A stretch of 64,000 nucleotides of DNA, taken from Hellea sp. Its GTDB lineage: Bacteria > Pseudomonadota > Alphaproteobacteria > Caulobacterales > Maricaulaceae. Below the pieces are notes generated by a model that saw only the letters and a program-made list of their open reading frames with translations, ran no database searches and was not told the DNA's origin. Below are positions 1 through 64,000 of this stretch, one piece after another. Location: positions 1 through 64,000 of the forward strand of contig JAHDDX010000006.1 in the NCBI GenBank assembly GCA_020629135.1, given 5' to 3'. The position numbers and the translations under genes were made by a program. Each line of letters starts with the position of its first letter. Within the stretch, counting starts at the first letter, position 1.

Positions 1-64
1 AGATAAACAAGGCCACCAGCATTTCCACCAATGTGAACCCGCGCTCTTTCGCGCGCCTATTCAT
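1..64 (-). CDS. gspJ: GspJ, type II secretion minor pseudopilin (5' end only)
   Basis: Only the first 21 codons lie in the window; the gene runs off the left edge. The visible peptide begins MNRRAKERGFTLVEML and carries the prepilin peptidase motif G|FTLVE with Glu at +5, followed by the start of the hydrophobic helix. The ATG overlaps the gspI stop codon by 8 nt (ATGAATAG), so the two are translationally coupled. The J assignment rests on order (C-D-E-F-G-H-I-then this) and the pseudopilin motif; the distinguishing C-terminal domain is not visible. Confidence 0.8.
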   Translation of the reverse strand, partial: MNRRAKERGFTLVEMLVALFI

Positions 65-491
65 CGGGGATGCCTTCATCGGGTGGTGTATTACTGGGGA
101 CTGAAGGCTGATTGGTTGGCGCCGGGCTTGAAGGCCGACGAAAATAGGCGTCGCGCTCGATTAAAACCTGGCCTTGGTCCTGCAATGAGACTTTGACAAT
201 GAACCGATAAAATCCTTCGGCCTCTGTGTCCTGGGTTTCCAGATCCCAATCAAAACTTCGACCGAGTTGATCCTCTTCGCCGCGACGTGCGCCGACCTGT
301 AGACGTTCATGGCGCGCATTGGTTAATACATTATCTGCCACAATCCCAGCCAGCATTTTTTGCTCAATGGCTGATACGGACCGGGCGCTTTCTGTGCCCG
401 CCGCTGTTAGGCCAATTATTGCTACGCTAAAGATCAAGAGTGCCGCCAGCACTTCGATCAGGGTAAACCCGGCCTCCTTTCCGCGGATCAT
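57..491 (-). CDS. gspI: GspI, type II secretion minor pseudopilin
   Basis: This 144-aa protein has a short basic leader, the prepilin cleavage motif G|FTLIE after residue 8 and a hydrophobic helix, then a small periplasmic domain, the usual size for GspI. In the family, GspI nucleates the tip complex (I-J-K) of the pseudopilus. The last 20 residues are Pro/Ser/Asn-rich (SPAPTNQPSVPSN) and look like a disordered tail, which is not typical. The start overlaps the gspH stop by 4 nt and the stop overlaps gspJ. Confidence 0.9.
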   Translation of the reverse strand: MIRGKEAGFTLIEVLAALLIFSVAIIGLTAAGTESARSVSAIEQKMLAGIVADNVLTNARHERLQVGARRGEEDQLGRSFDWDLETQDTEAEGFYRFIVKVSLQDQGQVLIERDAYFRRPSSPAPTNQPSVPSNTPPDEGIPDE

Positions 492-958
492 GTTTCTCTA
501 TCCTGAAGGGTTACTCTACCATCGCCTGAGCTGACCAGAATTTCCTCACGATCGAAATCGGACAGGACAAGCTCAAATGGTGTCGCCAGACCTGTCGGCT
601 CAAAGACCGCCACGGGCACAAGATCGTCTGTCAGTTTGATCGCCAGATTGTTTTTCCTTAGCTCGGCTTTCACACCGTCGGGGCGCGGCAGGCTTTTAAC
701 CTCAAGCCACTCGCCGTCTTGAAAATCATATATCGCGAAAGCTGTTTTAGACATGGCTAAGGCATGGGGACGGCCGGTTATCAAGCTGTTCTGCGCAGCA
801 CCATTCAAAACAGTGACTAGCGCTTCGGATTGCGCATAGATGGCCGGCTTTTCACGAGGCAGGGTCATCACGACCGCGCTGGCCATAAGTCCGATTATCA
901 CCAAAACGGTGAGAATTTCGACGAGTGTAAACCCGGCCTGTTTGTCGCGCGGTGTCAA
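488..958 (-). CDS. gspH: GspH, type II secretion minor pseudopilin
   Basis: The 156-aa product starts MTPRDKQAG|FTLVEIL, with prepilin peptidase cleavage expected after Gly9 and a hydrophobic assembly helix next. The remainder is a beta-rich periplasmic domain of ordinary GspH length. It lies between gspG (15-nt gap) and gspI (4-nt overlap), matching the canonical operon order. Function (pseudopilus tip assembly) comes from family knowledge. Confidence 0.88.
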   Translation of the reverse strand: MTPRDKQAGFTLVEILTVLVIIGLMASAVVMTLPREKPAIYAQSEALVTVLNGAAQNSLITGRPHALAMSKTAFAIYDFQDGEWLEVKSLPRPDGVKAELRKNNLAIKLTDDLVPVAVFEPTGLATPFELVLSDFDREEILVSSGDGRVTLQDRET

Positions 959-973
959 ACCGAAACGTCCGAA

Positions 974-1411
974 TTACTGTTCCCAGCTGACAATGTCCGC
1001 GGCCAGGCCTTCGCCGCCTGGTTCCCCGTCAGAGCCATAGGATAAAATATCAATGACGCCGTTTTCACCTGGATAACGATAGACATAGGGGCGGCCCCAG
1101 GGATCGTCGGGTAGAAACTTCACATATCCGCCGGGGCGGTAGCGATCGGCGTTGTCCGATCCGGGCGGAAGTTCCTGTAGGGCGGACAGGCCCGTATTTT
1201 CATCCGGATAGTCCAGCATATCAAGCCGGTACATTTCCGACGCCTGTTCCAATATCCGGATATCGGTTTTCGCCTTCTGCACCATGGCCTTGTCCTGACT
1301 GGGCAGAACATTAATCACGACAAAAGTTGCCAATAGGCCAATAATGACCATGACCACCATGACTTCAACCAGTGTGAAGCCGTCTTCTTTGCGTTTTTGT
1401 TTTGTCTTCAT
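974..1411 (-). CDS. gspG: GspG, type II secretion major pseudopilin
   Basis: The 145-aa protein has the signature of the major pseudopilin: basic leader, G|FTLVEVMVVMVIIGLLA after Gly11, then VLPSQDKAMVQKAKTDI and a C-terminal segment YGSDGEPGGEG that corresponds to the calcium-binding loop of GspG. The major pseudopilin polymerises into the periplasmic pseudopilus that pushes substrates through the GspD secretin. It starts 10 nt after gspF in the same operon. Confidence 0.95.
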   Translation of the reverse strand: MKTKQKRKEDGFTLVEVMVVMVIIGLLATFVVINVLPSQDKAMVQKAKTDIRILEQASEMYRLDMLDYPDENTGLSALQELPPGSDNADRYRPGGYVKFLPDDPWGRPYVYRYPGENGVIDILSYGSDGEPGGEGLAADIVSWEQ

Positions 1412-1421
1412 ATTGGCCTCC

Positions 1422-2627
1422 TTAAAACGCCAATGTGTTCAATCTGAGAATAGGCAGGAATATAGCGCCAATAATTAATAATACCACAAGTGACATCAGA
1501 ATAATAATCAGCGGCTCCAGGAGGTTTAAAAATATGGAGGTCGCGGCCTCAAACTCCCCTTCCAGATAGTCCGCCGATTTTTCAAACATTTTACCGATAT
1601 CACCGCTGGCTTCGCCACCGGCTACCATTTGTGTGACCAATAATGGAAAAACTTCGGTTTGGCGCAGGCTGGCACTGACAGCCGCCCCTTCACGGACTTT
1701 AACGGCGGCCGAGGTCACTGCATTGCGCATGACCCTGTTCCGCAAAGTGTGCCGGGCCGTTTCCATGGCCGATAGTGCCGGCGTGCCACTGTCAATCAGC
1801 CCCGCCATGGTCCGGGCAAACCGCGCCGCATTGAGATTTCGGATCAGGCGACCAATCAATGGCAGGCTGAGCAAAAATTCATGCCACCGCAATTGAATGG
1901 CGGGGCGCTTCAAGGCTTGACGAAATAAAAAAATAGACGCGCCAATGATTATTAAGGCGACCCAGCCAAAAGTTTGCATCCAATTCGACACACCAATGAC
2001 GAACCGGGTTAAGGCCGGCAGGTCCTGGCCAAAACTCTCAAACTGCTCAACCACGCGCGGGACCACAAACACCATCAGGATCACGACCACAATCATGGCC
2101 ACGACCGACAAGACCATGGGGTAGGCAGTGGCAGCCAGAATTTTTCTGCGTACCTTCTGTGCGGCTTCCAGGTCAATGGCCAAACGATCTAGCACTTCGG
2201 CCAATCGGCCAGACGCTTCACCCGACGCCACCATGCTGGCATAAAGGTCGGTAAAAGTCTTTGGATGCGCTCTCAGAGCATCTGAAAACCTGGTCCCTTC
2301 AAGGACTTGTGCTCGAATGGACAATAAAATCTGTCGCATGGGTGAGCGTTCAAATTGTACGGCCACAATTTTGATCGCTTCTTCAACGGGCGTTGCCGCA
2401 TCTATCAATATTGCCAGTTGCCGGGTTGCCTGTGTGATATCTTTATGGCTGGCTTTTCGCTCCCCTGTGAGACGTGAGGTTGATCTGGCGCGCGCTTTAT
2501 TTAGGTCAATCGGCGTGAGTTGACGCGCCCGAAGCAGGTCACGGGCTTCACGCGCATTATTGGCGGGTATTGATCCCGTTAGACGGTTTCCTTCCCGGTC
2601 CAGCGCTGCATAATCAAATGTTTCCAT
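1422..2627 (-). CDS. gspF: GspF, type II secretion inner-membrane platform protein
   Basis: The 401-aa protein has two homologous T2SF cytoplasmic domains (about residues 65-190 and 270-390), each followed by hydrophobic segments, ending in a transmembrane helix (IIILMSLVVLLIIGAIFLPIL). Length and the N-terminal YAALDREGNRLTGSI sequence are typical. GspF is the membrane platform that couples the GspE ATPase to pseudopilus assembly. It starts immediately after the gspE stop codon. Confidence 0.95.
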   Translation of the reverse strand: METFDYAALDREGNRLTGSIPANNAREARDLLRARQLTPIDLNKARARSTSRLTGERKASHKDITQATRQLAILIDAATPVEEAIKIVAVQFERSPMRQILLSIRAQVLEGTRFSDALRAHPKTFTDLYASMVASGEASGRLAEVLDRLAIDLEAAQKVRRKILAATAYPMVLSVVAMIVVVILMVFVVPRVVEQFESFGQDLPALTRFVIGVSNWMQTFGWVALIIIGASIFLFRQALKRPAIQLRWHEFLLSLPLIGRLIRNLNAARFARTMAGLIDSGTPALSAMETARHTLRNRVMRNAVTSAAVKVREGAAVSASLRQTEVFPLLVTQMVAGGEASGDIGKMFEKSADYLEGEFEAATSIFLNLLEPLIIILMSLVVLLIIGAIFLPILRLNTLAF

Positions 2628-4118
2628 TTAATCGTCCGAATTGGTTTTGGCCCGGCAGACCCGCAACACCTCTTCAACAGACGTATTGCCGTTAATAACG
2701 TGCTGGGCGCCGCTTTGCAGGAGGGTTCGACGGGATTTAAACGCATGGGCCGCCATATCAACCTCGCGCGCGCCGTCATGGATCATGCCGCGCAAGATGT
2801 CATCCATGATAACGATTTCGTATAAGGCCAGACGCCCTGTATAACCGATATGATGACAAGCGGCGCAACCGACCGGTTTGTAAATTGTCGCGCGGCTTCG
2901 GGTCGAAAAGCCGAGATCGGAAAGCTCTGCTGCGCTGGGTTTGTGCGGTTCACGACATTCTGTGCAAAGCCGTCTGACCAATCGCTGGGCCGCGATAGCC
3001 GTCACTGTTGATGCCAAAAGAAACGGCTCAATCCCCATGTCGCGCATGCGGGTAATCGCAGCGACCGCTGAATTTGTGTGAACAGTCGAAAGAACGAGGT
3101 GACCTGTTAACGCCGCCTGAACCGCAATTTCGGCCGTTTCAGGATCTCGGATTTCACCCACCATCACAACATCCGGGTCTTGTCGCAGAATGGCCCGCAA
3201 GCCAGCAGCAAAGCTCATGCCGACCTGATTGTTGACCTGGGTTTGCCCAATGCCGTCCAGTGCATATTCAACCGGGTCTTCGACGGTCAGTATGTTGCGT
3301 GATCCATCATTAAGTTTTGTCAGAGAGGCATATAGAGTTGTGGTTTTACCGGAACCCGTCGGCCCGGTGACAAGAATAATCCCGTTTGGCCGCTTCAAGG
3401 CACCCGCAAAATCTGCAAGCTCGTCCGGCTCCATACCCAGGTCGGCGAGATTTAAAAGCGAGCTGGTTTTTTCCAGAATTCTCATCACGACGCGTTCGCC
3501 ATGCTGCGACGGAAGTGTTGATACACGTACATCAACAGCGCGTTCGCCTAAATTCAGGGAAAAGCGGCCGTCTTGCGGAACCCGTTTCTTCGCGATGTCC
3601 AGCTTTGCCATAACCTTGACCCGGCTGACCAGAACCGGTGCCAGGCGCGCGGATAATGACAGCGTGTCGCGTAAGGCACCGTCAATTCTAAAGCGGACCG
3701 CCAGGCGCTTCTCATAGGGTTCGATGTGAATATCGGATGCGCGGGTTTTGATGGCCTCTTGCAATATGCCGTTAATCAGCTTGATCACTGGCGCATCATC
3801 ATCACTATCCAGCAGATCAGAGGTGCGCGGAAGGTTGTCAGCCAGAGCGTGGAGGTCTGCATCCTCTCCCAGGGCGGTTTCCGCTGTTTCTGACAAATCG
3901 CCTTGTGCGTAAATTTGGGCCATAAGGCTTTCAAACTCAGATCCGCTGACTTCTTTCAGGCTGAGCGGGCAATCGACAACGCGGCGGGCCTCAAGCACCG
4001 CCTCTATCGGCACGCCGCCACGGCGCGCTAAAATAGGCAGCCCGTCCTGTTCGGTCGCGACAATCCCGAATTTACGGGCGAAGCTATAGGATAAGCGGGG
4101 TAAAGGAGACTCGCTCAT
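2628..4118 (-). CDS. gspE: GspE, type II secretion ATPase
   Basis: The 496-aa protein carries Walker A GPTGSGKTT (about 252-260), the Asp box DPVEY (281-285), a Walker B region RQDPDVVMVGEIRD, the His box LSTVHTN and the GspE tetracysteine zinc motif (CTEC ... CAAC, roughly 385-420). It is the cytoplasmic hexameric ATPase that powers pseudopilus growth. It is packed between gspD (2-nt gap) and gspF. All catalytic motifs look intact. Confidence 0.97.
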   Translation of the reverse strand: MSESPLPRLSYSFARKFGIVATEQDGLPILARRGGVPIEAVLEARRVVDCPLSLKEVSGSEFESLMAQIYAQGDLSETAETALGEDADLHALADNLPRTSDLLDSDDDAPVIKLINGILQEAIKTRASDIHIEPYEKRLAVRFRIDGALRDTLSLSARLAPVLVSRVKVMAKLDIAKKRVPQDGRFSLNLGERAVDVRVSTLPSQHGERVVMRILEKTSSLLNLADLGMEPDELADFAGALKRPNGIILVTGPTGSGKTTTLYASLTKLNDGSRNILTVEDPVEYALDGIGQTQVNNQVGMSFAAGLRAILRQDPDVVMVGEIRDPETAEIAVQAALTGHLVLSTVHTNSAVAAITRMRDMGIEPFLLASTVTAIAAQRLVRRLCTECREPHKPSAAELSDLGFSTRSRATIYKPVGCAACHHIGYTGRLALYEIVIMDDILRGMIHDGAREVDMAAHAFKSRRTLLQSGAQHVINGNTSVEEVLRVCRAKTNSDD

Positions 4119-4120
4119 AA

Positions 4121-6001
4121 TCAGGGTTGTTCCAGATAATTATCCAGTTTTGAGGTCGTACGCCCGGACTGATTAATATCTTCTTGGCGAATATGATTAA
4201 GCCGGCTTTGCGTCAGCGGTCGCGCATCACTTTGATCGCGAATGATGCGAGGACGTAAAAATACCATCAAATTCTGACGAACCCGGGAATTGCTTTTTGA
4301 TCGGAAGAGATTTCCGATAACCGGCGCATCACCCAGTAGCGGGACTTTTTCAATATTAATTTGCTCGTCATCCTGAATAAGCCCGCCCAAGACAATTATC
4401 TCACCGTCATTAGCCAGAACTGTGGTTTCGATCTCGCGCTTGTTGGTAATGAAGTCTGAGCTGATCGTCGAGACCGCGCCCGAAATCGAGGACACTTCCT
4501 GCTTTATTTCAAGACGAATAACATCACCTTGGCTGATCTGAGGTAAAACATCGAGCTTAATCCCGACCTCTTTACGTTCAAACGTTCTAAACGGATTGAT
4601 GTTGTTTGAGCCAAGGCTTTCACCTGTCGTAATCGGGATTTCCTGGCCGACAACAAAGCGGGCCGGTTTATTGTCCAGGGTGGTGACAAAGGGCGTTGAT
4701 AAAATGTTTGAGTCTTTGTCCGACTCAAGAGCCGTTACGATCGCTGAAAACAATGTGTCATTGTCAATGCCGCCCCCGCCAACGACGACGCCGTTTGTGC
4801 CGAGAATTGAGCTGATTGCGGAAGATCGCAATGCGCTTGAATCGGCATCCGAAAACCCCAGCTGAGGGCCGGCTATCGCCCCAGCAAGATTCAAGACATT
4901 CGGCGTTTGCTGCGAATAATTTGTCCCGATAAAAGGAATAAAGCTACCATCAAGGCCGCCCAGGGCAAATTGCACACCTAGATCGCGCGCGGCTGTATCA
5001 CTGATCTCAACAATAATCGCTTCGACCAGGACCTGTGGGCGGCGGATATCAAGGCTGCGTATAATTTGTTCAAGCGCAGACTGAGTTTCAGGGGACGCGC
5101 TAATGACGATTGTATTGCTGCCCACCTCATGCGCGACTGTGGGAACCGGCTCACCCTCGCGCGTATAATTTGGTAGAAGCGTGTTCAAGAGCCCAAGAAT
5201 TTCTTCGCCATTTGCATAGCGTAGAGGAGTTACTGACACCGCGCCTCTAGGGGCGAAGCCGGCCGAGTCCATCTGATTAATGATCGGTCCCAATTTAGCT
5301 ATCTCGCCAGGTGCGCCTTCTATAATTAAACTATTGGTGCCTGGAATTGAGACAACTTGATAGCTCGCTCTTGGGCCCGCCAATGTTTTTAACGCGTCTT
5401 CGACATCCCGCGGCGACAAATTAGTCAGCTGAAACGTTTCAATTTGTTTGCCGTTAGAATCCAGTGCAGCAACGATTTCCCGAGCTTTTCTCAGGTTTTC
5501 GGGGAAGTCTGTGACGACAATAATTTTGCCCCCTTGGTTGGCGGTGACAATACCCTGAGAATGTAAAACCGGTTTGATCAGCTTTGCGGCCTCTGCCGCA
5601 TCACCATTTATCAGCTTTAATACCGTTGTCGCAAACTGCCCGTTTGCGCCTGCATTTGATACGAAAGGTGCATCCTGTGCAGATCCCTGTAATAAAGTGA
5701 TCCGGTATTCTCCACCGTTAGTCCGCACGACCGTATAGCCATGTACACGCATTACGTCTTTGAAAACGTCAAACACTTCGCGGGGATTGAGGGATTGTTC
5801 AGACGAGATGGTCACCTTGCCCTGGATACGCGGATCTACAAGAAAGGTCTTGCCTGTCACGACAGAAACGTCATCAATAAAGGCGCGAATGTCTGCCTGC
5901 TGCATGGTGATCAAATGGTCGCCAGCGGCGACCGCCGCAGGAATATTTGTCGTTGCAACGGCCAAGGCCGCTGTCGCGGTAAGGAGCAGGCGTTTAATCA
6001 T
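4121..6001 (-). CDS. gspD: GspD, type II secretion outer-membrane secretin
   Basis: The 626-aa protein has a signal peptide (MIKRLLLTATAALAVATTNIP ... AVAA), N0-N3 ring domains (for example FLVDPRIQGKVTISS, then repeated IIVVTDF, SLIIEG and TIVISA modules) and a C-terminal secretin domain with VPLLGDAPVIGNLFRS and the closing FLRPRII. It would form the outer-membrane channel. No lipobox is seen, so targeting may need a pilotin elsewhere. The start overlaps the gspC stop by 4 nt. Confidence 0.96.
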   Translation of the reverse strand: MIKRLLLTATAALAVATTNIPAAVAAGDHLITMQQADIRAFIDDVSVVTGKTFLVDPRIQGKVTISSEQSLNPREVFDVFKDVMRVHGYTVVRTNGGEYRITLLQGSAQDAPFVSNAGANGQFATTVLKLINGDAAEAAKLIKPVLHSQGIVTANQGGKIIVVTDFPENLRKAREIVAALDSNGKQIETFQLTNLSPRDVEDALKTLAGPRASYQVVSIPGTNSLIIEGAPGEIAKLGPIINQMDSAGFAPRGAVSVTPLRYANGEEILGLLNTLLPNYTREGEPVPTVAHEVGSNTIVISASPETQSALEQIIRSLDIRRPQVLVEAIIVEISDTAARDLGVQFALGGLDGSFIPFIGTNYSQQTPNVLNLAGAIAGPQLGFSDADSSALRSSAISSILGTNGVVVGGGGIDNDTLFSAIVTALESDKDSNILSTPFVTTLDNKPARFVVGQEIPITTGESLGSNNINPFRTFERKEVGIKLDVLPQISQGDVIRLEIKQEVSSISGAVSTISSDFITNKREIETTVLANDGEIIVLGGLIQDDEQINIEKVPLLGDAPVIGNLFRSKSNSRVRQNLMVFLRPRIIRDQSDARPLTQSRLNHIRQEDINQSGRTTSKLDNYLEQP

Positions 6002-6792
6002 AGTTTAATTTCAACCGTCATCGGCTGTCCGTTTCTTAAAAGTTTTATTTGAGCGGAGTTCGCATTGCGGAGCTCTTGCTGCATGTCTCTAAAATTGGGC
6101 CGCCCGGACCGAAGATCCATTGTGCCAATATGAGTTAGAATATCACCGGATTGCAACCCGAAATCCTCGAGCTTGATTTTGCCGTCCAGCGCCGAAATTC
6201 TCATCCCGCGGGGTTCGCCGTCATCGGTCATCGCGGGCGATAAAGAAACCGATCGCAACAATGTGCGCGCGTCAATTTGCGGGGCATTCCGCAGGGCCTC
6301 AATGCTAGCTTGGAGTCCCGTTGCAACAGACTCCCCAAATGTCAGACGTTCGAGCTTGCCGTTTTGAGAGATGACAACATAATCGGGGTGCACGGATTCC
6401 AAGGTCACGCCATTGAGGATTTCCTCGCCAATCTGATAAGATTTTTGTGACCCGTCAGGTATTTCCAATGTCGCTGTTGCGGGCTCTCCGGTAATTCGAC
6501 CAACAAGCGTTAAATCAAGGCTCGTTTCAGGCGCGTCGGAGCCCAAATCCTCAGGCAACTCCACTGCAATCGTTTGCGTGCGATGGAAGGGGTCAAAGCT
6601 CAGGTCCAAATTCGCAGCCGCCGTGCTGTTTTGCGACGGCAAAACGCCTCCGCCGGTGCTCACCGGTTGCCAGTTACTTTCGGGATTGGTAAATCCGATC
6701 ACAGCACGAATAAGAAAATAAGCGATCAGCCCCACAAGCAGAAGCTGAAATGCCAAAATACCCCATTCAATATATGACTTGCGGATTCGCAT
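5998..6792 (-). CDS. gspC: GspC, type II secretion inner-membrane coupling protein
   Basis: The 264-aa protein has an N-terminal membrane anchor (about residues 10-30), a linker, the HR domain around LDLTLVGRITGEPATATLEIP and a C-terminal PDZ-like domain (IKLEDFGLQSGDILTHIG). GspC links the inner-membrane platform to GspD and helps select substrates. It is the first gene of the operon; the promoter should lie in the roughly 180 nt upstream, where I cannot name a clear -35/-10 pair. Confidence 0.92.
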   Translation of the reverse strand: MRIRKSYIEWGILAFQLLLVGLIAYFLIRAVIGFTNPESNWQPVSTGGGVLPSQNSTAAANLDLSFDPFHRTQTIAVELPEDLGSDAPETSLDLTLVGRITGEPATATLEIPDGSQKSYQIGEEILNGVTLESVHPDYVVISQNGKLERLTFGESVATGLQASIEALRNAPQIDARTLLRSVSLSPAMTDDGEPRGMRISALDGKIKLEDFGLQSGDILTHIGTMDLRSGRPNFRDMQQELRNANSAQIKLLRNGQPMTVEIKL

Positions 6793-6970
6793 TGTGATTT
6801 CGCTGATTCCCCTGTCTGCTTGTATGGCAGGATCGTTTTATTGGTTAAGGCGCTTCAAGAGCGGTTCATATTTATACGCGATAATCTAATGTCAGCCTAT
6901 TTAAAAAATTGCAATGGGAGAATCCCGCGCATGACCGTGCTCTAATTTCAAAAACCTTACTCCGCCCATG

Positions 6971-6996
6971 AAAAAACCGGGCCACTTGGCCCGGTT
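6971..6996 (-). terminator. Rho-independent terminator
   Basis: AACCGGGCC-ACTT-GGCCCGGTT forms a perfect 9-bp stem with a 4-nt loop, flanked by an A-run on the plus strand that reads as a T-run on the minus strand. It lies about 28 nt past the stop of the small minus-strand gene and ends that transcript. Confidence 0.85.
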
Positions 6997-7023
6997 CTTA
7001 AAAGGGTAAAAAATCTTGTTGGT

Positions 7024-7179
7024 TTAGAGCGTGCTGAAAACAGCAATCAGTGAAACCAGTCCGGCCGCCAATCCTGCGACGAACACAGTGTTTCGGTCTT
7101 CACCGTCATGCTTGTTAAACACGCCAGCGTTTCTGGTTGCTTTTTCGCCGCGAAATAAAACGCGTTGAGAGATATACAT
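7024..7179 (-). CDS. Small single-span membrane protein (51 aa), function unknown
   Basis: This ORF is too short for the supplied track. The peptide is MYISQRVLFRGEKATRNAGV... with a basic, polar N-terminal half and one hydrophobic segment near the C-terminus (TVFVAGLAAGLVSLIAVFSTL). An AAGGAG ribosome binding site sits 8 nt before the ATG, and a strong intrinsic terminator follows the stop, so it looks like a complete monocistronic unit. I do not recognise the family. The promoter would lie in the AT-rich 150 nt between this gene and the tRNA. Confidence 0.7.
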   Translation of the reverse strand: MYISQRVLFRGEKATRNAGVFNKHDGEDRNTVFVAGLAAGLVSLIAVFSTL

Positions 7180-7329
7180 AGCCAATTCTCCTTATTATTA
7201 TGACAGTTATATAGCACACTTGTCATAAAACTGTCAAATATATGTCACACCCCAGATTTTGTGCCACGCGTCCAATTCAACACTAAATGTTGACTATGCT
7301 AAATTTTCTATTAATTTCAGGTGTTTGAA

Positions 7330-7415
7330 TGGTGCCGATGGAGAGACTCGAACTCTCACTCCCAATGGGAACTGGATTTTGAATCCAGCGCGTCTACCGG
7401 TTCCGCCACATCGGC
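7330..7415 (-). tRNA. tRNA-Leu (anticodon CAA)
   Basis: On the minus strand GCCGATG...CATCGGC forms the acceptor stem with an encoded ACCA end. The anticodon arm CTGGA-TTCAAAA-TCCAG gives anticodon CAA. A long variable arm (GTTCCCATTGGGAG) and a T-loop GTTCGAGTC are present, as expected for a class II leucine tRNA of 86 nt. Confidence 0.97.
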
Positions 7416-7565
7416 CAAGATCTGAGATCCGGATCAGGCGCGCAACATAGCTTCGGGTTTTAATAGGTCAATAAATATTTGAATAGTTCTATGAATTTGC
7501 GAACTAAGGCCTAACGTGTTAATCGAGACTATTCGCGCCCAATTGGGGTGGACGTGAGGCAGGCT

Positions 7566-8003
7566 ATGAAACAACAAACATTTTCACTCGTTTACACCAG
7601 TTCTATGCTGGATGGTCAGGACAAAAAAGTTTTCAAAGACATAGCTCTTTTATCTGCAGGCTTTAATGGTGAAAATCAAATAACTGGCTTGTTGCTGGTT
7701 TACGGCGGCTTGATAATACAATTCTTGGAAGGTCAAGAAAGCATTATAGAAGCATTATATGCCCGTATCGAAAAAGACAGCCGGCACAAATCTCCTCTTG
7801 TTTTATCGCGCCGAAATATAGCTGAACGTGAGTTTCCGGGATGGGCCATGGGATACCAGGAAGTGGTGACAGGCGAAGAGCCTGACTGTATTTTTAAGCT
7901 CACGCCTGCAACCCTCAGAATAAAAACGCCAACCATGATATCTTCGGTTTCTGAAACCCTGTTAAATACTTTTGGGCGCACCAGCGCATTACTTCCTATT
8001 TAA
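7566..8003 (+). CDS. Single-domain BLUF blue-light photoreceptor
   Basis: The product is essentially one BLUF domain (145 aa from the ATG at 7566; the track starts at an upstream GTG). From that ATG, Tyr10 (LVYTS), Asn34 (GFNGENQITG) and Gln52 (IIQFLEG) match the flavin-site triad of AppA (Tyr21, Asn45, Gln63) with identical spacing of 24 and 18 residues. ITGLLL, LEG and PGWAMGY are also present. Such proteins bind FAD and signal through partner contacts or a C-terminal helix. No output domain or obvious partner is adjacent. The AGGCAGG upstream favours the ATG start. Confidence 0.9.
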   Translation: MKQQTFSLVYTSSMLDGQDKKVFKDIALLSAGFNGENQITGLLLVYGGLIIQFLEGQESIIEALYARIEKDSRHKSPLVLSRRNIAEREFPGWAMGYQEVVTGEEPDCIFKLTPATLRIKTPTMISSVSETLLNTFGRTSALLPI

Positions 8004-8071
8004 TGGACGCGATCGAACTTAATCCCTTTGCATTAAAGTAATTTTCACTTCCAGCCTGTTAGGAGCGCCTC

Positions 8072-8683
8072 ATGAAAGGTCGACTCGCATTTTTAGATCA
8101 ATGGTATGAGCGCATCAAGGCGACAGCTGGCGATAAACGGGCCGAGCCCGTTCTGGCTGGGTACTCATTTATAGAAAGCTCAATTTTTCCGGTTCCGATA
8201 CCTCCGGAAGCTCTACTTATCCCGATGGTTCAAGCCGATCATAGCCGGGCCTGGCGGATAGCTTTTATTTGCTCGCTGTTTTCGGTGCTCGGCGGCATAT
8301 TTGGTTATTTTTTAGGCCTGTTCTTTTTCGAGGTCCTTGCAGAGCCTTACCTTGAAAAAATCGGCAAGGCCGAAAAAATGGAAAGCTTCAGCGCGACTAT
8401 CCGCGAATATGGTGCCCTCGGTGTGTTCGGGGCTGGTTTCACGCCTTTCCCTTACAAGGTCATCACCATTATGAGCGGAGCGCTGAAAATCAATTTTGCG
8501 ATATTTGTTGCCGCCAGCGTACTTTCCCGATCACTTCGGTTCTTTCTTGTCGCAGGTATTGTCAAAAAGTTTGGCGATACGGCCGAATATTGGCTCAAGG
8601 AGCATTTTGGCAAATTTACTTTTGCCATATTTGCAGTTTTGGTCGCCTTGTTTTTAATCTGGAAGTTTGCTTTCGGGCATTAA
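8072..8683 (+). CDS. YqaA/DedA-like (VTT domain) membrane protein
   Basis: The 203-aa protein has several hydrophobic segments and the SNARE-associated/VTT pattern: an amphipathic PVPIPPEALLIPM segment early, FGAGFTPFPYKVITIMSGAL in the middle and RSLRFFLVAGIV late. This resembles the YqaA branch of the DedA superfamily, implicated in membrane lipid or undecaprenyl-phosphate handling; the substrate cannot be told from sequence. AGGAGCG precedes the ATG. The 3' end overlaps the convergent murI gene by 30 nt. Confidence 0.8.
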   Translation: MKGRLAFLDQWYERIKATAGDKRAEPVLAGYSFIESSIFPVPIPPEALLIPMVQADHSRAWRIAFICSLFSVLGGIFGYFLGLFFFEVLAEPYLEKIGKAEKMESFSATIREYGALGVFGAGFTPFPYKVITIMSGALKINFAIFVAASVLSRSLRFFLVAGIVKKFGDTAEYWLKEHFGKFTFAIFAVLVALFLIWKFAFGH

Positions 8684-9463
8684 CCCCACCACCGAGTCAA
8701 ATCCGAATTTAGAAAATGCTGATCGACGTTTTTTGGAGGTTGGTGGGCCGATCAGGAAGGCCAGGTCCTTTCCTGGTCGTTTATCTGCACCTTTCACACC
8801 CAGCAGGCTTTCCGTACGTCGCGCGATCGCAGTACCAGAATCGACCCAGCTTACTGGCCTTGACGCGGCCTGAGATAACTCCGCTCTAAGCAACGGAAAA
8901 TGGGTGCAGGCCAAAACGATTTGGTCGGGTATTTGGCCAGGTTCATTTTCAAAAAACGGTCGAATTTCATTTTCTACAACCGTCATATCAACCGGCATGC
9001 CGGCCAGTTTATTTTCAGCCTGGGTCACAAGTTGAGTACTCCCATGCAACATCACACGGCAATGGGCGGCATGGCGATTAATCAAGCCGTCCACATATTT
9101 GTGCCGGACGGTTCCCGGTGTTCCCAAAACGCCGATAACGTTTTTGTCAGACTTTTCCGCAGCGGGCTTAATGGCGGGCACAACCCCGACAACCGGCATG
9201 TCGGCTTCCGCTCTGATCGCATCCAGCGCTGCGGTGGACGCCGTATTACAGGCCAGGACAATAATATCCGGCTTTGTCATAATGGACAAAGTTCTGATCA
9301 ACCCAGGCAGGCGCTTCCTGAGCGCGGATTCTGATTTTTCGCCATAGGGCCGAAAGGCGTCATCTGCCACATAGATTTGTTTCAGGTCAGGCAGGCGCGA
9401 TCGAATCTCAGCCGAAACTGATAGTCCACCAACCCCAGAATCAAATATAAGTGCGCGAGCCAT
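8654..9463 (-). CDS. murI: Glutamate racemase
   Basis: The protein shows the racemase hallmarks: FDSGVGGLSV at the N-terminus, YGEKS, and the two catalytic cysteines in ACNTAST and ACTHFPLL. MurI supplies D-glutamate for peptidoglycan. I set the start at the ATG giving MARALIFDSG, because the track's GTG four codons earlier lies inside the GAGGA ribosome binding site of that ATG. Length is then 269 aa, normal for the family. Confidence 0.93.
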   Translation of the reverse strand: MARALIFDSGVGGLSVSAEIRSRLPDLKQIYVADDAFRPYGEKSESALRKRLPGLIRTLSIMTKPDIIVLACNTASTAALDAIRAEADMPVVGVVPAIKPAAEKSDKNVIGVLGTPGTVRHKYVDGLINRHAAHCRVMLHGSTQLVTQAENKLAGMPVDMTVVENEIRPFFENEPGQIPDQIVLACTHFPLLRAELSQAASRPVSWVDSGTAIARRTESLLGVKGADKRPGKDLAFLIGPPTSKKRRSAFSKFGFDSVVGLMPESKLPD

Positions 9464-9534
9464 AATTATCCTCACGCTGTCAATTCAGCGTTAAAAATCT
9501 ATTAGCAATAGGAATATGGCAAAGTTCAGGCGTC

Positions 9535-9996
9535 TTAGCCGTTTAGATGGCCTTTAACGATGGCGCCCGCCTTGCCCATATCGACTTGACCGGCATAACT
9601 GGATTTAAGTTTTCCCATGATCTTGCCCATATCTTTGAGACAGGTTGCACCCAGATCATCAATGAAACCTGAAATCACCGTATTTAGCTCGTCATCTGTC
9701 AACGGCTTGGGCATAAATACCCGGATTACATCAATCTCAGTACGTTCGCGGTCCGCCAGCTCCGGGCGGCCATTATCTTCATAGGTTTGCGCGCTTTCTT
9801 CCCGCTGTTTCACCATTTTGGCTAAAAGCGCCAAGATTTCATCATCGCCAATCCCGTCGCAGCGGTCTTCGGCGCGCGCCGCGATGTCCCGGTCTTTGAT
9901 CGCCGCATTGATTAAGCGCAAAGTGGACAAGCGTATCGCGTCTTTGGATTTCATAGCGTCTTTGACACTGTCATTAATATCTGTGCGTAAAGCCAT
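9535..9996 (-). CDS. yqeY: GatB/YqeY domain protein
   Basis: The 153-aa protein matches YqeY in length and pattern: an N-terminal helical part (LRTDINDSVKDAMKSKDAIRLSTLRL), REESAQTYEDNGRPELADRE in the middle, and a C-terminal domain with DMGKIMGKLK and VDMGKAGAIVKGHL. It resembles the tail domain of GatB, and tRNA binding has been suggested, but its role is unclear. Divergent transcription from carA, as here, is common in alphaproteobacteria. It is separated from carA by about 190 nt with no other gene. Confidence 0.9.
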   Translation of the reverse strand: MALRTDINDSVKDAMKSKDAIRLSTLRLINAAIKDRDIAARAEDRCDGIGDDEILALLAKMVKQREESAQTYEDNGRPELADRERTEIDVIRVFMPKPLTDDELNTVISGFIDDLGATCLKDMGKIMGKLKSSYAGQVDMGKAGAIVKGHLNG

Positions 9997-10184
9997 ATTA
10001 TTTTTTACTCTGTCTCCCCTAAGACGCGGGATTAAAGCAGATGCTCGCCAAACCGAAAAGGGGATAATTGTTAAATTTGCATTTTCACATATAGGAACAA
10101 ATTTGCCCCTTGCATCCTTTCAAGAGCCCGATTAAACGGGCGCAACGCGTGAAAACGCGGGCCTTTAGAGGGATAAAGACCGAA

Positions 10185-11333
10185 ATGCAAGAGTTGAATG
10201 CCGAAGCAACAGCTGTTCTCGTCCTCGCCAGTGGGGACGTTTTTTTTGGCCAGGGATGCGGCCATATCGGACAAGCCGTCGGTGAAGTCTGCTTCAATAC
10301 CGCCATTACTGGATATCAGGAAATTTTAACCGACCCGTCTTATGCGGAACAGCTTATCTGTTTTACGTTCCCCCATATCGGCAATACGGGGACGACGCCC
10401 GAAGATGAAGAAGCCTCGTGTGAAAGATCAGAACAAGCGGCCCGCGGCGCTATTTTCAAAGCGCCGGTTACGGCGCCGTCAAATTGGCGGTCTCAATCAC
10501 ATCTGCATGACTGGCTGACAGATCGGCAGATTATAGGGCTTTCCGGAATAGACACACGGGCACTGACGGCTTTTATTCGCGAAAACGGTATGCCGAACGG
10601 TGTTATCGCCCATGACCCACAAGGCCATTTTGATATTGATGCATTGATAGAAACTGCCCGGGGCTGGAATGGATTAGTTGGGGCTGATCTCGCCGCAGAC
10701 GTCCATACGGAGACAGCGTTTAGTTGGCGCGAAGCCCGTTGGGTCTGGCCGGACGGGTTTTCAGATAAAGATGGTACCAAAAAAGTTGTCGTGATCGACT
10801 ATGGCGTCAAACGCAATATTCTGCGCAACCTCGTTTCTCAGGATTTGGCTGTGACTGTTGTTCCGGCCACAACTTCTGCAAAAGATATTCTGGCTATGCG
10901 TCCGGACGGCGTGGTTCTATCAAATGGCCCCGGTGACCCGGCCGCGACCGGATCCTATGCCATTCCCGTTATTCAGGAATTACTCACAGCCAATATGCCT
11001 ATGCTCGGAATTTGTTTGGGCCATCAGATGCTTGCCCTCGCTTTGGGGGCCAAGACCATTAAAATGGAGCAAGGCCATCACGGCGCCAACCATCCCGTCA
11101 TGGATCACACAACCAATAAAGTTGAGATCGTTTCCATGAATCACGGATTTGCGGTTGACCGAGACAGCCTGCCCGACAGCTGCGAAGAAACACATGTGTC
11201 ATTATTTGATGGTACAAATTGCGGCATTCAGGTGAAAGGCAAGCCGGTCTTTTCCGTTCAGCATCACCCGGAAGCCAGCCCTGGCCCTCAAGACAGTCTT
11301 TATCTGTTTGAGCGCTTTGCAGCGGCACTTTAA
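10185..11333 (+). CDS. carA: Carbamoyl phosphate synthase small (glutaminase) subunit
   Basis: The N-terminal CPSase small-chain domain ([27 protein letters not shown]) is followed by a class I glutamine amidotransferase domain with the catalytic Cys in GICLGHQM and the His/Glu pair in HHPEASPG. It hydrolyses glutamine and channels ammonia to CarB for pyrimidine and arginine synthesis. I chose the ATG at 10185 (382 aa) because the upstream extension in the track is not family-like. Unlike many genomes, carB is not adjacent: two minus-strand genes intervene. Confidence 0.95.
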
Positions 11334-12364
11334 TCGTCCAAATTTACCACGCCATTTGCGATCAGGCTTTCCGCCGCCGCCAGAACGGCCTCTTTGGCCG
11401 GGCGCGGGACGACCTGGGTTAAATTGGTGACATAGGCGGCGTCGGCTTCGTGCCGAATGCCAAGATCTGACAATATTGTTTTAACCCGTTCATCAAAATT
11501 TGACAGGATCTTCAAAATGAAGTTCGGCAGCTCACCTTTTGGCAGCTTTTTAGCCGCCGGATAAGCCGCCCTTAATATATCTGCAATTTCAACAAAGCTC
11601 AGCGTGTTCGACGCGGCTATCAATCTGCGACCACCTGCGTCCTTAGAGGTCATAGCGCCCACATGGATCGCGGCCACGTCTCGAACATCGACGATTGGAA
11701 AGGCCACTTTCGGGGCTCGCGGGAAATCGCCCCGCAATAATGAACTGATCACCGCCAAAGACGCACTGGCATTTTCATAAGGATCAGGTCCAAATACCAT
11801 GCCGGGATTAATCACTGTCAATTTTTCTTTGAGCCCTTGAGCCTCCACATAGGCCCAGGCAGACAACTCCGCCCTTGTTTTGGAAACGGGATAAGCCGGG
11901 AGCGGCTTCCAATCCGGGTCGGACCAATCATTCTCTCCAAAATGAAATGTCTTTTTGCGATCGGGTTGACCGATCATTGACGCAATGGATGACGTCATGA
12001 CAATACGCTCAACTCCAGCGGAAAAGCCGTTTTCCAAAACCCGCTGTGCTCCGGCTCTAGCTTCAGGCACTAAAGCTTCCCGGTCGCTCGGCGGATCGAT
12101 TGGTAAGGGCGACGCAATATGCTGGATGTAACGGCAATCTTTGACTGCGTCTTCCCACCCCGCATCAGAGGCGAGGTTGGCTTCAACCAATTCGAGCTGT
12201 CCTTCATCCGAGCCGGTTTTATCCAGCAAAGCCCGCCGAATGGTTTCGCCCTTGGATTTATCGCGAACCGTGCCGCGCAGCTGATAGCCCTGGCCAAGCA
12301 GTTTTTCTGCCGTATGGGCGGCAATAAATCCGGAAATACCGGTAACAAGAACGCGGTCAGACAT
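11330..12364 (-). CDS. NAD(P)-dependent epimerase/reductase of the extended SDR family
   Basis: The 344-aa protein has the Rossmann motif [16 protein letters not shown], the downstream SSIAS strand and the active-site YPVSK. The overall pattern ([15 protein letters not shown], then HIASP) resembles dihydroflavonol-4-reductase-like aldehyde reductases. The substrate is unknown. The 3' end overlaps carA's stop by 4 nt (convergent), and the upstream M48 protease gene lies 2 nt away, so the two are probably cotranscribed. Confidence 0.82.
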
Positions 12365-12366
12365 GG

Positions 12367-13212
12367 CTAGATTTTACGGGAGCAATTCTGATTATAAATC
12401 TCGATCGCTTCGGGCATCCATTCTTTGAAATTTTGAACCCGCGTTGACGGCGATGGGTGCGTGCTTTGGAATTCTGGCGGTGTAGCCCCGGCCTGAGCGC
12501 CCATGCGTTCCCATAGTTTCGGGGCTTCGCGTGGATCATAGCAGGCGCGCGCCACTAAAATTAAACCAATCCGATCGGCTTCGCTTTCGTGAGAACGTGA
12601 AAAGGGTAAAGCATATCCATATTGAGAAATACCGCCAAACACGCCCATAATAGCGCGCTGAGACCCCATATCCATGCCCCCTGCCCCAAGCGATACGCCG
12701 GCGCCGACAATGCGTTGCATATTTTGTTGCGCCATGCGTTCAGCCCCGTGATGGGCCAAGGCGTGGGCAATTTCGTGACCCATGACCACGGCCAGGCCGT
12801 CCACATTTTCCGCGATAGGCAAGAGGCCCGTATAAACGGCCGTATATCCCCCCGGCAGCGCAAATGCATTGGCTTGCTCTGAGCGGATCACATTAAACGT
12901 CCAATTAAAACCCGGGTCCCACGGTTCAGCCGCACGCGCAATATTGTCACCGATTTGTTGAACGGTGTCATAGGCTTCACCGGAGCGGACCAGATTGTTT
13001 CGGTTATCGTTGAGAATTTGCTGATAGGATTGCAGACCCAGCTGCATTTCCTGGGCTGGCTTCATGGTCCGAAGCTGTTTGCGTCCGGTGATCGGAACGG
13101 TTTCCTGATTAGCAAAATAATAAATGCCGGCGCCGATCGCGAATAATAGCATAATCTGCCAGCGAAAACCTCCGCGACGGCGTCTACCGCCCATGGAATT
13201 CCGAAATACCAT
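12367..13212 (-). CDS. M48 family membrane-anchored zinc metalloprotease
   Basis: The 281-aa protein has a basic N-terminus, one membrane anchor ([17 protein letters not shown]) and an M48 catalytic domain with zinc motif [10 protein letters not shown] and the downstream Glu ligand in [26 protein letters not shown] matches the conserved region before the zinc site. These proteases usually act in envelope protein quality control. The C-terminal [15 protein letters not shown] segment is typical. It is the first gene of a two-gene unit with the SDR gene. Confidence 0.9.
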
Positions 13213-13419
13213 TCTGACCTCTTAAAACCCAATTTCCAAAAACATTACTCGAAAATGCCCGAATTTGTCCATGGTCTATGCCTGTTCAATATATCCTCGG
13301 CAAACCGGCCACAATTTCGGACTAAAACGCACATTTATCTTGTCACGAAGCGCGGTCCTCATTACAGGGAGACAATTTGGCTTTTTGACCGGGATTCGGT
13401 CCGATTTTGTGAGGCAGAA

Positions 13420-16685
<3,266 letters not shown>

Positions 16686-16686
<1 letters not shown>

Positions 16687-16718
16687 CGGGAGAGACCCGT
16701 AATTATCCCGTATTTTTT
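16686..16718 (+). terminator. Possible intrinsic terminator after carB
   Basis: ACGGG starting at the last base of the carB stop codon can pair with either of two downstream CCCGT copies; the second is followed by ATTTTTTT. The element overlaps the 3' end of the convergent UrcA gene. The stem is short (5 bp), so this is tentative. Confidence 0.4.
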
Positions 16719-17026
16719 TCCTGATGCATACGGGTGAGTTTGTCATTACCAACGCTGGAAATGAAATCGTTTAGCAGGTCCTCGGCGCAGGCCTTTGCCA
16801 TGCGCTGTTCTGCTAACCTTGGAGCCCGAACAGAGGCGCATTCGCGCTCGGCCTGTTCAAGCAATTGATTATAAACCTTGATAAGGCCAGCTTCGGTTTG
16901 AAGGTCGGCTACTTTAATACGGGTTTCTACCTTGTAGCTTGACGTTATAGCCGCTTGAGCCGGAATAGTCACGGCAACAGCGCCGAGGGCTAGCGTTGAA
17001 ACAGCCAGGGTTTTAAAATTTAACAT
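16703..17026 (-). CDS. UrcA family secreted protein
   Basis: The 107-aa protein has a signal peptide ending AQA, then the UrcA-type pattern: VETRIKVADLQTEAGLIKVYNQLLEQAERECASVRAP with a late Cys in MAKACAEDLLND. The family is small, periplasmic and frequent in Hyphomonadaceae, Sphingomonadales and related groups; its function is not established. The roughly 210 nt upstream hold a GGAGCG/CGCTCC hairpin (17058-17075) in the presumed leader but no other gene. Confidence 0.8.
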   Translation of the reverse strand: MLNFKTLAVSTLALGAVAVTIPAQAAITSSYKVETRIKVADLQTEAGLIKVYNQLLEQAERECASVRAPRLAEQRMAKACAEDLLNDFISSVGNDKLTRMHQEKNTG

Positions 17027-17206
17027 GAGTCGTCTCCTTTCTAATCTCTCTCATGAAGGAGCGTGGCACCGCTCCAATTTATAAAAGGAAAGCAAAGGTC
17101 CTGAGGGGTTTCGGAATAGTCGCTCTCGTCTTATTGTTTTTCAATAAAACAAAACGACACATGTCTCAAATTAATTTTTGTTGATAATCGATAATAAAGT
17201 TTAATG

Positions 17207-17226
17207 TTACCGAATCTATTCGGTAA
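17207..17226 (-). terminator. Stem-loop downstream of parB
   Basis: TTACCGAA-TCTA-TTCGGTAA is a perfect 8-bp inverted repeat 15 nt after the parB stop. There is no T-run, so it may only stabilise the 3' end of the parAB transcript. Confidence 0.4.
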
Positions 17227-17240
17227 TGAATTGGTTAAGA

Positions 17241-18212
17241 TTATGGGCGCAACAATACTTTTAATAGCTCATCAAGCTCATCAGAATTTTTATATTTGAT
17301 CCGCACTTCGCCGTTTGGCCCTTTGTGCCGAATATCTACAGACAGTCCGGTGGCGTCCATAATTCGAGCCTCGAGACGCCGTTCATCAGCCGATTTAGAT
17401 GATTTGGTTCTAGGGTTTTCGGGGCTGGCCTCTGTTTTTAAACGGCGAACCCAATCTTCAGCTGCCCGAACCGAGAGGTCATTTTTGACAATTTCTTCAG
17501 CGAGCATTGTGGGGTCGGGCGCTGCAATAATGGCGCGAGCATGGCCGGTCGAGATTTTGCCTGTTGCGAGATATTCCTGAACCCCGTCGGGCAAATTCAG
17601 CAATCGCAACATATTGGTGATGTAAGACCGCGATTTCCCAACGGCCTGAGCCACGTCTTCCTGAGTGCGCTTAAACTGGGTTAATAGTGATTTATAAGCC
17701 AGCGCCTCTTCCATTGGGTTTAGGTCTGCCCGATGAACGTTTTCAACGATGCCGATTTCCAAGGCTTCCTGGTCTGTAATCGCCCGGATAAAGACCGGCA
17801 TTGCGGACAGGCCTGCATTAAGCGCGGCCTGATATCGTCTTTCACCCGCAATGATTTGATAAACTGGTTTGTTGTGAGAAATATCAATTGGGGTTTTTGC
17901 CCCCTTAGGCAAAGGACGAACGAGGATGGGTTGTAAGACCCCTTTGTCTTTTATCGAATCTGAAAGTTCTTGAAGCTGGGCTTTATCAAAATGACGCCGG
18001 GGCTGATCAGGGTTTCGAACAAGCTGATCCATAGCCAGGGTTGAAATCCCTGGTTTTTTGGTCGCCTCGAGCTTTGAGGGTTCGGCGTCTTTGGCCTGTG
18101 GCTTGGAGTCTTCAAAGCCTGGAACCGCAACATCAGACATAAGCGCAGAAAGCCCGCGGCCTAATCCGCGCGTCTGGGCTTTGCTTTCTTTATGTTTTTT
18201 GTCTTCACTCAT
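17241..18212 (-). CDS. parB: Chromosome-partitioning protein ParB (CTPase, parS-binding)
   Basis: The 323-aa protein starts with a basic tail and RGLGRGLSALM, carries the ParB/Srx boxes (LVRNPDQPRRHFD, GERRYQAALNAG, ENVHRADLNPMEEALAY) and a central helix-turn-helix (TQEDVAQAVGKSRSYITNMLRLL), then a C-terminal dimerisation region. It binds the parS palindromes in and beside rsmG/mnmG and acts with ParA to segregate the origin. It starts 16 nt after parA. Confidence 0.96.
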   Translation of the reverse strand: MSEDKKHKESKAQTRGLGRGLSALMSDVAVPGFEDSKPQAKDAEPSKLEATKKPGISTLAMDQLVRNPDQPRRHFDKAQLQELSDSIKDKGVLQPILVRPLPKGAKTPIDISHNKPVYQIIAGERRYQAALNAGLSAMPVFIRAITDQEALEIGIVENVHRADLNPMEEALAYKSLLTQFKRTQEDVAQAVGKSRSYITNMLRLLNLPDGVQEYLATGKISTGHARAIIAAPDPTMLAEEIVKNDLSVRAAEDWVRRLKTEASPENPRTKSSKSADERRLEARIMDATGLSVDIRHKGPNGEVRIKYKNSDELDELLKVLLRP

Positions 18213-18228
18213 AATCTACCCCGTTCAT

Positions 18229-19014
18229 TTATTTATTTTTTAGCCGACCGTGGCGCTTTAATAGTTCGTCGCCCAAGGCCATATAGGCTCGGGCCCCAGC
18301 GCAGTCTGGGTCATACATCATAACTGGTTTGGCAAATGATGGGGCCTCAGCAACGCGAACATTGCGCGGAATAACAGATTGAAAAACGGCTCGCCCCAAA
18401 TGTTTGCGCACGTCTTGTGCGACCTGCGCCGATAGGCGGTTGCGTTTGTCATACATGGTCAACATCACGCCTTCGATGATCAAATCCGGATTAATACTGC
18501 CTTTGGCCATCTCTACCGTTTTTAAAAGCTGAGATAATCCCTCCAGCGCATAAAACTCACATTGCAATGGCACGAGGGCGGACCGGGAAGCCGCCAACGC
18601 ATTTACGGTCAAAAGCCCTAGAGCCGGGGGACAGTCTATTAGAATATAGTCGTAATCGCTTTTAACAGCTTCTATGGCGTCTCTGAGCCGGGTCGTGCGT
18701 CCGGCTTGTGCGCCAATTTCAAGCTCGGCAGATGAGAGATCAATATGCGACGGCACAATTGATAATCCAGGTACAGAGGTCGACTGAATGGCCTGCGATA
18801 TTTCTGCGCCATCAACCAGTACATTATAAATAGACATGCCTCGTGCGCGTCGATCAATTCCGAGACCCGTTGATGCATTGCCTTGCGGATCAATGTCCAC
18901 CAAAAGAACTGACTGTCCGCGCAGGGATAATGCGGCAGCGAGATTTATAGTTGTTGTGGTTTTTCCAACGCCGCCCTTTTGGTTTACAATTGAAATTACG
19001 CGGCACTCGGTCAT
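18229..19014 (-). CDS. parA: Chromosome-partitioning ATPase ParA
   Basis: The 261-aa protein has the deviant Walker A KGGVGKTTT near the N-terminus, the Walker A' region VDIDPQGNASTGLGI and the Walker B-like ILIDCPPALGLLTVNAL. It forms the dynamic ATPase gradient that moves ParB-parS complexes. It starts 3 nt after the rsmG stop, in the usual mnmG-rsmG-parA-parB order. Confidence 0.97.
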   Translation of the reverse strand: MTECRVISIVNQKGGVGKTTTTINLAAALSLRGQSVLLVDIDPQGNASTGLGIDRRARGMSIYNVLVDGAEISQAIQSTSVPGLSIVPSHIDLSSAELEIGAQAGRTTRLRDAIEAVKSDYDYILIDCPPALGLLTVNALAASRSALVPLQCEFYALEGLSQLLKTVEMAKGSINPDLIIEGVMLTMYDKRNRLSAQVAQDVRKHLGRAVFQSVIPRNVRVAEAPSFAKPVMMYDPDCAGARAYMALGDELLKRHGRLKNK

Positions 19015-19017
19015 AGA

Positions 19018-19653
19018 TTATCCATCACGTGGTTTTGTGCGAAGCCCCCTCACCTTCAAAACGGCGCTATTCGGGTCCGTTTGGCTCGGAATTACTTCCA
19101 CGTCGGATATCCATGTTTTTTCGGCCTGGGTCAATTCCTCTGACACGTTTTCCCCTTTAAGCAGCAAGCCCGTTGTGGATTGACCCCAAAAAGGCTGTGC
19201 ATAACCATAAAGGCGGTCTAGAGGAGCAAAAGCCCGCGCTGTGATAACATCATAAGGCTGTGCAATGAGTTTTTCAGCTCGGTCGGCCCAGACTTCAGCG
19301 GGCAGGTTTAAGCGTCGAATAACCGTTCTTAGGAAATTGGCCTTTTTTCCGGCAGATTCAACCAGGGTAACGCGCCCCCTGCCCTGAGCCTTACATCCAA
19401 TGGCCATAGCTATTCCTGGAAAACCAGCGCCAGATCCAAGATCTAAAACGGTTTCGGCCTCAGCGGGTATATGCGCCCAGAGCTGCCAGCTATCCAAGGC
19501 ATGGCGCGCCCAAAAGTCGTCCATTGCCCGCGGCGAAACAAGATTAATGCGGGCGTTCCAGCTTTCTAAAAGCTCTTTCCAGGATTGGAAATCATTAAAT
19601 GTTTCACGTGAAACATTGGGTAGACCGGCAAAATCTTGAGCTGAAAACATCAA
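19018..19653 (-). CDS. rsmG: 16S rRNA (guanine-N7) methyltransferase RsmG
   Basis: The 211-aa protein has the class I methyltransferase motif [27 protein letters not shown] and ITARAFAPL, as in RsmG/GidB, which methylates G527 of 16S rRNA. Its N-terminus contains NVSRETF, which is the translation of an embedded parS site. The start overlaps the mnmG stop by 4 nt. Confidence 0.95.
19600..19615. promoter_or_regulatory. parS site within rsmG
   Basis: TGTTTCACGTGAAACA is an exact match to the consensus bacterial parS palindrome recognised by ParB; flanking A and T extend the symmetry to 18 bp. It lies in codons near the 5' end of rsmG, about 1.4 kb from parB. Confidence 0.95.
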
Positions 19654-21524
19654 CCCGCCTTTTTGATATAAGCCAGCAAAGCGGTCAAAGCCCCTGGGGT
19701 TACACCCTCAATCCGAGCGGCCTGCCCCAATGTTGCCGGACGCACGGCCTTAAGTTTTTCCTTTACCTCATTGGAAATACCGCCAATCAGGTCATAATCC
19801 AGGGTTTCAGAAAGTCGGAGCCCCTCATCTCGCCGAAAAGCGGCGATGTCGCGCGCCTGGCGTTCAATATAACCACTATACAAGGCTTCGGTTTCCAAAT
19901 GCTCATGCGCAAATGCCGGAAAGGAGCCAAGTTCCGGCCAAACCGGCATTAGGTCCTGCATCGAAATGTCTGGATAAGCTAATAAATCAAGCACGGAACG
20001 GCGAACGCCGTCAGCATTGACCTTTATGCCATGCTTCGCGAGCGCGTTTGGTGTGTGTTCAAGACGTTTGGCCAAAGCCATAGCCTGATCCAGAACTTCA
20101 AGTTTCTCACTGAACTTTTTGGACCGTTCTGGTGAAATAGCGCCAAGTTTTTCTCCCAAAGGCGTTAAGCGTTGATCTGCATTATCTGAGCGTAGCACAA
20201 GCCGGTATTCTGCGCGTGACGTAAACATGCGGTAAGGTTCTGTAACACCTTTGGTTATGAGGTCATCGATCATAACGCCAATATAGGCCTGTGATCGATC
20301 CAGTATAAACGGTTCAGATCCTGAGGCTGCCAAGGCAGCGTTAAAACCCGCGATCAATCCCTGCGCCGCGGCTTCTTCATAGCCCGTCGTTCCATTGATC
20401 TGGCCCGCTAAATATAACCCCATTAGCTTCCGCGTTTCGAGCGTCGCCCTCAGCTCACGCGGGTCTACATAATCATATTCAATCGCATAGCCATGTCTTT
20501 GCACGACGCAATTTTCCAGGCCTCGAATAGTACGTAAAAACGCATCTTGAACATCGACGGGCAGGGAGGTTGAAATCCCATTTGGATAAACCGTATTCCC
20601 GTCCGGGTTTCCCGGAAGGCCTTCGGGCTCCAGAAAAACCTGATGTTTATTCCGGTCCGCAAACCGAACCACTTTATCTTCGATTGATGGACAATAACGC
20701 GGACCGCGACCAGATATTCCACCCCCATAAACCGCTGATTTATCGATGTTTTTCGCAATAACATCATGCGTCGTTTCATTTGTATGCGTAATCGCACAAG
20801 TGACTTGCGGCACCGTAATTTTGTCAGTCAAAAAAGAAAAGGGCAGGGGAGTGTCATCCGCCGGCTGCTGTTCAAGCGCCTCCCAGTCAATTGACGATTT
20901 ATCAATACGGGCCGGTGTTCCGGTCTTAAGTCGACCCATATCAAGGCCCAGACCATATAGTCGGTCTGACAGGCCGATCGCCGGCTTTTCACCAAATCTC
21001 CCTGCCGGCGTGCGTTCATGACCTAAGTGAATAACACCCTTCAAAAAAGTACCTGTTGTTAAAACGACTTTCCCACACCGGAACTCAGTACCATCTTCAG
21101 TACAAACGCCTACGACTTGGTTGTTTTGAACCACCAGGTCTTCGACCGCATGCGCCATGATTGACAAATTATCATAGAAAAAAAGGGTGTCCTGCATGGC
21201 TTTTTTATATAGCCAGCGATCGCTTTGCGTTCTTGGCCCCCGGACGGCCGGACCTTTTGATCGATTTAACAATCGAAACTGAATACCAGACGCATCAGCA
21301 ACCTGACCCATAACGCCGCCCAAAGCATCTATCTCGCGAACTAAATGACCTTTGCCCAATCCACCAATCGCCGGATTACAGGACATTTCGCCAATCGTTT
21401 GCTTTTTATGGGTCAACAATAAGGTCTTTGCGCCCAGGCGCGCGGACGCCGCGGCGGCCTCACATCCCGCATGCCCGCCCCCGATGACAATAACGTCCCA
21501 AACTTGTTTTGAACTATCGCTCAT
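19650..21524 (-). CDS. mnmG: tRNA uridine-5-carboxymethylaminomethyl modification enzyme MnmG
   Basis: The 624-aa protein has the FAD-binding motif [19 protein letters not shown], the family signatures [24 protein letters not shown] and [12 protein letters not shown], and the C-terminal GidA-associated domain ([19 protein letters not shown]-type end). With MnmE it installs cmnm5 at wobble uridine of tRNAs. Length is normal for the family. Confidence 0.97.
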
Positions 21525-21602
21525 TTTCCTACCTTAATCGGCGGGTCTTTACGCCTTCATAAAAGCTTTGTCGATAAAAAGTGGCAATAAGGGGGTTTAG
21601 AG

Positions 21603-21626
21603 GGAATGTTTCACGTGAAACATTCC
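21603..21626. promoter_or_regulatory. Intergenic parS site with extended 24-bp palindrome
   Basis: GGAATGTTTCACGTGAAACATTCC is a perfect 24-bp palindrome containing the 16-bp parS core TGTTTCACGTGAAACA. It lies in the 121-nt gap between mnmE and mnmG. It is 2.0 kb from the first site, so ParB could nucleate from a pair of strong sites. Confidence 0.95.
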
Positions 21627-21645
21627 GGGCTCGCGGGTCTAGTTG

Positions 21646-22974
21646 TCATTTCCCAACACAAAACCGGGAAAAAATCGCATCCAGCACAGCTTCTATATCT
21701 GTTTCGCCCGCTAACTCCTTGATCGCGTGCAAAGCCACTCTTACATCATCTCCCGACAACTCTGGAGCCACTACAAGATTGTTTATCGCCCGTTCCAACG
21801 CCTCAACCGCTCGAGAAACGCAATCCCGATGACGCGCTCGCGTCAGCCCTGGGGAAGAGGACATCGAAAACTCAGACCGAACTTTATTTCTTAGCTCTTC
21901 TTGAAAAACATCAAGACCCTCTCGCGTTTTCAAGCTGACCTGAAAATGTTTTCTGTTGGCCAAATTGGCGTGTGTATTTTCTTCTATGTCAATTTTATTG
22001 ATCAGCAATATATCATTATTATTCAATAGGTTAAGTGTTTCTGTATCCACATCCTCAGGTGTAACCACCCCAATTCGTAATTCACAGTCTTCACTTCGTT
22101 TTATAGCGCGTCGCACACCTTCCGCTTCGATTTCATCTTGTGTTTCTCTAAGGCCCGCCGTGTCGGCTATTCTAACCGGCAGACCTGCCAATTCAAAATG
22201 AGCATCGACTATGTCTCGAGTTGTTCCAGCAGTATGAGATACAATCGCCGTGTCACGCCCGGTTAGAAAATTGATGAGACTGGACTTGCCCGCATTGGGC
22301 GGGCCAATAATGGCTATATCCAAGCCGTGCCGAATCTTCTCTCCCCGAAACCCGTCTTCCAAAAGAGATCTCATTTTGGAAACGGTTTCCGCTAAAGGTT
22401 TATATCCCACGTGGGCTAATTCATTGGGTACGTCCTGCTCATCCGGAAAATCGATCTCTCCCTCAATTGCCGCTAGCACGTCTATCAAATTATCTCTCCA
22501 AGAAAGATATTCGTCCCGTAAGCCGCCTTGCATTTGCCGTAAAGCCTGTGCACGTTGAACCTGACTGTCAGAATCAATCAAATCTGCCAGACCTTCCGCC
22601 TCAGTCAGGTCCATTTTCCCGTTTTCAAAAGCACGTCGTGTAAATTCGCCGGGCAGCGCTTCTCTCGCCCCTGCCTGAGTTAACGCGCTTGCCATCGCCT
22701 CTATTACCGCTGGACTCCCATGAGTTTGAAACTCAATCAGGTCTTCACCCGTAAAGCTTTTTGGCGATTTAAACCGAATTACCAAACCTTCATCCAAAGG
22801 CTCACCGTCCTTTGTTGCTAATTTTCGAAAAACGGCCTTACGCGGTTGGGGCAGGGGACCCGGCGCCAATTGCGCTACTATATGATCGGAATTTTCGCCG
22901 CTCACCCGAAACACCGCAACACCTGAACGGCCCGGTCCGCTCGAAAGCGCAAATATCGTATCCGAACTCGCCAT
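21646..22974 (-). CDS. mnmE: tRNA modification GTPase MnmE
   Basis: The 442-aa protein has the N-terminal folate-binding domain (TIFALSSGPGRSGVAVFRVSG), a helical domain interrupted by a G domain with GPPNAGKSSLIN, DTAGLRET and NKID, and the C-terminal FCVGK that supplies the catalytic cysteine. It partners MnmG in wobble uridine modification. It begins at the base next to the stop of the upstream dehydrogenase gene. Confidence 0.96.
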   Translation of the reverse strand: MASSDTIFALSSGPGRSGVAVFRVSGENSDHIVAQLAPGPLPQPRKAVFRKLATKDGEPLDEGLVIRFKSPKSFTGEDLIEFQTHGSPAVIEAMASALTQAGAREALPGEFTRRAFENGKMDLTEAEGLADLIDSDSQVQRAQALRQMQGGLRDEYLSWRDNLIDVLAAIEGEIDFPDEQDVPNELAHVGYKPLAETVSKMRSLLEDGFRGEKIRHGLDIAIIGPPNAGKSSLINFLTGRDTAIVSHTAGTTRDIVDAHFELAGLPVRIADTAGLRETQDEIEAEGVRRAIKRSEDCELRIGVVTPEDVDTETLNLLNNNDILLINKIDIEENTHANLANRKHFQVSLKTREGLDVFQEELRNKVRSEFSMSSSPGLTRARHRDCVSRAVEALERAINNLVVAPELSGDDVRVALHAIKELAGETDIEAVLDAIFSRFCVGK

Positions 22975-24096
22975 CTAGTTTTTAGGCGTAATACGAAGAA
23001 GTTCTCCGCCGTCTGCCGATTCTGTTAAAGCCAATACAGCCCCGTCGTAATCCTGTTTCACGTCTCGAACTCTCTGACCCCGATCCGCGAGCAATCGTTC
23101 TTCGCCGACCGCTTTATTGTTCGAAAGATCTACTCGCCAAATCGATTTTCCTGCCAAAGCGCCTATCAACGCATCCCCTTGCCAGTCTTCAAACAAATCA
23201 CCCCGATAAATAACTAAGCCGCTTGGGGCAATGGACGGCACCCAGTCCTTGACGAAGGGTTCCGTCCCCTCAAATTTATCATAAGGCGTAATTCTGGCCC
23301 CGTTATAATCCCGTCCTGTCGTTGCCAAAGGCCAACCATAATTAGCCCCCTGTTTAATCAGGTTCAACTCGTCTCCACCGCGTGGTCCATGTTCGTGTGA
23401 CCATAATGAGCCGGTCGCCAGATCATAAGCCAATCCCTGGACATTACGATGCCCATAGGAATAAATTTCCGGCCGAGCATTTTCATCTCTGATAAAAGGA
23501 TTGTTATTTGCTGGACTTCCATCGCGATTAATTCTGATGATCTTTCCTAAGTGAGTATCTAAAGTCTGCGCTTTTTCGCGAAACGCAAAACCATCGCCCA
23601 ACGTCAAAACCAGAGTATCGTCGGGCAAAAAAACCATTTTCCCGCCAAAATGAGATCCCGCCTGTTTAGGTGAAGCCTTAAAAATGACCTGACCGTCCCT
23701 GAGAGCAGCTCCATCAAAACGGCTTTTATAAATTGCCGTTCCGTTGTGATCTGCCGTTCCATAAACATAGGAAATGTAAACTTCGCGACTGGTCTCAAAA
23801 TCAGGCGCCAGCACCACGCCCAACAAACCTCCTTGTCCGTTAACAAAAATATCGTCGGGCAGACCCTCGAGATCGTTAGTTTTGTTTCCTGAAACAAGCT
23901 TTATTGTTCCGCCAATTTCTGTAACCAAATAACCCTCTCCGGGCAAAGGTGCGACACCCCAGGGTTTCACCAAATCATTTGAGAGGACTTCTATGGTAAA
24001 ATTATCTGAAGGCAAATCTGTTACGTCATGAGGAGGCTGAGCCTCCTGACAGGCTGAGAGTAGAATAGCCGCAGCAAAGACAAGTCCATATTTCAT
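22975..24096 (-). CDS. PQQ-dependent sugar dehydrogenase-like lipoprotein (GSDH family)
   Basis: The 373-aa protein has a lipoprotein signal peptide (AAAILLSAC) and the six-bladed beta-propeller pattern of soluble glucose/aldose dehydrogenases (LVKPWGVAPLPGEGYLVTE, HFGGKMVFLPDDTLVLTLGD, YSYGHRNVQGLAYD, WSHEHGPRGGDELN). Relatives such as E. coli YliI oxidise aldose sugars with PQQ. No PQQ synthesis genes are in the window. Its position between rho and mnmE is not the usual content of this conserved block. Confidence 0.87.
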   Translation of the reverse strand: MKYGLVFAAAILLSACQEAQPPHDVTDLPSDNFTIEVLSNDLVKPWGVAPLPGEGYLVTEIGGTIKLVSGNKTNDLEGLPDDIFVNGQGGLLGVVLAPDFETSREVYISYVYGTADHNGTAIYKSRFDGAALRDGQVIFKASPKQAGSHFGGKMVFLPDDTLVLTLGDGFAFREKAQTLDTHLGKIIRINRDGSPANNNPFIRDENARPEIYSYGHRNVQGLAYDLATGSLWSHEHGPRGGDELNLIKQGANYGWPLATTGRDYNGARITPYDKFEGTEPFVKDWVPSIAPSGLVIYRGDLFEDWQGDALIGALAGKSIWRVDLSNNKAVGEERLLADRGQRVRDVKQDYDGAVLALTESADGGELLRITPKN

Positions 24097-24161
24097 TTCA
24101 CTCTCCGATTGACCTATAACATTATTTTAGGCCATCTTACTCCAATCACAAGGATAGTCCC

Positions 24162-24635
24162 ATGGTAAAGAAAATAATCAGATTTCTAAGGTATTTTCTA
24201 TTTCCGTTATGTGTCGCCGTTTTAATTACAACCATGCTCGGCATGGTGTTTTCAACGCAAAAAGTTATCAGCGCCCTCAACGAACTTGGCGGAGAGATTG
24301 GTTTCTCTGATAGATTATCGATGACCGCTTATGATCTCAAATATTTTGGGTCTTTATATATAGTCTTCGTTTTTGTAGCCTTTCTTGTCGCAATGATCGT
24401 CGCGCTATTAATCGCCCGTAAATTGCCGCACCTAAAATTTCTGCTCGTTTTAGGCGCAGGGTTTGTCGCAATCATAATCTTGCTAAACGGAATGAAAATG
24501 GCGTTTTTTGATATCAACTTGGTCGCTGGCGCCCGAGATGGTTTTGGTTACTTCCTACAAGGCCTGGCCGGTTTAGCGGGCGGCTGGGTATTTTACCGGT
24601 TAAACCAAAAACCCTTAGCGCATGAAGAAGCCTAA
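24162..24635 (+). CDS. Four-span membrane protein, function unknown
   Basis: The 157-aa product has about four hydrophobic segments (FLFPLCVAVLITTMLGMVF, SLYIVFVFVAFLVAMIVALLI, FLLVLGAGFVAIIILL and YFLQGLAGLAGGWVFY) separated by short polar loops. I recognise no catalytic motif or family. AAGGATAG precedes the ATG. It is the only plus-strand gene in a 10-kb minus-strand block, and its 3' end overlaps the next minus-strand gene by 21 nt. Confidence 0.7.
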   Translation: MVKKIIRFLRYFLFPLCVAVLITTMLGMVFSTQKVISALNELGGEIGFSDRLSMTAYDLKYFGSLYIVFVFVAFLVAMIVALLIARKLPHLKFLLVLGAGFVAIIILLNGMKMAFFDINLVAGARDGFGYFLQGLAGLAGGWVFYRLNQKPLAHEEA

Positions 24636-24866
24636 ATTCAAAAACAAGGTTAAAGCTATGGATATGATTATCATGGCTTTCCAGGGGAAAAATACTTTTA
24701 CCCGTGGGCGCTCTCCGCATTCGATCTGACGTTCCTGTTCTTCTATCTTGCTTTTTAGGTGATCAAAAGTTTTTCGGCTCGCCTTGGGAAACAAGACCGG
24801 CAAAAAATTAAGCGCCAGGGTGAGAACCACTGACGCTATAATCGACCAGAATATAAAATCTGGCAT
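24615..24866 (-). CDS. Small two-span membrane protein downstream of rho, function unknown
   Basis: The 83-aa product has an N-terminal hydrophobic segment (FIFWSIIASVVLTLALNFLPVL), a charged middle (KSKIEEQERQIECGERPRVK) and a C-terminal hydrophobic segment (AMIIISIALTLFLNLGFF). The FFP.. C-terminal half faintly recalls DUF2905 proteins, but I would not assign it. It begins 4 nt after the rho stop, so it is probably cotranscribed with rho. Confidence 0.65.
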   Translation of the reverse strand: MPDFIFWSIIASVVLTLALNFLPVLFPKASRKTFDHLKSKIEEQERQIECGERPRVKVFFPWKAMIIISIALTLFLNLGFFMR

Positions 24867-24870
24867 GACA

Positions 24871-26166
24871 TCAGGTATTCATACTGTCAAAGAAGTCTGA
24901 ATTTGATTTTGTTTCTTTAAGTTTGGAGATCAAAAACTCGATAGCATCCATTGTTCCCATTGGATTCAAAATTCGACGCAAAACGAAAGTTTTTTGAAGC
25001 TCAACTGGATCTACCAGTAATTCTTCTTTTCGCGTGCCAGACTTGGTCACATCTATCGCCGGGAAAACCCGTTTATCAGAAACTTTCCGATCCAGGATAA
25101 TTTCGCTGTTACCAGTACCTTTAAATTCTTCAAAGATAACCTCATCCATACGCGAACCAGTTTCGATCAAAGCCGTTGCAATAATCGTTAAAGATCCACC
25201 TTCTTCTATATTCCGGGCTGCCCCGAAAAAGCGTTTGGGACGCTGCAAAGCATTGGCATCGACACCACCGGTCAAAACCTTCCCCGAACTTGGGACAACC
25301 GTATTATAAGCGCGACCCAACCGGGTAATACTATCCAGCAAAATCACCACATCCTTACCATGTTCGGTCAGGCGTTTGGCTTTTTGTATGACCATTTCGG
25401 CCACCTGAACGTGGCGTGTCGCAGGCTCGTCAAAGGTAGAGCTTACAACTTCGCCCTTTACAGAACGCTGCATGTCCGTGACTTCTTCAGGCCGCTCGTC
25501 AATCAAAAGAACAAGAACATAACATTCCGGGTGATTGGCCTCGATGGAATGCGCAATATTTTGCAACAATACCGTCTTACCTGTACGTGGTGGGGCCACG
25601 ATCAAGGCGCGCTGGCCTTTACCGATCGGTGACACAATATCGATAATACGTCCTGACAGGTCTTTACGGGTTGGATCCTCAATTTCCATAGACAGGCGCT
25701 GGTCCGGATAAAGCGGTGTCAAATTGTCAAAATGAGCTTTATTTCGTGCATTTTCTGGTGTCTCGAAATTGATATTGGCAACTTCGGTCAGCGCAAAATA
25801 ACGCTCATTGTCGCGCGGGCTCCGGATTTGCCCTGAAATTGTATCACCTGTGCGAAGTCCAAATTTACGGATCTGTTTCGGGCTTACATAAATATCGTCA
25901 GGGCCCGGCAAATAATTCGCTTCGGGTGCGCGAAGAAATCCAAATCCGTCCTGCAGGACTTCAATGACTCCACCGCCATTAATTTCAATATCCCGTTCAG
26001 CCAGATCTTTAAGAACCGAAAAGAAAATATCCTGCTTGCGCATACTGCCCGCATTTTCAATGCCGACAGCTTCCGCAAACCGGATCAATTCCGCCGGTTT
26101 TTTCTCTTTGAGGTCATCCAGACTGATGGATTTCAGGTTTTCGATATCTATACTTGTATCAGACAT
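24871..26166 (-). CDS. rho: Transcription termination factor Rho
   Basis: The 431-aa protein has the N-terminal Rho helix bundle ([21 protein letters not shown]), the cold-shock-like RNA-binding domain ([27 protein letters not shown]) and the hexameric ATPase core with Walker [12 protein letters not shown] and [14 protein letters not shown]. Length is standard. A CGGCT/AGCCG hairpin (26224-26238) lies in the 120-nt leader between hemJ and rho and might attenuate the transcript. Confidence 0.98.
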
Positions 26167-26289
26167 AATATTCCGTTGGGGTTATTCGCTCTTCATTATT
26201 AGAATTTTGGATTAAGAAGAGGGCGGCTAGAACAGCCGACTTTGTTGATAACGTCCCATAATCATAAATGAAATAGAGCGTCAAGTAAA

Positions 26290-26727
26290 TTAAAAAGGCT
26301 CTATCACCGCCATGATTACAATCAGAACAGTCAAAAGCGCCGGGATTTCATTGGATAGACGATAAAATTTTTCACTGCGGGGTCTTTCGCCCCGTTCAAA
26401 TTTTTTCCGGTCCGCAGATAGCAAACCATGAAATCCAAAAATAACAAAAACTGCGGCGAGTTTCACATATAACCAGGCTGAACTGGTAAATACTTCCCAG
26501 CGAATATGAATAAGCATCAAACCAAAAACAAAAGCCAGGATCATTGCCGGGTTTATTATTATTCGTAGAAGTTTGCGTTCTTGAATTTTCAGAGTTTCAT
26601 CAAGTTCCCCACCCGGTTCAGCCTGACTGTGATAAACAAATAGTCGCGGCAAATATAACATACCGGCCATCCAAAAGATGACAAAAATAATATGGCCCGC
26701 CCGGATCCATTCATAATATTCAGACAT
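26290..26727 (-). CDS. hemJ: Protoporphyrinogen IX oxidase, HemJ type
   Basis: The small four-span protein has the HemJ pattern: an N-terminal EWIRAGHIIFVIFWMAGMLYLPRLFVYH with conserved His residues, then WLYVKLAAVFVIFGFHG and a final NEIPALLTVLIVIMAVIEPF. HemJ oxidises protoporphyrinogen IX in many alphaproteobacteria and cyanobacteria. I start it at ATG 26727 (MSEYYEW, 145 aa), preceded by GAGGTGATT; the start overlaps the hemE stop by 8 nt, which fits translational coupling in heme synthesis. Confidence 0.92.
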   Translation of the reverse strand: MSEYYEWIRAGHIIFVIFWMAGMLYLPRLFVYHSQAEPGGELDETLKIQERKLLRIIINPAMILAFVFGLMLIHIRWEVFTSSAWLYVKLAAVFVIFGFHGLLSADRKKFERGERPRSEKFYRLSNEIPALLTVLIVIMAVIEPF

Positions 26728-27766
26728 AATCACCTCGACCCGTCCGCACATGATTAATCACTGCGTGAACATTTTCGATTTTGACATCTGGTGACACGCC
26801 GTGACCCAAATTAAAAATATGTGGGCCTGTTATTTGATCTAGTACATTTTGCACGGCGGCTTCAAGCGCCTTGCCGCCAATCCTTAACGCTAATGGATCC
26901 AGATTGCCCTGAACCGGCATCGCAGATGGTATAATCTCTCTGAATTTATGCAACGGAACATCTGTCCCCGCGGCAATTGCGGTTACACCCGTTTTATGGG
27001 CGTATCGACCCGCATTCAGACCCGCTCCACGAGGAAACCCAATGATTGGACAATTAATCCCAGCCGATCTGACCCGATCTATAATCATCTTGGTCGGTGC
27101 TATAACCAACCTATCAAATAAAGCCGGTGATAACCCTTCAGCCCAGCTTTCAAAGATCTTTAAAACATCTGCACCCGCTTGCGCTTGCTTGATCAGATAT
27201 AAAGCGCTTGTTTCTGCTAAAGCCTTTAACAACTCATCCATTGCTTCTGGATGTTCATAAGCAAATCTTTTTGCCCCTTCTTTACTCGGTGTGCCGCGCC
27301 CTTCAATCATATAAGTCGCAACGGTCCAGGGTCCGCCGCAAAAACCGATTAGCGTTTTATTTTCATCTAATTCAGCCCGCACCCGTCTCACCGTTTCATA
27401 AACCGGTTCAAGATGGCTCATATCTGGATCGAATTTCCTAATGTCCGCGACAGATAACGGATCAAGAACAGGCCCAACCCCTTTCTCGAATCTGACATCA
27501 CGACCAAGGGTTATAGGCACTAATAATATATCGGCGAACAAAATTGCGGCATCCATATCATAGCGCCTGACAGGTTGAAGAGTCACTTCAGAAGCCAGGT
27601 CTGGTGAAAAACAAAAATCTATGAAGTTTTTAGCCTGGGCCCTGATTTCAAGATATTCAGGCAGGTGACGACCCGCCTGGCGCATCATCCAGATAGGGGG
27701 CGGTGTTTCTATTTTACCGCTGAGCACATTTAAGACGTTTTTTGGCAAGATGTTAAACCTGTTCAT
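26720..27766 (-). CDS. hemE: Uroporphyrinogen decarboxylase
   Basis: The protein has both family signatures, PPIWMMRQAGRHLPEY near the N-terminus and GFCGGPWTVATYMIEG in the middle, with the catalytic Asp region FSPDLASEVTLQPVRRY. It converts uroporphyrinogen III to coproporphyrinogen III. I use the ATG at 27766 (348 aa) instead of the track's TTG. Its 5' end faces the probable replication origin, as in Caulobacter, where hemE borders Cori. Confidence 0.95.
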   Translation of the reverse strand: MNRFNILPKNVLNVLSGKIETPPPIWMMRQAGRHLPEYLEIRAQAKNFIDFCFSPDLASEVTLQPVRRYDMDAAILFADILLVPITLGRDVRFEKGVGPVLDPLSVADIRKFDPDMSHLEPVYETVRRVRAELDENKTLIGFCGGPWTVATYMIEGRGTPSKEGAKRFAYEHPEAMDELLKALAETSALYLIKQAQAGADVLKIFESWAEGLSPALFDRLVIAPTKMIIDRVRSAGINCPIIGFPRGAGLNAGRYAHKTGVTAIAAGTDVPLHKFREIIPSAMPVQGNLDPLALRIGGKALEAAVQNVLDQITGPHIFNLGHGVSPDVKIENVHAVINHVRTGRGDYV

Positions 27767-27886
27767 CCCCAAATCTGAATCTCTCTATATTATAAATAAA
27801 GAAGGAATAGTTGTAGGGAGGTGGAGAATGTGGATGAAATTAACCTTTTATTGATCTGTGTTAATATCAATTAACCTTATAGAACT

Positions 27887-27895
27887 TTATCCACA
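27887..27895 (+). promoter_or_regulatory. Perfect DnaA box (TTATCCACA)
   Basis: Exact 9-mer match to the high-affinity DnaA box in the hemE-ppsR gap. It faces the opposite way to the second perfect box 31 nt downstream. Confidence 0.85.
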
Positions 27896-27926
27896 GAGTA
27901 TAAATTTAATTATGTACAAATGAATA

Positions 27927-27935
27927 TGTGGATAA
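27927..27935 (-). promoter_or_regulatory. Perfect DnaA box (TTATCCACA on the minus strand)
   Basis: TGTGGATAA on the plus strand is the complement of the perfect DnaA 9-mer. Two single-mismatch boxes in the same orientation follow at 27969 and 27981. Confidence 0.85.
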
Positions 27936-28153
27936 ATGCCACATCATACGAAAATAGGTAATACTCATAGTGGATAAATCTATGGATAAAATTGAGTCAT
28001 TTCTTATCCTCGAAGTTCATGTAATTCTTGGAATTTTCTTTTCCCCGTGTATGAATTCATGAAATAGGCCAGATTTGTTAGTGGGATTCACAATAAAACT
28101 TGGATGTGCGGTTTCGCTGGGGATAGGGTCAAAAAAGCCTGAGTAAAAAATAC

Positions 28154-28987
28154 GTGTTATCCAAAAATTCGAATATCGCCATTTACTTCCATATTCATAT
28201 GGTTTCGGATTCAACCGGAGAAACTCTGGTTGCCATGATGAAAGCTTCATGCGCGCAATATAGAGGTGCTCGGGCTTTGGAACACTTGCACACGCTTGTA
28301 CGAACTGAAGAACAAATGGAACAAACTCTGGCCGATATTGAAAATCGGCCAGGTGTCGTTCTTTATACGATTGCAAATCCTGATCGCCGAAAAATGCTCG
28401 AAAAACGCTGTAATGAACTGAAAATTCCAGCGATTTCTATTCTGGATCCAACACTGAATATGCTGGGGCGTTATCTTGGGGCAGCCATGACCCACGAAGT
28501 TGGTGCGCAACGTAATCTGGATTCTGCCTATTATGACCGAATAGCCGCATTAGATTACGCTATGGCCCATGATGATGGGCAAAATGTACCGGGCCTTAAA
28601 GAAGCCGATATCATTTTGCTGGGAATTAGCCGGACATCGAAAACACCAACCTCTATTTACCTGGCCAATCGCGGATTTAAGACGGGTAATATACCACTCG
28701 TTCCCAGTGCGCCTTTACCGGCAATTTTGGATACATTTACAGAGCCTTTTATTGTTGGACTGATAGCGTCTCCGGACCGGATCGCTCAAATTCGGTCTCA
28801 AAGATTGATCGGATTAAACGAAACCAAACAATCAACCTATACAGATATTGCTCAAGTTCGGACGGAAATGCGAGACGCAAAACGCATGTTTGTGAAAAAA
28901 GGTTATCCCGTAGTCGATGTTACGCGCCGGTCCATTGAAGAAACAGCCGCAAAAATCATCAATCTATATCAATCGGCAGGCCGATAA
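28154..28987 (+). CDS. ppsR: PPDK/PEP synthase regulatory kinase/phosphorylase (DUF299)
   Basis: The 277-aa protein starts IYFHIHMVSDSTGETL and has the P-loop-like GISRTSKTPTSIYLANRG and GLIASPDRIAQIRSQRL, all typical of the bifunctional regulator that phosphorylates and dephosphorylates pyruvate phosphate dikinase or PEP synthase. The start is probably the GTG at 28154, since family members begin just before FH.H.VSDSTGET, but no good ribosome binding site is seen; the ATG at 28199 is the alternative. Confidence 0.9.
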   Translation: MLSKNSNIAIYFHIHMVSDSTGETLVAMMKASCAQYRGARALEHLHTLVRTEEQMEQTLADIENRPGVVLYTIANPDRRKMLEKRCNELKIPAISILDPTLNMLGRYLGAAMTHEVGAQRNLDSAYYDRIAALDYAMAHDDGQNVPGLKEADIILLGISRTSKTPTSIYLANRGFKTGNIPLVPSAPLPAILDTFTEPFIVGLIASPDRIAQIRSQRLIGLNETKQSTYTDIAQVRTEMRDAKRMFVKKGYPVVDVTRRSIEETAAKIINLYQSAGR

Positions 28988-28988
28988 A

Positions 28989-29582
28989 ATGACCCGTTTG
29001 ATATTAGCGTCAGGCAGTCAAATCCGCCGAGATATTTTAACCGGTGCCGGGCTGGAGTTTGAGGTAATCGTCAAACCTGTCGATGAAGCAGCGATCAAAG
29101 CCTCAATGTTGGCCGAAGGCGAAAAACCCAAAGATATTGCAGATGCTCTGGCCGAAGCCAAAGCCCGAAAAGTCAGCTTGATAGAGCCAGGACTGGTAAT
29201 TGGTGCGGACCAGATTATGGTCATGGACGGTATAGTTTTTGATAAGCCCCGGGATATCGAAGAGGCCCGGGACCGCCTAAAAGATATGCGGGGAAAAACC
29301 CATTATCTGATCGGGGCCGTGGTTATTTGTGAAAACGGGCAGCCGGTTTGGCGCCATGTGTCAAAAACAAGTTTGACGGTTCGGGATTTTAGCGATGAAT
29401 TTCTCGAATATTATCTGGGGCTCGAAGGAGAGCGCGTCTGTAAAAGTGTTGGAGCTTACCGATTTGAAGGTCCCGGATCACAGCTTTTTTCACATGTAGA
29501 AGGGGATTTCTTTTCAATCCTTGGATTATCTCTGCTTCCGGTTTTGGATTATCTTCGTATTCGTGGAGCAATTTTGGGATGA
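28989..29582 (+). CDS. maf: Maf family nucleotide pyrophosphatase
   Basis: From the ATG at 28989 (one nt after the ppsR stop) the 197-aa product begins LILASGSQIRRDIL, the Maf nucleotide-binding signature. It continues with KARKVS and VIGADQIMV (catalytic Asp), and DKPRDIEEARDRLKDMRGKTHYL. Maf proteins hydrolyse non-canonical or modified nucleoside triphosphates. The longer start in the track overlaps ppsR and is unlikely. Confidence 0.93.
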   Translation: MTRLILASGSQIRRDILTGAGLEFEVIVKPVDEAAIKASMLAEGEKPKDIADALAEAKARKVSLIEPGLVIGADQIMVMDGIVFDKPRDIEEARDRLKDMRGKTHYLIGAVVICENGQPVWRHVSKTSLTVRDFSDEFLEYYLGLEGERVCKSVGAYRFEGPGSQLFSHVEGDFFSILGLSLLPVLDYLRIRGAILG

Positions 29583-30433
29583 GCGCACCTATTCCTAAGC
29601 TCGCTGGCGTATGTGGATGGCCGATCCATCATTCCTTGTCGCCCATGCTCCATTCGTTTTGGCTTCGCAAAATGAAACTGCCGGGGGCCTATGTGCATTT
29701 TGCCGTAAGACCGGATAAAGCCCATGACGCGTTTCAGTCTCTTAAAAAAACATCCATAGTCGGGGTGAATGTCACAATTCCTCTTAAACATTTGGCCCAT
29801 GAGGCAGCTGACCGCCTAAGCCCAGATGCGCGTAAACTTGGCGTGGTCAATTGCCTCTATAAAAGCAAGGGCGAGCTGGTTGGTCACAATACAGATCTTG
29901 AAGGTTTTGCCGCCCCATTATTACAACATTTCGGGGCTCGGCAGGTCATGAATGTACCTGCTATGATATTGGGGAATGGTGGAGCTTCACAGGCCGTAAT
30001 CGGCGCTTTGATTTCTTTAAACTGTCCGGAAATACGCCTTTGTGGTCGAAATAATGATAAAAGCGAAGCGATTTGCGCCGATATCAATATTCCCAGTCTT
30101 TATCCGGTGCGCTGGGAAGAGCGCCATATCTACCTGCCAAGCACGGGTCTGATTATTAATGCAAGTGCCGGTGGCATGGCGGGTAATTCAGAGCTTGAGA
30201 TAGATCTTGCCCGGGCACACCCGGAAAGCTTCATTTATGATCTGGTTTATATTCCCGAAAAAACCGGCCTCTTAAAACAGGCCGAGCAATATGGTCTCTC
30301 GCATATTGGAGGGCTCGAAATGTTGATTGGTCAAGCGCGACCGTCTTTCAAGCTCTTTTTCGGCAAAACGCCACCGCTGGACCTGGACCCTGCACCGATA
30401 CTCCGTAAAACCCTTGCCGGTGACGCGGGGTGA
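29579..30433 (+). CDS. aroE: Shikimate dehydrogenase
   Basis: The 284-aa protein starts LAGVCGWPIHHSLSPMLHSFWL (the SLSP substrate motif), has GVNVTIPLKH with the catalytic Lys and GHNTDLEGF with the catalytic Asp, and a GNGGASQAV nucleotide motif. It reduces 3-dehydroshikimate in the aromatic amino acid pathway. It overlaps maf and coaE by 4 nt each, giving tight coupling maf-aroE-coaE. Confidence 0.95.
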   Translation: MSAPIPKLAGVCGWPIHHSLSPMLHSFWLRKMKLPGAYVHFAVRPDKAHDAFQSLKKTSIVGVNVTIPLKHLAHEAADRLSPDARKLGVVNCLYKSKGELVGHNTDLEGFAAPLLQHFGARQVMNVPAMILGNGGASQAVIGALISLNCPEIRLCGRNNDKSEAICADINIPSLYPVRWEERHIYLPSTGLIINASAGGMAGNSELEIDLARAHPESFIYDLVYIPEKTGLLKQAEQYGLSHIGGLEMLIGQARPSFKLFFGKTPPLDLDPAPILRKTLAGDAG

Positions 30434-31014
30434 TCGTTCTGGGTCTGACAGGCTCTATCGGCATGGGGAAATCAACCACCGCTGAAATGTTTCGCAAAGA
30501 AGGCTGCCCGGTTTTTGATGCGGACGCCGCCGTTCATCAGCTGTATTCAAAAGGGGGTGAGGCCGTCCCCATTATTAAAGCGGTTTTTCCGGACGCTGTG
30601 AAAAACGGCGCAATCGATCGAAAAACCCTTGGCATCCATATGCGCAAAGATCCCTTACACCTCGAAGTATTGGAAAGCTTTATTCACCCATTAGTCGCGA
30701 ATAAACGGGCTGAGTTTTTCACAAAGGCTAAAGGTGCCGATATTGTTATCATGGATGTGCCGCTCTTATTTGAAACCGGGGGCGATTCTTATGTCGACAA
30801 GATTGTCGTAGTGACCGCGCCCGCAGACATACAAAAATCCCGGGTCCTGGCCCGACCGGGTATGACACTGGAATTATTTGAAACCTTGCTAGCCCGACAG
30901 GTCCCGGATGCAGAGAAACGCCGCCGCGCCGATTTCCTGATTTTTACGGATAAAGGTCTGGATAATGCCCGCGAACAAGTCCAGTCTATCCTGGCTCAAC
31001 TCAGGGAAAATTGA
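30430..31014 (+). CDS. coaE: Dephospho-CoA kinase
   Basis: The 194-aa protein has the P-loop GLTGSIGMGKSTT at its N-terminus, VFDADAAVHQLY and the lid-region pattern of CoaE, with FIHPLV and VMDVPLLFETGG. It performs the last step of CoA synthesis. Translation starts at a GTG overlapping the aroE stop by 4 nt. Confidence 0.95.
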   Translation: MIVLGLTGSIGMGKSTTAEMFRKEGCPVFDADAAVHQLYSKGGEAVPIIKAVFPDAVKNGAIDRKTLGIHMRKDPLHLEVLESFIHPLVANKRAEFFTKAKGADIVIMDVPLLFETGGDSYVDKIVVVTAPADIQKSRVLARPGMTLELFETLLARQVPDAEKRRRADFLIFTDKGLDNAREQVQSILAQLREN

Positions 31015-31018
31015 CCCC

Positions 31019-31741
31019 ATGACCGGAATTCGTGAAATCGTTTTTGATACGGAAACGACAGGCTTTGACGCCAAGGGCGAAGACCGGATCACGGAAATCG
31101 GCGCTATCGAAATCATCGACCTGGTTCCCACCGGTGAAAGTTTTCACACCTATCTGGATCCGCAGCGCGAAGTCCCGGCGGCCGTGGTTGAAATTACCGG
31201 CCTGACCACGGAATTCCTAAAGGGCAAACCCCTGTTCAAAGATCAGGCCAAAGCCTTTCTGGATTTTGTCGGGGACAGCCAGTTGGTTGCCCATAATGCG
31301 GACTTTGACCGCGGCTTTATTAACGCCGAGCTCGCGCGGGCGGGTTTTGATCCGGTTCCCAATGGCCGGTTTACGGATACGTTGAAAATAGCCCGGTCGA
31401 AATTTCCAGGATCACCGGCCTCGCTCGATGCCCTGTGTAAGCGGTTTAATATTTCCCTGACCAGCCGGGACAAACACGGCGCTTTGATCGATGCGGAACT
31501 TCTGGCGGAGGTTTATCTGGATCTGCGGGGAGGACGCATTCGCAAGCTGGGTCTGGGAGATGATATTGTCCAGGATACGGCCCGACTGAAAATCCCAACG
31601 GCCAAACCCCGACCTACGCCGCTTGCTCCGCTTTCAAGCGAGGCGGAACGCACTGAGCATAAAGCCTTTATGGATAAAATTGGCGGCGATGATGAATCCA
31701 CCGTCTGGCATCGTTATTGGAAAAAAGCCGCTCGGGGATAA
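31019..31741 (+). CDS. dnaQ: DNA polymerase III epsilon subunit (3'-5' proofreading exonuclease)
   Basis: From the ATG at 31019 the 240-aa product has Exo I (IVFDTETTGF), Exo II (LVAHNADFDRGF) and Exo III (HGALIDAELLAEVYLDL with catalytic His and Asp), then a C-terminal linker that normally binds the alpha subunit. It starts 4 nt after coaE. The ppsR-maf-aroE-coaE-dnaQ order is a conserved alphaproteobacterial origin-proximal operon. Confidence 0.94.
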   Translation: MTGIREIVFDTETTGFDAKGEDRITEIGAIEIIDLVPTGESFHTYLDPQREVPAAVVEITGLTTEFLKGKPLFKDQAKAFLDFVGDSQLVAHNADFDRGFINAELARAGFDPVPNGRFTDTLKIARSKFPGSPASLDALCKRFNISLTSRDKHGALIDAELLAEVYLDLRGGRIRKLGLGDDIVQDTARLKIPTAKPRPTPLAPLSSEAERTEHKAFMDKIGGDDESTVWHRYWKKAARG

Positions 31742-31794
31742 ATACATGCCGTTCGGTTGTTTGGTGCCCACAAAAAATCGGACAAAGAGCAATC

Positions 31795-32343
31795 CTAATC
31801 CGACGCCTCGGGTTTTTCCATTGGCATCATCGCCGTGTCGCCAATCAGGCGGGTCATGGCTTCAGTTTTGACGAAATCCACGGCCTTGGCCATGTCTTCC
31901 AGATCGCTTTGTAACGAACCATTGACGATTTCAGCAAAAACGACTTTGGTTCCGGTTTCATGGGCTGACAATGTAATGGTCCAGACCGTTTGAACGGCGA
32001 GCTCAGACAGTGGACCAAAAGGCGCGTCCATGACAATTTTTTGGCCGTCCAGTATAATCAGGACTTCGCCGTGGGTGACGGAGCCTTTGTCCCAATTTTC
32101 CTGCCACAGCCCACCGGCCTTGGGATCAAAACTCAGATTTTCTGATTTGCCGGAATAGGTATGGTCCGGATGCCACCAGCTGGCCGGGTCAATCAGGCGG
32201 TCCCACATTTGATCCGGGGACAGGGTCGAATAACCTTCATGACGTAAGGTAAAGTGATCCGGCGCAGATTGGACGATCTCGGCATTGGCGATCGAGGTCG
32301 CGGATAAAGTCGCGAGGACAAAAGGGGTAAGAAGGGATTTCAT
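31795..32343 (-). CDS. Secreted SRPBCC-fold (START/polyketide cyclase-like) protein
   Basis: The 182-aa protein has a signal peptide (LATLSATSIANA) and then an SRPBCC-type pattern: TLSPDQMWDRLIDPASWWHPDHTYSG, GGLWQENWDKGSVTHGEVLIIL and a late LSAHETGTKVVFAEIVNG. This fold binds hydrophobic ligands in a deep pocket; ligand and role are unknown. A periplasmic location is unusual for the fold. It lies convergent to dnaQ and downstream of secB. Confidence 0.75.
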   Translation of the reverse strand: MKSLLTPFVLATLSATSIANAEIVQSAPDHFTLRHEGYSTLSPDQMWDRLIDPASWWHPDHTYSGKSENLSFDPKAGGLWQENWDKGSVTHGEVLIILDGQKIVMDAPFGPLSELAVQTVWTITLSAHETGTKVVFAEIVNGSLQSDLEDMAKAVDFVKTEAMTRLIGDTAMMPMEKPEASD

Positions 32344-32411
32344 GCAGGTCTCCGTTCACGGGCTGAATTTATCCAGCCCGTTACGGGTCCGCAATCCCAC
32401 CTTACGACAAA

Positions 32412-32906
32412 TTAATTCGGCTCTCCGGCCTCGGCGGCGCGGCGCATCATTTCATCCCGGAACATGGCGGAAAAATCCGGCGGCTCAAGCATGATGGGTG
32501 GGTAGCCGCCATTCTGTGTCATTTCCGCCATGATCTGACGGGCAAATGGGAAAAGCAAGCGCGGACACTCAATCATGATCAAAGGCTGGATTTCTTCAAT
32601 ATTGACGTTTTGAAACGCAAATAGACCGGCATATTCCAGCTCAGCGATAAAAGCAGTCCCGCTTTCTCGCCGGGCATCCGCCTTCAGGATCAAAGTTACC
32701 TCAACCGTATCATCGGTCAGCATTTGACGGCCGATTTCAATATTAATGTTGATTTCCGGGGCATCTTGTCCCGTCCGTAAAGAATCCGGGGCGTTAGGGT
32801 TCTCAAAGCTCACATCTTTGGTGTATTGCGCCAAGACCTGAAGCATTGGGCCTTGTGCCGTGGCCTCGGGTTCAGAATTGCCGGTTTTTTCAGCTTCATC
32901 CGCCAT
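32412..32906 (-). CDS. secB: Protein-export chaperone SecB
   Basis: From the ATG at 32906, which has AGGAGA 6 nt upstream, the 164-aa product matches SecB: a short acidic leader, QYTKDVSFENPNAP, NINIEIGRQ, YAGLFAFQNV, and CPRLLFPFARQIMAEMTQNGGYPPIMLEPPDF. SecB keeps preproteins unfolded and delivers them to SecA. The origin-proximal position next to dnaQ and timA is conserved in alphaproteobacteria. Confidence 0.95.
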   Translation of the reverse strand: MADEAEKTGNSEPEATAQGPMLQVLAQYTKDVSFENPNAPDSLRTGQDAPEININIEIGRQMLTDDTVEVTLILKADARRESGTAFIAELEYAGLFAFQNVNIEEIQPLIMIECPRLLFPFARQIMAEMTQNGGYPPIMLEPPDFSAMFRDEMMRRAAEAGEPN

Positions 32907-33046
32907 GCGGTGTCTCCTGATTGAATAAGTTAAGCACAAGGGCTATTGCGCCGTGCGCGTGGTCAGCTAACATAGCTCTAACTACGGGGCAACCGCAGAA
33001 TTTGAATTTCGGCAGAGCCGGAAAAAGACGTTAAAAGGCGACGAAA

Positions 33047-33712
33047 ATGTATGACGTAATTTTATGGGCCGCAATTGCGACAATTGTCTGCGTCGTGTTC
33101 TATTCCATCCTCGGAAAGTCCGTTGGCAAAGGCCCGGAATCCGGTATTGATCCGACGAAATTATTTGAAAAAGAAGTCAATTCTCCTTTACCGGTTGTCG
33201 ACCCGATCGAAGATGATCTTGGCTTCCCGGTTTTGCGCGACATTGCCAAAGCGGATCCGGGTTTTACGCCGGGATATTTTATTGATGGAGCCAAAGGGGC
33301 CTATAGTATGATTTTGGAAGCCTTTGCGAATGGGGACAAAGACGACCTGCAAGACTTACTGACGCCATCGGTCTATGAAGTATATGCGGCTGCGATTGAT
33401 GACCGACTGTCCAAAGACCTAACCCAGGTCACGGATCTGGCGCGTCTGATAGACGCTAAAATTGTTGGGGCCGAAAAATCAGGATCGGCAGCTCATATAT
33501 CTGTTGAGTATATAGCTGAACTGTCCTCGGCTCTTGTGGATGCGGACGGAAAAACCGTTCAAGGCGATCCGGACCTTTTATCCCGTGTGTCTGAGGTCTG
33601 GACATTTGAACGCGACCTGAAATCGAAAGATTTGAACTGGCGCCTTTCTGATGTGGCCTCGTCAAATGGAGACGAACTCGAAGCCGATCCGACCCCTGAC
33701 ACAAAAGACTAA
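33047..33712 (+). CDS. timA: Tim44/TimA family membrane-anchored adaptor
   Basis: The 221-aa protein has an N-terminal membrane anchor (VILWAAIATIVCVVFYSIL), a linker, and a Tim44-like domain (DPGFTPGYFIDGAKGAYSMILEAFANGDKDDLQDLLTPSVYEVY ... VEYIAEL, VWTFERDLKS). It is homologous to the mitochondrial import subunit Tim44. Its bacterial role is poorly defined. The gene lies 6 nt before mltA, divergent from secB. Confidence 0.88.
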   Translation: MYDVILWAAIATIVCVVFYSILGKSVGKGPESGIDPTKLFEKEVNSPLPVVDPIEDDLGFPVLRDIAKADPGFTPGYFIDGAKGAYSMILEAFANGDKDDLQDLLTPSVYEVYAAAIDDRLSKDLTQVTDLARLIDAKIVGAEKSGSAAHISVEYIAELSSALVDADGKTVQGDPDLLSRVSEVWTFERDLKSKDLNWRLSDVASSNGDELEADPTPDTKD

Positions 33713-33718
33713 TCCAAT

Positions 33719-35017
33719 ATGAAACAGCTTATTTGGGGCCTCCTGTTCGGAGCAATTCTATCAGCTTGTGCAACGACGCCAAAGACGGGGCCGATACTCA
33801 CGCCGACGCAGACACCTGTGTTGCAAGAGCCGGCTGAGCCTATAGACGCGCCTGTCGAAGGGCCTTCGCCTGTGTCGGAAGAGCCGATGATAGAACCCGA
33901 GGTCCAAGTTCCAGGACCCGAAACTCCAAACACAGTCGAAGAGACACCAGCGGCCCCCATTGAAAACCCGCCTGTGTCAATATTGCCGACTCAGCCTTCT
34001 GCGGAATTTCAATCCTTGTCTTATTGGGACGGGACCGATTTAAAACCCGCCTTTGCCGCATTTAAGCGAAGCTGTCGGCACTGGCGAAAAGCCAATGCGA
34101 ACAAAGCCCTCCATGCGGACCTCCCCGAATTTGGCAAAATTGCAGACTGGCTTTCAGCTTGTAACGGATTGGCGGAGTTAAATCTGGACGCGGATCAGCA
34201 GGAACTCAAACGGTTTTTTGAAACCGAGTTTTCTCCAATTGTTGTTGGAGCGGAAGCTGACGGACTGCTGACCGGTTATTATCAACCCGAAATTCAGGCG
34301 CAAAAATATCCGACGAAAGAATTTCGCGAACCGATACTGGCTATTCCCACGCAGAAAGAAAACAGAAGCAAAGCCCGGGATCAACTCAGTGCCGCGAGCG
34401 CGCGCGTCATCGCATTTGGTCGTCCGGCAGAAGTGTTCTTTATGCAAATACAGGGCTCCGGCATTTTAGTTTTTTCCGATGGGACGCGATTGCGTGCAGC
34501 CTATGCGGACAATAATGGCCACGCTTATACGTCAATCGGGCGGGTCTTGATTGACCGCGGGGAGTTGACACGTTCCGAAGCCTCAAAACAATCTATTGAA
34601 GCCTGGATGAAAAAAGCCGGCCCGGTAAAAGCGCGAGCGCTGATGAATGAAAATAAACGCTATATCTTTTTCAAAGAAGAAAATCTGATTCCGGGTGAGG
34701 GGCCTTTGGGTGCAATGCGGGTTGCTCTGACGGAAATGGGGTCTATGGCTATTGATACGCGCTATTATCCTTATGGTATTCCGATCTGGGTGAACACGAC
34801 ATTGCCAGAGAAAAAAGGGGATTATAATGGCAATGGCACCGGGCTTTTATTAATAACCCAGGACACCGGGCGTGCTATTCGCGGTAAACAACGCGGGGAT
34901 ATATACTTCGGAACGGGCGCGAGCGCCGGCGCTTTGGCAGGGGTCATGAAACACCCGGGTCAGTTTACCTTATTGCTGCCCAAACATCTCGCCGCTCAGT
35001 TTAAACCCAGCGCCTAG
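33719..35017 (+). CDS. mltA: Membrane-bound lytic murein transglycosylase A
   Basis: The 432-aa lipoprotein (lipobox ILSAC) has a Pro/Glu-rich linker of about 90 residues, an MltA domain (GLLTGYYQPEIQAQ, FFMQIQGSGILVFSDG) and a C-terminal 3D domain (IDTRYYPYGIPIWV and DTGRAIRGKQRGDIYFGTG, with the catalytic Asp region). It cleaves glycan strands to 1,6-anhydromuropeptides at the outer membrane. Cotranscribed with timA. Confidence 0.94.
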   Translation: MKQLIWGLLFGAILSACATTPKTGPILTPTQTPVLQEPAEPIDAPVEGPSPVSEEPMIEPEVQVPGPETPNTVEETPAAPIENPPVSILPTQPSAEFQSLSYWDGTDLKPAFAAFKRSCRHWRKANANKALHADLPEFGKIADWLSACNGLAELNLDADQQELKRFFETEFSPIVVGAEADGLLTGYYQPEIQAQKYPTKEFREPILAIPTQKENRSKARDQLSAASARVIAFGRPAEVFFMQIQGSGILVFSDGTRLRAAYADNNGHAYTSIGRVLIDRGELTRSEASKQSIEAWMKKAGPVKARALMNENKRYIFFKEENLIPGEGPLGAMRVALTEMGSMAIDTRYYPYGIPIWVNTTLPEKKGDYNGNGTGLLLITQDTGRAIRGKQRGDIYFGTGASAGALAGVMKHPGQFTLLLPKHLAAQFKPSA

Positions 35018-35031
35018 GTGAGGCTGAATTA

Positions 35032-35928
35032 ATGAGCGAAGATCAAGGCATTGATTTTCTAAGAGGTCCATTATTGGTTCTTTTAGGGGGCATTTGTATC
35101 GGTTTCGCGCCGATCGGACTTCGCCTTGGCCTGAGCGATCTTGGCCCGCAGGCAATTGCCATGTGGCGATATCTTCTGGCGGTGCCGCTATTGTTTTTAT
35201 TGACTTTGGTGGCTCAAAAAAGCCTCCCCCGCCGTCCCAATAAACTAATTATTTTAGCCGGCATATTCTTTGCCTGTGATGTGGCGCTCTGGCATTGGAG
35301 TCTGGAAATCACGACCGTGGCTAACTCGACCTTTATCGTGAATTTGGGAAACCTCGGAGTCGGTTTTCTGGCCTGGCTGGTCCTAAAAGAACGCCCGGCC
35401 AATATTTGGTTTATCGCCGTATTGATGGCGCTCATTGGAGCGGCCGCCTTGTCCCAGGGTGGCGGCGAGGCCGGGAAAGGCGCGCTGCGCGGCGATATAT
35501 TGGCCTTTTTCGCGGCAATCCTGGTGTCGGGATATGTGCTGTGTTCAAAAATGGCCCGAAATGAATTAGGCGGGCTGGAGGCTATATTCTGGTTGTCAGT
35601 GGTTGAAGCCTGCGTGGCCGCTCTAATTGTTCTGATTTCAGGTGAATCATTTTTACCGGAAACGATCAAAGGATTAAAAGTACCATTATTTTTAGCCCTG
35701 GTTGTTCAGGTGGCCGGGCAAGGCTTGATCATTACCGGATTGGGCCGCACCCCGGCAGCAATCGCCGGGGTTTTGGTCGTCGTGCAGCCGGTCGTCGCCG
35801 CGGCGGTGGCCTGGAGCCTGTTTGTGGAACCGTTGACTGCCTTGCAAATTGGTGGCGGCATGCTCATTCTAGGTGGTATAATTTTATCACAAAGAAAGCC
35901 GTCTTCTCGTCATGAAAAAACCAGTTGA
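35032..35928 (+). CDS. EamA/DMT-superfamily transporter
   Basis: The 298-aa protein has about ten hydrophobic segments in two EamA repeats (GPLLVLLGGICIGFAPIGLRLGL with AIAMWRYLLAVPLL; then GDILAFFAAILVSGYVLCSK with PVVAAAVAWSLFVEPL). Such proteins export or exchange small metabolites; the substrate is unknown. It follows mltA by 14 nt and overlaps the Smr gene by 17 nt. Confidence 0.88.
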   Translation: MSEDQGIDFLRGPLLVLLGGICIGFAPIGLRLGLSDLGPQAIAMWRYLLAVPLLFLLTLVAQKSLPRRPNKLIILAGIFFACDVALWHWSLEITTVANSTFIVNLGNLGVGFLAWLVLKERPANIWFIAVLMALIGAAALSQGGGEAGKGALRGDILAFFAAILVSGYVLCSKMARNELGGLEAIFWLSVVEACVAALIVLISGESFLPETIKGLKVPLFLALVVQVAGQGLIITGLGRTPAAIAGVLVVVQPVVAAAVAWSLFVEPLTALQIGGGMLILGGIILSQRKPSSRHEKTS

Positions 35929-36388
35929 AGATCAAACCGATCCGGCCTGGAAACGGGTGAAACAGACGGTGACGCCTTTACGCCCGAACAGCTCAAAACC
36001 GGCAACGCGCAAAGAGTTTGAGGCCCTGATGCGGGTTAAACCTGAACCGCGGATCAAAAACACGCCTCAACAAAACCCGCCCGAGCTGAACCAGGATAAA
36101 AAAGTCCGCCGCGGACGGGTTGAAATCGACAAAAAAATTGACTTGCATGACCTGACAAAAGTCGAGGCTGAGCGCGCGCTCCGCCGGGCATTGGTCCGGG
36201 CCTATAATCAAAATTTGAAAACGCTTCTTGTCGTGACGGGTAAAGGGGTAAGGTTGCAGGGCGTCTTGCGTCAGGCTTTCCCTAAATGGATGAACGATCC
36301 GGATATTCGCCCGATTATTGCCAGCTACTCACAGGCCCATATCCGCCATGGTGGATCCGGCGCCTGGTATATATTTCTTAAGAGATAG
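35912..36388 (+). CDS. Smr-domain protein
   Basis: The 158-aa protein has a basic, Pro-rich N-terminal half and a C-terminal Smr domain: KIDLHDLTKVEAERALRRAL, LLVVTGKGVRLQGVLRQAFPKW and HIRHGGSGAWYIFL. Stand-alone Smr domains are nucleases acting on DNA or RNA, and in E. coli SmrB acts in ribosome rescue; which applies here is unknown. The position after mltA and before hslU is common in this group. Confidence 0.88.
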   Translation: MKKPVEDQTDPAWKRVKQTVTPLRPNSSKPATRKEFEALMRVKPEPRIKNTPQQNPPELNQDKKVRRGRVEIDKKIDLHDLTKVEAERALRRALVRAYNQNLKTLLVVTGKGVRLQGVLRQAFPKWMNDPDIRPIIASYSQAHIRHGGSGAWYIFLKR

Positions 36389-36437
36389 GCTGCAAATTTC
36401 AGTTGAGCGGCAGAAGTCATAATCGTAGAGAAATTGC

Positions 36438-37697
36438 ATGAATATCAAATATAACCTCCTTTCAGTCTCACTGCTTGTTCTTTTAACTGCTTGCGGGGGA
36501 AGCGGGTCCAGCTCACCGGCCCCAGCACCGGTTGCACCAACGCCGCCTCCCACAACAACGACTCCGCCACCAGCGGCGCAGGATATCGGCCCGCATGATT
36601 GTGTAAACGGAATGGCTGGCGACTTTGCTTGTAACGGATTTGATTTTTCCAAACGAGTTTCACTGGAAGATTTTGGTGCCGGGTCAGGCAATGATATCTG
36701 GGGCTGGACAGACCCGGACGACGGCACAGAATATGCTTTGATGGGACTAAATAATGGGACCGGATTTGTTCGAATATCAGATCCGGAAAACCCGGTTTTG
36801 GTTGGAACTATGGCGACACAAACTGTTGGGGCCAACTGGCGTGATATTAAAGTCTATCAGAATCACGCCTTTGTCGTCGCGGATAATGCGGGCGCTCATG
36901 GCATGCAGGTTTTTGACCTGACACGCCTCAGAGGACAATCTGGAAACATAACATTTACTCCGGACACAGTTTATTCAGGCGTACAAAATTCACACAATAT
37001 CGTTATCAATGAGGACACCGGTTTTGCGTATCTGGTCGGCACGAATACATGTAATGGTGGATTGCATATGGTCGATATTTCGACCCCGACTTCACCCCAA
37101 TCTGCCGGATGTCATTCGACGAGCGGATATACCCATGATGCGCAATGCGTGATTTATTCCGGACCTGACACAGCCTATACGGGCGATGAAATCTGCTTTG
37201 CGTCCAATGAAGATGATGTGGCCATAATTAACGTGACCAACAAATCCGCCACGCAAGAGCTGTCCAGCGTTGTTTATCCAAATTTTGGTTACACACATCA
37301 GGGCTGGCTGGATGACAATCAACAATTCCTATTGGTTGGTGATGAGCTTGACGAAAGAAATGTTCGAGTCCGGACCAGCACGATTGTTTTAGATGTACGG
37401 GATTTGGATAATCCCCAATATCTTTATACCCATCAGGCCGATACGATCTCGATTGATCACAATATGTATATTGTTGGACAAAAAGTTTACCAGGCCAATT
37501 ACAGAGCTGGTTTACGGGTGCTGGATTTCACGGATTTGGCAACAGATAGTTTTACGGAATCGGCCTTCTTTGATACCTATCCGGCAGATGATGAAGCCTC
37601 GTTTGACGGGGCCTGGAGCGTTTATCCATTTTTTGCCAGCGGTACTGTGATTGTCAGTGACATTAATCGCGGCCTGTTTATTTTAACCCCGCAATAG
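36438..37697 (+). CDS. Choice-of-anchor B family lipoprotein with LVIVD-type beta-propeller
   Basis: The 419-aa protein has a lipobox (LLVLLTAC) followed by a Ser/Pro/Thr linker and then repeated beta-propeller blades: GWTDPDDGTEYALMGLNNGTGFVRISDPENP, WRDIKVYQNHAFVVADNAGAHGMQVFDLTRL, FAYLVGTNTCNGGLHMVDIS and LRVLDFTDLA. This is the choice-of-anchor B pattern, found on the surface of marine bacteria; function is unknown. Four Cys in the central blades (TCNGG, AGCHS, AQCVI, EICFA) could form disulfides. Confidence 0.82.
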   Translation: MNIKYNLLSVSLLVLLTACGGSGSSSPAPAPVAPTPPPTTTTPPPAAQDIGPHDCVNGMAGDFACNGFDFSKRVSLEDFGAGSGNDIWGWTDPDDGTEYALMGLNNGTGFVRISDPENPVLVGTMATQTVGANWRDIKVYQNHAFVVADNAGAHGMQVFDLTRLRGQSGNITFTPDTVYSGVQNSHNIVINEDTGFAYLVGTNTCNGGLHMVDISTPTSPQSAGCHSTSGYTHDAQCVIYSGPDTAYTGDEICFASNEDDVAIINVTNKSATQELSSVVYPNFGYTHQGWLDDNQQFLLVGDELDERNVRVRTSTIVLDVRDLDNPQYLYTHQADTISIDHNMYIVGQKVYQANYRAGLRVLDFTDLATDSFTESAFFDTYPADDEASFDGAWSVYPFFASGTVIVSDINRGLFILTPQ

Positions 37698-37730
37698 CCC
37701 TAATCGAATTCTGGCAAGGATTTTGCACAT

Positions 37731-37766
37731 GACCCGTTATGAAAAACGGGTCGCGCATTCTTATTT
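37731..37766 (+). terminator. Hairpin with T-rich tail after the choice-of-anchor gene
   Basis: GACCCGTT-ATGAAA-AACGGGTC is a perfect 8-bp stem with a 6-nt loop, followed by a T-rich stretch (CATTCTTATTTTG). It fits a weak intrinsic terminator. The loop is exactly the start codon plus second codon of the following small ORF. Confidence 0.5.
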
Positions 37767-38014
37767 TGTTTTGCTGTTTTATGAGCCTTTTCACCTGCGT
37801 GCAGGTGTTAGATCGATATTCGCTTGCCTATGAGGAGTGTTCACAACTTTGGCGAACAGAAATTGACAGCTCAAAGCAATATCCGGAACAGGTCGAGTTT
37901 GTGAAAGCGCGCTTAACTGAGGATAAGATGATCGCATCTGATAATAAGAGCTGCCCCGGATTATGGCCAGGGCACAAACAAAGACTGGTGTCCGAACTTA
38001 ACGCTATAAAATAA
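37739..38014 (+). CDS. Small secreted protein candidate (91 aa), function unknown
   Basis: The ORF begins with a plausible signal sequence ([18 protein letters not shown]) and continues with a charged mature part containing two Cys ([17 protein letters not shown]). There is no good ribosome binding site, and the start codon lies in the loop of the hairpin at 37731-37752. If real, it would be poorly or conditionally translated. It overlaps the hslU 3' end by 11 nt. I do not recognise a family. Confidence 0.45.
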
Positions 38015-39308
38015 ACTTCGACAAATCTTGATCGCTGGCAAGCTTGCCGACCTGATTGCGTACATATTCAGCATTAATGACCAAAGTCTCGCCGCCTTTA
38101 TCGGTGGCGCTAAAGCTAATATCATCCAAAAGCCGCTCCATGACTGTGTGTAATCGTCGGGCGCCGATATTCTCAATACTGGCATTTACATCGGCAGATA
38201 TTTTGGCAATTTCGGCAATGCCATCTTTGGTGAAATCCAATGTAACATCTTCAGTTTCCATGAGGGCTTTATATTGTTTGATCAGACTGGCCTCGGGCTC
38301 GGTCAGGATGCGGACAAAATCTTCCTCTGTCAGTGCCCGCAACTCAACCCGGATCGGCAATCTGCCTTGAAGCTCCGGCAATAAGTCAGAAGGCTTGGCG
38401 ACATGAAATGCACCGGAGGCAATAAAGAGTATATGATCGGTTTTGACGGGACCATATTTGGTCGCAACCGTCGTGCCTTCGATTAAGGGCAAAAGATCAC
38501 GCTGCACACCTTCTCGGGATACGCTGGCCCCGCGCATTTCAGACCGGGCAGAAATTTTATCAATTTCATCCAGAAAAACGATGCCGTCATTTTCTGCGCG
38601 GTCTATGGCTTCGCGTGTGATCGCTTCATCATCGATAAGTTTGTCTGCCTCTTCGGCCAGTAAGGGTCCATAGGCGTCTCCGATTTTTAACGTCACTTTT
38701 TTGGTGCGTCCCATGCCTTTGCCAAAAATAGATCCAAGATCGATCATGCCCATACCGGCACCCGGTTGTCCGGGAATATCAATGCCCTGAAAAGGAGACG
38801 CCGTGTCAGCGAGCTCTAGCTCGACTTCGGTGTCGTCCAGTTCGCCATTTATGAGTTTAGATCGAAATTTCTTTCGCGTCGCTTCGCCGGCATTTTCACC
38901 CACCAGGGCGTCCAGAATGCGTTTTTCCGCCGCCAGATCCGCCTGGGCCTTAACCTGTTCGCGTTTCATATCTCTGAGCATAGAAATTGAAGCCTCGACC
39001 AGATCTCTGACAATCTGCTCGACGTCTCGCCCAACATAGCCAACTTCCGTAAATTTCGTGGCCTCGATTTTGATAAATGGAGCTTGCGCTAATTTCGCAA
39101 GACGTCTGGATATTTCAGTTTTTCCGACACCGGTTGGGCCGATCATTAATATGTTCTTTGGAGTTACTTCGTTCCGAAGAGCCTCAGGCACACGCCGACG
39201 TCGCCAGCGATTGCGCAGGGCAATCGCAACGGCCCGTTTAGCATCTTTTTGCGCCACAATGTGGCGATCGAGTTCGGATACGATTTCGCGGGGGGAAAAA
39301 TCTGTCAT
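38004..39308 (-). CDS. hslU: HslU, ATPase of the HslVU (ClpYQ) protease
   Basis: The 434-aa AAA+ protein starts [33 protein letters not shown], has Walker [33 protein letters not shown] (pore loop GYVG), Walker [12 protein letters not shown] and a sensor region typical of HslU. It unfolds substrates for the HslV peptidase. In most relatives hslV and hslU are adjacent; here they are about 2.5 kb apart, separated by two membrane-protein genes on the same strand. Confidence 0.97.
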
Positions 39309-39382
39309 GACTTGACTCGTTTCATTTTCTTATCCCGCTTTAGATAAGACAATCATTTTGAATTTCAAGGCGAAGACTGTGT

Positions 39383-40696
39383 CTAGCGCGGGCGGAAGTA
39401 AGGATGGGCGATACGGTCCCGCCAATAGGGCCGTTCAAAGGAAAACAGCTTGGCTGTCGTGGCTACAAATATCAGCCAGTTCAGATCATTTTGCGCCAGA
39501 ATGATACTTTCTGACATTGAAAAAAACAAAAAGCTTAGAATAATTAAGATGGCCCAATATGTTTCAACACCGCCATGCTTCATCCGGTTGATCGCAAATA
39601 AAAGTGTGAGCAAATATAAAAACCCAAAAAGGACAACAATCACCACACCGGCCGAAAGCCAGCTTTCGATCCACCCATTATGCGCGGTGGGAATTCCCCA
39701 TTCAAGCTTGGCTCGTACATAATAAGACGGCCCTAATTGATCCATCCAGTAAACGCCGTATCCATGACCCAGCCAGAATTTTTCACGGATCGACGTCATC
39801 AATGAATCCCAGATATCGGTTCGGCCGGTGAAGGAAGGGTCTTTACCGATCAGGCCAAACATTTCTTCTGGGAATGCTAATATCAAAGTCAGGAACACGG
39901 AGATCCCCATGACTGAGAAATACATGAGCGGTATACGCAGCACTGGAAAACGGCGGAAGATCCGTATGGCAATAAACAGACCGATACTCGCCACCGAGAC
40001 CAGCAATGCTGTTTTGGAAGTCGACATTAAAACCAAAAGAAAACACAAAAGGCCCGTCGGCACCCATATCCAGAAGCGGTCAGGTCTCATGGCGAAGGCG
40101 CACATGGCGGCGATCAGACCTCGGGTCATATAGCCGCCCAGATAGTTTTTTTCCACCCAGGGACCGCGCCAGGCACCCTGGTGAATTTCCTGCATCACCC
40201 CTTTGGCAGGCATAACAATCGGGACGATAAGAGATATGACCGCCAGGATAAAAAAGACAAAGGCGATCCTTTGCACCATTTCATTCCAGTCATAGCGGGC
40301 GGCCAGGACCAGACCTGCCAGGGTCGTCATCATCAACGCCACTGATCGACGCATGGTGATGCCGGGGTCATAGGACCACAACATGGAAATGCCGCACCAC
40401 ATAACACACAGCAAAATCAGTGGATTAAATGCGGCAACCCGTATGACCTGTGGCAGGGAGCGCAGCATTAACAGAGCGATCAATAGATAAACAGGATACC
40501 AAAGCAAGCGCGCAAACGGATTTTCATTTTCCAGATCATCCAGATTTGTGAATAAGAGCCCGATAACAGCCCCGCTGAAAAAGATCAGCAGACCGACAAA
40601 CAATAGGGTTTCAACGCCGCCCAACACGCGCATGAAAGTGCGGTCAAAGGCCGCTTCATCTGTGGTGTTATAGGTCGTGCTGACCATAAAGCTCAT
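39383..40696 (-). CDS. O-antigen ligase/Wzy-like polysaccharide polymerase membrane protein
   Basis: The 437-aa protein has about ten membrane spans and a large periplasmic loop of the Wzy_C type, with FWLGHGYGVYW and a following HNGWIESWLSAGVVIVVLFGFLYLL, the conserved HN-G pattern of O-antigen ligases and ExoQ-like polymerases. It would join or polymerise glycans on the periplasmic side. It may serve the polysaccharide region 6-20 kb away, but that link is inference. A CCGGGC/GCCCGG hairpin (40706-40723) lies just before its start. Confidence 0.83.
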   Translation of the reverse strand: MSFMVSTTYNTTDEAAFDRTFMRVLGGVETLLFVGLLIFFSGAVIGLLFTNLDDLENENPFARLLWYPVYLLIALLMLRSLPQVIRVAAFNPLILLCVMWCGISMLWSYDPGITMRRSVALMMTTLAGLVLAARYDWNEMVQRIAFVFFILAVISLIVPIVMPAKGVMQEIHQGAWRGPWVEKNYLGGYMTRGLIAAMCAFAMRPDRFWIWVPTGLLCFLLVLMSTSKTALLVSVASIGLFIAIRIFRRFPVLRIPLMYFSVMGISVFLTLILAFPEEMFGLIGKDPSFTGRTDIWDSLMTSIREKFWLGHGYGVYWMDQLGPSYYVRAKLEWGIPTAHNGWIESWLSAGVVIVVLFGFLYLLTLLFAINRMKHGGVETYWAILIILSFLFFSMSESIILAQNDLNWLIFVATTAKLFSFERPYWRDRIAHPYFRPR

Positions 40697-40763
40697 CCGG
40701 ACAGGCCGGGCGATTCGGCCCGGGGGTTACCTGGTGAGTCTACGCTCAGACATTAAGATTACA

Positions 40764-41828
40764 TTAACCCTGTGAGCCGGGCTTGTAATCTGGGTCATAA
40801 GGCGGCGGAAAAATCGGGAGTTTTGGCAATATTTTGATCAAAGCATTGCGAGCCAAATGCCATCCAGCGCCCAGAAAGATGATTCCACCCCCGAGCAATA
40901 ATAAAGTGATGGCGACGACTTTGCCAAATCCCAGCCCCGTATCCTTCATAAGGTATCCAATGGCAAAACCAGCATATCCCAGTGAGCTGACCAGCAAAGC
41001 GCGTCGATTAATGGCCAGCGCCAGCAGGCCAATGATCAGCACAATACCCAGGATCAAGCCGGCGTCGGTCTGGTCGAGGGTGACCACTGGAACCAAATTA
41101 AACAGCTTGTCCGATTTCAGGGTCACGAACTCGGCGACGAGACCGTGAACCAGAAGTGGGGCGGCAGTCAGGTGCAGCCAAAAGGCATTATCGGCGAACC
41201 GGGTCGTCCGGTGCTTGTCGCGAGTATCGTACCAAAGCGCCACCGCAAAGATAACCAGTCCGGCAAAAAACAAGACCCAGCCAAAATGACTCCCCATCAA
41301 ATCAGGCGCGCCTCGGGCTAAAAGGACAAAAAACACATAAAGCAGCGACAAGGCTATCAGGGCCATACAAAAGGGCAGGCGAACCCTTAGGTAAAAAATC
41401 ATCATGGCGGCAAAAACGGTGAGAGCCACGGCGATATCACTACTAATGCCAAGATCAGGCAAAACCACGGCAAAACCGAGCTGGGAAAATATTAGGAATG
41501 CCATCGCCGTGATCAGGGTCGGTAGATGTTGGCGCTTACGCTTACCAAAATACTCAGCCATTAAGGCCATCAGAATTGCGGAGCCCACGTAATAAAGCCC
41601 GCCGCCCATCAGGGTTGACATGGCTGATAGGCCCAGGGCGAACAGGCCGATTCCGATTGCGATAAACACATCTGAAAAACTGCGCACAAAGCGCATATCG
41701 TCTTCATTGCCGATGACCGCGTCGTTATCAGAAACAGGAGTTTTTGCGCGCATGGCGCGGGCCTGATCCGGCGTTATTATACCGGCCTCTAAGGCCGCCT
41801 CAATCTGTTCCGGGGTCATATCACTCAT
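40764..41828 (-). CDS. Polytopic membrane protein, DUF2157-like
   Basis: The 354-aa product has a short cytoplasmic N-terminal helix pair (EQIEAALEAGIITPDQARAMRAK), as in SHOCT/DUF2157 proteins, then roughly ten closely spaced hydrophobic segments. No catalytic motif is visible and the function is unknown. It sits between hslV and the O-antigen ligase-like gene on the same strand with short gaps, so it may be cotranscribed with both. Confidence 0.7.
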   Translation of the reverse strand: MSDMTPEQIEAALEAGIITPDQARAMRAKTPVSDNDAVIGNEDDMRFVRSFSDVFIAIGIGLFALGLSAMSTLMGGGLYYVGSAILMALMAEYFGKRKRQHLPTLITAMAFLIFSQLGFAVVLPDLGISSDIAVALTVFAAMMIFYLRVRLPFCMALIALSLLYVFFVLLARGAPDLMGSHFGWVLFFAGLVIFAVALWYDTRDKHRTTRFADNAFWLHLTAAPLLVHGLVAEFVTLKSDKLFNLVPVVTLDQTDAGLILGIVLIIGLLALAINRRALLVSSLGYAGFAIGYLMKDTGLGFGKVVAITLLLLGGGIIFLGAGWHLARNALIKILPKLPIFPPPYDPDYKPGSQG

Positions 41829-41873
41829 GCTGGCAGGTTAGCCCGCAAGCTGAGGGATTGGCAAGCGTTGGGT

Positions 41874-42437
41874 TTAGTCCGCCTCGATGACCTCAATCGT
41901 GAGGTTGTTATTGGTAAAGACACAAATCTGATCGGCAATGGCCATGGCTTTTTCCGCCAGGACCTGCGCGTCGTCCTCATAATCATTCATCGCTAAGGCC
42001 GCAGACAGGGCATAATTGCCGCCAGAACCGATTGCGGTGATCCCGCTATCGGGTTCAACCACATCGCCATTTCCGGTCAAGACAAAGGTCTGATCTTTGT
42101 CGGCGACAATCATCATGGCCTGAAGCTGTCTAAGATATTTATCGGTTCGCCAATCCTTGGCCAGCTCGACACAGGCACGGGTCAGCTGGGTTGGATATTG
42201 TTCAAGCTTGGATTCCAGTCGCTCCAGCAAGGCAAAGGCATCGGCTGTGGCACCGGCGAAACCGGTAATCACATTACCGCCCGCTATGCGGCGTACTTTG
42301 CGGGCGCTGGATTTCATGACCGTATTGCCGGCACTGACCTGACCATCGCCGACCACTACGACCTTGCCGTTTTTGCGGACAGATAAAATGGTTGTACCGC
42401 GCCACTGGCTGGCATCTGCATAATCATGTTGGGTCAT
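41874..42437 (-). CDS. hslV: HslV, peptidase of the HslVU protease
   Basis: From the ATG at 42437 (AAGGAG 6 nt upstream) the 187-aa product has a short propeptide ending in Gly, then the catalytic N-terminal Thr in [51 protein letters not shown] and the C-terminal [13 protein letters not shown] are typical of HslV. Self-cleavage before Thr forms the double-hexamer peptidase. The track's start 17 codons upstream is not family-like. Confidence 0.96.
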
Positions 42438-42484
42438 ATCCGGCTCCTTAGCTCCAAAAGAAATGGGATGTCGCTCCCATAAGG

Positions 42485-42877
42485 TCAAGAGGTAGAGATG
42501 TTGGTCAGAGCATCAAGGGCATTCTCCAGAAATGCATTTGTTTTTGGCGCCCGCTGGGGCAATTCTGAGAGGCCTGTCCCAAGGCCGTCTCTTGGGATTA
42601 TTACAATGCCATTATGTTTGAGATGGGCAATGACCGGCCGAAGGGCCATTTCTATTGCCTTGCAATTATCTTCAAATTGTTTGTCAGAAAAATAGGCGTC
42701 TGCGGCACGCGAAGGTTTAACTTTGGTCGGGATACCGTTTGCGTTGGGTTCGCCTCGCATTTCCTTTGCCTGTCCGCCCAGGCCGCGTTTCTGCAGGTTG
42801 TCCCCAAACAGGTAGAGCACGTCGGGATTGGATTTTAGGTCAGACCTGAAAATAAATTTTTGAAACAGAACGGGCAT
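42485..42877 (-). CDS. Conserved protein with LFGDN...GGQAKEMRG motif, function unknown
   Basis: The 130-aa product has striking conserved-looking motifs: [39 protein letters not shown] and [19 protein letters not shown] recall similar proteins in phages and bacteria, and the Gly-rich DGLGTGL element is faintly reminiscent of macrodomain-like folds, but I do not assign a function. The ATG at 42877 overlaps the TGA of the upstream gene by one base and has GAGGG before it, so it is coupled to the DUF1244 gene. Confidence 0.75.
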
Positions 42878-43185
42878 CAACCCTCTTTATGTTTACGGGC
42901 TTCAAAGGCAGCGAGCTGTTCTTGGGTGGCTTTGGGCTGGTGATTGGTTTTCCAGTCTGCATAAGGCATGCCGTAAACGCGTTCACGGGCCTCCATATCT
43001 GATAGTTCGATGCCCGCATTATCAGCGGCGGCTTTATACCATTTGGACAGGCAATTGCGACAAAACCCGGCCAGAATCATCAGGTCAATATTCTGAACGT
43101 CTTTATTGGCATCTAGATGTTTCAATAGACGCCGAAATGCGGCCGCGTCGAGCTGGTCTTTTTGTGTTTGGGTTAGCTCAGTCAT
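42877..43185 (-). CDS. DUF1244 domain protein
   Basis: The 102-aa protein closely matches the DUF1244 family: AAAFRRLLKHLDANKDVQNIDLM, AGFCRNCLSKWYKAAADNAGI and ERVYGMPYADWK. The conserved FCRNC pair of cysteines suggests metal or redox function, but none is established. It directly follows the Trm112-like gene in a run of overlapping genes. Confidence 0.88.
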   Translation of the reverse strand: MTELTQTQKDQLDAAAFRRLLKHLDANKDVQNIDLMILAGFCRNCLSKWYKAAADNAGIELSDMEARERVYGMPYADWKTNHQPKATQEQLAAFEARKHKEG

Positions 43186-43386
43186 TTATTTATCCAGCTT
43201 TCGCGCTTCTTCAATCAGCATGATCGGGACGCCTTCACGGATTGGATAGGCAAGTTTTGATTTTTTGCAGATTAGTTCCTGAGCCTCACGGTCATAGGTA
43301 AGGGGGCTGCGCGACTTGGGGCAGACCAGCGCATTTAGCAACATGGGATCAATGATTTGGGCGTCGGCTTTGTCTGATGGGCTCAT
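43186..43386 (-). CDS. Trm112/YcaR family small protein
   Basis: The 66-aa protein has the Trm112-like pattern [45 protein letters not shown]. Only some of the usual zinc cysteines are present (VCPKS, LICKK). In eukaryotes Trm112 activates methyltransferases; the bacterial role is unclear. It abuts DUF1244 and lies 7 nt after the Lon-N gene. Confidence 0.88.
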
Positions 43387-43393
43387 TTTATAC

Positions 43394-44068
43394 CTATTGT
43401 GTGGTCGCGCTATTATCGCCGCCCGGATGGGTCGCGTAAAGATGCATCAGTCCGATCAATAGACGTCGGCGATCCTCAGTTGTTTGGGCCTCAAGCAAAG
43501 ATTGTTTGTCCTCGGGCTTAAAGGGGCTGATCATGGCGGCCTGATCAATCAGGCGAGGCAGGGGAATTTCGGCCAGACTGTCCCAATCTACTTGTACGCC
43601 TAAAGCCCGGGCGAAGTTTTTCATCGCGATGGTCAGAGCGTTTCGTGCCTCTCCGCCTTTATCGCTGATCGCTTCGGGCATGTTTTCTGGCATGTGGAAA
43701 TCTATATCGCCTTCATACGGTGCAAAGCTGATGCGGGCTTGCCGATAAGGTTTGTCCTGAGGCAGTTCTTCAATGATTTCAAAACGCTTTAATCCTCTGA
43801 GCACGACGAGGTATCGACCGTCTTCCGTTTCGGAAAACTGGGTGATACGGCCAAGTCCGCCGATTAATTTCAGGCCGCGATCATCGCTTTGCACCATGCC
43901 GATCAGGCGCTCGTTTTTCAAAGCGTCGTCAATCATATTGAGATAGCGCGGCTCAAAAATATTGAGCGGCAGGTCACAACCCGGCAACAACATGGTGCCG
44001 GACAAGGGAAACAAAGCCACCGTGTTCGGTGTCGTGCGTTTGGTCAAGGCTTTGTAATGAGCGCTCAT
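43394..44068 (-). CDS. Lon N-terminal substrate-binding domain protein
   Basis: The 224-aa protein is a stand-alone LON-N (PUA-like) domain: [67 protein letters not shown], then an all-helical part ending [12 protein letters not shown]. No ATPase or protease domain follows. The ATG at 44068 overlaps the thioredoxin-TPR gene's stop (TGATG). This trx/Lon-N/Trm112 order recurs in alphaproteobacteria. Confidence 0.88.
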
Positions 44069-44955
44069 CAAGCAAATAGAATAGAGGACAGACGCCGACG
44101 TCCGTCAATGGATACTTCAGATTCCGTACCTTCAGCCTCAAAAATGGTGAGCAGGAACTTCCGCGCGGCCTCATCATCATGCATGCGGTCTTTACCGACG
44201 GAATAAATCAGGTGATTGACCGCCTCAGCATTTCGGCCCGCCCCCGCGAGGGCCTTAGCCAGCTCTAACCGGGCGTCCAGATCGTCAGGGTTTTGCTCTA
44301 CCTTGGCAATAAGTTCAGCGGTTTCATCCGCTTCGGGCGCTTCGGCTTTGAGCGAGATTTGTGAACGGATTGCGGCGATTTCCGGATGTTCAGCAATAGC
44401 TTCCGGCACGGCGGCGATAATTTCCGCGGCCCCGTCTTCATTGCCGCTATCTAGATAAACCCGGGCCAGACCGGCATGGGCTTCGGCGCATTCGGGGTGC
44501 AATTGCAGGGCATTGGCAAAATCCTGAGCTGCCCCGCCCGGATCGCCCGCGGCCAGACTGTCTTTGGCTCGACTGACCAGTTCCAACGCCTCGGCAGCCG
44601 GATCACTTGCTCCGGTTAGGCGCCCGACAAATTTCTTAAGTTCGCTTTCGGGCTGTCCGCCCATAAAGCCGTCCACCGGTTGACCATCCTTAAAGGCGAA
44701 AACGGCGGGGATAGATTGCACGCCGAGCTGACCGGCCACACCCGGATTTTGATCAATATTGATTTTGACCATTTTTACTTTACCGTTTTCGGCTTTCACA
44801 ACCCGTTCCAGCGCCGGCATGAGCTGCTTACAAGGGCCGCACCACGGGGCCCAGAAGTCGACGATGACTGGCGTCTCTTTGGAGGCCTCTATAACATCGG
44901 CCATAAAACCCATGTCTGACCCGTCTTTGATCACATCAATTGTGGCTTCGGTCAT
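44068..44955 (-). CDS. Thioredoxin-TPR protein (CnoX/YbbN-like)
   Basis: The 295-aa protein has an N-terminal thioredoxin fold with an intact WAPWCGPCKQL active site and QLGVQSIPAVFAFKDGQPV, then TPR-like helices (about 125-290; AAQDFANALQLHPECAEAHAGLARVYLDSG). This architecture is that of the chaperedoxin CnoX. E. coli CnoX lacks the full CXXC; here CGPC is intact, as in the redox-active alphaproteobacterial form. Confidence 0.88.
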   Translation of the reverse strand: MTEATIDVIKDGSDMGFMADVIEASKETPVIVDFWAPWCGPCKQLMPALERVVKAENGKVKMVKINIDQNPGVAGQLGVQSIPAVFAFKDGQPVDGFMGGQPESELKKFVGRLTGASDPAAEALELVSRAKDSLAAGDPGGAAQDFANALQLHPECAEAHAGLARVYLDSGNEDGAAEIIAAVPEAIAEHPEIAAIRSQISLKAEAPEADETAELIAKVEQNPDDLDARLELAKALAGAGRNAEAVNHLIYSVGKDRMHDDEAARKFLLTIFEAEGTESEVSIDGRRRLSSILFA

Positions 44956-45000
44956 GATAAAATCCTTTGTTGCGCGCCCAAGATGGGCGTGAATGGCCCT

Positions 45001-45501
45001 CTATTCAAGGGCTGTGAAATCCATAATCACGGGATCGTGTCCAGTGGCCTTGGCGAACTTGATCATATCAGTGCTCGAGATCGCGGTCGTGGCGTCATTC
45101 AGCAGGGGATGAAAGTTTACAATATCGGCTTCGGCCAGGGTTTTATCGATCACCAAAGTAACATTTTGGTCTGTGTCATTGATGACAGAAAACAAGGTGA
45201 CGGATCCGGGCACGACACCGAGATATTCCAGTAAAGGCTCTGGCTTTCCAAAAGACAGTCGCTTACAGCCCAACACCGGATGCAGGCGGTTGACCTTGAC
45301 CTGGGCATGGGCCTCGGCACAGACTAGAAAAAACCGGCCGTTCTTGTCTTTCAAAAACAGGTTTTTGGTATGCGCCCCGGGCATATCGGCTTTGATCTCG
45401 GCACTTTCTTCGACGGTAAAGACCGGTTTGTGGTCTTTGGTTTTGTGAGAAATGTCCTGAGCCTCAAAAAAATCAAATAAATCCTGACGGGTTGCGGGCA
45501 T
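45001..45501 (-). CDS. Ala-tRNA(Pro) deacylase-like editing protein (YbaK/ProX family)
   Basis: The 166-aa protein is a free-standing YbaK-type editing domain: VFTVEESAEIKADMPGAHTKNLFLKDKNGRFFLVC with the conserved Lys of the KNLFL motif, GCKRLSFGKPEPLLEYLGVVPGSVTLF and NFHPL. Members hydrolyse mischarged Ala-tRNA(Pro). It lies 45 nt upstream of the thioredoxin-TPR gene and divergent from ugd. Confidence 0.88.
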   Translation of the reverse strand: MPATRQDLFDFFEAQDISHKTKDHKPVFTVEESAEIKADMPGAHTKNLFLKDKNGRFFLVCAEAHAQVKVNRLHPVLGCKRLSFGKPEPLLEYLGVVPGSVTLFSVINDTDQNVTLVIDKTLAEADIVNFHPLLNDATTAISSTDMIKFAKATGHDPVIMDFTALE

Positions 45502-45647
45502 AATATATTTCCTTCGATTTGACCCCTCGCCTAATCAAAGACAGAGCGAAGTTCAAGCCTATCTGTAATCGTTATATTGCTGTCTGACCTTATATATAAT
45601 AGACCCGCGAAGATAAGGCTTACGAGCCAAAGCAGGCGAGTGAATTT

Positions 45648-46952
45648 ATGCATATTGCAGTCATCGGAACAGGTTATGTCGGATTAGTATCCGGGGTCTG
45701 CTTTTCAGATTTTGGCCATGTCGTCACATGTGTTGATAAAGATGCCAAAAAGATCGAAACCTTAAATGCGGGCGGCGTACCGATATATGAGCCTGGGCTG
45801 AAACGCCTGATCCAGAAAAATGTTGAAGAAGATCGTTTGTTTTTTACGACGGACCTGTCGCCGGCGGTTCGTAAAGCTGATGCGGTTTTCATTGCCGTTG
45901 GCACACCGTCCCGTCGTGGCGACGGCCATGCGGACTTAAGCTATGTGTATGAGGCCGCGCGTGAAATAGCCAATGTCATGGATGGTTATACTGTGATCGT
46001 GACTAAATCTACTGTGCCGGTGGGAACGGGTGATGAAGTGGAAAAAATCATGCGCGAAGCGCGCCCGGATGCGGATTTTGCTGTTGTGTCTAACCCGGAG
46101 TTTTTACGCGAAGGCGCCGCTATTCGCGACTTCAAACACCCGGACCGGATAGTGGTCGGAACTGATGACGAAACGGCCCAAGAAGTGATGCGCCAGCTAT
46201 ATCGCCCTTTATATCTGAATGAAACGCCGATGGTGTTTACCAGTCGGCGCACATCCGAGCTGATCAAATACGCTGCCAATGCGTTTCTCGCCACCAAGAT
46301 TACCTTTATCAATGAAATTGCAGATCTGTGCGAAGAGGTCGGGGCCAATGTGCAAGAGGTTTCCCGCGGAATTGGACTGGATGGCCGGATCGGGGCTAAG
46401 TTCCTGCATGCCGGTCCAGGCTATGGCGGATCTTGTTTTCCCAAAGATACGCTGGCCCTGGTCAAGACCGCCCAGGACGCGGGCGCACCACTGCGCATCG
46501 TCGAGGCCGTCGAACAAGTCAATAAGGATCGCAAAATCGCCATGGCTGACCGGGTCGTTGCCGGGTGCGGCGGGTCGGTTGACGGAAAAACCATTGCCGT
46601 GCTGGGATTGGCTTTCAAACCCAATACGGATGATATGCGCTATGCGCCGTCTCTGGATATTATTCCGGCCCTGCAAAAAGCAGGCGCTAAAATTCGGGCC
46701 TATGATCCGGAAGCGATGGATGAGGCCAAAGCGCATTTCGAAAATGTCGAATATATGGATGGGGCTTATGAGTGCCTGGGCGGCGCTGACGCCTTGGTCA
46801 TCATAACTGAATGGGATCAGTTTCGGGCGCTTGATCTGGAGCGGGTGAAGTCAGATATGGCCCGGCCTGTGGTGATTGATCTTCGAAATATCTATAGCCC
46901 GAAAGACATGCGCGCGCGCGGATTTGACTATTCCAGCGTTGGGCGGCCTTAG
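45648..46952 (+). CDS. ugd: UDP-glucose 6-dehydrogenase
   Basis: The 434-aa protein has the NAD-binding motif VIGTGYVGLVSGVCFSDFGH, STVPVGTG, PEFLREGAAI, a central helix with ELIKYAANAFLATKITFINE and the catalytic Cys in GPGYGGSCFPKDT. It makes UDP-glucuronate for polysaccharides. It opens the envelope polysaccharide region; its 3' end overlaps the convergent rfbA by 4 nt. Confidence 0.95.
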   Translation: MHIAVIGTGYVGLVSGVCFSDFGHVVTCVDKDAKKIETLNAGGVPIYEPGLKRLIQKNVEEDRLFFTTDLSPAVRKADAVFIAVGTPSRRGDGHADLSYVYEAAREIANVMDGYTVIVTKSTVPVGTGDEVEKIMREARPDADFAVVSNPEFLREGAAIRDFKHPDRIVVGTDDETAQEVMRQLYRPLYLNETPMVFTSRRTSELIKYAANAFLATKITFINEIADLCEEVGANVQEVSRGIGLDGRIGAKFLHAGPGYGGSCFPKDTLALVKTAQDAGAPLRIVEAVEQVNKDRKIAMADRVVAGCGGSVDGKTIAVLGLAFKPNTDDMRYAPSLDIIPALQKAGAKIRAYDPEAMDEAKAHFENVEYMDGAYECLGGADALVIITEWDQFRALDLERVKSDMARPVVIDLRNIYSPKDMRARGFDYSSVGRP

Positions 46953-47830
46953 GCCTTACCGCTTTGTGCGACTTTTAATAAAAATGCTCCATATCCGCTT
47001 TTAATCAAAGGTTGGGCAAGGGCCGCCAGCTCGTCCTTGGAGATCCAGCTTTGCTTAAAGGCTTCAACTTCGGGACAACAAATTCGGATGCCTTGGCGGT
47101 TTTCTAATACGCTAACAAATTGTGAGGCCGCGTGCAGACTGCGATGGGTTCCTGTATCAAGCCAGGTTGCCCCGCCGTCCAGGCGTTGAACATCCAGCAT
47201 GCCTTGTTCTAAGTAAATCCGGTTTAAGTCGGTTATTTCGAGCTCATTTCTGGAAGATGGTTTAATAGACTTGGCATAGGCGGGGGCCTGCGCGTCGTAA
47301 AAATACAGACCAGTCACAGCATAATTGGAGGCCGGTTGTTCGGGTTTCTCAACCAGTGAAACGGCTTTCCCTTTCTCATTAAATTCGACGACGCCATAGT
47401 CAGAGGGATTACTGACTTGATAGGCAAATATTGTAGCGCCCCGGATTTGATCGACTGAAGCTCTTAGACTGTTTAGCATTTGGCCGCCAAAAAACAGATT
47501 GTCGCCTAAAATTAAGGCCGAGGGACATTGTTCAAGAAAATCTTCCGCAATGATAAGGGCTTGCGCAATGCCCTCAGGGCGGGGTTGCTCGGCATATTGA
47601 ATGTTAATGCCCCAGCTCTTTCCGTTTCCCAAGAGCTTTTTAAAGGCGGCATTATCTTCGGGCGTTGTTATGATGAGAATGTCGCGAATACCGGCTTGCA
47701 TGAGCGTGCTTAGCGGATAATAAATCATGGGCTTGTCAAAAACCGGCATAAGCTGTTTGGACACGGAAATCGTGCTGGGGTGCAATCGAGTTCCTGTCCC
47801 GCCGGCTAATATGATGCCTTTTCTGTTCAC
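46949..47830 (-). CDS. rfbA: Glucose-1-phosphate thymidylyltransferase
   Basis: The 293-aa protein starts GIILAGGTGTRLHPSTISVSKQLMPVFDKPMIYYPL, followed by GDNLFFG, VVEFNEKGKAVSLVEKPEQP and TWLDTGTH. It makes dTDP-glucose. Translation starts at a GTG with AGGAG upstream. It is the downstream gene of an rfbC-rfbB-rfbA set on the minus strand. Confidence 0.95.
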   Translation of the reverse strand: MNRKGIILAGGTGTRLHPSTISVSKQLMPVFDKPMIYYPLSTLMQAGIRDILIITTPEDNAAFKKLLGNGKSWGINIQYAEQPRPEGIAQALIIAEDFLEQCPSALILGDNLFFGGQMLNSLRASVDQIRGATIFAYQVSNPSDYGVVEFNEKGKAVSLVEKPEQPASNYAVTGLYFYDAQAPAYAKSIKPSSRNELEITDLNRIYLEQGMLDVQRLDGGATWLDTGTHRSLHAASQFVSVLENRQGIRICCPEVEAFKQSWISKDELAALAQPLIKSGYGAFLLKVAQSGKA

Positions 47831-47899
47831 CTTTGTCTCCTAGCTGGCAGCGGGGTCCAGAATCGAGGTCGATTATTCGACACGCTGGTCATGCTGAAA

Positions 47900-48952
47900 T
47901 TACTGTCTTGTTCCAAGGCGCTGGTCAATGGCTGAGCTTGTGCGCTCCCACCACCCATGATTGTCTACATACCATTTTACGGTATTTCGCAGGCCGCTCT
48001 CAATCGAGACCGACGGTGTCCAATCCAGTTCTGTTTTTATTTTTTGAGCATTGATTGCATATCTGAGATCATGGCCGGGCCGGTCGTCGACAAACGTAAT
48101 CAGATCTTCATATTGCCAATCCTGCGGGACTTCTTCCGACAATATCTGACAGATCATTTTTACAAGGTCTATATTGGTTTTTTCGCTGTCCCCACCAACA
48201 TTATAGGTTTCGCCTGGACGCCCCCGTTCAATAATAGTCAAAAGAGCATCCGCGTGATCATCTACATATAGCCAGTCTCTGATATTTTCTCCGGTCCCGT
48301 AAACGGGAAGTGGCTTTTTTTGCAAAGCTCTTAAAATCGTAACCGGAATAAGTTTTTCCGGGAATTGAAAGGGCCCATAATTATTAGAACAATTCGATAT
48401 TAAAACAGGGAGGCCATAGGTTCGTCCCCAGGAGCGAACCAGATGATCTGATGCGGCCTTTGAGGCGGAGTAGGGTGAGCTTGGCTTGTAAGGATGAAGT
48501 TCGGTAAAGGCGGGTTCATTTAAAGTGAGGTCTCCGTAAACCTCATCTGTGGAAACATGCAAAAATCGAAAGGCGTTGGGACCTCGATAAGTTTCCAGAT
48601 AGTCTCGCGATAGCTCTAAGAGGTTTGCAGTGCCGATCACATTGGTCTCAAGGAAAATTTGAGGGGCGTCAATTGAACGGTCAACATGGGATTCCGCGGC
48701 CAGATGTATAATCCCATCTGGTTTGTGTTGCAGCACCACCTCTTTCAGAGCCGGGCGATCATTGATACTAACCTGCTCGAATTGATAATTTGAGCTGTCT
48801 TTGACCGATCTAAGATTTTCGAGATTGGCCGCATAGGTCAGACAATCGATATTCACGACACGATAGCCTTTTGCAATTGCCTTCCTGATGAGCGCGGAAC
48901 CGATAAATCCGGCCCCACCTGTTACGAGCAGCGTTTTTAATTGATCATTCAA
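47900..48952 (-). CDS. rfbB: dTDP-glucose 4,6-dehydratase
   Basis: The 350-aa SDR protein has TGGAGFIGSALIRKAI, HLAAESHVDRSI, HVSTDEVYGDL, the active-site YSASKAASDHLVRSW and ISNCSNNYGPFQFPEKLIP. It converts dTDP-glucose to dTDP-4-keto-6-deoxyglucose. It lies 11 nt after rfbC and 69 nt before rfbA. Confidence 0.95.
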   Translation of the reverse strand: MNDQLKTLLVTGGAGFIGSALIRKAIAKGYRVVNIDCLTYAANLENLRSVKDSSNYQFEQVSINDRPALKEVVLQHKPDGIIHLAAESHVDRSIDAPQIFLETNVIGTANLLELSRDYLETYRGPNAFRFLHVSTDEVYGDLTLNEPAFTELHPYKPSSPYSASKAASDHLVRSWGRTYGLPVLISNCSNNYGPFQFPEKLIPVTILRALQKKPLPVYGTGENIRDWLYVDDHADALLTIIERGRPGETYNVGGDSEKTNIDLVKMICQILSEEVPQDWQYEDLITFVDDRPGHDLRYAINAQKIKTELDWTPSVSIESGLRNTVKWYVDNHGWWERTSSAIDQRLGTRQ

Positions 48953-48963
48953 GGCGGTTCTCT

Positions 48964-49518
48964 TTAAAACGGCGTGTCAAAAGCGGAAAAGGTCGGTGCA
49001 TGACGATCTTTATCTGACACAATTTTTGTATCAGCTTCATAGTGCCAATCAATGCTCAGACTGGGATCCTTCCAGGAAACAGACATTTCACATTCCGGGT
49101 GGTAATAGGTATCACATTTATACACGATGTGTGTATTGTCTTCCAGAGTCTGAAAACCATGTAAAAAGCCAGGGGGAACCCATAATTGTCGGCCATTCTT
49201 TTCGCTGAGCTCAATACTGAAATATTGGCCATAAGTGTCAGACGTCGCGCGAACGTCAACCGCGACATCTAGAACGCGGCCTCTCGTACAACGCACCAAT
49301 TTTCCCTGAGCGTGTGGCGGGGCTTGTAAATGCAGACCCCGGATCGTATTTTTGTGTAGAGAAACGGACTGGTTATCTTGAACAAAAGGCTTGTCATGCT
49401 GGGTAGCTGTTACAAAATTTGACCTACGAAATGACTCACTAAACGACCCACGTCCATCATTAAAAATGGTGGGAACAAAAACGACCAGTCCTTCGATATT
49501 TGTGTATTCAACTTTCAC
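48964..49518 (-). CDS. rfbC: dTDP-4-dehydrorhamnose 3,5-epimerase
   Basis: From the GTG at 49518 the 184-aa product begins VKVEYTNIEGLVVFVPTIFNDGRGSFSESF and contains QDNQSVSLHKNTIRGLHLQAPPHAQGKLVRCTRG (catalytic His region) and VPPGFLHGFQTLEDNT, all typical of RfbC. I prefer this start because the 21 extra N-terminal residues in the track are not family-like and the length becomes standard. rfbD, needed to finish dTDP-L-rhamnose, is not in the window. Confidence 0.92.
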   Translation of the reverse strand: MKVEYTNIEGLVVFVPTIFNDGRGSFSESFRRSNFVTATQHDKPFVQDNQSVSLHKNTIRGLHLQAPPHAQGKLVRCTRGRVLDVAVDVRATSDTYGQYFSIELSEKNGRQLWVPPGFLHGFQTLEDNTHIVYKCDTYYHPECEMSVSWKDPSLSIDWHYEADTKIVSDKDRHAPTFSAFDTPF

Positions 49519-49721
49519 TTGGTCAGCTCTGCATTGCGACAAATTCAAACGGGTTGTAACGACCGAAACCGCATTTACCAAGTTGGTTTTTGAATCAATC
49601 GCAGACCGGCTTTATATCTGTTGATTTTGAAAATTTTGGGTTGATCTTCATTTCCAGTTGCGCCATATAGCGCGTCTTCGACCAAAAGAGTGGCTTTGTC
49701 GCTCTTTATTACGTCTTTTGA

Positions 49722-49796
49722 GCGGGCGTAGCTCAGTGGTAGAGCATCACCTTGCCAAGGTGAGGGTCGTGGGTTCGAATCTCATCGCCCGCTCCA
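49722..49796 (+). tRNA. tRNA-Gly (anticodon GCC)
   Basis: GCGGGCG...CGCCCGC forms the acceptor stem with TCCA at the 3' end. The D arm is GCTCAGTGGTAGAGC, the anticodon arm TCACC-TTGCCAA-GGTGA gives GCC, and the T-loop is TTCGAAT. Length is 75 nt including CCA. Confidence 0.97.
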
Positions 49797-49852
49797 TTTT
49801 ACTTTTATATTAATTTCCAGGTTACGCATTAAGAGCCAGTTATTAGCCGTGC

Positions 49853-51877
49853 CTAATTGGCGTTTACATCAAGCAATTCTCTGATCTCGAATTCCAGCAA
49901 ATCGGTTAAGGTCAAAATCATGGGCACACTGATATGTGTGCTGTCACGATATACCATTATATTGTCTATAATGACGGGACAGGTTGCGGAAGGGCACAAT
50001 GCCTGATTGAGGTCAATGTAATCAACTCCAAGGTTTCGGGCCGTTTTTTCTTGCCAGGCCATATGTGCAAGAGCGCTTCGTTTGGTTCGGTCGCAGGTTT
50101 TTCCGTCTGCTAAAATACAATCCCAGTAACCGTCATATGCTTTGGGTGTATCGCCCACCAATACGACACGTACATTTAGCTCGGTCAATTTTTTTATCAT
50201 CGACTGCAGCCCGGTCTGGTAAATATTCGTTGCGAGGGACGGGTCAGTAACAATCATATTGTCCGCGGTTATCCATCCCAAATAGTCTGTGTCATTTGTC
50301 AGGACAATGATGGGGCGTTGGTTGATGGGCGTCATTTTTATTTGTTCAAGCACTGAAGTTTTCCAGGCCTCACACGATATATAATTACTTTTATACCCCT
50401 TGTGCCAGATAGGAATGTCTACGGAAGGGCAAGAGGATTTGGTCACAGCTCGGATGTTAAGGGATTGATCCGTCTCCATATTTATATTTGACGCCGCCGA
50501 ATTGAAAACGGGCAACCATTGCGCTGCGTGACTATCCCCAAACAGCCAGATCGTATGATCAGCATTTTTTGGCCCGTATAGGCAATCTTTTATAGGTTCG
50601 TACTCGTTATTGAGGTGGCAGTCATCCGCGTAACTTTCAGGCAAAATTTTGCGCTGGTCATTATAGGACGCAACCATCTCTTCAGATATGGTTTGCCTGA
50701 CCTTTGATAAAGCGGTTGCTTGTGAAATTACCCAAATACTCAGCAACATCGACCCAAAAGCCAATATCAATGTGCGGCCATTAAAGCGGGCGAATTTTTG
50801 AGAGTTCCGAATTGGGTTTTCGATAAATGAAAATGACACGATTGTCAGAACAAGAAGAGCAAGCAGGCAAAATTCGATTTGAAAAGAGCTTCCTGGGACT
50901 AATGTAGGCCCAAAATATAATACGGGCCAGTGCCATAGATAAAAAGCATAAGATCTGTCTCCAATCCATTGTGCAACAGGATTGCTAAGAAGCAAAGAAG
51001 ATGAGCCAGCTGCCAGGCAGATTAGCGCCGTGATTGTCGCTGAAGTGGGAATTAGGGCCAATGGAGCCGGGAAGCCATCAAATTCCCGCATAAAAAGACC
51101 GGATAATAGGATCGCAGTCAGGGACAAATATAGCAGAAACTGGGAAGCAAAACTTTGTTGAAAACGACTTCTAATTTTTGGCGCTATTGCCGCCAAGATA
51201 ACGCCGGCAGACAGTTCCCAAACCCTGAATTCGGTCTGGTAAAACACAACGGTCTGCTGAGTTTGTGATTTAAAAATGCCTGAGACGAGTGAGACAACCG
51301 AAAGCGCACCTAAAGTTATGATGATGGTGCGAAGCCTAAGGCGGAGGAATGAAAAACCTAAGAGTATTATTGGAAAACCAATGTAAAACTGCTCTTCAAT
51401 GCTTAGTGACCAAAAGTGCAGAAATGGGCTCTGAGGCCGATCCAGCATAAAATAATCTTGGGCGCTAAAGGAAAAAGCATAATTTGCGACATAAAAAAGT
51501 GAGGCCAATGCGTCTTTTTTAACGTCTTCGAGAAAATCAACAGGCGTATACATAATCGCGAGAAAATACGTAACCAAAATTACCAACAAGGCCTGAGGCA
51601 ATAATCGCCGAACACGACGAGCCCAAAAGGTGACGAGCGCTTTATATCTGTTCTGGGGCGTGGACGTGTAGACGGAGTCAAACAATATACCGCCGATCAA
51701 GTACCCGGAGATCACAAAAAAAACATCTACCCCTACAAAACCGCCATTTACATTTCCGTATCCGGCATGAAAAAATACCACGAGCAAAACGGCAAGCGCC
51801 CTCAAACCCTGAATGTCCCCGGAAAATGGGACGCGGAAATGACGTTGTTGTGTCGGCGTAGTGGTTATTGGGTTCAA
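49853..51877 (-). CDS. OafA/YrhL-type O-acyltransferase with C-terminal SGNH domain
   Basis: The 674-aa protein has an acyltransferase-3 membrane domain (DIQGLRALAVLLVVFFHAGY, GGFVGVDVFFVISGYLI, HFWSLSIEEQFYI, about ten spans over residues 20-390) and a periplasmic SGNH domain with IWLFGDSHAAQWLPVF and the final DSTHIS. Such fused proteins O-acetylate surface polysaccharides. It lies just after tRNA-Gly in the polysaccharide region, divergent from the GT2 gene. Confidence 0.9.
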   Translation of the reverse strand: MNPITTTPTQQRHFRVPFSGDIQGLRALAVLLVVFFHAGYGNVNGGFVGVDVFFVISGYLIGGILFDSVYTSTPQNRYKALVTFWARRVRRLLPQALLVILVTYFLAIMYTPVDFLEDVKKDALASLFYVANYAFSFSAQDYFMLDRPQSPFLHFWSLSIEEQFYIGFPIILLGFSFLRLRLRTIIITLGALSVVSLVSGIFKSQTQQTVVFYQTEFRVWELSAGVILAAIAPKIRSRFQQSFASQFLLYLSLTAILLSGLFMREFDGFPAPLALIPTSATITALICLAAGSSSLLLSNPVAQWIGDRSYAFYLWHWPVLYFGPTLVPGSSFQIEFCLLALLVLTIVSFSFIENPIRNSQKFARFNGRTLILAFGSMLLSIWVISQATALSKVRQTISEEMVASYNDQRKILPESYADDCHLNNEYEPIKDCLYGPKNADHTIWLFGDSHAAQWLPVFNSAASNINMETDQSLNIRAVTKSSCPSVDIPIWHKGYKSNYISCEAWKTSVLEQIKMTPINQRPIIVLTNDTDYLGWITADNMIVTDPSLATNIYQTGLQSMIKKLTELNVRVVLVGDTPKAYDGYWDCILADGKTCDRTKRSALAHMAWQEKTARNLGVDYIDLNQALCPSATCPVIIDNIMVYRDSTHISVPMILTLTDLLEFEIRELLDVNAN

Positions 51878-52016
51878 AACCTGTTCCTGTTTTCTTTAAA
51901 AAACCGACAAGTATCATACTGGTTGCGGTGTAGAATACGATCCCGTGCGGATAAATATTGTTGACCATATGCCTCATAAACTCTATGGCGCCAATGACAT
52001 TTTTTGAGGGCTAACA

Positions 52017-52964
52017 ATGTATAAAAATAAGACTGTATCGGCGGTAATTCCTTGTTTCAATGAAGAAACTCAAATTGGCACTGTGGTTGAGACAATGCCT
52101 GAAATCGTTGATTTTATTGTTATTGTTGATGATAAGTCCAAAGACGAAACGGTAAAAGTCGTTAAAAAATTGCAGAAATCTGACAAACGCGTCGTACTCA
52201 TAGAACATCAGGTCAATCAGGGTGTGGGCGGAGCGATCGCAAGCGGATATGAATGGTCTCGTGACAATGACATTGATATGGCCGTTGTTATGGCGGGAGA
52301 CGGGCAAATGGACCCAAAAGACTTACCTGCCTTACTTGACCCGGTCGTTGACGACGGTGTCAATTATTCCAAGGCTAACCGACTGATTGTCAATCGATCA
52401 ATTGATAAGGTGCCTTTTGTCCGATTTTTCGGAAACTCTGTTCTTTCTTTATTGACAAAAATTTCTTCGGGCTACTGGCATGTATCCGATTCTCAAACTG
52501 GATATACTGTTGCCGATAAATCCGTGCTTCATGCTATCGACTGGCAAAAAATGTATAAACGTTATGGCCAACCAAATGATCTGTTGATCAAGTTAAATGT
52601 GCACAATTTTAAAGTCCGGGATGTTCCGACAGAGCCGGTCTACAATGTCGGGGAAAAAAGCGGAATTAAAGTCAGAAAGGTTATTTTCACAATCAGCAAT
52701 ATTCTCGTCAAAGGATTTTTCTGGCGAATGAAAGTCAAATATGTAATTCGTGATTTTCATCCTTTGGTTTTGTTCTATTTATTGGGCTTGCTTCTTTTGC
52801 TTGTCGGCGTTCTGTTTTTGCTTCGATGTGTTTGGGTTCTTATTGCGACAGGCTCAGCGCCACTAATCAGCACAATCAGCATGTTTTTCATGTTAGCGAC
52901 AGGGCTGCAATGTATGTTTTTTGGTATGCTGTTTGACATGCAAGACAATCGAGACTTGAAATAA
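52017..52964 (+). CDS. Family 2 glycosyltransferase with C-terminal membrane hairpin
   Basis: The 315-aa protein has a GT2 domain (VSAVIPCFNEETQIGTVVETM, FIVIVDDKSKDET, NQGVGGAIASGYEWS, VVMAGDGQMDPKDLPALLDP) and two C-terminal hydrophobic segments (VLFYLLGLLLLLVGVLFLLRCVW and ISTISMFFMLATGLQCMFFGML). It resembles polyprenyl-phosphate glycosyltransferases of the DPM1/GtrB type. The sugar and acceptor are unknown. It lies 19 nt before the ABC export permease. Confidence 0.88.
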   Translation: MYKNKTVSAVIPCFNEETQIGTVVETMPEIVDFIVIVDDKSKDETVKVVKKLQKSDKRVVLIEHQVNQGVGGAIASGYEWSRDNDIDMAVVMAGDGQMDPKDLPALLDPVVDDGVNYSKANRLIVNRSIDKVPFVRFFGNSVLSLLTKISSGYWHVSDSQTGYTVADKSVLHAIDWQKMYKRYGQPNDLLIKLNVHNFKVRDVPTEPVYNVGEKSGIKVRKVIFTISNILVKGFFWRMKVKYVIRDFHPLVLFYLLGLLLLLVGVLFLLRCVWVLIATGSAPLISTISMFFMLATGLQCMFFGMLFDMQDNRDLK

Positions 52965-52983
52965 TAGGATAACCGTCCAGCTG

Positions 52984-53832
52984 TTGCTGCGGATTGAGGA
53001 TGTGACCGAAAAATTTGCTTCAAATTTATTTGTTCCGACACTTTTCAGTGAGCTCTTGCTGTGTGGGCGTGACTTTTGTCAGTCATTCGCAAGGTCGGAT
53101 CTATGGCTCAAATTGGCGTGGCGGGACGTCAGAGTTTTGTTTGAAAGATCATTTATTGGCCCGCTCTGGATGACCATCCAAGCCGCGCTTTGGACGATTG
53201 CCATTGTTTTTGTTTTTGGCGGCATTATTGCGCCCGTTAAAGAATATGTGGTTTATGTTGCCGCCGGTATTGTTCTTTACAATTTTATTACCGTCATTGC
53301 GACGGATAGCAGTGAAATTTTCATAAAACACCGCATTATTATTCATTCACACCCAAACCCTTATTTTGCCTATATTTTGAGGCATATCGGATTTTCTGGT
53401 ATTCAATTGTTATTTCAATCCATCGTTGTGGCTGTCGCTATGGTTTGGGCGCAACACACACTTTCCCTCACCGCCCTTTGGGCAATTCCGGGTATTGTCC
53501 TTTGTGTAATCATGGGTGTATTTACATCATTATTGTTTGCATTAATCGGGTTGAGGTGGGGAGATTTTAGATTTGCCATGCTAGCGATTATGCGCCTTGG
53601 ACTTTTTGTTACTCCAATCCTCTGGTATCCGGATAACGGGGGTGCCTTAAAGAAAGTTGCGGCTCAAATTAATCCCATAAGCCACTTTGTTGATGTAGTT
53701 CGACAGCCTTTGCTGGGTTCCGTTCCGTCTACCTTAAACTATGTGGTTGTTTTTACGGCTATTGCGATTGCATGCTTCGGATCTATATGGATGTTTGCAA
53801 AGTTTAGACGTACAATACCGATGTGGGTGTAA
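52984..53832 (+). CDS. wzm: Polysaccharide export ABC transporter permease (Wzm/KpsM-type)
   Basis: The 282-aa ABC-2 permease has a cytoplasmic N-terminus, then LKLAWRDVRVLFERSFIGPLWMTIQAALWTIAIVFVFGGI and six hydrophobic segments, with the family-like LWYPDNGGALKKVAAQINPISHFVDVVRQPLLGS near the C-terminus. It moves polyprenyl-linked glycan across the inner membrane with the adjacent ATPase. The start is uncertain: TTG at 52984 in the track, or GTG at 53002. Confidence 0.9.
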   Translation: MLRIEDVTEKFASNLFVPTLFSELLLCGRDFCQSFARSDLWLKLAWRDVRVLFERSFIGPLWMTIQAALWTIAIVFVFGGIIAPVKEYVVYVAAGIVLYNFITVIATDSSEIFIKHRIIIHSHPNPYFAYILRHIGFSGIQLLFQSIVVAVAMVWAQHTLSLTALWAIPGIVLCVIMGVFTSLLFALIGLRWGDFRFAMLAIMRLGLFVTPILWYPDNGGALKKVAAQINPISHFVDVVRQPLLGSVPSTLNYVVVFTAIAIACFGSIWMFAKFRRTIPMWV

Positions 53833-54599
53833 TGGCGCACATCTTTGCTGAAAATCTGTCTATTTTGTTTCCGCTTAGCCGAACGAGGTTAAAGCGGAAG
53901 TTTATTTCACGTGGCGGCACAGTCGGTGGGGACATCGTCTATATTAATAAGACGCCCCATATCGCGGCGCTAAAGAATGTAAATCTCACCTGTAATCCAG
54001 GTGACAATGTTGCGCTTATCGGCCCGAACGGGTCCGGGAAAACGACATTACTGAGAACATTGGCGAGGATTTACGAGCCGACGGGAGGCCAGGTTGCATG
54101 CGAAGGTACAATAGCGACATTGTTTTCCAGCTCTGTATCATTAAGCGATTTGGAAACGGGGCGAGAAAATATTTATTATGCATCAGTGCTAAGAGGTATT
54201 TCCAATCAATATTTATCAGCTCAACTTAACAATATTATTGAAATATGTGAGCTTGGGGACTCTATTGATTTACCTGTTTCTATGTACTCGGAAGGCATGA
54301 AATCGCGGTTAGGGTTCGCCATGGCCCTTATTGCCAACCCCGATATAATGCTGATTGATGAGGTGATCACGACAAGTGATATACATTATTTGCAACGCGT
54401 TGCCGCGCAGTCGAACTTTTTCAAAAACCCGAATGGAATTACTGTTATTGCGTCGCACGCAACGGATATTTTGGACTTGTATTGCAATAAAGCGCTATGG
54501 CTTGATTCTGGTGAGGTTAAGGCATTTGGCCTTTATGAGGATGTTGTGGCAGAATATAAAACAGCGCAAACAGCTCAGGTCGGCGATGATATAAATTAA
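53832..54599 (+). CDS. wzt: Polysaccharide export ABC transporter ATPase (Wzt/KpsT-type)
   Basis: The 255-aa ATPase has Walker A IGPNGSGKTTLL, the degenerate signature YSEGMKSRLGFAMALI, Walker B IMLIDEVI and ASHATDILDLY with the switch His. It starts at ATG 53832, overlapping the permease stop by one base (TAATG). It lacks the roughly 150-residue C-terminal carbohydrate-binding domain of O-antigen Wzt proteins, so it is nearer to KpsT or short Wzt. The 3' end overlaps the convergent sulfotransferase by 4 nt. Confidence 0.9.
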   Translation: MAHIFAENLSILFPLSRTRLKRKFISRGGTVGGDIVYINKTPHIAALKNVNLTCNPGDNVALIGPNGSGKTTLLRTLARIYEPTGGQVACEGTIATLFSSSVSLSDLETGRENIYYASVLRGISNQYLSAQLNNIIEICELGDSIDLPVSMYSEGMKSRLGFAMALIANPDIMLIDEVITTSDIHYLQRVAAQSNFFKNPNGITVIASHATDILDLYCNKALWLDSGEVKAFGLYEDVVAEYKTAQTAQVGDDIN

Positions 54600-55453
54600 C
54601 TGTAACCGAAATAATCCATCATGTCTTTGGACTGACGCCAAAATTCGTCCAACGCAGTTTGATCCCAATCACCATGGCTGGGCAGTATATAGCTTTTGTT
54701 ACTTTTGCGTCCGTTAATTCTATCTTTCAAAAGGGCTTCAACTTTATCGGTTTTTGGCCAGTCAATTCCTAAAAAATCCCGAATTTCATCATAACATTGT
54801 TCCGTTTCAGAAAAGAAAGTCTCTGACTTAACGAATAACACCTGATCATTTGACCAGCTATTTGCTACGCCTTTTAATACGGTTCGATAGGTTTCTGCCC
54901 ATAGCCAGGCATTTTTCTCAATAGGCGAATAGTTTTTCCATTCTTCAAAACTCGCGCTGCCTTTTAGCGGGCGTAGACGCCCCATAGCGATATAGCGCTC
55001 TAAATCTGTTAACTCGGTCGTCGCATCAAGCCAGCCCACGGGTGTCGGGTCAGGGCGGTCAGATGTATAAACGGATCTGACAAAATTTCGGCCGTCGCGA
55101 ACAAGAACAATAAGGCGGGCTTCGGGAAAAACCTTGGGAATCACCGACACAAAAGGTGAATTATTATAGGCGATATCGCCAAACCCTTTTAACTTTTCCT
55201 TCTCGCAAATATCATAAACATTTTTGCGTTTGCTTTGAAAAATGCCCTGAGCGAGTTCCGGTTTTGCATATGCCTGATAATTTTCAAGTGTTAAAAATGG
55301 AATCCACTGCTCCAGGGATTCTTCCCGCTCGCGTATTTTTCCCTCATGCAAGGTAAGCAGGCCTTCTTCTGCATTCAATAAATTAGACAGATACATCGAT
55401 CCGCAGCGACCTGCGCCTGCGCCAAAAAAAATAAGGGGCTGTTTTTCAGTCAA
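54596..55453 (-). CDS. PAPS-dependent sulfotransferase
   Basis: The 285-aa protein has the 5'-phosphosulfate loop FGAGAGRCGSMYLSNLL at the N-terminus and the 3'-phosphate motif RLIVLVRDGRNFVRSVY, the two PAPS-binding signatures, with FLGIDWP late. It would sulfate a glycan or lipid in the cytoplasm. It is the last gene of the minus-strand operon and its start overlaps the carrier protein's stop by 4 nt, linking sulfation to the carrier/ligase/MBOAT genes. Confidence 0.85.
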   Translation of the reverse strand: MTEKQPLIFFGAGAGRCGSMYLSNLLNAEEGLLTLHEGKIREREESLEQWIPFLTLENYQAYAKPELAQGIFQSKRKNVYDICEKEKLKGFGDIAYNNSPFVSVIPKVFPEARLIVLVRDGRNFVRSVYTSDRPDPTPVGWLDATTELTDLERYIAMGRLRPLKGSASFEEWKNYSPIEKNAWLWAETYRTVLKGVANSWSNDQVLFVKSETFFSETEQCYDEIRDFLGIDWPKTDKVEALLKDRINGRKSNKSYILPSHGDWDQTALDEFWRQSKDMMDYFGYS

Positions 55454-55686
55454 GATGATTTCCTGGAAATGACGCCTAATATGCCTTCGACGGAAGTCAT
55501 TTCAAAGGCATCATCTGGCTCAATACTGACTCCGAACTCACTTTCAACCGCGAGCATAACGTTAATAAAAGAAAGTGAATCCCAGGCCGCTACTGAATCC
55601 ATTGTCGCGTCGCTGGTAATTTCATCGCGAATTTCTTCGCCAAAAACAGAAACAAACGCGTTTTGAATTTTATCAATCATTTTCAA
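55450..55686 (-). CDS. Acyl/aminoacyl carrier protein (DltC-like)
   Basis: The 78-aa protein is a carrier-protein fold with phosphopantetheine attachment at Ser37 in MDSVAAWDSLSFINVMLAVESEFGV. Size and the WDSLS motif match both acyl carrier proteins and DltC. Because a SerRS-like ligase lies two genes upstream in the same operon and such ligases load dedicated carrier proteins, I infer that it carries an amino acid thioester. The nature of that amino acid is unknown. Confidence 0.85.
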   Translation of the reverse strand: MKMIDKIQNAFVSVFGEEIRDEITSDATMDSVAAWDSLSFINVMLAVESEFGVSIEPDDAFEMTSVEGILGVISRKSS

Positions 55687-55713
55687 AGATCTCCTGTCAC
55701 GGCAACATGGCCC

Positions 55714-56667
55714 TTATCGAGCAGATTTCAAGGATTGTGCCAGCCAATGTGTGTATTTTTCTCGACCAATTGCCGTCATATGGGTTGTATCAGCGTATCC
55801 ATCTATATTTTCGATTTCTCGTGTCAAGTCTTCGCCAGGAATAAATAGTTGCGCGCCGACTTTGGTCTGAAAAACCGAACTAAATTCGGGATCCAGCGTT
55901 TTATAATAGGCCTGATTTATATGATAAAAATAGAGTTTGACATTATTTTCGGAAGCGAAATCAACCATTTCTTTAAAGAACCCAAAATCATGCCGAGCGG
56001 CTTCAGAGTCCAGGTCCCAAGACCACTTTTGATCGACATAATATTGATGGTAACGCGCTTCTTGCTGGTCAAGATAGCCCCGCCGAATACGTTCCTCTCG
56101 GGTACGGCAATATCCGGTTGTTGCCGGAGATGGAGCGTCGGAGATTGCAAGATCGCCCATTTTACCTGACAAAATGAGACTGAATTGTTCTGTTATGCGC
56201 TCAATGATTTTTTTGGAACTTACGCTCAAAATATCAAAATCAAATTCGCCGGCAGATCGAAATCGGTAGCTCTTTATCCAGTCGGATATTTTTCCAACCA
56301 CGAAGAAATGCGCGTGATATGTTCCGCCTTCCGGGAGGTTGGCTTCCACAAGTATTGTGTCGACCTCTCGGCGCGAAATTACGTCCCGTAACAAGGCATA
56401 ATTTATACCTTGCCCGCGCCAATTTTTGGCCAAATTGTAAACCGTAGTGCCGCCCAACTCGTTTGACAAAATTTCGGCATCTACACCCTGTAACGAACGT
56501 GACGAACCTATGACGACAAGATCCACAGGTCCTTTTTGCCCATAAATCATGTCAAACTGACAGGGATATTTGCTATATCGATAGGCGGGACGATCCGTCG
56601 CTTTAATCAAAAAAGCCACAAGGGAGACAAATAGTATTATACCCGCAATTCTTAAAGGATTGGACAT
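55714..56667 (-). CDS. Membrane-anchored SGNH-type protein, DltD-like
   Basis: From the ATG at 56667 the 317-aa protein has one N-terminal membrane segment (IAGIILFVSLVAFLI) and an extracytoplasmic domain with a nucleophile motif VDLVVIGSSRSLQGVD (GSS at 54-56) and a C-terminal D-x-x-H pair (Asp293/His296 in ADTTHMTAIG), the arrangement of DltD and SGNH acyltransferases/esterases. In Dlt systems this subunit transfers D-Ala to the polymer. Sequence similarity beyond the motifs is weak, so the DltD analogy rests on motif, topology and neighbours. Confidence 0.72.
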   Translation of the reverse strand: MSNPLRIAGIILFVSLVAFLIKATDRPAYRYSKYPCQFDMIYGQKGPVDLVVIGSSRSLQGVDAEILSNELGGTTVYNLAKNWRGQGINYALLRDVISRREVDTILVEANLPEGGTYHAHFFVVGKISDWIKSYRFRSAGEFDFDILSVSSKKIIERITEQFSLILSGKMGDLAISDAPSPATTGYCRTREERIRRGYLDQQEARYHQYYVDQKWSWDLDSEAARHDFGFFKEMVDFASENNVKLYFYHINQAYYKTLDPEFSSVFQTKVGAQLFIPGEDLTREIENIDGYADTTHMTAIGREKYTHWLAQSLKSAR

Positions 56668-56675
56668 ATTCGAAC

Positions 56676-57872
56676 TTAAATTGCTTGTGTGAATTTCGAC
56701 GCTTCTAATGGTATCTGGTCGGGCCAATTGCTTGGTGAAATACCTTTTTGAGCAATAAGGGCGTAGGCCAATCTTTCATAACCGACGCCGAAGCAGCCGG
56801 AATGACCATCCGAAACTTCAGCTTGCTCAATGTTATAGGCCTGCACCAAAGTTTGTTGATGATTATTGAAGCTGGCAACCGATATCCATTTATCTTCTTG
56901 CGGTATAAAGGCTTGAAGCTCGTATTTCAGACGGAATAATCGCTGGAAGTCTTTTTTATTTGACGCGGAAGTCGCAAAAAACGGATCAGAAGCCGCTGCT
57001 ATTCGATGTGTCATGTCAAATTCCCTAAGAAGGGATTTGCATTTTTCTAATATTTCTAACTGCCACTTTCGAACAAAGTCTTTATCTCCAAAGTAAATAA
57101 TCTCACGCATTGTGTATGTTTTTAATCTCGTTAGGCCTTGCGTGTTTTTCCCCTCATGCCGATGACATTTTCCAATAGCGGTAATCAGGCTTTGATTAGG
57201 CTTTAAAGTGCTGGCTTTAGCGCGTTCAAAACAATGATAGCAAACTGTTGGACACAAGACCTGATTGTGATTTGAGATCAGCGAATCTACATCTTTGACG
57301 CCCGAATAATCCTCAGGTGAAGATGCAATCGCCGTCAGGCTTTCAAAATCCTGGTGAATTGTGCCAGCTAAAATGGCATGTTGCGGAAACGACTTTAAAT
57401 AGCCGTTATTGAGAAGGCTGAGGGTAGGTACGGTTGTTGGATAACCCTGCTCAGTACATCCAATTTCAAGGGCATAATCCAAAAATAATTGATCAAGCCC
57501 TTTGAGCAGGGAAAATAGGTCGCCCTCAAATGAAGGAATGCCATCAGAGTTAAAGTGAAGTTGTCCGCTTTTAAGCAGCTCGGCCAGCGGATCGTCAGGT
57601 CCCGTTACTGTACCTGTATATTCTTCAAGGACTTCATCTTTGGTTTTTGCGCTCGCATCCGAGCATTTTTGCATCAATTGACTGGCAGAGTCGTTAATGG
57701 CGTCAGCTTCTCCTTCGCTGAGCGGGGTTGAAAAAAGCAAACGTAATCCCTTATTTTCAAATTCAAAATTGGAGATTTTTTCAGACACATAATATATTTG
57801 CTCTGCCACATCTTTCTTTGCGGCATCAAAATTTGTCCAGTTTTCGGGAAAGTCTACTATTATATCAGTCAT
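56676..57872 (-). CDS. Amino acid:carrier protein ligase (class II seryl-tRNA synthetase-like)
   Basis: The 398-aa protein has class II synthetase motifs: motif 2 CHRHEG...GLTRLKTYTMREIIYFG (RHE at 238-240) and motif 3 GCFGVGYERLAYAL (360-373). The likely zinc ligands Cys207/211/214, Glu257 and Cys360 match the Cys-Glu-Cys site of atypical SerRS and of the amino acid:[carrier protein] ligases of Bradyrhizobium and Agrobacterium, which load Gly or Ala onto carrier proteins. The long coiled-coil tRNA-binding arm of SerRS is absent; about 110 unassigned residues precede the core. A carrier protein gene lies nearby in the same operon. AGAGGTG precedes the ATG. Confidence 0.85.
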   Translation of the reverse strand: MTDIIVDFPENWTNFDAAKKDVAEQIYYVSEKISNFEFENKGLRLLFSTPLSEGEADAINDSASQLMQKCSDASAKTKDEVLEEYTGTVTGPDDPLAELLKSGQLHFNSDGIPSFEGDLFSLLKGLDQLFLDYALEIGCTEQGYPTTVPTLSLLNNGYLKSFPQHAILAGTIHQDFESLTAIASSPEDYSGVKDVDSLISNHNQVLCPTVCYHCFERAKASTLKPNQSLITAIGKCHRHEGKNTQGLTRLKTYTMREIIYFGDKDFVRKWQLEILEKCKSLLREFDMTHRIAAASDPFFATSASNKKDFQRLFRLKYELQAFIPQEDKWISVASFNNHQQTLVQAYNIEQAEVSDGHSGCFGVGYERLAYALIAQKGISPSNWPDQIPLEASKFTQAI

Positions 57873-57889
57873 CTTAGGTGCACCTCTTA

Positions 57890-58048
57890 TCAGTATCCTT
57901 GATATACATATTCAACTCGCCCAAACGGAAAATGGCTGATGAAATAGACGATCATCACGGCGACGATGAGTATTGTGGCAAATCGTAAAGTAGCGGAAAG
58001 AATGCTCTTTGCGGTCATTGGAGAAGTTTGTTTTAACTCGTCTGCCAT
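57890..58048 (-). CDS. DltX-like single-span microprotein (52 aa)
   Basis: This ORF is below the track's cut-off. It encodes a polar N-terminus (MADELKQTSPMTAKS), one transmembrane segment (LRFATILIVAVMIVYFI) and an aromatic C-terminus ending VEYVYQGY. Its ATG overlaps the MBOAT stop codon by one base (TAATG), and the ligase starts 17 nt after its stop, so it is translationally coupled within the operon. The final hexapeptide YVYQGY fits the pattern of DltX's FIYNEF (aromatic, aliphatic, Tyr, Asn/Gln, any, aromatic-COOH). In Dlt systems the conserved DltX Tyr is reported to relay the acyl group between MBOAT and DltD; the same role here is inference. Confidence 0.82.
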   Translation of the reverse strand: MADELKQTSPMTAKSILSATLRFATILIVAVMIVYFISHFPFGRVEYVYQGY

Positions 58049-59202
58049 TAGAAAATCCTAAACAATGTTTGAAACACGGTATCCATGTCGGGGGCATTTG
58101 CCATGAACGAAAGAAAGGACACCCAAATCATCGTGATTGCCCATCCAATAACACCGATCCCGATTTTAAGGGCCAAGGGTAGTGAGGTAAACCTTTTAGC
58201 AAAACGTCGCTTGAGCAACAAGAATATTATCAGGAAACCGCCATGGCCGACGCCCCATAACAGGTATTGAATTCCGACAGAGTGCCAAAGACCGACTATA
58301 ACGAATGCGAGGAATAAAGCGATGTAAGGTCTTTTCAGAGAAACGACCATTCTAAAGTAGAGATATTTACTTAGGAACTGCCCAAGGGATATGTGCCAAC
58401 GATTCCAAAACTCTTCCGGCGTGCGGGCTAAAAAAGGATAACGAAAGTTTTCTCGAATTCGAATCCCGAAAAATGCGGCTAAGCCAATGGCAAAGCTCGT
58501 ATATCCTGTGAAATTGATATAAAGATAGAGGAATTTCAGGAGAATAATTCCGAGAACACTTATGCCGTTAATTTCCGGGTTGATCACGCCGTTTTCGGTA
58601 TAGGCAGCCAAGACGTTAAGTAATATGTTCTGCCCAACATAAAATGAAAGTATAAAGCCTTCTAACATCCGGCTGATGCCAAAACCGATATTTGACAAAT
58701 TGGGATTGGCCTGCATGACGGTATCGCTAAACGTATTTCTATCTTCAATTGGCCCAGAAGAAAAAATCGGGAAAAAAGAATTCAAGAGTAAAATCGTGCC
58801 CAAACCAGCGCGTTTGCCGCTAGAGGCCGCATCTATGAGAACGCTGGAGGATTTCATAATAACGTATGAAAGCCCTAAAACTGCAATCGGTTCTTTTTTG
58901 AGGTCGAGCCAAAATAGGGGAAGAACAAGTATGGTAAGGCTTCCCCAGAACGCTAATCTTTTCAATAATTTTGAGGATCCGTGATGGGTTCGTACCCAGA
59001 CAAGTGCGACTTCGGAAACCGCCACCCAGATTGTAATGCCAATACAGGCCGCCGCCGCGAGGACAGACTCAAATGCTATGAGCCCCAAAGAAATAAAGAT
59101 GAGCCAAAATCGGCGTATCTGAACGGCACTTGGAGGAATCAGCCAGTAAACAGGGGCGGCCAAGAATAAAAATAACAGGACGGTTTGTGGTTGAGTAAAC
59201 AT
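58048..59202 (-). CDS. MBOAT family O-acyltransferase (DltB/AlgI-like)
   Basis: The 384-aa polytopic protein has the MBOAT core: YINFTGYTSFAIGLAAFFGIRIRENFRYPFLARTPEEFWNRWHISLGQFL (WNRWH at 266-270), the conserved His307 in VGLWHS and the second His320 in GVGHGG. DltB and AlgI share these motifs and move acyl groups across the membrane. Its coupling to the microprotein (TAATG) and position with the carrier and ligase genes point to DltB-like work. It is shorter than AlgI. Confidence 0.92.
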   Translation of the reverse strand: MFTQPQTVLLFLFLAAPVYWLIPPSAVQIRRFWLIFISLGLIAFESVLAAAACIGITIWVAVSEVALVWVRTHHGSSKLLKRLAFWGSLTILVLPLFWLDLKKEPIAVLGLSYVIMKSSSVLIDAASSGKRAGLGTILLLNSFFPIFSSGPIEDRNTFSDTVMQANPNLSNIGFGISRMLEGFILSFYVGQNILLNVLAAYTENGVINPEINGISVLGIILLKFLYLYINFTGYTSFAIGLAAFFGIRIRENFRYPFLARTPEEFWNRWHISLGQFLSKYLYFRMVVSLKRPYIALFLAFVIVGLWHSVGIQYLLWGVGHGGFLIIFLLLKRRFAKRFTSLPLALKIGIGVIGWAITMIWVSFLSFMANAPDMDTVFQTLFRIF

Positions 59203-59207
59203 CGATT

Positions 59208-59984
59208 TTATTTTTCAGTGGAATTTGCAAGCTGGGTCAAAACGTCTTCAAATGCGCCGATCTCGCAAGTTTTCATACTTTTGCTGATAAAGGCGTCTAC
59301 AGGCGCATTTGGGGCAATGACACATAATTTATCATTTTCAGAGCTAAAATAGGTCTGGACGAGGCTCCAGCCAGATGGTGCGGCTTCAATCGAAAAATTT
59401 TCTGGCAATTCGTGATGGCTGCCAAATAAGCCCAGCAACATACCGTTAATAGATGTTTGAAGCAGGAAAAAAGTCTGACGCGTTTGCTCCAAATTTATAA
59501 TGGTTTTGTTTTTAGGTTTCGATTTTGGGTCCAGTTTATATGAAAATGCTAATCTTTTAGAATTTGCGTCGCTATACCATCCGGTCTGGTCAAATTGGAC
59601 AAAAACTGGTGTGTCTACTTTTAACTGAGACATCCGAAGCAAGCAGGCATGAACCTCATTGAGCGCTTTGGTCGGGGTGGCACAATACCCGACTTTTTCT
59701 GATCCCTTGGACAAGCTTTTTGCCATTTTTCGAAATTTATGATCGCCAACGATAAAAATGTCTCTCTGCTTGACAGGCTGGGATTGTCTTAGCGACACAC
59801 TCATGGCGTGATGCGGATAAGATGTCAGGGGGCTTTTCATCGATTTATGCAAAAACCGATAAACATCATTACTTGAAAACAATATTAGAATTAACAGAGC
59901 CAAAAGGGCTGTTGTCGCCAATGAGACTGGCGTTCGCCGCCAGGCTGTTTCTTCAAAGGTATTTGTGCCGCTTTGACCGATCAT
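59208..59984 (-). CDS. Membrane-anchored protein of unknown function in the aminoacylation operon
   Basis: The 258-aa product has one N-terminal membrane segment (LATTALLALLILILF) and an extracytoplasmic domain with no motif I recognise. Noted elements are DIFIVGDHKFRKMAKSL after the anchor, KVGYCATPTKALNEVHACLL with two Cys, and a late GWSLVQTYFSS and KLCVIAPNAPVDAFIS. The size and topology parallel the DltD-like protein, but no GDS/GSS nucleophile or D-x-x-H pair is clear. It overlaps the upstream lipoprotein gene by 4 nt and lies 5 nt before the MBOAT gene, so it is probably part of the same complex. Confidence 0.75.
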   Translation of the reverse strand: MIGQSGTNTFEETAWRRTPVSLATTALLALLILILFSSNDVYRFLHKSMKSPLTSYPHHAMSVSLRQSQPVKQRDIFIVGDHKFRKMAKSLSKGSEKVGYCATPTKALNEVHACLLRMSQLKVDTPVFVQFDQTGWYSDANSKRLAFSYKLDPKSKPKNKTIINLEQTRQTFFLLQTSINGMLLGLFGSHHELPENFSIEAAPSGWSLVQTYFSSENDKLCVIAPNAPVDAFISKSMKTCEIGAFEDVLTQLANSTEK

Positions 59985-62632
59985 TTTTGCTGTTCCTTTG
60001 GCGCTTTATCTGAGGTTTTGGGCAATGAATTAAGAAAATCCGAACCGGTAAAATATTGGAACATATTTGAGACAATTTGCTGACACTGCGGATTAACGGG
60101 CCCAACCAGCCTATAGGCGCCCATACTGCCAATTGTGAACACGCCGCCCCCATTATCACCATATGGCGCCTCTGATATTAATCCCGAAAAATGCAAAATT
60201 CCTGCAAATGGTCGACCATTCATAGCCGAATAATTTGGATTAAACATATAAGAGGCTGCTATCATGCTCCTATTTGGATTGGCATAGGAAAGCCATTGGG
60301 AATTTGGAATGAAATGAGGCCCAATGAGTGGCGATCCATCTAATTCTGCGTCAATAAAGGCTGAATTTTTGCAAAATGTATCCATCGGTCCAATTTCTAT
60401 GTTCGTAAAAATAGGATGATTGGCATTTAGAGTATAAGCCATGTCACTATCGTTATAGATCGAAACCGGAATTTGGTGCTGCACCATTTTATCTCTGTCC
60501 AGATAATATCGTACAGCATATCCGCCACTTTCATATGTAGATCCCGTAAGTGTCGCGATTCGTTCATCATTAGGCTCGCGTCGACGCAAATACAAACCGG
60601 TATCTGTGAGATCAACCTTGTTTAAAGCCGGGTTATCGATTGCAGGGTTGGCGCCATCCGATTTATTGATGGCAATCATCTTCCCTTTACGGACCACGCG
60701 ATACCATCCCGTATTTCCCGACATAAACATAAGTCGACCGCCATCTTCAATATGACCGATATAGGCCGAACGAATATTATCATCCCAATATTCATCGTGC
60801 CCAATCACGACCACATTATTGAACCCGTTTAGCTTTGCGGGGTCGCGGCCAATTTCTGACTGCAAGAGATTGACTGTATTATAGCCGCTCTCTTTCAAAT
60901 AATTTGCCACGGCAAGGCTGGATCTGAAGTTATGTTCTGATTTACCCAGGCTGCTATTCAGCGGTCGGTCTAAATTTGCAGCGTAGACCCCATTGGAAAG
61001 CGGAGAAACATAAATAGACCCGCCCCCAAAAGTATTATAAGCCTGCCAGGTATAATCAGGGTGTATGACTGCTATCGAGTTTTCTTCACTCGCGCGTCGG
61101 GGTGGACCCGTAATTTGAAGTAGCGCCGGGCTAAACTGAGCGCCTCCTTTTTCAACATATCTTATGAGGTAGGCCCCAGGGCTTAGTCCTTTGGTGGATA
61201 TGGTTGGATTATTTGATTTGGGGCAAGTTTTCTCGCCGTACCATTGCGTGCAAACTACAGGTAGAATTAAGGAGTTTTGTCCAGATAGATTGATGGATTT
61301 GGCAAGCGACGGAATTGGACCTGTGTCCCAAATTTCTACCCGGTCTAGAAGAAATGGTCGCTGATTTTTTTCGGAAGAAACAAGCAGGTTTACGTCAATT
61401 TTCTTCCCGGATTTCACAATGTGATGCGAAATGCCGCTCGTTAGTATTTCAGTTCCCGTTCGAGAACGCCATGCAAAGCTCATTTCCGGGTATAGATTCT
61501 GAGACAAGGCTCCAGTCGGTTGTACATTTACCAAAAACTTTTTTAGTTCATCTGTAATTGTTATCGCTTCGGATTGTGTTGGATTGGTGGGAAAATTATA
61601 GTCGTTAATCAGGGTTAAAAGGGTTGCAGACGCGGCATCAGAACCCAAAATTGACGCGTAAGAGTAGGCGCCAAGCGCAGCATCGAGCAACTCATTTCCT
61701 GACAATTGACCTTCGGGCGCTTCGACCGTCTTGCCGCGCCCATAAGCCCTCAGCAAATAAGCGCCCAAACTGATTGAAGCATGCGGAGAGCCCTGAAAGC
61801 TTGCGGCCCGGTACCAATAAATGGATTCCGGCGTTAATTTCTGATTCTGGACTGTAAGAAGCCGGGCCAGCTCATATTGGGCGGCATGGTTTCCATTTTG
61901 AGCGGAAGCCCGTAAATTTGCGAACTCATTTGCGGAATTTTTTTGTGCTCTTGATGCATATGCTTTGAGGGCCGACCTATGAGGAAGGTCGTTCGCGTCT
62001 GGTGTCGTATCAATATTGAGCAAAAGACCGTCTGGAATAGGTGTGTTGGCCAGGTTAAAATAATCGTTTAGGGTTGGTGGTAAATTTAAATTGTTGAAAT
62101 CGGCGAACTCTGAGCCTGTAAGCTCACCAGGGTTCAAAAAAACCTGTTTGCGATATAAATCATGAATAAATAATCGGGCCTCTAAACTGCCTTTGAGCGC
62201 GGCTGATCTGGCAAACTGAATGGCGTCAGAATCTGAAAATGCATTTGAAAATGCATTTGAAAATAGCCAATTAGAGAGCAAATAAAGACAATTAGGGTCT
62301 GTCGGCTCTTGGACTGCCTGAGCACTCAGGGGGAAATCGTTTATGGTGCCGTTTAAAATATGACCTTTAATGTTCTGGCACAGCTCAGATCCTTCCACTT
62401 TATCGCTTGAATGGTAGGCCCAAAAAGCATCGTCTGATCGAACAGCTTCGCTGAGTGTATTATTGTCACTCACCGATCCCAACGGGGTCGCACCCGTATA
62501 ATATTCAGAGCTTTTATGAGCGGCCGAAAAATCAATGGGAGAGGCCTGGGGGTTGACGTCTTGTTCGACAGGGGCTTCACCGCAAGACGCCGCAACCAAG
62601 GCAATTAGCGATACAATGAGTGTGCGATTCAC
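59981..62632 (-). CDS. Lipoprotein fusing Sel1-like repeats to an N,N-dimethylformamidase beta-subunit-like C-terminal domain
   Basis: I start this at the GTG at 62632, which has AAAGGA 6 nt upstream; the 883-aa product then begins VNRTLIVSLIALVAASC with a lipobox. Residues of about 100-370 contain Sel1-like helical repeats (AQYELARLLTVQNQKLTPESIYWYRAASFQGSPHASISLGAYL). The C-terminal 450 residues match the dimethylformamidase large-subunit fold: PDYTWQAYNTFGGGSIY, VVVIGHDEYWDDNIRSAYIGHIEDGGRLMFMSGNTGWYRV. The true substrate is unknown. A 12-bp tandem repeat gives SNAFSNAF in the Sel1 region. Confidence 0.8.
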   Translation of the reverse strand: MNRTLIVSLIALVAASCGEAPVEQDVNPQASPIDFSAAHKSSEYYTGATPLGSVSDNNTLSEAVRSDDAFWAYHSSDKVEGSELCQNIKGHILNGTINDFPLSAQAVQEPTDPNCLYLLSNWLFSNAFSNAFSDSDAIQFARSAALKGSLEARLFIHDLYRKQVFLNPGELTGSEFADFNNLNLPPTLNDYFNLANTPIPDGLLLNIDTTPDANDLPHRSALKAYASRAQKNSANEFANLRASAQNGNHAAQYELARLLTVQNQKLTPESIYWYRAASFQGSPHASISLGAYLLRAYGRGKTVEAPEGQLSGNELLDAALGAYSYASILGSDAASATLLTLINDYNFPTNPTQSEAITITDELKKFLVNVQPTGALSQNLYPEMSFAWRSRTGTEILTSGISHHIVKSGKKIDVNLLVSSEKNQRPFLLDRVEIWDTGPIPSLAKSINLSGQNSLILPVVCTQWYGEKTCPKSNNPTISTKGLSPGAYLIRYVEKGGAQFSPALLQITGPPRRASEENSIAVIHPDYTWQAYNTFGGGSIYVSPLSNGVYAANLDRPLNSSLGKSEHNFRSSLAVANYLKESGYNTVNLLQSEIGRDPAKLNGFNNVVVIGHDEYWDDNIRSAYIGHIEDGGRLMFMSGNTGWYRVVRKGKMIAINKSDGANPAIDNPALNKVDLTDTGLYLRRREPNDERIATLTGSTYESGGYAVRYYLDRDKMVQHQIPVSIYNDSDMAYTLNANHPIFTNIEIGPMDTFCKNSAFIDAELDGSPLIGPHFIPNSQWLSYANPNRSMIAASYMFNPNYSAMNGRPFAGILHFSGLISEAPYGDNGGGVFTIGSMGAYRLVGPVNPQCQQIVSNMFQYFTGSDFLNSLPKTSDKAPKEQQK
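62235..62264. repeat. 12-bp in-frame tandem repeat (2.5 copies)
   Basis: GAAAATGCATTT is repeated twice and then begun again (GAAAAT). It lies inside the Sel1-repeat lipoprotein gene and encodes SNAFSNAF; the 12-bp unit keeps the frame. Confidence 0.9.
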
Positions 62633-62711
62633 AGCCTGTCCTTTGTGGGGAGGGGGTTTAGCCAATAAGAGAAGGCCTTATATCAGGTAATATCGGAGCG
62701 GTGTAAAAAAA

Positions 62712-63302
62712 TTAAGGTAATTTTTCTATTTTTGGTGCCGCAAGAAGGATTGAAAACTGATCATCAGGTGTCGCATTAAGAACCTGAAAAACGACTTTCA
62801 TACAAGGGTGTGAGTTTTCAAATGTGTGCGAAACGGAATAAGTTTTCTCTTGGGAAGTCAGGTTGTAGGCTTCAATAGAATATTCTTCTTTTGAGGTCGT
62901 ACAGTCTCTGGCCAGCATTAGCCGAATCTGAGGCTCCAAAGAATCCAATGATTTAAGGTTTATAGAAAACTTGAACGTTTCATGGCTTTCTGGTTGAAAG
63001 TTTTGGACAACATAGGTCAAATCGCCATTCGTTAAAAACCTCAACGCCACTTCGTTTGATTTTTTTTCAATATCCAGCCCAACCGCATAGGCTCTATTGA
63101 GCCAATTTCCAAAAGAGGTCCCGATGACGGCGTCTTCATAGGAAATTTCTGAAAAACTTTCGATCTCTTCCTTTTCATTTACTATCGCGCCAATCTCGCC
63201 GGGTTCTTCGTCGATCCGAGTCTTATCGCTTGAGCAAGAGGACATTAGAATGGCCGTTGGAACAAAAATGAATTTAAAAAGATATCGCATTGAGGGCATC
63301 AT
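62712..63302 (-). CDS. Lipoprotein of unknown function
   Basis: The 196-aa product has a lipoprotein signal (FIFVPTAILMSSC), an acidic linker (DEEPGEIGAIVNEKEEIESF) and a beta-rich domain (DAVIGTSFGNWLNRAYAVGLDIEKKSNEVALRF, VVQNFQPESHETFKFSINLKSL). I recognise no family, though the domain could be a carbohydrate-binding-like sandwich. Start candidates are ATG 63302 (MMPSM) or ATG 63290 (MRYLF); neither has a good ribosome binding site. It lies 79 nt upstream of the Sel1 lipoprotein gene and may be the first gene of the operon. Confidence 0.72.
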   Translation of the reverse strand: MMPSMRYLFKFIFVPTAILMSSCSSDKTRIDEEPGEIGAIVNEKEEIESFSEISYEDAVIGTSFGNWLNRAYAVGLDIEKKSNEVALRFLTNGDLTYVVQNFQPESHETFKFSINLKSLDSLEPQIRLMLARDCTTSKEEYSIEAYNLTSQEKTYSVSHTFENSHPCMKVVFQVLNATPDDQFSILLAAPKIEKLP

Positions 63303-63308
63303 ATTATA
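63303..63308 (-). promoter_or_regulatory. Possible -10 element (TATAAT) before the lipoprotein gene
   Basis: TATAAT on the minus strand lies immediately before the first ATG (63302), so a transcript from it would be leaderless or start at the next ATG (63290). No convincing -35 hexamer is seen at 17 nt. It would be the promoter for the aminoacylation operon if used. Confidence 0.25.
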
Positions 63309-63424
63309 GCAAGAATCCTGTACTAAACCATATAGGGTGGCGCATATCCTTTTATACAGAGAAAGGCGATGACTGCAAAATGAATAAGTTTCACAAAAAG
63401 AATTTTTACACAGACAGTAACTTT

Positions 63425-64000
63425 TTAGGAAGGCTCACCACTTTTAAGTCGGTTTTTTACCACGAGCCACCAAAAGAATATTGGGCCAAGGGGTAAAAAT
63501 ATAATGGCGAGAGCAGCCCGTGTTATCAGGGCGACTGACAGGTTGTCGCCGAAACTCAAGTCATAAGGGGACATGGCCAGATGAAGCGCCCCTTCCAGAC
63601 TGCCAGCAGATGCCGGAAGAATTCTTATTATTAACGCTAAGTCTGAAAGGCTGGACGCCACTATGCTGGCGGCGACGGGAACCTGGGGAAACAGTACTTT
63701 GTAGGCTATTACAAACGCGAAGACAAACCCGAGAGCTTCCAAAAAAGTATAAATACCAATGAATAGAAATGCGCGCCTGTTCTGAGTGTAAGACTGCCAG
63801 TCTTCCAATATTGATTTTACAAATCCTGCCAAGGGGAGCCCGGACGGAATCCAAGAGGGCCGTATCAACATAACAAAAACAAACCCGGATATAATTCCCA
63901 GCATTAGAAGCGCAATTAAAGGGCTTACATAGTTGCCATTTACAGCCAGCCAGAAACACGCCCCGATGGCGATAAGTGCAAATATTGTCCATTCGACTAT
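63425..64000 (-). CDS. Lysylphosphatidylglycerol synthase-type flippase-like membrane protein (5' end beyond window)
   Basis: The reading frame is open to the right edge; 191 codons are visible, 32 more than the track shows. Several hydrophobic segments are present, with AASIVASSLSDLALIIRILPASAGSLEGALHLAM, the conserved PG.LG/EGAL-like element of the UPF0104/LPG synthase membrane domain (as in the MprF flippase half). Family members flip lipids or accompany glycan synthesis. No aminoacyltransferase domain is seen at this C-terminal end. It lies about 120 nt upstream of the lipoprotein gene. Confidence 0.72.
   Translation of the reverse strand: MVEWTIFALIAIGACFWLAVNGNYVSPLIALLMLGIISGFVFVMLIRPSWIPSGLPLAGFVKSILEDWQSYTQNRRAFLFIGIYTFLEALGFVFAFVIAYKVLFPQVPVAASIVASSLSDLALIIRILPASAGSLEGALHLAMSPYDLSFGDNLSVALITRAALAIIFLPLGPIFFWWLVVKNRLKSGEPS

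Follow-up and report, generated by a model that had tools for sequence, protein, structure and literature searches.

The hemE-ppsR gap and its surroundings

The window (the whole stretch of DNA that was analysed, 64,000 nt) is part of contig C10, 65.9 kb long, from a draft genome of 2.76 Mb, which comprises 105 contigs and is 85% complete. The nearest named relatives are Hellea MAGs of the Caulobacterales. The locus is a gap of 387 bp, bounded exactly by hemE and ppsR. To the left of the gap lie hemE-hemJ-rho and mnmE-mnmG-rsmG-parA-parB, and to the right ppsR-maf-aroE-coaE-dnaQ. The genes mnmE, mnmG, rsmG, aroE and dnaQ were named by translation and established gene order, not by a database scan. 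Most genes within ~8 kb of the gap are transcribed outward. The main features are:

17241-19014, minus strand: parB and parA
19601-19614: parS core GTTTCACGTGAAAC, perfect
21608-21621: parS core GTTTCACGTGAAAC, perfect
26720-27772, minus strand: hemE, uroporphyrinogen decarboxylase, left flank (TIGR01464, 1.3e-110; probable ATG near 27766)
27767-28153: hemE-ppsR gap, very probable chromosomal replication origin (flanks, clustered DnaA boxes, skew minimum, gene order shared with closed relatives)
28154-28987, plus strand: ppsR/COG1806 (PRK05339/DUF299), right flank (NF003742, 1e-93)

The gap was predicted to be AT-rich, and its AT content is 68%, versus ~51% across the window. parAB and both perfect parS sites lie 6-9 kb away, within the 5-10 kb originally given. 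The GC content of the window is mostly 43-53%. Over the last 16 kb (48000-64000), it drops from ~51% to ~43-45%, and this low-GC stretch could be a foreign or polysaccharide-type island.

The following DnaA boxes were found in the gap:

27820-27828, minus strand: weak second box GGTGGAGAA, two mismatches, in tandem with the box at 27829 (read from the sequence)
27829-27837, minus strand: TCATCCACA, one mismatch, nearest to the DnaA-trios (12 nt away)
27887-27895, plus strand: TTATCCACA, perfect
27927-27935, minus strand: TTATCCACA, perfect, orientation opposite to the box at 27887
27969-27977, minus strand: TTATCCACT, one mismatch
27981-27989, minus strand: TTATCCATA, one mismatch

The original prediction had named two perfect boxes in opposite orientation and at least three one-mismatch boxes; these two inverted and three one-mismatch boxes span 161 nt. 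As a null, 2000 dinucleotide shuffles of the gap itself were used. The shuffle mean was 0.01 for perfect boxes (two observed) and 0.22 for boxes with ≤1 mismatch (five observed), and none of the 2000 shuffles reached either count. A further one-mismatch box at 28157 lies just within ppsR. A terminator-like hairpin in the gap turned out to be an artefact of the box at 27927.

An equally close inverted pair of perfect boxes occurs in only one other place of the 2.76-Mb draft genome (G000:C68:28419-28451, corresponding to L153:1501-1533), with the boxes 15 nt apart. The pair sits just past an ABC-F-type ATPase gene, was rejected as a second origin and is possibly a DnaA-titrating or regulatory site.

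The cumulative G-C curve of the window has its minimum at 27505, at the edge of the gap, and the GC skew is -0.125 on the left (20.0-27.8 kb) and +0.042 on the right (28.2-36 kb). The keto skew of the window was uninformative, with its minimum elsewhere (41736). Genome-wide skew was sampled in two closed genomes of the same family, at 20 points of 20 kb per genome. In G005 (3.45 Mb), it turns positive within the 20-kb sample containing the gap (3.150 Mb) and negative again between 1.42 and 1.575 Mb, with the point opposite the gap at 1.425 Mb. In G045 (3.17 Mb), the change from minus to plus is at 0.345-0.365 Mb, with the orthologous gap at 0.357 Mb, and the opposite switch is at 1.94-2.08 Mb, with the point opposite the gap at 1.942 Mb. 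The GC-skew check proposed with the original prediction was passed locally in the window and in the sampled relatives.

Gene order is kept in both closed genomes: rho-hemJ-hemE-[gap]-ppsR-maf-aroE-coaE-dnaQ in G005 and hemJ-hemE-[gap]-ppsR-maf-aroE-coaE-dnaQ in G045. hemE is the upstream neighbour of the gap in ~80 of 90 relatives. The origins of Caulobacter and Rickettsia are flanked by hemE/COG1806 (PMC1914354), and in Hyphomonas the marker frequency peaks close to hemE, with parAB ~7 kb off (PMC6650430).

It is very improbable that the gap merely serves to regulate the divergent genes hemE and ppsR, from promoters under DnaA control, and that the true origin lies elsewhere, e.g. near dnaA: DnaA boxes do also regulate genes and the draft genome is incomplete, but the skew switches at the orthologous gap in two closed relatives, the 4.4 kb around dnaA (present on another contig) contain a single one-mismatch box only, and published origins lie at the same gene pair. 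Since the DnaA-box cluster, skew, parABS distance, gene direction, flanking genes and literature precedent agree, the gap is almost certainly the chromosomal origin (oriC) of a Hellea-type member of the Caulobacterales, and the predicted likeness to the Caulobacter origin is supported. Origins of this kind are well known; what is new is a fixed CtrA-unwinding unit.

A probable unwinding unit on the hemE side

The gap was collected from 90 genomes of the same family and from 21 other genomes. In the genus of the window and in genera g2, g3, g5, g7, g11, g16 and g17, the gap is mostly unalignable; one unit on the hemE side is strikingly conserved. Its order is an AT-rich stretch, AAGTAGTGATAGTAGTAG, a short GC-richer stretch, a box like TGTGGATAA and a TTAA array. 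This core of AT-rich stretch, trios and boxes, which the TTAA array abuts, had been missed by the original prediction. Besides the boxes at 27820 and 27829, the unit comprises in the window:

27781-27798: AT-rich stretch CTCTCTATATTATAAATA, probable unwinding site (DUE)
27799-27816, plus strand: DnaA-trio repeats AAG-AAG-GAA-TAG-TTG-TAG (conserved block; eight genera share the triplet pattern [T/A]A[G/A])
27840-27874: tandem CtrA-type array with half-sites TTAA at 27840, TTGA at 27851, TTAA at 27861 and TTAA at 27871 (conserved core and fixed distance to the trios)

In the 18-nt trio block, five of six triplets match [T/A]A[G/A], with a purine as the third base in 23-25 of the 25 training rows. 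Read 3'-5' from the box, the block of the relatives is GAT-GAT-GAT-AGT-GAT-GAA, which is the DnaA-trio pattern. At least three conforming triplets were present in 47 of 54 genomes, versus ~3% of background 18-mers. The best DnaA box of the relatives begins most often 11-12 nt from the trios. In 54 relatives, the 20 nt flanking the trios towards hemE have a median AT content of 80%. The pattern is stronger in the relatives than in the window, where it is broken by one TTG: read 3'-5' (27816-27799), the window has GAT-GTT-GAT-AAG-GAA-GAA, with four trios in a row after the GTT break. A 26-nt trio model could not be transferred to other families, nor to genera g4, g6, g8, g9, g12, g13, g15 and g18, and the trio reading does not extend to these. 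The module presumably resembles the unwinding region of B. subtilis, a likeness to which we give no weight as evidence.

The published rules for the basal unwinding system (BUS) are a box with ≤2 mismatches, a spacer of ≤16 bp (most commonly 10-13) and at least three NAN triplets (PMC8287927). The window has the one-mismatch box TCATCCACA at 27829, a 12-nt spacer and at least three consecutive NAN triplets, the box-proximal one being 3'-GAT-5'. Moreover, the weak box at 27820 fits the BUS tandem-box rule (PMC8287927). Judged from these sequence features, the trios and box on the hemE side probably form a BUS arrangement. It has the elements in common with the BUS of Bacillus subtilis and most bacteria: a DnaA box (tandem in the window), a 12-nt spacer, trinucleotides with a box-proximal 3'-GAT-5' and then AT-rich DNA (PMC8287927). 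The difference is the directly adjoining CtrA-type array of the Hellea unit, which the general BUS description does not have.

The CtrA-type array

The array begins 2 bp past the anchoring DnaA box (27829-27837). The original prediction had pointed to TTAA-N7-TTGA at 27840 and TTAA-N6-TTAA at 27861 as suggestive of CtrA, though not exact. Both are exactly in place, as a one-mismatch box and an N6 pair, and together they make up two neighbouring CtrA-type boxes. By count, the hint is not enough on its own: one-mismatch TTAA-N7-TTAA boxes in the window are not above chance (30 versus 37 expected). The TTAA pairs are meaningful because of their conservation alone.

The three-half-site core (≤1 mismatch) is in the same place in all 21 origins of genera g1, g2, g3, g5 and g7, versus 0.7 on average and at most 3 in shuffles. 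All four half-sites, with ≤3 mismatches, were found in nine of nine genomes of the window's genus (0.7 expected), and in some relatives (L026, L029, L041, L019, L055) all four are perfect with N7/N6/N7 spacing. The array starts 39-42 nt from the start of the trios in 48 of the 50 genomes having both, across eight genera.

The CtrA gene of the draft genome is at G000:C50:19783-20460. The protein is 86% identical to the Caulobacter sequence used as the query, and its DNA-binding region is nearly identical. The original prediction that CtrA control may be weak or changed calls for correction, as the two pairs are halves of one conserved tandem array and the DNA-binding region of CtrA is nearly unchanged. 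From the sequence, CtrA control of the origin looks retained, with one half-site degenerate in the window. Because the second half-site is TTGA and the last spacing is N6, CtrA binding may be weaker than in the relatives. That the control acts via the array at 27840-27874 is, in our judgement, fairly likely.

Two other readings of the array were weighed. The conserved block and the TTAA array might serve as a promoter under CtrA control, driving hemE or a small RNA encoded in the origin (e.g. CcnA), with the origin only in the part with the DnaA boxes. There is precedent in Caulobacter: transcription of hemE at the origin is important for replication and is repressed by CtrA, and the start of the ncRNA CcnA, which has a CtrA box, lies within the origin (PMC8959179). 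In the window, the array is ~70 nt upstream of hemE. The triplet pattern and the DnaA-box spacing, however, are those expected of trios and not of a promoter. A sigma-70 promoter scan of the gap found none, and an Rfam scan of the gap for a CcnA-like RNA gave weak chance matches only, with no family matched.

Genus g17 bears on the same question. In nine of ten fetched g17 genomes, hemE is not beside the gap, and rho or another gene borders it instead (L054, L056-L061, L063 and L064; G110, G107, G112 etc.); in L056, the neighbour is a glutathione S-transferase-like gene. In some cases, hemE has gone from the genome as well. Nevertheless, the trio block and the array stay at unchanged spacing in g17, L056 (G113) excepted, which is without the trio block. 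That the trio-array unit is retained where hemE has left argues that it belongs to the origin and not to hemE. rho is transcribed in the same direction in g17, which leaves promoter use a small probability. Overall, we regard a promoter in place of an origin element as unlikely. Control by CtrA of a hemE or origin-RNA promoter and of the origin may coexist.

It is a little less probable still, and again unlikely, that the origin is real and the array is bound by IHF or another binder of AT-rich DNA, without CtrA control. One IHF-like match (one mismatch) overlaps the start of the array, and, for Caulobacter, a paper cited in PMC4468827 names a dual IHF/CtrA site in its title. The half-sites, however, repeat at 11/10/10-11 bp, which is the exact CtrA-box spacing. 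A perfect tandem TTAA-N7-TTAA stands at the same place in the five relatives with four perfect half-sites, and the near identity of the CtrA DNA-binding region to that of Caulobacter likewise favours CtrA as the binder.

Variation among relatives and a proposed mechanism

The exact CtrA-array arrangement is not universal, because other genera of the family place CtrA-type boxes elsewhere in the gap. Genera g8, g12, g18 and g4 have a conserved TTAA-N7-TTAA (TTGTTAACACTTTATTAACG), perfect in most, ~35 nt upstream of ppsR instead of the hemE-side array. In g6, g14, g15 and g19, a TTAA array is found about mid-gap. L028 (G048, g11) keeps the trio block without the array beside it, and has a TTAA-N7-TTAA box 142 nt upstream of ppsR.

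Where the window's lineage has trios, the hemE-side element of many Caulobacterales carries a GANTC site (CcrM), frequently GAGTCGTAG. The carriers are gaps of g6, g8, g12, g13, g14 and g19 and of some other families (e.g. L076, L094, L073, L071 and L173). GANTC was present in the first 130 nt in 38 of 57 such gaps (21 expected); the window's lineage showed no such excess (15 versus 16.5 expected).

Apart from g17, G120 (L099) is likewise without hemE beside the origin. A search for hemE gave no close match in G110, G112, G114, G106 and G117 (94-100% complete) and only a 35% relative in G107, G108 and G113; hemH is likewise missing in G110, G114 and G106. Heme auxotrophy arising at the origin locus is possible.

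The gap shares several features with Cori of Caulobacter crescentus: it lies between hemE and COG1806 (ppsR), the genes beside it run outward in the same order, its DnaA boxes point in opposite directions, it has CtrA-type boxes, and parABS is within 10 kb. The five CtrA boxes of Cori are distributed along the origin (PMC1914354), whereas the Hellea gap has one tandem array on the hemE side. Moreover, the Hellea gap has two perfect consensus DnaA boxes, while Cori has G and weak W boxes (PMC10797057). Two genomes that are probably of the Caulobacteraceae, judged by composition and gene order (L160, L161), have an array TTAA-N7-CTAA-N6-TTAA-N7-TTA[A/G] beside hemE and also carry boxes farther right. 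In these two, the array itself is the AT-rich stretch next to hemE, whereas in the Hellea gap it lies beyond the trios and the anchoring box. The hemE-side array of L160/L161 may therefore not be the same by descent as that of the Hellea lineage.

Hyphomonas neptunium is a related stalked budding bacterium. Its origin has in common with the Hellea gap the location near hemE, parAB ~7 kb away and two parS sites (PMC6650430), and ChIP showed CtrA binding beside the origin (PMC7200025). In H. neptunium, neither GC skew nor DnaA boxes gave a clear answer, whereas both are clear in the Hellea window.

Read from the sequence anatomy, DnaA binding, CtrA binding, unwinding at the trios and gating would fit together as follows. 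DnaA would load onto the inverted perfect boxes and the weaker boxes and reach the boxes at 27820-27837. From there, it would polymerise leftwards on the single-stranded DnaA-trios (27799-27816) and open the AT-rich stretch beside hemE. Phosphorylated CtrA would occupy the TTAA array (27840-27874), between the anchoring box and the perfect boxes. In this position, CtrA~P would block the DnaA chain, and the origin would stay silent until CtrA is removed. ParABS, 6-9 kb away, would then segregate the duplicated origin.

We suggest tentatively, as a possibility slightly short of even, that in the Hellea lineage the CtrA array, 39-42 nt from the trios, directly locks unwinding, and that the control layer (CtrA array, CtrA boxes at the ppsR end or mid-gap, or GANTC) was swapped in evolution over one conserved element. 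The fixed CtrA-to-trio spacing makes a CtrA block of DnaA filament growth directly testable on a fragment of ~110 bp. For an uncultivated marine lineage of Hellea type, the analysis locates the origin, and it gives a comparative view of how one bacterial class may couple cell-cycle control to a general origin-opening element.
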